Shown here piece by piece: positions 1-37,867 of a DNA stretch of 37,867 nucleotides. Within the stretch, counting starts at the first letter, position 1. Every line of letters starts with the position of its first letter. Origin of the DNA: Polyangiaceae bacterium (lineage in GTDB: Bacteria > Myxococcota_A > Polyangia > Polyangiales > Polyangiaceae). The DNA is taken from NCBI GenBank assembly GCA_029941785.1, contig JAPYTK010000018.1:1-37867 (forward strand), in the 5' to 3' direction. The notes below the pieces were generated by a model. That model was not told where the DNA came from. It saw nothing but the letters and a program-made list of their open reading frames with translations, and searched no databases. Made by a program: the position numbers and the translations under genes.

Positions 1-285
1 TCAGACCCTGACGATCGCACGTCAAGGAAACGAAAAAGGGGCAAGGAGAAGAGGACGTCTCCTAACAAGGCCAGGGCCAAGCCTAAGGCTCGTCGTCACC
101 ACTCTGACGACGAGGACGAGAAGTCCGAAAAGAGTGAGAGAAAACAACGGAGTCGCGAGTCGAGCCTTCATGATTTTATGGGGGGACGCTGTAGCGCACG
201 TCCGCGCGGCAACTATCCGACAGCAGACCGATATGGGCTAAGTTTTTGCTGTTCCGTGCGAGGCTGGCCTACTCTGCAACTGTGA
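1..285 (+). CDS. Possible 3' end of a cut gene with a highly charged tail
   Basis: Reading from base 1, frame 1 stays open to a TGA at 283-285. Its first 60 or so codons encode a lysine/arginine/serine/aspartate-rich segment (for example SDDEDEKSEKSERKQRSRES), typical of a disordered protein tail. The last 30 codons look less like coding sequence. The other two forward frames are less convincing: frame 3 has early stops and frame 2 gives no recognisable protein. The stop overlaps the likely GTG start of the next gene as GTGA (282-285), an arrangement common in coupled genes. No domain is visible and the start lies outside the window, so no function is proposed. It could also be an untranslated region. 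Confidence 0.35.
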   Translation, partial: SDPDDRTSRKRKRGKEKRTSPNKARAKPKARRHHSDDEDEKSEKSERKQRSRESSLHDFMGGRCSARPRGNYPTADRYGLSFCCSVRGWPTLQL

Positions 286-926
286 AAACGACCGGTTTGA
301 AATGGATGGGCCTCTTCCTCTTCGTCGTGGCGGTGGCCGGCACGCTCGGTTGCGGCGGTTCGCCCCTGGCACCTTCTCAAGACGAGGTGTTCTATCTTCA
401 CGAGCGCGGAGTTATCGACAAGCGTTTCAGTTGGGAGCGTTACTTTCCGCCGCTGGACCGTGATGCCACGCAGCGGCTTCCTCGACGCGTCGGCGTTGCG
501 CTGTTCAACGGCGACGTCCGGATGTCCCGCCCGATCGATTGGTATCTGCGCACGGCCGACTACACGCCCGAGAGGCGGATGGTGTCCTACCAGTCTCCGC
601 GCCAGTTTATTTTCAACATCTACGAGCGGACCGACCCGGTGGAGGTCAGCTGGGATACGCTTCTGGAGCGCTATGAGGAAAAGGTAAAGTCCACGGGCTC
701 CACCTTCCTCTCGGGGCGCGTGCCGGTCGCGACGGCCAATGCCCAGGGGCGGAGTTATCTCGTCAAGTCGCTGGTGGCTGCGAAACCCAACTACGAGACC
801 TTCGCCCACGAAGTCATGGTTCGGTCCAACCGTCGCATCATGTTGGTTCAGATCGTGCACCCGGAGAATGTCGAGGCCACGGTGGACGAAATCACCGCGG
901 CACTGCGAAGCATGCGCGTGTATTGA
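282..926 (+). CDS. Lipoprotein of unknown function at the T6SS edge
   Basis: A 214-residue protein. The GTG at 282 was chosen because it gives a compact lipoprotein signal peptide: a basic start, a hydrophobic stretch (GLFLFVVAVAG) and a lipobox-like TLGC with the cysteine at residue 24. A start at 246 would place 12 extra residues before it, and an ATG at 306 would remove the basic residues. The mature part is globular and mixed alpha/beta in character, with no motif I recognise. The C-terminal half (about residues 120-214) reads like a small domain ending in a helix. The gene converges on tssG with only 6 bases between the stop codons. It may be a T6SS accessory lipoprotein, but position is the only evidence. 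Confidence 0.75.
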   Translation: MKTTGLKWMGLFLFVVAVAGTLGCGGSPLAPSQDEVFYLHERGVIDKRFSWERYFPPLDRDATQRLPRRVGVALFNGDVRMSRPIDWYLRTADYTPERRMVSYQSPRQFIFNIYERTDPVEVSWDTLLERYEEKVKSTGSTFLSGRVPVATANAQGRSYLVKSLVAAKPNYETFAHEVMVRSNRRIMLVQIVHPENVEATVDEITAALRSMRVY

Positions 927-932
927 AGCGGC

Positions 933-2054
933 CTACCAATTCAGCGGCGGCGGCTCGCCGCGATCGTCATCGTCGTCCTCACCGTCCTCGATGACTTCGT
1001 TCTTGAGGGGCACGGAAATCTCGAAGACTTTCGCACCGGCGCCACCGAGCCAAGCTGTACGCGACAGCGTGGAAGCGCGCGGCGAGCCCAGTTGAAAGCG
1101 CGGTGCCGCCTCGAGGTCGACCTTGAGTTCGAGCGTGACATCGTGGATCCCCGGCGAGAAGGTGTCCACGATCTGCTGGAGCAGGGGCCGCTTCTGACCG
1201 CCGGGTAGAAAGGACAGATAGTCGTCGTAATCGAGCGGTCCCAGCTCGATGGCAAAGCGTCCGCTGCCATCGAAGACATAACGGCCGAGCGTGAGATCTT
1301 GTCCGAGCTGGTGTTTTTGGATCCCCAGCTTGTTCCGTAGAGGCTTCTCGATCTTCGTCCAGTGGCCGACGAACTGACGGATCTTTGCGTTGACGTTTCC
1401 GAACAGCTCGTCGAGCACGACTGACAGTCCGCGTGCGCTCCGTGAACGGGTCGTGAGGAGAGGGGCGAAACGTAGGAGGTAAAACGGGTTGAGCGCCGAT
1501 GAATGGTCGGAGAAGCCGTCCCGCCCAACCACACAAAACAGGCGCCGCGTGAAGTCGTCTTGGCCGCGGCTGACGTATCCCACGCCGTGCCGGTATTTCG
1601 TCCAGCTACGGTAGACCAGCGACAACAAGCGATGATGGATCACGTCCATCAACTCGCGCACGGGTTGTGGTCCGCCCTGAAACACCGAAAGCGCGATAGC
1701 CTCGATGAAATGCGTCGGAAGCGGTGAGGTCGAGCCGTAAAGTCCGAGGAAGCTCGCGTCGATTTGCACGCGGTCGACCTTGTCGGGAAACCCGACGAAC
1801 GCCATCTTCGCGATGTCGCTCGGCGCGAAGATCATCGACGGGCTTGCTCGCAGGCGAATGCGTTCTTTGCGGGCCGGGCCCAGCTGACCTAGCCGTGGCG
1901 ACTCCGGAAAGAGGCGCTCGAGAAGATACAGGAGGCGGTAATAGTCGAAGCGCGAGGCATCGTTCTCGTATGCCTGCAGGGTGGCGCCGACTGCGTCGCT
2001 TGGCAACGCATCCGAACTCACAGCAGGGTCTGATTGCCGCTCTTGGGCTCCCAT
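933..2054 (-). CDS. tssG: T6SS baseplate protein TssG
   Basis: TssG (ImpH/VasB family, 373 residues) is a cytoplasmic baseplate wedge subunit that assembles with TssF, TssE and TssK around the VgrG hub. The N-terminal RFDYYRLLYLLERLFP segment matches the family's usual opening. The C-terminal half contains the typical LGQDLTLGRYVFDGSGRFAI and GPLDYDDYLSFLPGG stretch. An acidic tail (IEDGEDDDDD) ends the protein, which is longer than a minimal TssG. The ATG at 2054 overlaps the end of tssF by 37 bases. A GTG at 2021 is an alternative start that forms a GTGA overlap with the tssF stop. Neither has a strong ribosome binding site. It is the last gene of the tssE-tssF-tssG operon. Confidence 0.95.
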   Translation of the reverse strand: MGAQERQSDPAVSSDALPSDAVGATLQAYENDASRFDYYRLLYLLERLFPESPRLGQLGPARKERIRLRASPSMIFAPSDIAKMAFVGFPDKVDRVQIDASFLGLYGSTSPLPTHFIEAIALSVFQGGPQPVRELMDVIHHRLLSLVYRSWTKYRHGVGYVSRGQDDFTRRLFCVVGRDGFSDHSSALNPFYLLRFAPLLTTRSRSARGLSVVLDELFGNVNAKIRQFVGHWTKIEKPLRNKLGIQKHQLGQDLTLGRYVFDGSGRFAIELGPLDYDDYLSFLPGGQKRPLLQQIVDTFSPGIHDVTLELKVDLEAAPRFQLGSPRASTLSRTAWLGGAGAKVFEISVPLKNEVIEDGEDDDDDRGEPPPLNW

Positions 2055-3787
2055 GTGTAAACCGCGTTGGTGTTGGTGCCGCGAACCGACAGTTGGGTGA
2101 ATGAGTTGAGGGATACGTAAGAGCCGAACATCTCGCTGAGGATGCTCGCGAAGAGGTACATTTCGCCCTCACCAGAGAAACCGTTCTCGTCGATTTCGAG
2201 GTCGGCGCGGATCCCACGGACGGGGGCGCCGCGATACAGGCGATCGGTAGGACGAACCTTGACCGTCTTCAGGGCGGCCATCCGCAATTGATTGGCGCGG
2301 GCCGCTTGTCGGTCGTGCAAGGCTTGGAAGTTATAGACGTCGACCGTGGAGCGCAGGACCTCGAGTTCCGCGATCGTGCGGAAGCTCATCGCCATGTGTG
2401 CGAGTACCCTCCATTGAAGTTCGCGGCCGACTGGCGGGGAGATCGGGGTGGTGACGCCCACCAAGTTCTTGAAGGTAGCGACCGCCGGCGACGTAGCGGT
2501 CGCCACGTTGATGTCACCGACCTTGAGTTGGGATGGGTATTGCCGGTTGGTGCAGGTAGCGTCGATGCTGATGACGTCAAACTCGGGGATCGTGCCGGAG
2601 TCGCGAGGCGTCCCGAAGCTCAGGTACATGTCGACGCCCTCACCGATCGTCGCGGGTCGGATGTTGCTCTGGTAAAAGACGACCTGTCCTCCTTGGACCG
2701 TCTCAATCTCGTGCTGGAAGCTGTAAAAGGACGGGATCTCAACCCGTTGACTGCTTCGTCGAGCGATGCCTGTGACGCGATCGATAGAGTAAATCTCGAA
2801 AGCGTCCGGGGTCCCGCCTGCCGGTCGAGCCAAATACTCGTATTTTGTCAGATCGGGCTTGATCGGATCGGTCGAATGCTCGAACAGATTGACCACGGGC
2901 GTACAAAAGAGGCGCAGGTTTTCTTTTTCGACGCGGGTGCCGTTGGGCAGGCCGTCCTTGAATTCGAGTCGGATCGCGAAACGGTCCCCCAAGCGGTCGA
3001 GAGGGAGGGTATCGAGACGCTCGATATCGAAGAACGCGAACTTCTGCGGAAGGGTGAAGTACTCCTGCAGGAGGCGGTAGCCGGGGTAGACGGTGCGCGG
3101 ATAGGGAATGAGCGACTCATTCTCCTGGAAGCCAACCAGCTTCAGCGCCTTGGCGGGCAAGGTGCTCAGGGTGGTGTCGTTGCCCGCACCGTCCACGCTG
3201 CCGAAGGCGATGCGATCGAGATGGGCACCGGCCCACAAACGCAGGTCGTCTTGAAGTCGACGCTCGCCATGGATGTAGAAGCGAATGCGTGACAAATCTA
3301 AAGCGGCCAGCGAGGCCCCCCCCGTCACCTTGAGTTCGATGCGCAAGCTCTGACTGAGCTTCTCGCCCGTGTCGATGCGAACGTCCGTGATCTCGAGGGG
3401 CAGCAGTTCGACATCTTGCGTGGTGCGGAAACGGCAGCTGGTGTCGTCGACATGCACGGAGCCGACCTCCGTGCCCCGCTCGACAGTGACGTTTTCGCGG
3501 ACGACGTTCGGTAGCGGGCTAAATTCGACGATCGACGTGGCGGGGATTTGTCGAATGTAGTGCGGGAATAACATCGCCGCGATCGAGTGGATGACCTCAG
3601 GGATCTCGTCATCGATCTTTTGGCGTAATTTGCCCGTCAGAAAAGCCACGCCTTCGAGCAAGCGCTCCACGTCGGGGTCGCCACCGGCCTCGGCCAACAT
3701 GGGGGCGATGCCGGGGTAGGCCGCGGCGAATTCGCTACCGAGCTCGCGGAGATAGCTGAGCTCGTCTTGATAGTACTTATTGAACAT
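2018..3787 (-). CDS. tssF: T6SS baseplate protein TssF
   Basis: TssF (ImpG/VasA family, 589 residues, usual length about 580-620) forms the T6SS baseplate wedge together with TssG, two TssF per TssG in known structures. The N-terminus is diagnostic: YYQDELSYLRELGSEFAAAY, then DPDVERLLEGVAFLTGKLRQ and PHYIRQIPATSIVEF. The C-terminus has the typical LFASILSEMFGSYVSLNSF segment near residues 545-565. The ATG at 3787 lies 29 bases after the tssE stop, and the 3' end overlaps tssG, so the three genes are probably translated from one transcript. No truncation or missing segment is apparent. Confidence 0.97.
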   Translation of the reverse strand: MFNKYYQDELSYLRELGSEFAAAYPGIAPMLAEAGGDPDVERLLEGVAFLTGKLRQKIDDEIPEVIHSIAAMLFPHYIRQIPATSIVEFSPLPNVVRENVTVERGTEVGSVHVDDTSCRFRTTQDVELLPLEITDVRIDTGEKLSQSLRIELKVTGGASLAALDLSRIRFYIHGERRLQDDLRLWAGAHLDRIAFGSVDGAGNDTTLSTLPAKALKLVGFQENESLIPYPRTVYPGYRLLQEYFTLPQKFAFFDIERLDTLPLDRLGDRFAIRLEFKDGLPNGTRVEKENLRLFCTPVVNLFEHSTDPIKPDLTKYEYLARPAGGTPDAFEIYSIDRVTGIARRSSQRVEIPSFYSFQHEIETVQGGQVVFYQSNIRPATIGEGVDMYLSFGTPRDSGTIPEFDVISIDATCTNRQYPSQLKVGDINVATATSPAVATFKNLVGVTTPISPPVGRELQWRVLAHMAMSFRTIAELEVLRSTVDVYNFQALHDRQAARANQLRMAALKTVKVRPTDRLYRGAPVRGIRADLEIDENGFSGEGEMYLFASILSEMFGSYVSLNSFTQLSVRGTNTNAVYTWEPKSGNQTLL

Positions 3788-3816
3788 GCTCTGCTCGAGG
3801 GACCTAGCGCTCGGGT

Positions 3817-4236
3817 TCAGTCGAAGGTGACGTTGCTGCTCTCATCGACGCTGGTATTGAAGCGCACGGCCTGCCGCTCACCGTCCGGATAAACCAGCTG
3901 TCCCGTGATTTCGAAGTGCACGTTCATCGGATCGCTGACGTCGGATTCGACCGAGCGAACTTGAATGTTGCGCAGCCGAGGCTCATGTTTGGCGATGGTG
4001 TTCTTGATCGAGCGCTGCATGATGCCGGTGGCGTTGGGAAAATCGTGAATGAGCTCCGATAGCTCGATGATCCCGTAATCTGGAGCTGTGAGTGAGCTAC
4101 CGGCTCGGGTGTTCAACATGCGCTTGAGATGTCGAATGACCACCGATTCGAGGTCTTCGCCGCGGTAGACCGAACGGCCCGACGCCGAGGGATCGGCGGC
4201 GATCTCGAGCCGCGTCAGTAGAGAAGCGCCAGACAT
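3817..4236 (-). CDS. tssE: T6SS baseplate protein TssE (gp25-like)
   Basis: TssE (139 residues) belongs to the phage gp25-like lysozyme-fold family. It is a structural baseplate component that contacts the first sheath ring. Evidence is the RHLKRMLNTRAGSSLTAPDYG segment near residues 34-53, followed by a helix with NATGIMQRSIKNTIAKHEPRL and a C-terminal beta-strand region, all in the family order. The ATG at 4236 opens the minus-strand operon tssE-tssF-tssG. It lies about 22 bases from a TATAAAAT box, so the leader would be short, and no clear Shine-Dalgarno sequence is visible. Confidence 0.93.
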   Translation of the reverse strand: MSGASLLTRLEIAADPSASGRSVYRGEDLESVVIRHLKRMLNTRAGSSLTAPDYGIIELSELIHDFPNATGIMQRSIKNTIAKHEPRLRNIQVRSVESDVSDPMNVHFEITGQLVYPDGERQAVRFNTSVDESSNVTFD

Positions 4237-4257
4237 GAGGGGCGAACACTACCCGGC

Positions 4258-4265
4258 ATTTTATA
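4258..4265 (-). promoter_or_regulatory. Possible -10 element for tssEFG
   Basis: On the minus strand this reads TATAAAAT, a good -10 box, 22 bases before the tssE ATG and in the short divergent gap between tssE and the lipoprotein gene. The -35 region at the right distance is weak (GC-rich, no TTGACA-like hexamer). A separate TTGACA and an 8-base palindrome GACATGTC occur about 30 bases further upstream, at a spacing that does not fit a standard promoter. Confidence 0.3.
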
Positions 4266-4355
4266 CGGCGTCACCCGTCGGGCGGCGATTTTGGACATGT
4301 CAACAATTGGGCGCCTTCGCGGTCGATGTGCGAGAGTGCCAAGGTGCGTAGCGTG

Positions 4356-5264
4356 ATGATTCGAAACCTCGCCCTGGGCGCCTTCGCGGGCAGCCTGGTG
4401 GTATCTTGTGTCAACACTCAATGGGCTTCGCCCGAGGTGGCGGGCCGCCGTGTGGTCCCGATCCCGGTATGTACGACGCCATTGTCTCCAGCCGGCCGCA
4501 AGGCCAAGCCTGGCGCGCCCGTCATGCGATCGCTGGATGCGGAGAAGTGGATGAGCGTGCTCGTGCCGGGTCTGGAGCCGAAGAAGGGCATGAGTCCGAC
4601 GGATCTGGATTGCACGGGGCACTACGTCTTCGCCAACGAGACCTTGCGCTACGGCTTGTCCAAGGGGGGGTGGCCCCGGGCGATCGACCCTGACGACGTT
4701 GACATGCGCGCCGGCCCCAAAGGGCTCCGCGTCCTACGAGTACGGGCTGTCACGTTTGAAAACGGGGATGTAGGCGGTCCGGTGGCGCTGGTACGGGGCG
4801 TCGACAATCGGGCCGAGGTGTACGGGATCGGTAGTTATCGGGGGCCGGTTGACGCCAAGCTCACGCCGGTGAGGATGGGCAACGAGATCATGGTGACGGC
4901 GGTTGCGAAACGGTGCCCCGACCCCACGAATTGCCGCCGTATCGCGAACTTCTTTCTTCTTCGGCGCGGCCGCTTGCTCGACGCGGCCACGGTGGATCTC
5001 GAGCGCGTGCAGCGCATGCCGTCAGTGACCGAGCGTGGCCTTTACGCCGAGTACCGCATGAGCACCGACGTGAGCTACAAGAAGACCGGCATCGAGCTGC
5101 TCGAGAAGGTAAGCGTCAAGATCATTCCCTACGAGAAACAGGGCAATCGGGACTCCGACCGCTTGCTACGCACCGTCGAATTTCGCCGGCTCTTGCTCGT
5201 TCAGCGGGATAATCTCTTCGCGTCGAACGAGTCGGTTTGGGAACGGGTCGTCGGTCGCGACTAG
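4356..5264 (+). CDS. Lipoprotein of unknown function, divergent from tssE
   Basis: A 302-residue protein. The ATG at 4356 (preceded directly by an in-frame GTG) gives a short lipoprotein signal: a basic start, LALGAFAGSLVVSC, cysteine at residue 18. An ATG at 4326 would add ten residues. The mature protein is rich in beta-type alternation, with basic patches and several cysteines, including CPDPTNC near residue 190, suggesting disulphides in the periplasm. I recognise no family. It is transcribed away from tssE across a 119-base gap and converges on the PAP2-like gene. A role in the T6SS envelope complex or in immunity is possible, but only position supports it. Confidence 0.75.
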   Translation: MIRNLALGAFAGSLVVSCVNTQWASPEVAGRRVVPIPVCTTPLSPAGRKAKPGAPVMRSLDAEKWMSVLVPGLEPKKGMSPTDLDCTGHYVFANETLRYGLSKGGWPRAIDPDDVDMRAGPKGLRVLRVRAVTFENGDVGGPVALVRGVDNRAEVYGIGSYRGPVDAKLTPVRMGNEIMVTAVAKRCPDPTNCRRIANFFLLRRGRLLDAATVDLERVQRMPSVTERGLYAEYRMSTDVSYKKTGIELLEKVSVKIIPYEKQGNRDSDRLLRTVEFRRLLLVQRDNLFASNESVWERVVGRD

Positions 5265-5320
5265 ATTGAGCCGACGCCGAGGCTGCCGTTCGCTGGCCGG
5301 GGGGCGCACAAAATGAAGAC

Positions 5321-5348
5321 GGCCAGCGGGAAGAGGCTCTCGCTGGCC
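5321..5348 (-). terminator. Hairpin terminator between convergent genes
   Basis: An 11-base stem (GGCCAGCGGGA paired with TCTCGCTGGCC, one G-U wobble) with a six-base loop. Read on the minus strand, just after the PAP2-like gene, it is followed by GTCTTCATTTTGTG, a T-rich tail. It could also slow transcripts from the lipoprotein gene arriving from the other side. A second partial copy of the arm (CGCTGGCC) lies at about 5291. Confidence 0.55.
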
Positions 5349-5376
5349 ATTCGGTGCTGCAGACTGCGGCGGGGCC

Positions 5377-6096
5377 TTACCAGCAGATCAGCGCGCCACC
5401 GTAGGCACAGTCTGGCTCCTGGAAGAGCGCGTAACCCAGTCCGAGCAGCATGCCGGTCGCCACGCCGGTGACGGCTCCAATGGCGACCTGTTTGGTGTTC
5501 TCCGGTCCAAGGCCGCTCCCGTCCGCGCTGCGCGCGGCGGAGGTCACGAAGGAGGAGGCGAGGGGCAGAGCCACGTTGCCGATGAAGGACGGGGCGCTGA
5601 ATCGGCCATCAGAGTACTTGAGCGTATCGACGAGGAACACACTCAGCCCGGCGCCTGTGGCTCCCCACGATGCGAAGGCGTGCGTGGAGGGGCTGCCGAA
5701 ACTCTCGCAACCGGAGTCGGGCAGAGCAAAGTTTGTCTGGTCGGCGTTGCAGCCCGGTCTCGGGCCGCCTACCGCCTGTTTTATCGGCCCATCGACGAGC
5801 AGGGTGACTGCGGTGAGCGTCATGGCCGGGGCAAGCGACGACATGTGCCACCGACCCTTCCAGCCGACGGTCGAGTCGGGACTGCTGTAATACACGCGGG
5901 GCATCAGCGCGACCGAGGCGACGCCAAGGGCGAGCGTTACGTGCGAGACGGTCGACCAATTACTGTCGCGTTCGATCGTAGGCGGAATGCTCTGCGCGCT
6001 CGCGCACGGCATGTTGATGCCCGTGGTGAGAGCGGCTGCAACAGCACCCGCTACGGTGATTCGGATTCGGCTTCGGAGGGCGTCTGACTTTCGCAT
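5377..6096 (-). CDS. PAP2-like exported protein with degenerate third motif
   Basis: A 239-residue protein beginning at the ATG at 6096. The frame is open further upstream, but that part is a shadow of the neighbouring FHA gene. A signal peptide is visible (hydrophobic residues 12-25, cleavage after CASA near 34). PAP2/phosphatidic acid phosphatase motifs follow. KX6RP is complete (K106, R113, P114) and the second motif reads PSTH (136-139) in place of PSGH. The third motif is poorly kept: R189 is present, but the catalytic histidine and aspartate of SRX5HX3D are not found at the expected spacing (N200 near the His site). Members usually remove phosphate from lipid-linked substrates. Activity here is doubtful. 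The gene follows the FHA gene on the same strand, 55 bases downstream. Confidence 0.7.
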   Translation of the reverse strand: MRKSDALRSRIRITVAGAVAAALTTGINMPCASAQSIPPTIERDSNWSTVSHVTLALGVASVALMPRVYYSSPDSTVGWKGRWHMSSLAPAMTLTAVTLLVDGPIKQAVGGPRPGCNADQTNFALPDSGCESFGSPSTHAFASWGATGAGLSVFLVDTLKYSDGRFSAPSFIGNVALPLASSFVTSAARSADGSGLGPENTKQVAIGAVTGVATGMLLGLGYALFQEPDCAYGGALICW

Positions 6097-6151
6097 CTTG
6101 TCCGCTGACGACGGTTGGCGCCGAAGCGCCTCGGTTGGATGCCTTGGCGAT

Positions 6152-7444
6152 TTACTGCCTTGGCGTAGCGGAGTGCGCGAGATGCCGACCACTATGCTCA
6201 ACATGCTCGCCCGAGGCTTCATAAGCCTCGCCGCTTGTCGCAGCGTAGACCCTGGCGAAGCCTGGGCCAAAAATTGTATGGAAGGTTTCGGCGTCCTCTC
6301 CTCGGTAGTCCCCGTGAACCGTGACGTAAGCCTGCCACAGACCTTCGTACTTATTGGAGAATAAACCGCCCTTTTTGCCCGTGCTCTCGTATTGGCGCTC
6401 GATGGCGGCCGGGGCGAGTTTCTCGAGGAGCTGTTTGACGCCTTCCATGACGCCGTTGAGCATGCGCACCTGGTGCGCCATGACCTCGACGAACACATTG
6501 GATACCTGGTGCGAGGCCTCGTCGATGTTCGTGTCTTGGGCAAACAGTATGCGGGCGAGCTCGAGGCTGTCCTTGGCTTCACCGACGAGATTGCCTCGCT
6601 CAAGCTGCCCTTCGCGTTTGAGCACCTCGATTTCGAACTGCTCGTAGCCGTCGCGCAGGCTGACAAAGGCTTTGAGAAAGACCTGGGTAATATCGCGAAG
6701 TCGGCGTGCGAACGCGACCGTTTGGCTCGGCTCGACTAGCGGGGGAAGCCCTGGAGCGAGTTGATTGAAGAGCTCGTTGAGCGCGATCGCGGCCGCGTTG
6801 GCGGAGGTGAGCTGCCCGACGGAGTGCGCTGGCATGCCGTAGTACTGCGCCACTTTCTGGAAGTCACCTTCGGCTGCCAACGAGGGATGTTCGATGATCA
6901 GTCGCTTGAGGTAGCGCTCACGAATGTCCTGTGGAAGCCGGGTGAGATGCTCGTAGACCAAACCATAGATGTGGTTCCACGCCGTCCGATAGGCCTCGAC
7001 GTAAGGGGCTACTTGTTGGACGTAGGGATCTTCTTTTCCGGGCGCCACCGCGGCGGTGCGTGCCTGTTCGATGCTGCGGCCGATCTCCGTTCCGAGATCC
7101 AGCGCCGAGGTGACATGGCGCTGCTTCTTCGCGATCTCCTGAACGGCCAGGCGGATCTGCAATGGCCCGATTTGAATCTCAGGCAGCGCGGTGATGTCGA
7201 TCAGGCTATCGCGCTGAAGGCGCTGGCGGTTGTGCACCGTGCCGTTGGTCGAGCCGAGGTCCTTGACCAGGATCTGGTGGCCCTGCAGCTCCAACGACAG
7301 GTGAAATTGCGAGACGTACGGTCGGTCGATATGCAGTTCATTAAGCTGGTTGCGACCTAACCTGACAGGGAAGTGATCGAAGTTCACATCGAAGCTCTGC
7401 TTCGTCTGAACATCGAGAACCTGTGCGGTAAGCGCGAGCGTCAT
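6152..7444 (-). CDS. tagH: T6SS-associated FHA-domain protein (TagH/Fha type)
   Basis: A 430-residue cytoplasmic protein. The N-terminal FHA domain (about residues 25-95) keeps the phosphothreonine-binding signature: G30-R31, S45-x-x-H48, and GSTNGT with N67-G68. The C-terminal region (about 210-420) matches the T6SS-specific FHA C-terminal domain, including HQVRMLNGVMEGVKQLLEKL and the FGPGFARVYA end. In other systems such proteins bind phosphorylated partners (PpkA substrates) to trigger T6SS assembly. The gene is divergent from the lytic transglycosylase gene, with 144 bases between starts. No kinase or phosphatase partner is encoded in the window. Confidence 0.88.
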   Translation of the reverse strand: MTLALTAQVLDVQTKQSFDVNFDHFPVRLGRNQLNELHIDRPYVSQFHLSLELQGHQILVKDLGSTNGTVHNRQRLQRDSLIDITALPEIQIGPLQIRLAVQEIAKKQRHVTSALDLGTEIGRSIEQARTAAVAPGKEDPYVQQVAPYVEAYRTAWNHIYGLVYEHLTRLPQDIRERYLKRLIIEHPSLAAEGDFQKVAQYYGMPAHSVGQLTSANAAAIALNELFNQLAPGLPPLVEPSQTVAFARRLRDITQVFLKAFVSLRDGYEQFEIEVLKREGQLERGNLVGEAKDSLELARILFAQDTNIDEASHQVSNVFVEVMAHQVRMLNGVMEGVKQLLEKLAPAAIERQYESTGKKGGLFSNKYEGLWQAYVTVHGDYRGEDAETFHTIFGPGFARVYAATSGEAYEASGEHVEHSGRHLAHSATPRQ

Positions 7445-7573
7445 GGGATTCGCAGGTTAGCAGAGGTTGGAAGCTGCGTGGGCGTGTCGAATCGCCCAGA
7501 GTCAATCTTCAGTCTACTTTGTTGGCCCCGTGTGCGACATGGTGCGACCTTTTGCTACAGCATGGTCTGGCTT

Positions 7574-7580
7574 GAGAGGA
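7574..7580 (+). promoter_or_regulatory. Ribosome binding site fixing the transglycosylase start
   Basis: GAGAGGA lies eight bases before the ATG at 7589. This favours 7589 over the upstream in-frame ATG at 7562, which has no comparable site. Confidence 0.6.
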
Positions 7581-7588
7581 TCCCACCA

Positions 7589-9313
7589 ATGATATCGGCG
7601 TTAGCCGTTGGATATGGCGTTGGCATGACGGCGCCGGATACGACGATTCACGACGTTCGATCGGCAATGAGCGACGCACCGATAACCTCGGCGCAGGCGT
7701 CGCCTCACACGGCGAAAGCCCACAGCTGGGCAGGCCAAGGACCTACCGCGGTTCATCACCACTATTATGGTTCGATGCCCGCACATGCGGGGGCCGCGAC
7801 AACCGGCTCGGCGCTCGTGGGCAACGAGTCGCAGCAGCTCGCTCGCTTGCGCGCACGAGAGCGCCGTGGAACCCAGGCCTGTCGTCTGAACCAGCCATCG
7901 GAATCGCGCGACGTGCGTTCATCGAGTCACGACAGCGGCGATCTCGCTGACGTTGACGATCTCGACGTGGCCGCGAAGCAGGCGCTCACCCGTCTGCAGC
8001 TTCCTGACTTTCGGGTGCCGGTGTCCCGCCGTGCGCTCAACTATGTTCGTTTTCTCACGCGGACGCGGCGTGGCCGCGGCATGTTCGAGGCTTGGCTGAA
8101 GCGAAGCGGCCGCTACCAAGACATGGTGCAGCAGCAGCTGCGTGAACGACATCTTCCCGAGGACTTAATCTGGCTCGCCATGATTGAGAGTGGATTCGAT
8201 GCGACGGCCAAATCTCCAGCTGGCGCGACCGGCCTGTGGCAGTTCATGCGCGCGACGGGCGCGGTCTACGACTTGCGGGTCACCCGACACGTCGACGAGC
8301 GTAAGAATCCGGCGAAGGCCACGGTCGCCGCGGTCCATCACCTGCGCGATCTGTACCAACGCTTTGGAGACTGGGCGCTCGCGATGGCGGCTTACAACAT
8401 GGGTTACGAGCAACTGCTCAACCGCATCGATCGCTATGGAACAAGCGATTTTAACGAGCTTTCGCGTCAACGAGCGCTGCCGAGCGAGACGACGAGCTAC
8501 GTACCCAAGATCGTCGCTGCGGCCCTCGTGGCGAACAACCTCGAGCGTTATGGCTTCGCGGACGTGAAGCCATACAAGCCCCGGCACACGGCTGAACTCA
8601 CCGTTCCGGGCGGCACGCCGCTCAAGACCCTCGCGAAGGCTGCTGGCGTGTCCCGGAGGACGCTCCGTCGGCTCAATCCACACCTGCTCCGGGACTATGT
8701 TCCGCCGGGCAGTGGCTACACCGTCTACGTGCCGCCTGAGACCTTGTCTCGTGCACGCGCCGCGCTACCGGTGATGCTCGATCGCCGCAATGCTCTCACG
8801 GACGCTGATATCTTGGCGCCGGACGTTGTGCTCGGGTTCGACCAAGGCAGAAAAAAACGTGCCCGTCATCGCGCGTGGGACGAAGGGGAGAATCTCCTGC
8901 GCTTTCTGCCCACACCAAAGCGGCTGAAGGCAAAGAAACGGCGGCGCGCTCTTCGTGACGGCCAATACACCGCCGGCGACCGTGCGGTCGAAGGATTGGC
9001 CGCAGAGTTTGGTCCCCGTCGCAGCGATCGTGAAGTTGTCATGTACCGCGTTGGATCGGGGGATACCTTGATCGGAATCGCACGCGAGTTCGCGATCGAC
9101 ATCGAAGATCTGGCCCGCGACAACGGTCTGGACAACCAGGCGCGCCTTCGCGAAGGAGCGTTGCTTCGGCTCAGCGTGAAGCGTGGTGTTTTGGACGGCC
9201 GTCTGCCGAAAAAGAAGAGCGTGAAGCGCAAGAAGTCCGAGCAGGCGAACCAAGACGTCCGAAGCGGGGATGTCGTGGCGCCGTCGATCGCTAGGGCAGA
9301 CAAGGCGAGCTAG
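7589..9313 (+). CDS. LysM lytic transglycosylase (MltD-like)
   Basis: A 574-residue murein hydrolase that cleaves the glycan strands of peptidoglycan, forming 1,6-anhydromuramic ends. The SLT domain spans about residues 178-280, with the catalytic glutamate in AMIESGF (E200), then GATGLWQFM and AMAAYNMGY, all diagnostic of family 1 transglycosylases. A weak LysM-like segment lies at about 337-381 and a clear LysM (RVGSGDTLIGIAREF) at about 484-530, followed by a lysine-rich tail. The N-terminus is only weakly hydrophobic, so export is likely but not obvious; residues 25-100 look disordered. It sits directly upstream of clpV on the same strand, suggesting a role in opening the wall for the T6SS membrane complex. 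Confidence 0.88.
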   Translation: MISALAVGYGVGMTAPDTTIHDVRSAMSDAPITSAQASPHTAKAHSWAGQGPTAVHHHYYGSMPAHAGAATTGSALVGNESQQLARLRARERRGTQACRLNQPSESRDVRSSSHDSGDLADVDDLDVAAKQALTRLQLPDFRVPVSRRALNYVRFLTRTRRGRGMFEAWLKRSGRYQDMVQQQLRERHLPEDLIWLAMIESGFDATAKSPAGATGLWQFMRATGAVYDLRVTRHVDERKNPAKATVAAVHHLRDLYQRFGDWALAMAAYNMGYEQLLNRIDRYGTSDFNELSRQRALPSETTSYVPKIVAAALVANNLERYGFADVKPYKPRHTAELTVPGGTPLKTLAKAAGVSRRTLRRLNPHLLRDYVPPGSGYTVYVPPETLSRARAALPVMLDRRNALTDADILAPDVVLGFDQGRKKRARHRAWDEGENLLRFLPTPKRLKAKKRRRALRDGQYTAGDRAVEGLAAEFGPRRSDREVVMYRVGSGDTLIGIAREFAIDIEDLARDNGLDNQARLREGALLRLSVKRGVLDGRLPKKKSVKRKKSEQANQDVRSGDVVAPSIARADKAS

Positions 9314-9346
9314 GCGCCTCGGCCGGGGAGCAGGACCGGGGACCGT

Positions 9347-9377
9347 GAGCCGGCTCATGAGCCGGCTCATGAGCCGG
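9347..9377 (+). repeat. Tandem 12-base palindromic repeat upstream of clpV
   Basis: The unit GAGCCGGCTCAT occurs twice in tandem, followed by a third partial unit GAGCCGG. Each GAGCCGGCTC core is a perfect palindrome, so the 31 bases can fold as nested or sliding hairpins or present repeated dyads to a DNA-binding protein. It starts 34 bases after the transglycosylase stop and ends 131 bases before the clpV start. It has no T-run after it, so it is a poor Rho-independent terminator. Confidence 0.6.
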
Positions 9378-9508
9378 ACTGAGTGCTCAAACAAAACGCC
9401 TTCTGCTCACAAAAGGTCTGTCATCCAGAGGTCGGCCAAGCTAGCTTCCGGCCCCTTGTTCGCTACGCTTTTTCGCGTGGTGGGGGTGATTTAGCCGGAG
9501 AAGTACAG

Positions 9509-12163
9509 ATGCTCGTTGACCACAAGACCATCATCAAGCGCCTGACGCGAATCTGCGTGGCAAGTCTCGAAAGCGCCGTCGTGCAAGCGATGAACGCGCG
9601 CCACTACGAAGTCACGGTTGAACACTTGTTGTTCAACCTGCTCGACAACGCCGACTCGGATGTCGCGTTTTTGGCGATGCATTACGATCTGGACCCTGCG
9701 GGTCTGCGAACGACCTTGCAGCGCGCACTCGAGGGGCTTCGCTCCGGAAATGCTGGGAAGCCGACCTTTTCCCCGTCGCTTATGGAATGGGCGCAAGATG
9801 CCTTCACCGTCGGATCGCTAGAGTACAACTACGGCAAAGTTCGCACCGGCGTGCTTTTCCGCCGATTGGTCGAGCAGGGAAGCAAGTACACCATGAGCGG
9901 GATCAGCGCCCAGCTCGCGGGCGTGCCCAAAGACGAACTCGCCACGAAGCTCCCGGAGATCTGTGCCGGCTCAAAGGAAGAGAGCGAGTCGGGCGCCCAG
10001 GCCGGCGCTGGCGTCGAAGGCGGCAAGCTTCCGAGCGGCAGTGCTCTCGAAGCCGATAGCGCGCTCGCGAAGTTCTGCGTGGACTTCACCGGTCGGGCGC
10101 GCTCGGGCGAGATCGATCCGATCTTCGGTCGTGAGCGCGAGATCCGGAACATGATCGATATTCTCGCCCGTCGTCGTAAGAACAACCCGATCGTTCTCGG
10201 CGAAGCGGGGGTAGGTAAGACGGCGCTCATCGAGGGCTTGGCCCTCAACATCGTCAACGACGAGGTGCCCGAGCTGCTGAAGGGGGTCGAAATCCTCGGC
10301 TTGGACCTCGGTCTGCTCCAGGCCGGAGCCAGCGTGAAGGGTGAGTTCGAGAAACGCCTGAAGATGGTCATCGAGGAGGTGAAGTCCTCGACCAAACCCA
10401 TCATCATCTTCATCGACGAGGCGCACACCTTGATCGGTGCTGGCGGTGGCGGTGGGGGCGGTGACGCCGCGCAGCTGCTCAAGCCGGCCCTCGCCCGCGG
10501 CGAGCTACGGACCATCGCGGCCACTACGTATAGCGAATACAAGAAGTACATCGAGAAGGACGCCGCGCTCGAGCGTCGTTTCCAGCCGGTGCATTGCGGC
10601 GAACCTAGCGTCGAGGTGTGCACGACGATGCTTCGTGGTCTGCGCGAGAAGTTCGAGGATGCGCACAACGTCATCATCCAGGACGAAGCCATCGAATCGG
10701 CGGTGCGCCTCGCGGCCCGTTACATCACGGGTCGACAGCTGCCGGACAAGGCAGTCGATCTGCTGGACACCTGCGGTGCGCGGGTCAAGGTGGCGCTCCA
10801 GCAAAAGCCTGCTCAGGTCGAGGATTGCGAGGTCATCATCACGAACCTCGAGCGCGAACTCTCAGCTCTCGAGCGTGATGCGGAAGCGGGCATCGAGATC
10901 GAAGAAAAGCGCAAGGACGAGATCAGGGAGGAAATCGCGGCTGCGAGCGACAATCTCGTCGCGCTGCAAGCCGATTACGAGATGGAGCTGGCGGGCGTTC
11001 GCGCGGTGATCGATGCCCGAGAGAAGATGAACGCGGCGGAATCCGAAGAGGAGAAAACCAAACTTCGCGCCGAGGTCAGGGTGGCCATCAAGAAGCTTCA
11101 CGCTTCTCAGGGCGAAGTGCCCCTCATTCGTCCCGACGTGGACGATGCGATGGTCGCGGCAGTGGTTTCCGCGTGGACCGGTATTCCGGCTGGCAAGATG
11201 GTGGCCGATGACGTGACCAACCTCATCAAGATGGAGGAGCACCTCACGACTCGCATCAAGGGTCAGGATTACGGTATCCAGGTCATTTCGAAGGAACTTC
11301 GCAGTGCTCGCGCTGGTCTCAAGGCTGAAGAGCAACCGCTCGGAGTTTTCTTGTTGGTCGGCCCGTCGGGTGTCGGTAAAACCGAGGCGGCACTCGGTAT
11401 CGCGGACCTCATGTTCGGCGGCGAACGGATGATGGTCACCATCAACATGAGCGAGTTCCAGGAAAAGCACACTGTCAGCCGTTTGATCGGTTCACCTCCG
11501 GGCTATGTGGGCTTCGGCGAGGGCGGTATGTTGACCGAGGCGGTTCGCCACCGGCCCTACACGGTCGTACTGCTCGACGAGTGCGAGAAGGCCGATCCGG
11601 ACGTGATGAACCTGTTTTACCAGGTCTTCGATAAGGGCATGCTCAGCGACGGCGAGGGACGGTTGGTCGATTTTCGCAACACCGTCGTGATCATGACGAG
11701 CAACCTGGCGACGGACAAGATCACCAACATGACGGTCGCGGCTTGGGAAGATGAGGAAGAGGTGGACATGCCGGAACTCATCGAAGCGATCAAGCCCACG
11801 CTGGTGGCGCACTTCAAACCCGCGCTCCTCGCGCGTATGACGACGGTGCCTTTCTTACCCATCTCCCCCGAAGCGATGGCGATGATCACCAGGCTCAAGC
11901 TCAACAAGTTGATGAAGCGCCTGGCGAGTTCGCAGGACATCGAGGCGACCTACACCGAAAAGGTCATCGACCTCATCGCGAGCCGCTGCACCGAGGTCGA
12001 TACCGGAGCCCGCAACATCGATCACATCTTGCGCGCTGCGCTCATCCCCATCCTATCGAGCGCCATTTTGGCCAAGATGGCCGACGGCGAGGAACTGGAG
12101 AAGCTTGAGGTGGATGTCGCGGACAACACTTTCGTGCCGATCTTTAGCAGCGCCGCTGAATAG
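9509..12163 (+). CDS. clpV: T6SS sheath-disassembly ATPase ClpV (TssH)
   Basis: ClpV (884 residues, usual length about 850-900) is a hexameric AAA+ unfoldase that extracts and recycles contracted TssB/TssC sheath. The ATG at 9509 has GGAG eight bases upstream. The N domain (about 1-150) with LESAVVQAMNARHYEVTVEHLL would bind TssC. The first AAA+ module has Walker A GEAGVGKT (231-238) and Walker B IIIFIDEAHT (about 298-305). A coiled-coil middle region follows at about 390-520. The second module has GPSGVGKT (618-625) and VVLLDECEKA. All nucleotide-binding motifs look intact. The Walker B loop carries a run of seven glycines where relatives have a more mixed sequence. Confidence 0.97.
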   Translation: MLVDHKTIIKRLTRICVASLESAVVQAMNARHYEVTVEHLLFNLLDNADSDVAFLAMHYDLDPAGLRTTLQRALEGLRSGNAGKPTFSPSLMEWAQDAFTVGSLEYNYGKVRTGVLFRRLVEQGSKYTMSGISAQLAGVPKDELATKLPEICAGSKEESESGAQAGAGVEGGKLPSGSALEADSALAKFCVDFTGRARSGEIDPIFGREREIRNMIDILARRRKNNPIVLGEAGVGKTALIEGLALNIVNDEVPELLKGVEILGLDLGLLQAGASVKGEFEKRLKMVIEEVKSSTKPIIIFIDEAHTLIGAGGGGGGGDAAQLLKPALARGELRTIAATTYSEYKKYIEKDAALERRFQPVHCGEPSVEVCTTMLRGLREKFEDAHNVIIQDEAIESAVRLAARYITGRQLPDKAVDLLDTCGARVKVALQQKPAQVEDCEVIITNLERELSALERDAEAGIEIEEKRKDEIREEIAAASDNLVALQADYEMELAGVRAVIDAREKMNAAESEEEKTKLRAEVRVAIKKLHASQGEVPLIRPDVDDAMVAAVVSAWTGIPAGKMVADDVTNLIKMEEHLTTRIKGQDYGIQVISKELRSARAGLKAEEQPLGVFLLVGPSGVGKTEAALGIADLMFGGERMMVTINMSEFQEKHTVSRLIGSPPGYVGFGEGGMLTEAVRHRPYTVVLLDECEKADPDVMNLFYQVFDKGMLSDGEGRLVDFRNTVVIMTSNLATDKITNMTVAAWEDEEEVDMPELIEAIKPTLVAHFKPALLARMTTVPFLPISPEAMAMITRLKLNKLMKRLASSQDIEATYTEKVIDLIASRCTEVDTGARNIDHILRAALIPILSSAILAKMADGEELEKLEVDVADNTFVPIFSSAAE

Positions 12164-12370
12164 ACGTACAGTATTAGGATGTGGCCCTCGATCATTGGGC
12201 CCTCACGGCAGGGCTGCCGACGCGCTCGCGCCTGGCATCGAGTGGTCTCTCAGGAGATCGCGCGCGGCCTGATTCGTCCAACGACTCGGCGCGAATCTTG
12301 GCCCAACGCCCCAGTCGGGGTGAGGCTTCAGCCGCACGTGCCATGAGGCGTGTGCACATGAGGTCTCGCG

Positions 12371-13039
12371 ATGATGAAACGGTGGACGAAAACGGGATGG
12401 ATGTTGTTGATGGGGGCGATGCTTGCCGGCGCTGCTTGTGCACCGGTGCCGCCCGTCGTGCCCAATCCCTGCAACAAACAGGTCGTCACGCTCAATATTT
12501 ATTCTGACGATCAGCTCAACCCGACGACTGCGGAGATGCCACGACCCGTCGTCGTACGCCTCTATCAACTGGCGACGGACCTGAAGATGCTCAATGCGCC
12601 CTACAACAAGATTCTGCTGAAGGATGCCGAGGCGTTGGGCACCGATCTCATCCAGGTCGACGAGGTCCAGCTGTTCCCGAATGACCTGGTACGCATACAA
12701 TTCGAGCGTAATCCGGAGGCGACGATGCTCGCAGGGGTGGCGCTTTTCCACGACCCCAAAGGCCAGAGCTGGAAGACGTATTACGAATTCCCCCCGATGC
12801 CCAACACGCCTGCTGCGTGCGGCGCGAGCGTGGAGGAGACCGACCCACAGGCTCCGCAGGCGTTTCCGGAGACGGAGTTTTTCCTGAGTGAGACGAGAAT
12901 CGATAACGGCGGCCAGTTCGACGAGTCGATGTTCCCCAATTCGACGCCGATCCGCACGATCAATCTGAGCAAGCGTTCGGCTGCCCCTGACAGTTACCCG
13001 AAGAACGCCCCTCCGCCGGCGGCGCCGCCGAAAGGCTGA
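12371..13039 (+). CDS. tssJ: T6SS outer-membrane lipoprotein TssJ
   Basis: TssJ (222 residues) is the outer-membrane lipoprotein of the TssJLM membrane complex; it binds the periplasmic end of TssM. The signal peptide WMLLMGAMLAGAAC puts the acylated cysteine at residue 23. The transthyretin-like beta-sandwich follows: VTLNIYSDDQLNP, VVVRLYQLATDLKM, then LGTDLIQVDEVQLFPND and a strand with EATMLAGVALFHDP. The protein is longer than typical TssJ because of a 70-residue tail rich in acidic residues and proline. Two ATG codons lie in tandem at 12371 and 12374, with AGG eight bases before the first. The 207-base gap after clpV holds only weak GC-rich hairpins. Confidence 0.9.
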   Translation: MMKRWTKTGWMLLMGAMLAGAACAPVPPVVPNPCNKQVVTLNIYSDDQLNPTTAEMPRPVVVRLYQLATDLKMLNAPYNKILLKDAEALGTDLIQVDEVQLFPNDLVRIQFERNPEATMLAGVALFHDPKGQSWKTYYEFPPMPNTPAACGASVEETDPQAPQAFPETEFFLSETRIDNGGQFDESMFPNSTPIRTINLSKRSAAPDSYPKNAPPPAAPPKG

Positions 13040-13142
13040 AGGACCGGCCGACCCTCCGCCCGTATCGTCTTCCCGAAAAAACGGGAGTGTTCGATGGCAT
13101 GGAGACTTGGCCGACAACCTGCTAGAACGAGCGGGCTTGCCC

Positions 13143-14504
13143 ATGACCCATCCGCGGAAGCCGATCTGGACCGAGGGGCTCTTCATGACCCCGCAACACT
13201 TGCAGCAGGGGGATCTGTATCACGAGTCCTTACTGCGACAGCGCATGCGCGCCCTCTTGCGCTACGATTGGGGGCTCACCGACGTTCAGTTCGATGATCG
13301 CGCGCTCAGTTCAGGCCAAGTGAAGCTGCTCCATTGCGAGGGCGTTTTCGGAGATGGCACCCCCTTCATCATCGGCGAGCACGGGGAGGACCTCGTGGAG
13401 GCCCGGCCCATCGAAGCGCACTTCCCCGCTGCCATCGACAAGGTCGATGTGTTGTTGGCGATCCCGCAGGTCCGAGAGGCACACGCGAATGCGTCGATGG
13501 ATCCCGCGAAGGCTGGTCCGGCGATTCGTTACGTCGTCGAACAGACTTCGGTTCCCGACTTGAACACGGGACGAAACGAGCAATCCGTTCCTTGGGGCCG
13601 CAGCAACATGCGTCTGCTCTATGGGACCGAGCCGCTCGAGGCGTACCAAACGATTCGCATCGCACAGCTCACGCGTGACGCGTCGGGGGGCATCGTCGTC
13701 AAACCGACGTTCATCCCGTCACTGTTGCGTATCGGTGCATCGAAATTCGTGACCGGCCAGCTCAGCGGCATACTCAACGCCATGGTCGGTCGGCAGAAGG
13801 CGCTCGCCGAAACCCGTCGGCAGCGTTCGAGTTCGTCCGTTGATTTTCAGTCGTCTGACGTCGAGAAGTTTTGGCAGCTTCACACCCTCAACTCCTTCAT
13901 CCCTCGCGTATCGCACATGGTCGATCAAGCTGACGCGCATCCCGAGGAGCTGTATCTGTTGCTGGGCGGGATCATCGGCGAGTTGGCGACTTTCGTTCCT
14001 GGTGTCGATCCGAAGTCGATCCCGAAGTTCAACTACCTCGAACTCGAAGACGTGCTCGTGCCGATGTTCGAGCAGGCCAAGACCCTGGTCGGGCACCTGG
14101 GCGCCGACCAGTTCATCATCATTCCCCTCGAGAAGCGCGAGGATGGCATGTACCTCGGTCGTTTCGAGGATCCGAACATGACCCGGGACAACGAGTTTTA
14201 CCTCGAGTGTGGAGGCTCCGATGAGGCCACCTTACGTGAGCGCTTACCGAAGCTTCTCAAGGTCGCGTCGTGGACACAGGTCGGCTACATTCTCAACGCG
14301 GCGATCCCCGGTGTGACCTGCGCCGTGGAGTACCGTCCCCCCGGCGCGATTCCGGTCAAGCCAGGCCTGGTTTACTTGAAGGTCGAGCCGGACGGCGAAT
14401 ATTGGGAGGATGTCGTCAGATCTGGCACGATAGCGCTGTATCAGCCCATCGACCCACAGAAGGTGAACATTCGCCTCATCGGGGTCAAGAAGGGCAAGTC
14501 TTGA
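13143..14504 (+). CDS. tssK: T6SS baseplate-membrane adaptor TssK
   Basis: TssK (453 residues) is a trimeric cytoplasmic protein linking the baseplate to the TssJLM membrane complex. The N-terminal KPIWTEGLFMTPQHLQQGDLY is the family hallmark; the middle contains RVSHMVDQADAHPEELYLLL and the end FYLECGG and YLKVEPDGEYW, in the usual order. The ATG at 13143 is preferred because homologous proteins start just before this motif. A TTG at 13107 in the same frame would add 12 residues and cannot be excluded. A short hairpin (TCCCG-AAAAAA-CGGGA, 13071-13086) lies in the leader. tssL follows after 39 bases. Confidence 0.94.
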   Translation: MTHPRKPIWTEGLFMTPQHLQQGDLYHESLLRQRMRALLRYDWGLTDVQFDDRALSSGQVKLLHCEGVFGDGTPFIIGEHGEDLVEARPIEAHFPAAIDKVDVLLAIPQVREAHANASMDPAKAGPAIRYVVEQTSVPDLNTGRNEQSVPWGRSNMRLLYGTEPLEAYQTIRIAQLTRDASGGIVVKPTFIPSLLRIGASKFVTGQLSGILNAMVGRQKALAETRRQRSSSSVDFQSSDVEKFWQLHTLNSFIPRVSHMVDQADAHPEELYLLLGGIIGELATFVPGVDPKSIPKFNYLELEDVLVPMFEQAKTLVGHLGADQFIIIPLEKREDGMYLGRFEDPNMTRDNEFYLECGGSDEATLRERLPKLLKVASWTQVGYILNAAIPGVTCAVEYRPPGAIPVKPGLVYLKVEPDGEYWEDVVRSGTIALYQPIDPQKVNIRLIGVKKGKS

Positions 14505-14543
14505 AGAGCGCCCCTCGAGGGGCTTGCAGGCTAGGGTGAGAAG

Positions 14544-15218
14544 ATGAGTAGCGAAGCGCAATCGATGTACTGGGTGTGTTCTGACGTATTGTCGTTGGTT
14601 CTTCAGCTGCGAAACTCCCAGGACTTGCCAGCACCCGATATCTTGCAGCGTCGTGTCTTGGGCTTGTTCGACACCATGATGCAGAATGGACGCGAAGGGG
14701 GGATCCCCGAGCGGGACATGACCGATGTGAAGTATGCGCTTGCGGCCTTCGCGGACGAGGTCATATTCGTGTCGAGCTGGTCTGGCCGAACGCAGTGGCT
14801 GAACAACCCTCTGCAGCTTCAGTTCTTTCAGGAGAACACGGCGGGTGATGGTTTTTTCTCTCGACTCGACCAACTTCACGGCGAGCGCGGAAGATTGCAC
14901 GTTACGCAGATCTACTTCTTGTGCTTGGCCTTGGGCTTTCAGGGCAAGTTCCGTCTCGCCGGTCAAGAGGGTCTCGGGGCCGTCGTCGAAGGCGTAGGCA
15001 ACCACGTGGCCTTGGCCATTGGTGGCGCCGGCGTGTTGGCTCCCAATGCCGAGCGGCGTGATGGCGCAGCGGGCGCGGTGCGACGCGAGCTACCGTTCTT
15101 GGCCGTCGCCATGGGCTTCTTCGTGCTCGCGTTGTTGATCGTCATCGTGCTTAGACTCGTGATCGGCAGCCAGGCCGGCAACATCGCTGAGAGCATATCG
15201 AAGTTGGTCGCTGGCTAA
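14544..15218 (+). CDS. tssL: T6SS inner-membrane protein TssL (DotU)
   Basis: TssL (224 residues) forms the T6SS inner-membrane complex with TssM. The cytoplasmic domain (about 1-190) carries the DotU/IcmH features: VKYALAAFADEVIF and a WLNNPLQLQFFQENTAGDGFF segment, then YFLCLALGFQGKFR. One transmembrane helix lies near the C-terminus (LPFLAVAMGFFVLALLIVIV), followed by only about 20 residues. There is therefore no C-terminal OmpA-like peptidoglycan-binding domain, unlike extended TssL proteins. The ATG at 14544 is preceded by a GGGTGAGA-type site. tssM follows. Confidence 0.95.
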   Translation: MSSEAQSMYWVCSDVLSLVLQLRNSQDLPAPDILQRRVLGLFDTMMQNGREGGIPERDMTDVKYALAAFADEVIFVSSWSGRTQWLNNPLQLQFFQENTAGDGFFSRLDQLHGERGRLHVTQIYFLCLALGFQGKFRLAGQEGLGAVVEGVGNHVALAIGGAGVLAPNAERRDGAAGAVRRELPFLAVAMGFFVLALLIVIVLRLVIGSQAGNIAESISKLVAG

Positions 15219-15333
15219 GCGATTCGCCGATTGCAGTGGCCGAAAACTCGGCCCGAAGCGCGACTGTCCGCAACAATAGGTGGCATCATCCATTAGAGTC
15301 CCGCTGCGGTGGGACAAGGAGCGGCTCTTCGCC

Positions 15334-18300
15334 ATGTGGCTGTGGATCCTCGTTATCATCATTCTGTTGCTCAATTGGAGCGCTTGGCTGGTTCTCTCAC
15401 CGGAACCAGGAACGCTCGATCCGGAGCTTTATCCCTTCTGGATTGCGGTCACGGTCACTATCGTCGTGCTCGCGATCGTGGTCGGTCTGTACATTTACCG
15501 GCGGGTTCGTGCCGCTCGTGCGGCGCGTGCACTCGAGAAGGCCATCGCGCAGCAAGCCCAGGAGCAGGTCGCCAAGACGAAGCCGGAAGACACGGCTGAG
15601 GTACGCGAGCTCCATCGCAAGATGATGGAGGGCATGAAGGCCCTCAAGCAGTCGAGGCTGGCTGAGGGCAAGACGGGCGACCCACTGTACTCCCTGCCCT
15701 GGTACGCCCTGGTTGGTCCGCCTGGCTCCGGTAAGACGACGGCCCTTCGCTACTCCGGTCTCAGCTTCCCGTACCTCGATCCCGATGGGGGAGGGGTGCG
15801 CGGCGTAGGCGGCACACGTAACTGCGACTGGTGGTTTTGCAACCAAGCCATCTTGCTCGACACCGCAGGACGCTACACGAGCGAAGAGGCCGACTACGAC
15901 GAGTGGATGGCCTTCCTCGGCATGTTGAGAACCTACCGCCCGAAGAAGCCCCTCAATGGCGTCATCGTGACGGTGAGCGTGAGCGAACTGATCGACGCGA
16001 GCGAGGACGAAATCGAGCGCACCGCTGAGCGCATCCGCGAGCGGATCGACGAGATGCAAGAGCAGCTCAAGATGGTGATGCCCGTCTACGTCATGTTCAG
16101 CAAGTGCGATCTCGTCGCCGGTTTCGTCGAGTTCTTCGGGGATCTCAAGCGCAGTGAGCGCGGTCAAGCGTGGGGCGCGACCTTGCCCCTCAACATGAAC
16201 ATGGCCGATCCGGCTCAGGTTTTCGAGAACGAGTTTGATCTTCTCGTCGATCAACTCCACAAGCGGGCGATCCGGCGGGTCGGCAGCGATCGGACGAATC
16301 GTCGCGAAAAAGAGAAGATCTATCAATTTCCCCTCGAGTTTGCGGCGATCAAGCGCAATCTCGCAGATTTTCTCGGGGCAGCCTTCGCACCGATGGGAGG
16401 CGAGGGCGGCCGACAAGCCTCAGCGCCCATCCTGCGAGGGTTCTATTTCGCGAGCGGTACCCAAGAGGGTAAACCGCTCGACCGCGTCGTCGGCGCCATG
16501 GGCCGCGCCTTCGGTCTCCGAGCTGTAGAGGAAGAGGAGCCGACGAGCACCGAGAGCAAGAGCTTCTTCCTGCGCGAGATGTTCGAGAACGTGGTGTTTC
16601 CCGACCAATTGATCGCAGGGCGAACCGAAGGGGAGCTGAAGCGCATTCGGTTGCGGCGCGTCCTGGTTGCGGCCGCCGCGATGTGCATCGCGATCATCAT
16701 GGCTGGGCCAGCCGGTTGTTCTTTCTCGAACAACCGCGTGCTGCTCGCCGACGTGGAGTTGGTGTCCAAGCAGGCCGGCGACATCAAGTGGGCCGACGGG
16801 CGACCGTTGAGCCCCAAGCTCGACCAGCTCGACGAGCTGCGTGAGCGACTCCTCGTTCTCGATGGCTACAATCGAGATGGAGTACCCTGGCTGATGGGCT
16901 GGGGCATGTACCAGGGGGAAAAGGTGTTTCCGCCGCTCCTTCAACAGTACATCGCCTTGCTCCGCGGCGCTTTCATCGCGCCGGTGAAGAGTCGGCTCGA
17001 AGACGAATTGGCGGTTATCGACGGCTCCAATTACGGCGAGCAATACGACACCTTGAGAACCTACCTATTGCTGAACGACGTGATCCACGTCAATCAGGAG
17101 GATCCCGATAATCAGCCCAACACGGCATGGGAGACGGACCGCTTGACCGCGCGCTGGGCGAAGCTCTTGCGACAGCAGGGAGCGGGTTCCGAGATCGACG
17201 AAGACGATCTGCGCAAGCGCCTGAACCGTCATTCGAGCTACTATGTCGACCTCTTGGGCCGGGCCAAGGTGAAGGGCGAGCCCCTCAAGAAGCCGCTAGT
17301 GGAGGGCGCCCGCGCTCGACTCAGCCGCGTGGGTCGCAACAAGCAGTTTTATGAGCGATTCGTCGTGTCCCTGATCAAAGTGAAGCGCGACCCCTTGGGC
17401 GCCGACACGGCCGAGAACCGCAAGTATCCACCGCTAGAGCTGTCGAAGCTGTTCGTGGACCGAGCCGAGGTGCTGACGATACTGAGCAGTCGGCGGTACA
17501 AGCGCGAGAACAAATACCAGCAGGTGAGGGGTCCATTTACGAAGCGTGGCCGTGCCGCGGTGCTCGCGAAGCTGAAGAATGGCGCCAAGATCCTCGAGCG
17601 CGAAAAATGGGTCGTCCCGATCGCGAAACGCGAAAAGGACGTAAAGTTCGAAATCGAGAAGCTACTCAAGCAAGTTCGGCAGGACTACGATGGCCAGTAC
17701 ATTGCCGAGTGGACCGACTTCTTCCGAGATATTGCGGTGTCCATTCCTGCCAACAACCTCGAGGCGATCGGGGAGTTTCGTGTGCTGTCCACGCCCGAGT
17801 GGCCGTACATGCGCCTGCTCAAGGCGTTGCGAGAAAATACGCAATTCGGCGAGACCAAATCACCAACCGAAAAGGCACAATCTGATCGGGGCGTGCTCAG
17901 TCAGATCAAGCGTCGGGCGCGCTCAGGACTCGGCCGCAGGCTGAAGACCAACCTCAGCGGTCTCGGTCTCGGGGGCGGCGGGGCCGACGAATACGTCGAT
18001 CCGATACCACCTGCGTTCAAGGCCATGGTGGAATTTGGTTTCCCGGCTAGTGCAAAGAAGGATGAGCCTCCTCCTCCGGGAGCGCTCGCGACCTACATTG
18101 GCGAGCTCGAGAAGCTCGCTGGACAGATGACGATCATCGAGGAAGGACCGCCGAGCGCGGACACCGCCAAGGCGACCGATCAGTTCAAAGCGGCGGTAGC
18201 GATCGCCGAGACGAAGCTGCTGAGCTTGGATCGTCGCGGGCAAAATCTCATGCGTGACCTGCTGATGAACCCTCTGCGTCAGTCCTACAAGGCGATGGTC

Positions 18301-19056
18301 AAGAGTGCGGGCGGCGCAGCGAGTGGGTTGTGGGAAGTTGCCGTGTGGCCGACGTATCGCGACACCATCATGAACCGCTATCCCTTCAATGACGCGGCTA
18401 CGCGCGACGCTTCGTTCGAAGACGCCGTGGCCTTCTTCCAACCGAAGGAAGGGATATTGTGGGGTTTCTACGACAGCTACCTGAAGAGCTTCCATCGTCG
18501 GGTTGGCTTCACCTTCGTCCCGGCCACCCAGCTCGGTGGCGTGCCGCGACCCGCGCGTCGTTACACGCCCTTCAATCCGAACCTGTACAACTGTTTGGAG
18601 CGGGCCTCGATAATCACCGACGCGCTCTTTTCTCAGGGGAATCCTGGCGTGAAGTTCAAGGTCAACCTCACCACGGTCAGCCCGATCGTGAGCGAGATTA
18701 TCTTTGAACTCGACGGCCAACAGCGCAGTTATCGGAACGAACGGGAGTTTTGGCGTAACTTCACCTGGCCCGGCAAAGACGAGCCCTCCGCTGCGATCCG
18801 CGTCAAGGGCGCGGGTGGCTTGAACGAGGAAATTCGGCGCGACGGTCCTTGGGGCCTGTTCCGGCTCCTCGAGGCCGGACGGACGTCCTCCAAAGAGGGC
18901 GATGACAAGACCTTCGTAGCGGAATGGCAAATGGCCGCGCCGCCGGTGACCGTTCGTATGCAGATTCGACCCACCCGCGCGAATCATCCGATGTCCCCTC
19001 GTTTTTTCCGCAACATGAACTGCCCTTCGGGGATCGGCGACACCTTCGGCGGCTGA
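15334..19056 (+). CDS. tssM: T6SS inner-membrane protein TssM (IcmF)
   Basis: TssM (1240 residues) spans the envelope from the cytoplasm to TssJ. Two N-terminal transmembrane helices (about residues 1-20 and 32-52) precede a cytoplasmic GTPase-like domain with Walker A GPPGSGKTT (128-136) and the ILLDTAGRY switch. A third transmembrane helix (about 445-465) leads to a long periplasmic part ending in the IcmF C-terminal domain (GLWEVAVWPTYRDTIMNRYP and FNPNLYNCLERASIITDALF). The ATG at 15334 was chosen because AAGGAG lies 12 bases upstream. A GTG at 15280 would add 18 residues but has no ribosome binding site. The Walker A lysine is present, which is not the case in all TssM. Confidence 0.96.
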   Translation: MWLWILVIIILLLNWSAWLVLSPEPGTLDPELYPFWIAVTVTIVVLAIVVGLYIYRRVRAARAARALEKAIAQQAQEQVAKTKPEDTAEVRELHRKMMEGMKALKQSRLAEGKTGDPLYSLPWYALVGPPGSGKTTALRYSGLSFPYLDPDGGGVRGVGGTRNCDWWFCNQAILLDTAGRYTSEEADYDEWMAFLGMLRTYRPKKPLNGVIVTVSVSELIDASEDEIERTAERIRERIDEMQEQLKMVMPVYVMFSKCDLVAGFVEFFGDLKRSERGQAWGATLPLNMNMADPAQVFENEFDLLVDQLHKRAIRRVGSDRTNRREKEKIYQFPLEFAAIKRNLADFLGAAFAPMGGEGGRQASAPILRGFYFASGTQEGKPLDRVVGAMGRAFGLRAVEEEEPTSTESKSFFLREMFENVVFPDQLIAGRTEGELKRIRLRRVLVAAAAMCIAIIMAGPAGCSFSNNRVLLADVELVSKQAGDIKWADGRPLSPKLDQLDELRERLLVLDGYNRDGVPWLMGWGMYQGEKVFPPLLQQYIALLRGAFIAPVKSRLEDELAVIDGSNYGEQYDTLRTYLLLNDVIHVNQEDPDNQPNTAWETDRLTARWAKLLRQQGAGSEIDEDDLRKRLNRHSSYYVDLLGRAKVKGEPLKKPLVEGARARLSRVGRNKQFYERFVVSLIKVKRDPLGADTAENRKYPPLELSKLFVDRAEVLTILSSRRYKRENKYQQVRGPFTKRGRAAVLAKLKNGAKILEREKWVVPIAKREKDVKFEIEKLLKQVRQDYDGQYIAEWTDFFRDIAVSIPANNLEAIGEFRVLSTPEWPYMRLLKALRENTQFGETKSPTEKAQSDRGVLSQIKRRARSGLGRRLKTNLSGLGLGGGGADEYVDPIPPAFKAMVEFGFPASAKKDEPPPPGALATYIGELEKLAGQMTIIEEGPPSADTAKATDQFKAAVAIAETKLLSLDRRGQNLMRDLLMNPLRQSYKAMVKSAGGAASGLWEVAVWPTYRDTIMNRYPFNDAATRDASFEDAVAFFQPKEGILWGFYDSYLKSFHRRVGFTFVPATQLGGVPRPARRYTPFNPNLYNCLERASIITDALFSQGNPGVKFKVNLTTVSPIVSEIIFELDGQQRSYRNEREFWRNFTWPGKDEPSAAIRVKGAGGLNEEIRRDGPWGLFRLLEAGRTSSKEGDDKTFVAEWQMAAPPVTVRMQIRPTRANHPMSPRFFRNMNCPSGIGDTFGG

Positions 19057-19236
19057 CTTCCCTGCCCCGGACCGGTTTGGCGCCTCGCCATCCCGTCGAA
19101 TCGGGTCGCGAGCGCCTCTCGTGGCGGGGGCCGCCCGGCCGAGGGGGTCGGCAAACGTCGAAATTGAGCGGTCGGCGTTCGGGCGAGCTTGGCGCAGTCT
19201 CCCGACCGTTGTATTGCAATCTTCGAGCAATCTCAG

Positions 19237-20208
19237 ATGGCATTTTGGCGAGCGAAGAAATCTCAGCCTCCGGTCGTGTCCTGTTTCGGGAAATTGGCGG
19301 CGACGGGTGATTTCATTCGGCACAACGCCGCGACACCGGAGAACCAGGCCTTCGATCAGTGGGTCGGTACCGCTGTCAATTTCGCCAAGGAGACGCTGGC
19401 CGAACACTTCTCGACCTACTACACGCCGAGCGTGGGATTGTTCATCTACCGCGGCGACTGCAGTGGTGGGCAAGAGCCCGAACGGGGTCTGGTGGGGGTC
19501 TGGGCGGCGAGCGGTGATAGCGCCGGCAGACGCTACCCGATGGCGATCATGACGGCGTACGATTACGAGCAAATGCTGGCGGTCGGGCCGGCCTTGCCGA
19601 TCGCGGTCTGGCCTTTCTTGACGGCGGCCTACGATCTGGTGACCAACGGGCGCGAGCTCGCACCGGACGAGTTTGTCGGGCGTGTGGCTCAGATCCAGCC
19701 CGTGCCGCTCGACCAAGCCGAGTCGGCGGTCGCGGGCTACACGAGCTGGATCGAGCAACAGTCGATGAGCGCGTTCTGGCAGAGCGCGTTTGGCTCGGAG
19801 GATTGGCGTCACCCCGTAATGATGAACCTCCATGCTTCGCTGGAGTTGTTCGTTGGGTCGGACCGACCACAGACGAATCTCGCGCTCCGCTTCCCATTGG
19901 GCAGTGGCGACGCCTATGCGGCTGCCGTGTGGCTCGACATGACCTTGCGACTCGGAAAGTGGAGCCGCACCGTCAACAGTGCTTTTTGGTCGCCGCAGCG
20001 CGATCTGACGATCCACATCGGTCCGCCCCATATCGCGACATTTCGGGAGATTATTGCATCGAGCGAAGGCGGATCCGAGCATGTGATGGACATGCTTCAG
20101 CCACCGAGCATGGAGCTCAGTGTGGCTCGCGAGCGGTTGGCGCCGGCGCTTCGCGAGACGGTCGACAATGTCGATCAGTCTATTGCGAGTTTTCTACGCT
20201 CGTTGTGA
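19237..20208 (+). CDS. tagF: T6SS-associated regulator TagF (ImpM)
   Basis: A 323-residue TagF/ImpM-family protein. The N-terminal CFGKLAATGDFIRHN matches the family signature. GLVGVWAASGDSAGRRYPMAI follows, then a mixed domain with PVMMNLHASLELFVG. In Pseudomonas and Agrobacterium, TagF restrains T6SS activity and interacts with the FHA protein, acting separately from or with the PpkA/PppA switch. The ATG at 19237 fits the family N-terminus; a TTG at 19189 would add 16 residues. It lies between tssM and tssA on the same strand. The 180 bases before it hold no gene I can support. Confidence 0.88.
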   Translation: MAFWRAKKSQPPVVSCFGKLAATGDFIRHNAATPENQAFDQWVGTAVNFAKETLAEHFSTYYTPSVGLFIYRGDCSGGQEPERGLVGVWAASGDSAGRRYPMAIMTAYDYEQMLAVGPALPIAVWPFLTAAYDLVTNGRELAPDEFVGRVAQIQPVPLDQAESAVAGYTSWIEQQSMSAFWQSAFGSEDWRHPVMMNLHASLELFVGSDRPQTNLALRFPLGSGDAYAAAVWLDMTLRLGKWSRTVNSAFWSPQRDLTIHIGPPHIATFREIIASSEGGSEHVMDMLQPPSMELSVARERLAPALRETVDNVDQSIASFLRSL

Positions 20209-20261
20209 GACGGTGGCCCGATCACCGAGATGCTTTCTTCGTCGAGGTGTCCGGGCTAAAA

Positions 20262-20268
20262 AGGAGGG
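20262..20268 (+). promoter_or_regulatory. Strong ribosome binding site of tssA
   Basis: AGGAGGG three bases before the ATG at 20272. It is the closest match to the Shine-Dalgarno consensus in the secretion cluster, although the spacing is short. Confidence 0.6.
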
Positions 20269-20271
20269 ACC

Positions 20272-21918
20272 ATGTCGGAAGAACTCATCGCCGCGTCGAT
20301 CGAACGCATCAAGGACCTGCTCGAACCTATCAATGGTGGGGTCGGCGAAGATGTCTCCTACGATGAAAAATTCGACGAGATCAAGAACGAAACCGAGAAG
20401 CTGACCTCCTTCGGAGGGGACCAACCGGACTGGAGCATTGTTGGGGTGTTGGCTGAGGAACTCCTTCAAGACAAATCGAAGGATTTTCGTATCGCTAGCT
20501 ACTTGGCGACCTGCAAGATCCGCGAACCGAAACTCGAGAGCGTGCTCGATGGTTTGCTGCTCATACAGGAGACGTCGAACCGATTCTGGGACGACATGTA
20601 TCCGCCGCTTCGTCGCCTGCGCGCACGTGCCGGCATGATCGGTTGGATGAGCGACACGGCGGGGGAAGAGGTCGCCAACATCAAGCTGAAGCCAGCCGAC
20701 AAGGCCATGTGCGACGCCATCGATAGCGCGTACAAGGCGCTCGACGCGGACATGCGCGAGAAGATGGGTGAGGCGTACCCGGGGATGTCGACGCTGCGCG
20801 AGTCCGTTCGCGGGCTCGTTTCCAACTGTCCCAAAGAGAAGCCGAAGGCCGAACCGAAGGCCGCCCCGGCACAGGCGGCTCCAGGTGGGGCGGCCCCGGC
20901 TGCCTCGGCAGGGGGCGTGAGTCTCGGAGACGTCAGCACGCCGGATGCCGCGCTCAAGAGTATCGCGACGATGGCGACACAGCTCAAGAAGATTGGCGCT
21001 GTGCTGCGCGACGCGAAGCCAGACGATCCCCTTGCGTATCGATACGGGCGAATGGGCCAATGGATGCCTGTTGCCGGACCCCCGCCCACGCCTGCCGGCG
21101 ATGGAAAGACGTTGGTGCCTCCACCCCCGCCTCATCTCAAACAGCGCTTCGAGACGCTGGTCCAAACGGGTGATTGGCTCACCTTGCTCCGAGAAGCCGA
21201 CAACATAGGGGGGGAGCAGCTCCTGTGGCTGGATCCCCAACGCTACGTCGCCACCGCGATGGCCGCCTTGGGGGTGACGGCCATCAAGGCCCGGGAGGAA
21301 TTGCTGATGCAAGTCGCATTGTTCCTCAAGCGTGTCCCGAACCTACCGAAGCTCAGTTTCTCGGACGGTACGCCGCTGGCAGACGGTCGCACCCAAATGT
21401 GGATCGACAGTGATGTCACGCCGGTGCTCGCTGGGGACGGTGGCGGCGGAGGCGGCGGCGGCGGAGGGGCCTTGCTCGCCGAGCCCATCAAGGAGGCCCG
21501 GGGGCTCGCGGTGAAGGGCGAACTCTCCAAGGCGGTCGATCTGGTGACGGCAGCGGCAAGCACCGCCCCGACTCCCGCGGATCGATTCCGTGGCCGACTC
21601 GCCGTGGCGCAGTTGTGCTTGCAGGCCGGCAAGTACGCTATCGCACGCGGCCAGCTCGAGGGTTTGGCCGAGATCATCGACCAGCATCATCTCACGAGGT
21701 GGGATCCGGCGCTGTGTGCCGAGGTGTACTCCGGGCTCTATGCCACCCACAAGGCCATGAATGACGCCCTCAAGCCCAAGGCAAACACGCCGGTGGCTCC
21801 GGGGATGCCGCCGCCGGGCCCTTCTGCCGAGGCTTTAGCCGAGCAACGGCACATTTTCGAGCAACTCTGCCAGCTCGATCCCGCAGAAGCTCTCAAGCTC
21901 GCGGGCAACAAGAAGTAG
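20272..21918 (+). CDS. tssA: T6SS assembly protein TssA
   Basis: TssA (548 residues) organises baseplate docking and tube/sheath growth. The N-terminal ImpA domain spans about residues 10-130 (SKDFRIASYLATC, then LLLIQETSNRFWDDMYPPLR). A proline/alanine/lysine linker (about 185-215) leads to a middle region. The C-terminal part (about 440-510) resembles the VasJ-type end, with FRGRLAVAQLCLQAGKYAIA and HLTRWDPALCAEVYSGLY. A run of ten glycines near residue 393 (GDGGGGGGGGGG) forms a second flexible linker. The exact TssA subclass cannot be assigned by eye. The gap to tagF is 63 bases, and the 228-base gap downstream separates it from tssB. Confidence 0.9.
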   Translation: MSEELIAASIERIKDLLEPINGGVGEDVSYDEKFDEIKNETEKLTSFGGDQPDWSIVGVLAEELLQDKSKDFRIASYLATCKIREPKLESVLDGLLLIQETSNRFWDDMYPPLRRLRARAGMIGWMSDTAGEEVANIKLKPADKAMCDAIDSAYKALDADMREKMGEAYPGMSTLRESVRGLVSNCPKEKPKAEPKAAPAQAAPGGAAPAASAGGVSLGDVSTPDAALKSIATMATQLKKIGAVLRDAKPDDPLAYRYGRMGQWMPVAGPPPTPAGDGKTLVPPPPPHLKQRFETLVQTGDWLTLLREADNIGGEQLLWLDPQRYVATAMAALGVTAIKAREELLMQVALFLKRVPNLPKLSFSDGTPLADGRTQMWIDSDVTPVLAGDGGGGGGGGGGALLAEPIKEARGLAVKGELSKAVDLVTAAASTAPTPADRFRGRLAVAQLCLQAGKYAIARGQLEGLAEIIDQHHLTRWDPALCAEVYSGLYATHKAMNDALKPKANTPVAPGMPPPGPSAEALAEQRHIFEQLCQLDPAEALKLAGNKK

Positions 21919-21945
21919 CCGCGGAAGCTCCCGCTGGGAATTTCT

Positions 21946-21960
21946 TCGCGCGTTACGCGA
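21946..21960 (+). other. Small hairpin in the tssA-tssB gap
   Basis: TCGCG-CGTTA-CGCGA forms a perfect five-base stem 27 bases after the tssA stop. It has no T-run after it. The rest of the 228-base gap holds an A-rich stretch (about 21992-22012) but no convincing -35/-10 pair. A separate promoter for tssBC, needed in large amounts, is plausible but not shown. Confidence 0.25.
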
Positions 21961-22131
21961 GCTGCGAGTCTCTTTGAGCCTGACTCTCCAACTAAAAACG
22001 CCTGCGAAAAAAGTCGCCCCCAGCAGGAAAAGGTGGTGCGATCCGAAGCACTCATGGGTATGCTGCCCGCCCTGATTGATTCTCTTCCTCTGGGGAATTG
22101 AGTGGGGCAACAACAATCGAGTCCGGGGGAT

Positions 22132-22137
22132 AAGGAG
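22132..22137 (+). promoter_or_regulatory. Ribosome binding site fixing the tssB start
   Basis: AAGGAG nine bases before the ATG at 22147. It excludes the upstream in-frame codon at 22102 as the main start. Confidence 0.65.
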
Positions 22138-22146
22138 CTATCTGGG

Positions 22147-22644
22147 ATGGCGAAGGAAGGTTCAGTCGCGCCTAAAGAACGCGTCAATATCGTATACAAG
22201 CCTGCTACGGGAGACGCGCAGGAAGAAGTTGAACTGCCGCTGAAGATGCTCATGATGGGCGACTTCACGCAAAAGCCAGATCCGCGCCCGGTCGAAGACC
22301 GCAAGCCGATCAACGTCGACAAGGACAATTTTTCGAAGGTCATGAGCGAACAAAAGCTCAGCCTCGAATTTGCCGTTCCGGATCGGCTCAGTGACGAAGA
22401 GGACGCCGAACTCAACGTGAATCTTCGGTTCCGTCGTCTTTCCGACATGGAGCCCGAAGCGATCGCTAATCAGGTTCCGGAGCTCAAGAAGTTGCTCGAT
22501 CTACGCGCAGCGCTGACGGCTCTCAAGGGGCCGTTGGGGAATGCGAAGGCCTTCCGCAACAAGATCCAAGGGGTCCTCGAAGATCCGGGTTCGCGGAACA
22601 AGATTATCAACGAGCTCGGGCTCAAGAAGGAAGAAGGGGAGTAG
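22147..22644 (+). CDS. tssB: T6SS sheath small subunit TssB (VipA)
   Basis: TssB (165 residues) forms the contractile sheath as a heterodimer with TssC. Family features are SVAPKERVNIVYKPATGDAQ, LPLKMLMMGDFTQKPDPRPV, INVDKDNFSKVM and VPELKKLLDLRAALTALKGPL, in order over the full length. The start at 22147 is set by a strong ribosome binding site. tssC begins three bases after the stop, so the two are translated together, as expected for 1:1 partners. Confidence 0.97.
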   Translation: MAKEGSVAPKERVNIVYKPATGDAQEEVELPLKMLMMGDFTQKPDPRPVEDRKPINVDKDNFSKVMSEQKLSLEFAVPDRLSDEEDAELNVNLRFRRLSDMEPEAIANQVPELKKLLDLRAALTALKGPLGNAKAFRNKIQGVLEDPGSRNKIINELGLKKEEGE

Positions 22645-22647
22645 ACG

Positions 22648-24129
22648 ATGACCCAGGAAGCACAAGGTGACGGCGCTGGCGCACAGACGCTGGAAGGCGA
22701 TTCGCTGCTCGATGAAATCCTAGCCGAAACGAAGATGAGACCCGGCGACGAGGGCTACGAAATCGCCAAGGCCGGTGTTCAGGCCTTCATTGCAGAGCTT
22801 GTTCAGCCGAAGCGTGAAGGCGAGAAGATCGACAAGGCGCTCGTCGACGCGATGATCGCAGAGATCGATCACAAGCTATCTCGTCAAATCGACGAGATCA
22901 TGCACAACGATGGCTTTCAGAAAATCGAGAGCGCTTGGCGCGGACTGAAGTTCTGCATCGATCGCGTCGATTTTCGCGAGAACATCAAGGTCGAGATGCT
23001 CAATGCGTCCAAAGAAGACCTGCTCATGGACTTCGAGGACTCACCCGAGATTCCGAAGAGTGGTTTGTACAAGACGATCTACTCGGCTGAGTACGGCACA
23101 TTCGGTGGTCGTCCCTACGGCTTGCTCGTCGGCAACTACGACTTCGGTCCGGGACCGCAGGACATCGCGCTCTTGCAGAACCTCGCGGCAGTGGCGACGA
23201 TGGCGCATGCGCCGTTCATCGCGGCGGCTGGCCCGGAGTTCTTCGGTCTGGACGACTATATCGGTCTGCCGAACATGAAGGACCTCAAGGCTGTTTTCGA
23301 GGGGCCGCAATACACCAAGTGGCAGAGCTTCCGCGAGTCGGAGGATTCTCGGTACGTCGGACTGACGATGCCTCGATTCTTGCTGCGCTTGCCGTACGGG
23401 CAGAACACCCGTCCGGTGAAGGCCTTCAACTACGAAGAAGAGGTCATCGGCGAGCACCAGAGTTACTTGTGGGGCAACTCGGCTTTCGCGCTTGCAACGC
23501 GCGTGGCTGATAGTTTCGCGAAGTATCGCTGGTGTCCGAACATCATCGGTCCTCAAGCGGGTGGCGCGTTGGAAGATCTACCGCTCCATCAGTACGAGGC
23601 CATGGGTGAAATGCAGACCAAGGTTCCGACCGAGATCATGCTCACCGAGCGTCGCGAGTACGAGCTATCCGAAGAGGGCTTCATTGGCCTCACTTTCCGC
23701 AAGGACTCGGATAACGCGTGTTTCTTCTCTGCCAACTCGTGCCAGAAGCCCAAGAGCTTCGGCAATAGCGCCGAAGGCAAGGATGCGGAGCTCAACTACC
23801 GACTCGGTACGCAATTGCCGTACCTGTTCGTGACTTGCCGCCTGGCGCACTACATCAAGGTGCTACAGCGTGAGCAAATCGGTAGCTGGAAAGAGCGCGC
23901 GGATCTCGAGCGCGAGCTCAATCAGTGGATCGGTCAGTATGTCGCCGACATGGAAGCACCGCCGAAGGGCGTCCGCTCCCGTCGTCCGCTTCGTGCTGCG
24001 AAGATCGAGGTGACGGACGTTCCTGGCAACGCCGGCTGGTACAAGGTCGACATGAAGGTTCGCCCACACTTCAAGTACATGGGTGCGTCCTTCACGCTGG
24101 GCCTCGTCGGCAAGCTCGACAAGGAATAG
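22648..24129 (+). CDS. tssC: T6SS sheath large subunit TssC (VipB)
   Basis: TssC (493 residues, normal length) builds the sheath with TssB. The N-terminal helix SLLDEILAETKM (19-30) corresponds to the segment recognised by ClpV in known systems. IMHNDGFQKIESAWRGLKF, YGLLVGNYDFGPGPQD, GGALEDLPLHQY and the closing KVRPHFKYMGASFTLGLVGK are all family signatures. GGGGAG-type bases precede the ATG at 22648. It is the last gene of the plus-strand T6SS block and is followed by a strong hairpin. Confidence 0.98.
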   Translation: MTQEAQGDGAGAQTLEGDSLLDEILAETKMRPGDEGYEIAKAGVQAFIAELVQPKREGEKIDKALVDAMIAEIDHKLSRQIDEIMHNDGFQKIESAWRGLKFCIDRVDFRENIKVEMLNASKEDLLMDFEDSPEIPKSGLYKTIYSAEYGTFGGRPYGLLVGNYDFGPGPQDIALLQNLAAVATMAHAPFIAAAGPEFFGLDDYIGLPNMKDLKAVFEGPQYTKWQSFRESEDSRYVGLTMPRFLLRLPYGQNTRPVKAFNYEEEVIGEHQSYLWGNSAFALATRVADSFAKYRWCPNIIGPQAGGALEDLPLHQYEAMGEMQTKVPTEIMLTERREYELSEEGFIGLTFRKDSDNACFFSANSCQKPKSFGNSAEGKDAELNYRLGTQLPYLFVTCRLAHYIKVLQREQIGSWKERADLERELNQWIGQYVADMEAPPKGVRSRRPLRAAKIEVTDVPGNAGWYKVDMKVRPHFKYMGASFTLGLVGKLDKE

Positions 24130-24172
24130 TGGCTCAGAAGCCGCGCCGGTCCTTTGGGGCCTGTGCGTGAAG

Positions 24173-24204
24173 CGAAGACCGATGAGAAATCTCGTCGGTC
24201 TTCG
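24173..24204 (+). terminator. Strong hairpin terminator after tssC
   Basis: A 15-base stem (CGAAGACCGATGAGA with TCTCGTCGGTCTTCG, one G-U wobble) and a two-base loop, 43 bases after the tssC stop and 52 bases before the 3' end of the convergent glycosyltransferase gene. The tail TCATTTTG is short in T, so termination may be partly factor-dependent. The stem would work in both directions. Confidence 0.7.
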
Positions 24205-24255
24205 TCATTTTGTGGGACGGTGGCGGGGGCTTCGAGAACAAGCGCAGCGGGTCGC

Positions 24256-26940
24256 TCAACGCGAGCGCGATTCGTCGTCGCTGTGTGCCGACTCAAGTTC
24301 GAGGAAGCCTTGCTTGAGCAACCACATGGCATGGCGGACAATTTCTTGTCGCGATCGCTCGTCGCACTGGCCCTTCGCGATGACACGGACCATGCGCTCC
24401 AAGCTGAGACCTTGGTTCTTCTCGTGCATCTTGGTCGCTCCCTCCATGATCCGCCTCAACAGCTTCTCGTCCAGCAGCCGCCACTGTTGGTTGTAGTAAA
24501 GAGGCAGGCCTTGTCGTCCCTGCGCGAGGGCGAGTCCGCTGATGCTCAAGCGAAGCACTTGCTCGGCTGCGAGCATACGTGTCGGGTAGTGGCCAAAGAC
24601 CGTCGTGTAGTTCGCGTCCCGGTAGCTTGGCGTGGTGGGGGGCATGTCGGTGTTTTTAGCCTCGTCGGCAAGCTCGGCCCACAGCGCCTCGTATCGGGTG
24701 ACGACGGACGTGAAGCCGTAGTGCAGCAGAGCCCTCGCGCGAGAGGCGTCACTCATCGCCCGACGGAGTGACGGCCGATCGAGCAACTGCTGAAGTCGCG
24801 CTTGCATGGCCTGAAGATCCGTCACGACAGTTTGGGCCATCTGGAGGTGATCCCGCGCCGAATGGCTGAGGGCACCGCCGAGGTCGTCGTGGCAAGCCGC
24901 CCAGTAACTCGGAACCAGAAAGCCCGTTTCTCCGTCGACGACGCTGTCCCGATAGCCATTCCAGTCGCTGACCACCTGCGGCACGCCGCTGGCCATGGCC
25001 TCGATGGGCGTGATGCCGAAGCTCTCCTGGAGGTTGTCGGCCGGTGAGACAAACACGTCGGCTGCGCGGTACAGCTGCGGGAGCCCCTCCTGCAGGTCGT
25101 CGATGACCCTCAGTGCCGGACCGAGCCCGAGCTGCGAGGCATAGTCCTGCAGGTGATCACCGAAGCGTTCTCCCGCGCGCTGCCGGCCGGCACAGACCAA
25201 CATCACATCCGCCTTAGGGTTGGCCACCCGGAGTCGGGACAGCACTTGGAGCAGCGGCAGCAGGTCGGCCTTGTCGATCGCGCTTAGCCGTCCCACCCAC
25301 AGCAGAATGAAGGCGTCGGCCGGGAGCTGGAAGGCTTGGCGCGCCCCGAGAGGATCTCCTGGCTTGAAGCGCTCGGTATCGACCGGTAGCGGGATGAGGT
25401 CGAAGCGTCCGGCGTATGTCAGCTGTGTTCCGTAACTGGTGTTGAAACATTCGGCCGTGTGGTTCAGTACACGGCGGCAGGCTTCCCGAGCGGCGGACGA
25501 TGTGCAAACGATGGAATCGTACGAGCGCGGCTGACTCAAGAGCAGCGGTAGGAAGTTGTCGTGGAGCAGTTCGCGGTAGCTCAGGGTGTGGTGCCCGATC
25601 GATATGGGATGCTTGGCGCCCAAGCTACTTCGAAGAGCGAAGGGTTCGTGCGTCAAGAACTGCGGCTCATGCCACGCGGCGAAGGCCGGCCGAGCCTGAA
25701 GAGCGTCGTGGTTCCAGACGCCCACGCGGGGGTTTTCGGCATATCGTTCGTTCAGCCGGGCCGTGTCTTCTTCGGGGGCGAACAAGGCATAAGACTGTTT
25801 TCCGCGGCTTGCGAATGCGAACAAGAGTTGGTCGACCGCGACCGTGCGGCCAACGATGACGCTGTCTGAGCCGGCGCATTGGTGGAACATCCCAATGCTG
25901 TTTTCCGGAGGAAGCGGCTGGGAGGTTGCGGAACGGGTCTTCTGGGGAAAGGCACGGATGCGGTCCGCGAGGCACGATGCGAGGCTGTCGAGCCCGAACG
26001 CTGCGAGAACGTCCTTCCCCGCGTTGGCACGGGGGTCGTGGTCGCGGATGTCGACGCAGCGAGTCATTGTTGCGAGCAAGTCATCCTCGTCGATCGCCGC
26101 CCAGCTCATGTCCTTGGACCACAGAGCGGGTGCGAAGGCGATCTCCTCGTCATTGAGAGGCCGTAGGGTGTAGTTCACGAGGTGCGCTCGGTCAGGCGTC
26201 ATGTAGTCGAGGTTGCCGGAGTAGGCCGTAGCGATCACCGGTGTCCCTGCCCCCATCGCTTCGGACATGCCAAGACCCCATGCTTCCGCACAATGACTCG
26301 AGACATAGGCGTCGGCCAGCGTGTGCAGAGCATCGATATCTTGCTCGTGGAGCGGTTCGCAGATGCTGATGATGTCGGGGTGCTCGCCCAAGCGGGGATC
26401 GGTTCGTGCGTATTGCTTGATGATGAGTCGAACGTCGTGCGATTTTCGGAGGCGATCGAAAACGCGCAGGGTCGCCGCGAGATTCTTTCGAGGGTTGGCC
26501 GCGTCCGCGATCGTGAAAAAGTAAAAGACGTCCTCCTGCCAATCGATCCGCTTGCGCATGCGTTCGAGCGCCTCTGCGTCGGGGATCGGTTCTCGAACGA
26601 GATGGGGAACTCGAAAGACGCGGGGATGGACGGCGGAGAACAAGGCCTCGGTGAACGATGAGGCGGTCCAAATTTCATCGATCCCGTCGAGCGAGTTCAC
26701 GTAAGAGGGGGGCAGCTGGGTTGTTTCCCACACCGCGTATGCCACGACGTGCCGCTGACGAAGCACGGGATGGGCTTTCATGTAGTCAGGGTAATTGGGC
26801 GGCTCGTCGTGGAGCACCACCACGTCGGCCTGCTCCGGGTCGTCAACGAACCGCACCCCGAGTCTCGCGAGCGCGGCGCGATTGCCCAATGCGGCTTTAG
26901 CGTGGCTGACGTACTCGCTCGACAGATAGGCGATCTTCAA
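24256..26940 (-). CDS. Tandem family 4 glycosyltransferase with C-terminal extension
   Basis: An 894-residue protein with two complete GT-B type retaining glycosyltransferase modules (GT4-like), which transfer sugar from a nucleotide donor. Module 1 spans about 1-335, with the EX7E pair E219/E227 in EAWGLGMSEAMGAGTPVIAT. Module 2 spans about 348-725, with E639/E647 in ESFGITPIEAMASGVP and a GRL...K donor segment at 550-557. A helical C-terminal region (about 740-880, ending MWLLKQGFLEL) is not a glycosyltransferase and may be a small helical or winged-helix domain. No signal peptide or membrane helix is seen, so it is cytoplasmic. It starts 41 bases after the fused sheath-like gene and is probably co-transcribed with it. 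Acceptor unknown. Confidence 0.88.
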   Translation of the reverse strand: MKIAYLSSEYVSHAKAALGNRAALARLGVRFVDDPEQADVVVLHDEPPNYPDYMKAHPVLRQRHVVAYAVWETTQLPPSYVNSLDGIDEIWTASSFTEALFSAVHPRVFRVPHLVREPIPDAEALERMRKRIDWQEDVFYFFTIADAANPRKNLAATLRVFDRLRKSHDVRLIIKQYARTDPRLGEHPDIISICEPLHEQDIDALHTLADAYVSSHCAEAWGLGMSEAMGAGTPVIATAYSGNLDYMTPDRAHLVNYTLRPLNDEEIAFAPALWSKDMSWAAIDEDDLLATMTRCVDIRDHDPRANAGKDVLAAFGLDSLASCLADRIRAFPQKTRSATSQPLPPENSIGMFHQCAGSDSVIVGRTVAVDQLLFAFASRGKQSYALFAPEEDTARLNERYAENPRVGVWNHDALQARPAFAAWHEPQFLTHEPFALRSSLGAKHPISIGHHTLSYRELLHDNFLPLLLSQPRSYDSIVCTSSAAREACRRVLNHTAECFNTSYGTQLTYAGRFDLIPLPVDTERFKPGDPLGARQAFQLPADAFILLWVGRLSAIDKADLLPLLQVLSRLRVANPKADVMLVCAGRQRAGERFGDHLQDYASQLGLGPALRVIDDLQEGLPQLYRAADVFVSPADNLQESFGITPIEAMASGVPQVVSDWNGYRDSVVDGETGFLVPSYWAACHDDLGGALSHSARDHLQMAQTVVTDLQAMQARLQQLLDRPSLRRAMSDASRARALLHYGFTSVVTRYEALWAELADEAKNTDMPPTTPSYRDANYTTVFGHYPTRMLAAEQVLRLSISGLALAQGRQGLPLYYNQQWRLLDEKLLRRIMEGATKMHEKNQGLSLERMVRVIAKGQCDERSRQEIVRHAMWLLKQGFLELESAHSDDESRSR

Positions 26941-26981
26941 CGGTGTGTGTGCCTCGTGTCGGAGGTGGGGTGAGGGTGCGG

Positions 26982-29156
26982 CTACCGAAGCGGTACGCCG
27001 AGCGTGATCTCCTCCATGGATACTCCGAGAAAGCCGCGTGGTCGCACCGTGACCGCGGCGCTCAGTCCGCTGTCGCCGCTCGACACGTCCGTCACGAGTT
27101 CGACGCTGCCGGGCCGCGCGGAGTCAAACAACTCCCACAGGGCGGCTTCGATCACCGGCTGGACCTCGGCCGGAGCGCTGCTGGCCCCAATCCTGGCCCC
27201 GAGCGCTTGTAGGAATCCCACGAGACGCGCCACGAAGAGTTGATCGACGAGTGGTGTCACGGGGAAGCGGACCTCCGTCTCGGCTCCGGCGGTGTCGTAG
27301 GTCCTCTTGGGTGGAGGCACGTAGGCCGTAGCGGCCGTCATCAAGAAGGCCGCGTCGTTGTTGGGCTGGCTTGCCAAGGCCATGATGCCGATGCGACCGA
27401 GGGCACGTTGGGTGTCCACAGAAAAGAAGGCCTCGGTGGGAATGGCGACCTTTTCGCTCTCGTATCCGCTCGAGACTTCGCGGACGGGCAGGTCTTCGAT
27501 GACCCCTCCTTCGGGGGCCCCGGTGATTCGGTGCGGCCACTGGTGCCGAGCGAAGCTCACCATCGGGAGTGTGCCCACGGCCCAACAGCTGTTGAGCCAT
27601 ACGGTGGCCTCTTGGCCGCCAGGCGCCTCTTCGATCGTGGCCTCACGCACCCGCGACGTACGGCTGTCATAGGCTTCGCGCGCGAGGACGCGGTTCATGG
27701 TGAGACTCAGCCAGCGGCTCGCGGGGCGGTGCGCCTCTTTGCGCCAGGGGGCTCGTTCGGGAGCCTCGAAAATGGCCCCTTTGTAATCGAGTCGCTCAAT
27801 CCTGCTGAGATCATCCTTGCCGAGTAGCGACGCGTCAGCGGCTGCGATGATCGGCACGGCGTTGTTTTCTCCCACCTCGGCCAGCTCGCGCATGCGCGCA
27901 AAGCCGGTAGCATCGCCGGTGATTTCGGTGTCCACAACCGCGTAGCTCACTGGGGCCTCGAGGCCCACCCCGGCGTTCAGTGCGCGTTGTAGCGCAGCGG
28001 GCATGTCATCCTGAGGGGCGCTCACGACGTCGATCTGCACGCCGGCTTTCGGGCGGCGGCCCACCAGGAATGCGAGTCCGCGCCACGCTTTCTCGAGTCG
28101 TCGGAACTCGTCGTGTTGGACGACCGCGCCGAGCTGAAGGCTGACGGCCTTCTCGACCGCGCGGATGGCTTCGTCTGGTCGCGCGCCGGGGCGGTCGGCC
28201 TTGCCGCTGTGGGCGACCGCGGCCAGGAAACCATCGAAGCGACCCTTGCTCGCGCCGCTGCTCGTCGGCACAGGCCGCGCAGGAGGGGCGACGTTGGTCG
28301 CGACGCTAGGGGGATCGGAGCTTGTACCGGTATCGACCATGTCGAGAAGTCGCGACACGTCGTTGTCGGTCGTCGCCGGCAGAGGGGTCGCTGGCGCAGC
28401 CTGGACGCTGCCTCGGGGCGCGACGGTCTCGACACCGCCAAGGACCTCAGAGACGAATGGAGAACCGTTCCATAGGCGGTTGAGTTCCGATTGGGTTTGC
28501 TCAACCGTGATCGAGCCTTCGCGCAGTTGTTCCAGGACGCGTTTGCCGTCGAGCAGGGACCGGAGCAAGGGGATCTCGTTGCAGAGAGAATCGGGGCGGA
28601 AGCTCTTGAGACTCGTCAATTCGAGATCCACCCGCTGTTTGGCGCCGAGCACGGTTTCGATCTCCAAGGCGAGGCGGGGGGCGATCGCGGAAAAGACACT
28701 GTCGAGATCGCGTCCTTCGACTTTGACCGGTCGTTCTGGTGCCCGAGCGCCCCGGTTGTATGCGTCGGCGGGGACGAGATCGGCTACGGCCAAGACGCGC
28801 AAGGGTAGCAGGGGTTGCGCTTCGGTGACGGCGGAGTGACTCGGCGTCGGGCCCGTAGCAGCTGGGCTGGAGGCGGGGGCGGTGCCGGCCGGAGCTTGGC
28901 CCTGAGTGACCGTTTGAGGTTGGGAGCCCATGCCAAAGGAAATACCGCCAAGCATGACGCCGCCCTCCTCGCCGGCGGTGTCGCTGGGTCCGGACTCTGC
29001 CGCTGGGCCCTCGGGCGGCTCCTCCTTTGCCGGCGGCTGAGCCTCGTCCGTCTCGTCACTGCCGGTGACGGTTTGAGGTTGTGATCCCATACCGAAGGAG
29101 ATGCCACCCAGGATGACGCCCCCCTCGTTTTCTTTGTCGTTGTTGTCGGTGCTCAC
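26982..29156 (-). CDS. TssB-TssC-like fused sheath protein
   Basis: A 724-residue protein from the GTG at 29156 (a TTG at 29192 would add 12). Residues 12-31 and 65-84 hold two copies of a GGISFGMGSQPQTVT-type motif. Residues about 115-240 match TssB (PLRVLAVADLVP, then RDLDSVFSAIAPRLALEIE, NEIPLLRSLLDGKRVLEQL). After a proline/alanine linker, residues about 303-724 match TssC: HDEFRRLEKAWRGLAFLVGR, GGVIEDLPVREV, IPTEAFFSV and TVRPRGFLGVSMEEITLGV. It is strongly diverged from the adjacent canonical TssB and TssC, and it lacks parts of the C-terminal TssC region. It could form or cap an alternative sheath. The glycosyltransferase gene follows on the same transcript. No clear ribosome binding site is seen. 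Confidence 0.82.
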   Translation of the reverse strand: MSTDNNDKENEGGVILGGISFGMGSQPQTVTGSDETDEAQPPAKEEPPEGPAAESGPSDTAGEEGGVMLGGISFGMGSQPQTVTQGQAPAGTAPASSPAATGPTPSHSAVTEAQPLLPLRVLAVADLVPADAYNRGARAPERPVKVEGRDLDSVFSAIAPRLALEIETVLGAKQRVDLELTSLKSFRPDSLCNEIPLLRSLLDGKRVLEQLREGSITVEQTQSELNRLWNGSPFVSEVLGGVETVAPRGSVQAAPATPLPATTDNDVSRLLDMVDTGTSSDPPSVATNVAPPARPVPTSSGASKGRFDGFLAAVAHSGKADRPGARPDEAIRAVEKAVSLQLGAVVQHDEFRRLEKAWRGLAFLVGRRPKAGVQIDVVSAPQDDMPAALQRALNAGVGLEAPVSYAVVDTEITGDATGFARMRELAEVGENNAVPIIAAADASLLGKDDLSRIERLDYKGAIFEAPERAPWRKEAHRPASRWLSLTMNRVLAREAYDSRTSRVREATIEEAPGGQEATVWLNSCWAVGTLPMVSFARHQWPHRITGAPEGGVIEDLPVREVSSGYESEKVAIPTEAFFSVDTQRALGRIGIMALASQPNNDAAFLMTAATAYVPPPKRTYDTAGAETEVRFPVTPLVDQLFVARLVGFLQALGARIGASSAPAEVQPVIEAALWELFDSARPGSVELVTDVSSGDSGLSAAVTVRPRGFLGVSMEEITLGVPLR
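28905..28964 (-). repeat. Second copy of duplicated N-terminal peptide motif
   Basis: Encodes GGVMLGGISFGMGSQPQTVT (residues 65-84 of the fused sheath protein). It differs from the first copy at 12 of 60 bases, of which 11 are silent and one changes Ile to Met. Confidence 0.9.
29064..29123 (-). repeat. First copy of duplicated N-terminal peptide motif
   Basis: Encodes GGVILGGISFGMGSQPQTVT (residues 12-31 of the fused sheath protein). It is separated from the second copy by 33 residues rich in glutamate and proline that show no similarity to each other, so the motif rather than the whole segment is repeated. Confidence 0.9.
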
Positions 29157-29332
29157 GGCGCGGAAGCATAAGCCCGGCCGGGAAGGGCGCAAAGCTGCAA
29201 TCTCATTTTGGTGCCGGTCGACGAATAAAACTCACCGCGCTGGCGGACGAGTGGCCTCCTCGCCCAGACAATTCGTGCATTCCGGGACGAACCATTGGCG
29301 GTTTGTCCTGCCCGCTCTTATGCTCCGGCGCC

Positions 29333-30649
29333 GTGAATACGAATACGAGATCCGCGCGGTCCATTGGTGTCGGGATGCTGGGCTGCGGCACGGTTGGAGC
29401 CAGTGTGCTTCGTTTGATCGAGCAAGGGGGCGAGACGCTCCATGAACGTGTCGGGGCTCGGGTCGAAGTTCGTCGGGTGCTCGTGCGCGACCTGGACAAG
29501 GCGCGCGCAGGCGTGGACGAGACGCTCCTCACGACGGAGCCGGAGTCCGTGTTCGGCGACGAGGGCATCGACATCATTGTGGAACTCGTCGGTGGCGAAC
29601 AACCGGCGAGATCGTTCATCGAGCGCGCGCTGGACCAAGGGAAGAGTGTGGTCACCGCGAACAAGCTATTGATCGCGACGCACGGACCGGAGCTATTGGC
29701 CCGAGCTGTGACCGCGCAAGTGGACTTGGCATTCGAAGGAGCGGTTGGCGGAGGGATCCCGATTGTTCGGACCTTGCGTGATGCCTTTGCGAGCGATCGC
29801 CTGACCGCGGTGACGGGGATCCTCAACGGCACGAGCAACTACGTGCTCTCCCGCATGCTCGACGCGGGGCTGACCTTCGCTGACGCGACGGCCGAAGCGC
29901 AACAACTCGGCTATGCCGAGGCCGACCCGAGTATGGACGTCGACGGCCATGATGCTGCGCACAAGTTGGGGATCTTGGCGATGCTCGGCTTCGGTTTGAC
30001 GCCGGGCGGTGACCCGATGCACGTCGAAGGGATCCGCGCCATCGAGCCGGTCGATCATCGTTTCGCCGCACGCTTTGGCTACCGGATCAAACACCTGGTG
30101 GTCGGACGGGATCACGGAGACAGTGTCGAACTGCGGACCCACCCCGCCTTGGTTCCGGAGCGCAGTGTGCTCGCCAATGTCAACGGCGCCCTGAACGCCG
30201 TGTTGCTCGAAGGCGAGGCGCTCGGACCGAGTCTTGTGTACGGGCAGGGGGCGGGGGGCATGCCGACCGCGGTGAGTGTGTTGAGCGACGTGCTCGATGT
30301 CGCTCGTTCCATCGCGGCGGGGGCCCCAGGGCTGCAAACGCGGGGGATCCGTCATACCGAACGCGCACGGCGGGCAATGGCTGACGTCGAGAGCCGTTAC
30401 TACATCCGATTCCGTGTGCTCGACCGCCCTGGCGTGATGGCCCAAATTGCGACCGCGCTGGGCCAGAACGAGGTGAGCATCGAGCAGATGCTCCAGGATC
30501 GTCTCCCGGAGGTGGAAGGTGGTCCTGCCGACGTGGTGATGCTAACCCACGGCGCACGCGAGGCCGCGGTTCAGGCGGCCCTTGAGGCGTTGAAGGGCTC
30601 CGCCATCTTGGTCCAGGATCCGCGCCTCATGAGGATACAAGACGTTTGA
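29333..30649 (+). CDS. hom: Homoserine dehydrogenase
   Basis: A 438-residue NAD(P)-dependent enzyme reducing aspartate semialdehyde to homoserine, on the path to threonine and methionine. The nucleotide-binding loop GMLGCGTVG lies near residue 14. VTANKLLIA, FEGAVGGGIPIVRTL, ILNGTSNYVLSRM, and the catalytic region YAEADPSMDVDGHDAAHKL are all intact. A C-terminal ACT domain (about 355-430, RVLDRPGVMAQIATAL) would give feedback control by threonine. The GTG at 29333 fits the family N-terminus; a TTG at 29303 would add ten residues. No leader peptide or riboswitch is evident in the 176-base divergent gap. It overlaps murI by four bases. Confidence 0.96.
   Translation: MNTNTRSARSIGVGMLGCGTVGASVLRLIEQGGETLHERVGARVEVRRVLVRDLDKARAGVDETLLTTEPESVFGDEGIDIIVELVGGEQPARSFIERALDQGKSVVTANKLLIATHGPELLARAVTAQVDLAFEGAVGGGIPIVRTLRDAFASDRLTAVTGILNGTSNYVLSRMLDAGLTFADATAEAQQLGYAEADPSMDVDGHDAAHKLGILAMLGFGLTPGGDPMHVEGIRAIEPVDHRFAARFGYRIKHLVVGRDHGDSVELRTHPALVPERSVLANVNGALNAVLLEGEALGPSLVYGQGAGGMPTAVSVLSDVLDVARSIAAGAPGLQTRGIRHTERARRAMADVESRYYIRFRVLDRPGVMAQIATALGQNEVSIEQMLQDRLPEVEGGPADVVMLTHGAREAAVQAALEALKGSAILVQDPRLMRIQDV
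30631..30635 (+). promoter_or_regulatory. Ribosome binding site supporting the TTG start of murI
   Basis: GAGGA inside the end of hom, ten bases before the TTG at 30646. Together with the TTGA overlap of start and hom stop it supports coupled translation. Confidence 0.55.
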
Positions 30650-31533
30650 ACGGTCAGCGATCAGGCAAGCAACCATCCGCGGATGCCCCCTTGGGCGTGT
30701 TCGATTCTGGACTCGGCGGCCTGACTGTCGTTCATGCCTTGCGCGATCACTGTCCCAATGAGGACATCATCTACTTGGGTGACAATGCGCGCGTGCCGTA
30801 CGGGACTCGCTCGCCGGACACCGTCATCCGTTATGCTCTCACCTGCGCGCACGAACTCGCGGATCGGGGCGTGAAGGCCCTCGTCGTGGCGTGCAACACC
30901 GTGAGCTCCGTGGCCTTGGACGAGTTGCGTGCTCAGCTCGACTTGCCGATCACAGGGGTGATTGTACCGGGCGCGCGCGCTGCCGTGGACGCGTCGGGCG
31001 GTCATCGGATCGGCGTGCTCGGAACGGTTGGAACCATCACCTCCGGCGCCTACACCCGAGCCGTCGCCTCCCTGTCCGGTCGAGCGGAAGTCATCGGGCA
31101 AGCTGCTCCGCTTCTGGTGGCTCTTGCCGAAGAGGGGTGGATGAGTGGTGAGGTCCCCGAACTCGTGGTGAAGCGCTATTTAGATCCGTTTTTCGGACCA
31201 GAAGATGTGCCTGGAATGCCAAGGCGGGCGGACGTGGGCTGCGTCGTGCTCGGGTGTACCCATTTTCCGCTCTTTCGAGAATTGATCGTTCATCAAATGC
31301 GGGAATTGGGGGGACGTGGGATCCCCGTCGTTGACAGCGCGATCCAGACGGCATTGGACGTCCGGGCTTTTCTCCACGACAGCGGCTTGGGCAATTCACA
31401 GGCGACCTCGGGGACACTGCAGCTCCTCGTGACCGATATGCCGGCGAGCTTCGAAGAGGTCGCGGGACGTTTTTTGGGAGCCGCACTTGGCCGGGTCGAG
31501 CAGGTGGATCTCGGAAAGCCGACCGCGGGCTGA
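30646..31533 (+). CDS. murI: Glutamate racemase
   Basis: MurI (295 residues) converts L- to D-glutamate for peptidoglycan synthesis. The catalytic set is complete: the aspartate in GVFDSGLGGLTVV, the first cysteine in VACNTVS and the second in LGCTHFPL. YLGDNARVPYG is also typical. No ATG lies before the first motif. The TTG at 30646 overlaps the hom stop as TTGA and has GAGGA ten bases upstream, so translation is probably coupled to hom. Length is slightly above the usual 260-290 because of a 15-residue polar N-terminus. Confidence 0.95.
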   Translation: MNGQRSGKQPSADAPLGVFDSGLGGLTVVHALRDHCPNEDIIYLGDNARVPYGTRSPDTVIRYALTCAHELADRGVKALVVACNTVSSVALDELRAQLDLPITGVIVPGARAAVDASGGHRIGVLGTVGTITSGAYTRAVASLSGRAEVIGQAAPLLVALAEEGWMSGEVPELVVKRYLDPFFGPEDVPGMPRRADVGCVVLGCTHFPLFRELIVHQMRELGGRGIPVVDSAIQTALDVRAFLHDSGLGNSQATSGTLQLLVTDMPASFEEVAGRFLGAALGRVEQVDLGKPTAG

Positions 31534-31581
31534 GGCGGCCAGTTCTTGACGGGTTCGTGGCTCGCCTTTATCTCGGCGATC

Positions 31582-32985
31582 ATGTTTGACAAGGTGTTGA
31601 TTGCAAATCGCGGTGAAATTGCCTGTCGGGTGATCCGCAGTTGCCGAAAACTCGGGGTCAAGACGGTCGCGGTCTATTCAGAGGCGGACGCGACGGCGCC
31701 GCACGTCAAACTGGCCGATGAAGCTGTCGCCATCGGACCACCCGCCGTGCGCGAGAGTTACTTGCGGATCGATCGGATCATTGCCGCGGCCCGAGAGACC
31801 GGCGCGCAAGCGGTTCACCCAGGCTACGGATTGCTCAGCGAAAATGCCAACTTTGCCCGCGCGCTCGAAAAAGAGGGGATTACGTTTGTTGGACCAACGC
31901 CAGCGGTGCTCGATCAATTTGGCGACAAACTGATGGCTCGTCATTTTGCGCGAGAGGCGGGAGTGCAGCCACCGCCAGGGACAGACGACGCGATCGACGC
32001 CGGCGACGAGGCCCGGTTGATCGCCGAGGCCGAGCGCATCGGTTACCCGTTGCTGGTGAAAGCGGTGGGTGGTGGCGGCGGGATCGGCATGAAGATCGTG
32101 AAAAGGGAAAAGACCCTCATACGAGCGGTCGAGAGTTGTGCCGACCGTGGTGCCGCATCCTTCGGGGATGCGCGGGTGTACCTCGAACGGTACGTGTCCT
32201 CGCCGAAGCACATCGAGGTTCAGATCCTCGCCGATGCTCACGGTACGGTTCTCGCCCTGGGTGACCGCGAATGCAGCATGCAGCGTCGCCATCAGAAGGT
32301 GATCGAGGAGGCTCCCTCTGCGGCGCCCATCTTCGCCGGTGAGGAGGGGGACCGCAGGCGGGCGGTTTTGCACAAGGCTGCGGTGAGGTTGGCGAAAGAA
32401 GCGGGTTACGTCGGCGCCGGCACGGTCGAATTTGTCGCCAGCGAGGAGGGCGAATTGTTCTTCCTGGAGGTTAACGCTCGGCTTCAGGTGGAACACCCCG
32501 TCACAGAGATGTGCGCCGGCATCGACCTGGTTGAACAGCAACTGCGCGTGGCGAGTGGCGAGGCCCTGCAGCCTGATCTCTTCGCGAAGGGCCTCAGCGG
32601 TCACGCGATCGAGGCGCGCATCTACGCCGAGGATCCCGCCAAGCGTTTCGCGCCGCAGCCGGGCCATATCGATCGACTCGTCTGGCCAGGCGAGCGGCCC
32701 GGTCTACGTATCGATAGCGGCATCGAGGAAGGACAAGAAGTCTCGCCCTATTACGATCCCTTGCTTGCGAAAGTTGTGGTCCACGGTCCCGACCGGGCCA
32801 CGGCGATCGAGAATCTCGCCGCCGCGCTCGCCGAGACCACGATCGAGCTCACCGGTGCGATGGGACCGGCAAAGACGAACACTTCGTTCTGTCGCGAACT
32901 GCTGCTGTCCGATCGTTTTGGTGATGCGAGTTACGACACCGCAGTGGCCGAGACGATGGCAAAAGCATTTGTCCACTTGAGTTGA
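31582..32985 (+). CDS. accC: Biotin carboxylase (acetyl-CoA carboxylase subunit AccC)
   Basis: A 467-residue ATP-grasp enzyme that carboxylates biotin on a carrier protein, the first step of acetyl-CoA carboxylase. Features are FDKVLIANRGEIACRVIRSC, YGLLSENANFA, the ATP-binding KAVGGGGGIGMKIV loop, MQRRHQKVIEEAPS and the catalytic EVNARLQVEHPVTEM. The loop has Ile where E. coli AccC has Arg (GGGGRGM). The ATG at 31582 matches the family start. No biotin carrier gene (accB) lies next to it, so it could serve another biotin-dependent carboxylase. The stop is 11 bases before the phosphoglucomutase start. Confidence 0.9.
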   Translation: MFDKVLIANRGEIACRVIRSCRKLGVKTVAVYSEADATAPHVKLADEAVAIGPPAVRESYLRIDRIIAAARETGAQAVHPGYGLLSENANFARALEKEGITFVGPTPAVLDQFGDKLMARHFAREAGVQPPPGTDDAIDAGDEARLIAEAERIGYPLLVKAVGGGGGIGMKIVKREKTLIRAVESCADRGAASFGDARVYLERYVSSPKHIEVQILADAHGTVLALGDRECSMQRRHQKVIEEAPSAAPIFAGEEGDRRRAVLHKAAVRLAKEAGYVGAGTVEFVASEEGELFFLEVNARLQVEHPVTEMCAGIDLVEQQLRVASGEALQPDLFAKGLSGHAIEARIYAEDPAKRFAPQPGHIDRLVWPGERPGLRIDSGIEEGQEVSPYYDPLLAKVVVHGPDRATAIENLAAALAETTIELTGAMGPAKTNTSFCRELLLSDRFGDASYDTAVAETMAKAFVHLS

Positions 32986-32996
32986 TCGGAGACGGC

Positions 32997-34748
32997 ATGG
33001 TGAAGGGATTGGTTGCACAGGTGGAGCGCTGGATTGAGTCGGACCCTGAGGAGGGTACCCGCCAAGAACTACGGGCCTTGCTCGACGCCGGGGACGCTCG
33101 ACTGGCCGATCGTTTCGCCGGACCTTTGGTGTTCGGGACGGCTGGCTTGCGGGGGATCATCGGAGCCGGTGAGACTCGCATGAACGTCGCCGTCGTCCGG
33201 CGGGCGACAGCCGGTCTAGGGGCCTACCTGTTGGAGCACGTCAGCGACGCCCGAGCGCGAGGCGTGGTGATCGGCTATGACGGGCGGCGAAAGAGCCTGA
33301 CCTTTGCTGAGCAGACGGCGGCGGTTCTGTTGGCAGCGGGTTTGCGCGTGTACTTGTCAAAGGGAGTTTGTCCGACCCCGGTGGTTGCCTTTGGCGTCCT
33401 AAAATACGAGGCGGCGGCGGGCGTGATGGTTACGGCGAGTCACAATCCACCGGAATACAACGGGTTCAAGGTCTATGCGGAGAACGGAGCGCAGATCATC
33501 TCGCCGGTGGATCAACACATCGCCAAAGGCATCGAAGAGTCGGGGCCGGCACGGTCCATCGGCGTGGCCAACTTGGCCGAGGCGGTCGACGAAGGCAGGC
33601 TGAGGTATTTCGGTGAGGATCTCGACGACGCTTACTGCGAGGCGGTGGGCGATCTCGTGCCGAGGGGAACCGGAGATCGGGGCTTGTCGATTGTGTACAC
33701 GGCGCTTCACGGGGTCGGTGATCCCCTGGTTCGAAGGACGCTGGCCGAGGCCGGGTTTCAGCGCGTGAGGAGCGTGGCTGAGCAGGCCAAACCTGATGGA
33801 TCTTTTCCGACGGTGGCCTTTCCCAATCCCGAAGAGCCGGGTGCGATGGACCTGGTCACGGCATTGGCTGTTCGCGAAGATGCAGCGCTGGTGCTCGCCA
33901 ACGACCCGGATGCGGATCGACTGTCGGCTTGTGTCCGGACGCAGGTCGGCGCCTACCAGCAGTTGAGCGGCAATCAGGTGGGGGTGCTCTTGGGCCACTA
34001 CCTGATGGAGCGCGATCGAGCTGTTGGTGACGACTCGAGGGGCCAGGCTTTGGTGATCACGACGATTGTTTCTTCTCCTTGGCTGGGATGCATCGCCCAA
34101 GATCTCGACGTGGCCTACGACGAGACACTGACCGGATTCAAGTGGGTCGCCAACTGCGCGATGACCCGGGAGCGAGAACACGGGCAGCGATTTCTATTCG
34201 GCTATGAGGAAGCCCTTGGGTACACCATAGGGACCGTCGCGAGGGACAAGGATGGCATTGGGGCCGCGCTTGTGCTGTCCGTGTTGGCGGCCCAGCTGCA
34301 TGCTCAGGGCCTCACCTTGCTCGACGAACTCGAGCGGATTGCGCGTCGCCATGGGTTGTTTGCCAGCAAGCAACGAAGCCTCCGCTTCGAAGGCGCCGAG
34401 GGGGCGCTACAAATGGAAGCCGTGATGCAACGTCTTCGCGACGAAACGCCAAGCGCTCTGGCAGGGTTTGCTATCGAAGCGGTGACCGATTGTCAGGCTG
34501 GGACTCGAAGGACGAACGGGCAGAGCGAGTCGATCGCCCTTCCGAAAAGCAACGTGATCATCCTGGGGTTGGCCGAGGGACACCGCGTGATCGCGCGGCC
34601 TAGCGGGACGGAGCCCAAAATGAAGCTGTACTTCGACGTGCGGGAACAACTCGCGGATGGACAGAGCTTGGCTGACGCCCAGGAGAGGGCCGATGCGACG
34701 ATTGAGCGGCTCGAGGGAGAGCTGCTCGAACTCCTCGGTTTGAGCTAG
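32997..34748 (+). CDS. Phosphoglucomutase/phosphomannomutase
   Basis: A 583-residue alpha-D-phosphohexomutase of the longer PGM2/PgcA-like type, interconverting hexose 1- and 6-phosphates for sugar-nucleotide and wall-polymer synthesis. All four active-site motifs are intact: the phosphoserine loop VTASHNPPEYNG, the metal-binding DPDADR, the sugar-binding GYEEALGY and the phosphate-binding RPSGTEPKMK. FGTAGLRG near the N-terminus is also typical. The ATG at 32997 has GGAG five bases upstream; a TTG at 32982 overlapping the accC stop is a less likely start. Its TAG shares the tetranucleotide CTAG with the stop of the convergent gene. Confidence 0.92.
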   Translation: MVKGLVAQVERWIESDPEEGTRQELRALLDAGDARLADRFAGPLVFGTAGLRGIIGAGETRMNVAVVRRATAGLGAYLLEHVSDARARGVVIGYDGRRKSLTFAEQTAAVLLAAGLRVYLSKGVCPTPVVAFGVLKYEAAAGVMVTASHNPPEYNGFKVYAENGAQIISPVDQHIAKGIEESGPARSIGVANLAEAVDEGRLRYFGEDLDDAYCEAVGDLVPRGTGDRGLSIVYTALHGVGDPLVRRTLAEAGFQRVRSVAEQAKPDGSFPTVAFPNPEEPGAMDLVTALAVREDAALVLANDPDADRLSACVRTQVGAYQQLSGNQVGVLLGHYLMERDRAVGDDSRGQALVITTIVSSPWLGCIAQDLDVAYDETLTGFKWVANCAMTREREHGQRFLFGYEEALGYTIGTVARDKDGIGAALVLSVLAAQLHAQGLTLLDELERIARRHGLFASKQRSLRFEGAEGALQMEAVMQRLRDETPSALAGFAIEAVTDCQAGTRRTNGQSESIALPKSNVIILGLAEGHRVIARPSGTEPKMKLYFDVREQLADGQSLADAQERADATIERLEGELLELLGLS

Positions 34749-35563
34749 CGTCCGCCGCGTCGCGTCGCGGGTTGATTGTTGGTGTCGCGCCGGGGCGCGG
34801 CTCCGGGACGCGCAGCGGGCGGCTTGCCCTTGCCCCTCCGCGCTTTGCCGTTGCGCTTGACGGGGCCTCGGATAGGCACGCGGCCCTTCGGGCATACGAT
34901 GAAGTTGCCGCCAGCAGGTTTCGCTTGTCCGCGTCCTACGAAAATACGGGCCGGCTTATTGCGGGGCCGACCCAGCACCAAGTCGAACTTGACGCAGCCG
35001 TTGTCTTTGGCCGCGAAGGTGAAGCCGTCCGCGTGTCCTTTGGTCTTGAAGGAGAAAGCCCAACCGGGCTTGTCGAGCCAGAGCTGGTCACGTAGCTCGA
35101 CGCGATTCGGATCGAATCCGCTGAGCACGGAGGTCATGCTTTGAACGTGGCCTTGGAAGTGCCGCAACAACCTTGCGGTCGTCGTTCGCACGCGCCACCG
35201 GCCACGGGGGCCTTGCCAAATCCAATAGGCGGCTGGTGCGCCAGGGCGGAAACCATCTGGGCGTCCCGTACCCACGCCCGGGGCCATCACATAGGGTCGG
35301 GCGGAACTGCGTGGAGGCGAACGGCGCGGAGGTTGCGTGACGAGCCGCGGCGCGGGGCGTACGCGCGTCTTGGCTTTTGTCTTGGCCACGCGGCGGGGAG
35401 GCGCCGCTTTCTTCGGTCGGCGCATGCGGCGGGGTCGCTTGTGCCTCGGCCGATGTTCAGATGCGTGATCGGCGGGGTCGTCGGCGTCGTTGACGTGAAC
35501 GACGCAGTTGGGCAGGAAAGCGAGGCAAGAGAGCAAGGTGGCGGCTCGAAGGAAGTTACGCAT
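34745..35563 (-). CDS. Basic, proline/arginine-rich lipoprotein of unknown function
   Basis: A 272-residue protein starting at the ATG at 35563, which has GGAGAA six bases upstream. A signal peptide (RAATLLSCLAFLPNC) allows lipidation at C20, although Asn at -1 is unusual and C13 is an alternative. Residues about 35-90 are very rich in Arg, Lys and Pro and are surely disordered. A compact region follows (about 95-225, with YWIWQGPRGRWRVRTTT and the pair WLDKPGWAFSF, CVKFDLVLG). The tail is again basic. I recognise no family. Binding to anionic polymers such as lipopolysaccharide or DNA would suit the charge but is a guess. It lies 98 bases after rlmN on the same strand. Confidence 0.75.
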   Translation of the reverse strand: MRNFLRAATLLSCLAFLPNCVVHVNDADDPADHASEHRPRHKRPRRMRRPKKAAPPRRVAKTKAKTRVRPAPRLVTQPPRRSPPRSSARPYVMAPGVGTGRPDGFRPGAPAAYWIWQGPRGRWRVRTTTARLLRHFQGHVQSMTSVLSGFDPNRVELRDQLWLDKPGWAFSFKTKGHADGFTFAAKDNGCVKFDLVLGRPRNKPARIFVGRGQAKPAGGNFIVCPKGRVPIRGPVKRNGKARRGKGKPPAARPGAAPRRDTNNQPATRRGGR

Positions 35564-35661
35564 AGGGGATTCTCCAGAAAGCAGCTGACCATTCCGCGTG
35601 CATGTCGTCAAGGACAGAGCTGGACTGAGCCAAGGCGGACCGCTAGGGCGGACGCTGCGCT

Positions 35662-36855
35662 CTACTCTTTGGGCTGGCTCCGGAGAAAACGGACGTTGGG
35701 TTCGGCGCCCTCCAAGGCGAGTTGGCCGCATGCCGCGGAGACATCATCGCCGCGGCGGCGCCGAACGAAACACAGCAGCCCCGCATTCCTCAACACGGCT
35801 TGAAAGCGGCTCACGCGGCCGTCTGTGGGCGGGCCCAGGTCGGAATGCGCGATGGGGTTCATGGGGATGAGGTTGACCTTGACGCGCAGCTTGCTGAGCA
35901 GTGAGCTGAGCGCCCGTGCGTCTTCGACGCTATCGTTGTGACCAGCGACCAGCGTGTATTCGATGGTGATGTTCCGTCGGCGCCTGAGCGGATATCGCCG
36001 CAGGGACGCCATCAATGCCTTCAGCGGGTAGCGGTCATTGATGGGCATGAGCGCGGAGCGTTTCGCGTCGTCGGCTTGATGAAGGGAGATTGCCAGGCCG
36101 ATCCGACCTTCGAAGTGTGCGCCGAGGCGGTCGATTTCCGGCACCAGGCCTGACGTTGATACGGTGATGCGGCGTGCTGCCAAGCCGAGACCGTCGGGGT
36201 GGATCATCAGCTCGATGGCGCGCACGGTCGCCTCGAAATTGTGCAGGGGTTCACCCATGCCCATGAACACGACGTTTCGCAGGTGTTGTTGCGGAGGCAA
36301 GCTTCGGCGGCCCGCGATGACCTGCGCGATGATTTCTGCCGCGCTGAGGTGGCGCTTCAGGCCAGCGATGCCACTCGCGCAGAATACGCAGCCCATCGCG
36401 CAGCCGACCTGGCTCGAGATGCATTGCGTGACGGCGATGCGGGGGAGGGTGGGAGCCTCCGGGCTGGCCGACTCGTCCTCGGCTGCGGCGTCGTCCTCGT
36501 CCTCGTCCTCGTCCTCGGCTGCGGCTGCGGCGTCGGCGTCGTGGACGCGCGCCGAGGCAGGCAAGAGAACCGTTTCAATGGTGCTTTCGTCAGCGAGGCG
36601 CAAGAGCAGCTTGCTCGTTCCGTCCTCCGAAGGGTGCACGTGGCTCAGCCTGAGAGGATCGGCGAGGCCCGCGGCGGTCAGTTCGCGCCGCAAATTCTTG
36701 GGCAAATTGCTCATCTGCTCGGGGTCGAGCACCCCCCGCTTGTGGATCCACGCGAAGATCTGGTCCCCGCGAAAGCCCCGTTCTCCGCGAGCGGTCAGCC
36801 ACTCGCGCCATTCTCCAGGCAGGCGTTGCACTGGATGCTGTGATTCGACAGTCAC
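35662..36855 (-). CDS. rlmN: 23S rRNA/tRNA adenine-C2 methyltransferase RlmN
   Basis: RlmN (397 residues) is a radical-SAM enzyme that methylates A2503 of 23S rRNA and A37 of some tRNAs. The iron-sulphur motif CX3CX2C is C152, C156 and C159 (GCAMGCVFCASG). C145 and the late cysteine in SAACGQL are the two other conserved cysteines of the mechanism. VVFMGMGEPLHN and ITVSTSGLVPEI are typical. Between the N-terminal accessory domain and the catalytic domain lies an acidic/alanine insert (about 103-135) absent from usual family members, encoded partly by a hexanucleotide repeat. The start is a GTG at 36855. Confidence 0.95.
   Translation of the reverse strand: MTVESQHPVQRLPGEWREWLTARGERGFRGDQIFAWIHKRGVLDPEQMSNLPKNLRRELTAAGLADPLRLSHVHPSEDGTSKLLLRLADESTIETVLLPASARVHDADAAAAAEDEDEDEDDAAAEDESASPEAPTLPRIAVTQCISSQVGCAMGCVFCASGIAGLKRHLSAAEIIAQVIAGRRSLPPQQHLRNVVFMGMGEPLHNFEATVRAIELMIHPDGLGLAARRITVSTSGLVPEIDRLGAHFEGRIGLAISLHQADDAKRSALMPINDRYPLKALMASLRRYPLRRRRNITIEYTLVAGHNDSVEDARALSSLLSKLRVKVNLIPMNPIAHSDLGPPTDGRVSRFQAVLRNAGLLCFVRRRRGDDVSAACGQLALEGAEPNVRFLRSQPKE
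36493..36516 (-). repeat. Hexanucleotide repeat inside rlmN
   Basis: Four perfect tandem copies of GTCCTC (plus strand), flanked by imperfect GTCGTC and GCTGCG units. On the coding strand it reads GAGGAC, encoding alternating Glu-Asp. Because the unit is six bases, gain or loss of copies keeps the frame and changes only the insert length. Confidence 0.85.
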
Positions 36856-36901
36856 GCTTGACGGCTAGCACACCCCCGCGCTTCATACTATCAAGGCGCT
36901 T

Positions 36902-37867
36902 GTGCGCCGCTTCATGATCGTTCCGCCGCTCTTCCTGTTGTCCGGGGGAACGGCTTTGCTTTACCAGGTCGCCTTCGGAAAGAAGCTGGCGACGATTTTT
37001 GGGGCGACGGCCTACGCCGTCTCGGCGGTGTTGACCGCTTTCATGGCGGGACTCGCCTTGGGCTCGCATCTCGGGGGAAAATACGGGAAACACGTGCGCC
37101 GGCCCCTGGTGGCCTACGGCGTTGCCGAAATCGTCGTCGGAGCCATTTGTGTGCTCACTCCGAGTAGCTTCGAGGCTGTGACCTCCGCCTACCTCGCGCT
37201 CGCACGCAGCGCGCCGGCGTCTCTCCCGTTTCTATCTGCGCTCCGCACCGTCTTGACGATGCTCGTCGTGGCCGTTCCCACGGTGGCAATGGGGTTGACC
37301 CTTCCCTTTCTCGCGAAGGCCGTGGCGGGTGAACGGGTGAGTGAAACAGAAACCGAGCGGTCTCGCCGACGCCTGACCTTGCTGTACGCCGTGAACACCG
37401 CGGGCGGAGCGTTCGGAGCGCTTGTTGCCGCCTACTTCGTCATTCCGAGTTTGGGCCTGTACGCTACGATGCGGGCCGCAGCGCTCGTCAATTTCGCCAT
37501 CGGCGGCCTGGCGATTTGGGTGGGCCGCGACCCCGCGTGGGCGATTGAGCAGGCGCCCGCCGTGGAGGCTGACGATAAGCCAGAACAACCGGAGGCCGAC
37601 CACGAGTCGCTCGTGGACTCGAGCGAGCCGGGCTGGATTCTCGGCCTCGTGGCGTGTGCGTCGGGCCTCTTGGTCTTCAGCGCCGAGGTCGTGGACACTC
37701 ATTTGCTCACCTTGCTGATCGGAAACAGCGCCTACGCTTTCGGATTGATGCTCGCCGCTTTTCTCAGTTGTCTGAGCATCGGTGCGGCCCTCGCCTCGTC
37801 TGTGGATCGCAAGCTCGGCCGGCATGCCTTGCCCGTCACGCTGCTCGCAAGCGGCGTCGTTTCGCTC
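36902..37867 (+). CDS. Spermidine-synthase-like membrane protein, cut by the window edge
   Basis: Open from a GTG at 36902 (AAGG five bases upstream; ATG at 36914 is an alternative) through the last base, 322 codons without a stop. The N-terminal PPLFLLSGGTALLYQVAFG, then TAYAVSAVLTAFMAGLALGS, matches the membrane part of fused MFS/spermidine-synthase-type proteins common in Myxococcota and related bacteria. About eight hydrophobic segments are visible, with a charged acidic loop (EADDKPEQPEADHESL) near residue 230. The methyltransferase-like catalytic part, if present, would lie beyond the window. The gene is divergent from rlmN, with only 46 bases between starts. Confidence 0.85.
   Translation, partial: MRRFMIVPPLFLLSGGTALLYQVAFGKKLATIFGATAYAVSAVLTAFMAGLALGSHLGGKYGKHVRRPLVAYGVAEIVVGAICVLTPSSFEAVTSAYLALARSAPASLPFLSALRTVLTMLVVAVPTVAMGLTLPFLAKAVAGERVSETETERSRRRLTLLYAVNTAGGAFGALVAAYFVIPSLGLYATMRAAALVNFAIGGLAIWVGRDPAWAIEQAPAVEADDKPEQPEADHESLVDSSEPGWILGLVACASGLLVFSAEVVDTHLLTLLIGNSAYAFGLMLAAFLSCLSIGAALASSVDRKLGRHALPVTLLASGVVSL

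Follow-up and report, generated by a model that had tools for sequence, protein, structure and literature searches.

The sheath of the type VI secretion system (T6SS) is usually pictured as a uniform polymer of one pair of proteins, TssB and TssC (VipA and VipB). Several eCIS have more than one sheath paralogue, one of which is located at the baseplate. Within the T6SS, Agrobacterium keeps two non-redundant TssC proteins, TssC40 and TssC41, and pairing with TssB and its stabilisation have been demonstrated for only one of them (PMC3702570); according to a review, it is unclear what an extra tssC does (PMC5813230). The V. cholerae sheath needs residue D333 of VipB to contract, its contracted state is thought to be stabilised by K223, and a VipA N-linker longer by two residues abolishes contraction while assembly continues (PMC5797969). 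The N-terminal helix of TssC, for its part, binds ClpV (PMC5048182).

The window analysed here, a stretch of 37,867 nucleotides from a Polyangiaceae bacterium, contains canonical tssB (22102..22644, forward strand; PF05591, E 5e-56; TIGR03358 above cut-off) and canonical tssC (22648..24129, forward strand; PF05943 and PF18945; TIGR03355, 712 bits). Around them lies a T6SS cluster comprising tssE, F, G, H/clpV, J, K, L, M, A, fha and tagF: tssG (933..2054), tssF (2018..3787), the gp25-like baseplate gene tssE (3817..4236) and the gene for the T6SS Fha protein (6152..7444) are on the reverse strand, and tssH/clpV (9383..12163; TIGR03345), tssK, tssL and tssM (13107..19056) and tssA (20272..21918) on the forward strand. 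Elsewhere in the same genome there are a further tssC (contig C199), a shorter VipB match (C238) and hcp (C160). The cluster also includes a gene for an uncharacterised 312-aa protein with a possible lipobox and no Pfam match (4326..5264, forward strand), homologues of which (29-33% identity) adjoin relatives of the fusion described below, together with tssE or fha, in three other loci (L042, L044, L046); it is possibly another unrecognised accessory of the myxobacterial T6SS.

On the strand opposite to canonical tssB and tssC (22102-24129), and separated from them by 2.9 kb, close to the 3 kb first estimated, is a fused TssB-TssC-like gene of 724 codons (26982..29156, reverse strand), recognised as an ORF, by Pfam and through its homologues. 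The ORF rule gives a frame of 26982-29192 free of internal stops, with a GTG at 29156 as the likeliest start. Between tssC and the fusion, on the reverse strand, a glycosyltransferase family 4 protein of 894 aa with two GT4 regions is encoded (24256..26940), its gene starting 41 bp downstream of the fusion; since a homologue, and a shorter one, follows the fusion in just one other locus (L033), this gene probably lies outside the fusion's function, and it was dropped as a candidate partner.

That a single frame joins a TssB-like to a TssC-like domain, as the initial annotation had proposed, is borne out by both halves scoring above the Pfam cut-offs: PF05591 (T6SS_VipA) matches residues 117-229 with E 4e-13 and 49.8 bits (cut-off 24), and PF05943 (VipB) matches residues 328-610 with E 2.5e-46 and 158.5 bits (cut-off 27). 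Taking these matches together with matches to PDB profiles and a structural model, we place the TssB/VipA-like domain at residues 109-245 (28422..28832, reverse strand) and the TssC/VipB-like domain at residues 303-724 (26985..28250, reverse strand), so that the limits first proposed, 115-240 and 303-724, were right to within a few residues. The intervening linker, described at the outset as proline-rich, is indeed rich in proline and alanine, and is predicted by AlphaFold to be disordered apart from a short helix at residues 266-272. The protein is also strongly diverged, as had been claimed, because the NCBIfam equivalogs for TssB (TIGR03358, 46.2 bits) and TssC (TIGR03355, 148 bits) match it below their cut-offs of 97.25 and 271.5. 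Profile searches of PDB sequences matched both TssC and TssB chains of T6SS sheaths, and found no phage or eCIS sheath at E < 1.

An AlphaFold model built from a 26-sequence alignment (338 residues at pLDDT >= 90; pTM 0.73) contains a TssB fold at about residues 117-240 and a TssC fold from residue 306, the C-terminal end of which is formed by two helices and three strands. PF18945 does not match the window fusion, yet these elements are modelled at residues 636-722, and the TssC-like half thus appears to retain the C-terminal gpW/gp25-like part; the two halves are predicted to pack as they do in one sheath protomer. For the model, Foldseek places TssC chains of T6SS sheaths from the PDB first, and a TssB chain (5urw_1A) follows at rank 14 (probability 1.00, E 2e-3). 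In VIA-align the model reaches Z 33.8 against V. cholerae VipB (5mxn) and, over model residues 114-713, Z 20-24 against the single-chain sheaths of phages, pyocin and eCIS; because all sheaths score alike, such fold searches cannot tell at which end of a sheath a paralogue belongs. Profiles and model agree in finding both halves sheath-like, which removes the earlier concern that only the C-terminal half might be.

A contig scan of genomes matched nothing when a single protein was the query and found relatives when an alignment was used; at the sensitivity of the alignment scan, no relative of the fusion was found in viral contigs. Among named genomes the fusion is present in Polyangium, Sorangium, Minicystis, Byssovorax and other Polyangiaceae. 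Some 25 Polyangiaceae genomes, finished ones included, carry syntenic homologues, and the presence of the same intact fusion in many independent genomes eliminates a frame error or an assembly artefact, the other doubt raised at the outset. Recurrence of the fusion beside tssBC, named at the outset as support for the reading, is likewise seen: a full-length homologue is found in 13 of 58 sampled relatives, and all 13 also have canonical TssC. The fusion is present in every genome in which TssC shares 75% identity or more with that of the window (11/11, the window's own included), while none was found in five relatives with a TssC 70-72% identical (G004, G006, G022, G027, G041), and for this reason we regard it as accessory. 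One MAG (G055, 93% complete) has a fusion, and canonical TssC was not found in it. In Sorangium, Minicystis and a further genome (G021) an intact fusion lies some 99-375 kb from tssC and still adjoins murI, as well as hom in Sorangium and G021. Between Polyangium species the fusion is 93-97% identical, as against 99-100% for TssC, and its dN/dS is 0.09-0.23 in Polyangium and 0.32-0.47 in Sorangium, compared with 0-0.08 for TssC; the fusion is under purifying selection, weaker than that on TssC, and its frame is intact in all sampled genomes.

Beyond the Polyangiaceae, single-frame diverged fusions are found in Nitrospirota, Roseithermus (Rhodothermota), a Phycisphaerae MAG, Rhodovarius, Parasulfuritortus and Plasticicumulans; among the Proteobacteria, the alpha, beta and gamma classes are all represented. 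These genomes have canonical TssC as well, the second TssC of one Nitrospirota genome (L072) being a fragment at a contig end only. In an unrooted tree of concatenated TssB and TssC domains (49 rows), all 26 diverged fusions fall on one side of a branch with bootstrap/SH-aLRT support of 98/99. The diverged fusions form a single lineage across five phyla, added to canonical tssBC; that they arose once is the simplest reading of this tree, though not proof, the tree being unrooted. A tree of TssC alone gives weaker agreement (SH-aLRT 88) and carries warnings about long branches; in it the tandem tssC-tssC' paralogues found in Proteobacteria, Rhizobiales among them, fall with unfused TssC. On the two trees together a plain duplicate of TssC was rejected.

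Other one-frame and diverged sheath genes were also encountered. Two planctomycete T6SS loci have near-canonical TssB and TssC in one frame (L077, 2834-4783; L090, 9821-11803), and because these fusions nest apart, inside canonical TssBC in the concatenated tree, they represent independent events. PF18945 is retained in the L077 protein, and the L090 protein, being the only TssC found in its genome, may be a natural single-chain T6SS sheath. Three Polyangia genomes without the fusion have separate but strongly diverged tssB/tssC pairs (L048, L049, L050), which make up a branch of their own within the canonical sheaths, as seen for L048 and L049 in the concatenated tree and for all three in the TssC tree.

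Two classes of diverged fusion can be distinguished: class I, which includes the window and other Polyangia, Nitrospirota, Rhodothermota, Phycisphaerae and Rhodovarius; and class II, comprising Parasulfuritortus, Plasticicumulans, Eleftheria, Rhodobacterales and one myxobacterium, and having no recognisable C-terminal gpW/gp25-like domain after the VipB core. Proteobacterial relatives in this lineage are 500-1205 aa long. Plasmids of Leisingera, Ruegeria and Qingshengfaniella carry a member of 1063-1205 aa immediately or almost immediately upstream of vgrG; the member in Eleftheria, of 592 aa, follows tssK. The suspicion that similar fusions might already be annotated as TssC was well founded for these alpha- and betaproteobacterial plasmid relatives, since those of Leisingera, Ruegeria, Qingshengfaniella and Eleftheria have been annotated, next to normal tssB and tssC, as a second "type VI secretion system contractile sheath large subunit", a misleading label; the Parasulfuritortus member had no annotation in this analysis. 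Two Rhodobacterales members (L111, 18174-21791; L112, 18513-21704) end in long acidic tails that are probably disordered. In these two, 10 and 17 LDDLL-like motifs were counted where shuffled sequence would give 0.65 and 1.75; a third member (L113) is similar in size and place.

Since a diverged fusion is kept beside tssBC, recurs and is under purifying selection, the specialised role initially suggested for it is a sensible reading. We propose, with a probability of about 0.45, that alongside canonical TssB and TssC the fusion provides a sheath-derived ring or adaptor that sits at one sheath end and does not contract. The single-chain protomer, derived from TssB and TssC, would work with the canonical sheath and not instead of it, joining the tail to serve there as a specialised ring or adaptor; because its halves are predicted to pack as in a sheath protomer, it would present a face resembling the sheath to the first canonical ring, and it would not pass contraction on. 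The block to contraction would come, in the window clade, from lost charges and the lost fixed linker of TssB and, in class II, from the missing C-terminal domain as a whole. The baseplate side of the sheath seems somewhat likelier than the other: the neighbours of diverged fusions include tssE (L042, L044), tssK (Eleftheria), vgrG (Rhodobacterales) and, for class I, Fha genes (L045, L046, L072, L075), and these point weakly to the baseplate or spike. Against a baseplate role, the fusions of the window clade adjoin tssC and the housekeeping genes hom and murI, and not baseplate genes. Still more tentatively, we suggest that such fused, non-contractile TssB-TssC paralogues, of one ancient origin, are an unrecognised accessory of many T6SSs, spread over five phyla or more, and serve at one sheath end as a dedicated ring or adaptor that is the counterpart of the specialised eCIS sheath paralogues and has stayed hidden under the name TssC.

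Residues and a linker length tied to contraction in the canonical sheath differ in the window fusion. At the positions of VipB K223 and D333 the window fusion has P470 and V580; the D333 column is acidic in 47 of 50 unfused TssC and in none of the 24 fusions of the window clade, which have T or V there. Two caveats apply: in these fusions the next position is acidic, which could compensate, and diverged fusions outside the clade are mostly acidic at the D333 position itself. The linker from the N-terminal strand of TssB to its core has one and the same length, 12 residues, in all 15 canonical TssB; in fusions it has, by a comparable measure, 13-46 residues, with about 45 in the window. Together with the loss of the C-terminal domain from class II, these features speak against the fusion acting as an ordinary contracting subunit.

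The N-terminus of the window fusion holds a nearly exact duplicate of a motif, GGVxLGGISFGMGSQPQTVT, that is single in relatives. Copy 1, GGVILGGISFGMGSQPQTVT, is at residues 12-31 (29064..29123, reverse strand) and is predicted to be disordered; copy 2, at residues 65-84 (28905..28964, reverse strand), aligns with the single copy of relatives and may be the counterpart of the donated N-terminal strand of TssB. A similar stretch, GGSVGFDASLG, occurs in another diverged fusion (L045, 8458-10245) at the C-terminus and not the N-terminus, as if the donated strand had swapped ends.

The linker between the two halves bears on the main rival, under which the fusion forms no fixed ring and is a regulator or recycling adaptor, its linker motif docking ClpV or another partner, so that it tunes sheath disassembly, or limits growth by capping or by sequestering subunits. 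We consider this unlikely, though it has evidence of its own. In the window the linker helix carries the motif SRLLDMVDTG (residues ~266-277; 28326..28361, reverse strand), supported by the model and by its recurrence in relatives from Nitrospirota, Rhodothermota, Phycisphaerae and Rhodovarius. Most class I fusions have the pattern [LIF][LIF]x[ML][VLI][DE], which is degenerate or absent in six diverged myxobacterial members (L017, L042-L046). The LLxMVD core is kept in five phyla, in a linker that varies elsewhere; for the five sequences outside Myxococcota the chance of such a match is 0.001-0.02 per linker, each lineage being independent. For class I and class II alike, an isolated helix is predicted in the linker, at the place where TssC has its ClpV-binding N-terminal helix (PMC5048182), and the LDDLL repeats of the Rhodobacterales tails, 10-17 where 0.65-1.75 are expected, count on the same side. 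However, the motif is not the same in the two classes, and when linker and cognate TssC helix were compared by BLOSUM scores with shuffled linkers as controls, their likeness was not significant; because of this negative result, ClpV docking by the linker is a lead only.

A polymerising single-chain protein that co-assembles with TssBC, or sometimes replaces it, along the whole tube would make a second or mixed sheath, one of the roles raised at the outset and the one now disfavoured. The full single-chain sheath fold speaks for it, as do the C-terminal strands kept by class I, with which polymerisation could in principle occur, and the near-canonical planctomycete fusions show that a fused subunit can exist, that of L090 being the only TssC found in its genome. 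However, no second baseplate or tube set travels with the fusion, the window clade has lost D333 and K223, the length of its TssB linker is unconstrained, and the sister class has no C-terminal domain; for these reasons we favour the non-contractile terminal or adaptor role and judge a second sheath improbable. It is very improbable that the fusion is a paralogue of the TssC40 type, an ordinary duplicated TssC fused by chance to TssB: Agrobacterium does maintain two non-redundant TssC (PMC3702570), but the tandem tssC' paralogues sit with unfused TssC in the tree, apart from the diverged fusions. Least probable of all is a decaying tssBC duplicate without current function, since the fusion, although evolving faster than TssC, has dN/dS below 0.5 and intact frames, occurs in 11/11 genomes of this T6SS lineage and is retained after separation from the T6SS locus. 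The Tvp accessory complexes were set aside as a match; the passages that describe them present them as spike accessories and mention no sheath fold (PMC13373197).

The diverged fusion family is well supported, and its function we infer; it is apparently old, widespread and undescribed, no account of a fused TssB-TssC paralogue having been found in the open-access literature searched. If the sheath-end reading is right, the tails of some T6SSs include a specialised part derived from the sheath, which is relevant to the docking of the first ring on the baseplate, to what stops sheath growth and to what restrains contraction. With at least some relatives labelled as a second large subunit, errors can arise when genes are counted or when T6SSs are typed by their TssC.

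Compared with canonical TssB/TssC, the fusion has both domains, the protomer fold and an association with a complete T6SS locus, and differs in being one chain, of a separate lineage, added to tssBC and not replacing it, with neither the contraction-linked residues nor the 12-residue TssB linker kept in the window protein. TssC40/TssC41 of Agrobacterium and the tandem tssC-tssC' pairs likewise provide a second, non-redundant TssC-like protein of the T6SS (PMC3702570), but are unfused and placed among ordinary TssC. The planctomycete proteins L077 and L090 also have TssB and TssC in one frame, but are independent and near-canonical. The proteins of Leisingera, Ruegeria, Qingshengfaniella, Eleftheria and Parasulfuritortus belong to the same diverged fused lineage (98/99) and accompany canonical tssB and tssC; they differ from the window fusion in being class II, without the C-terminal gpW/gp25-like domain, and, in Rhodobacterales, in their LDDLL-repeat tails. 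The sheaths of pyocin R2, AFP, PVC, the Streptomyces CIS and phages have, like the fusion, a one-chain sheath fold (Z 20-24), but phage, R-pyocin and eCIS sheaths are only about 8-12% identical to it, and its kinship by profile is with TssB and TssC of the T6SS: the fusion is sheath-derived and T6SS-linked, yet it is neither an ordinary TssB nor an ordinary TssC.
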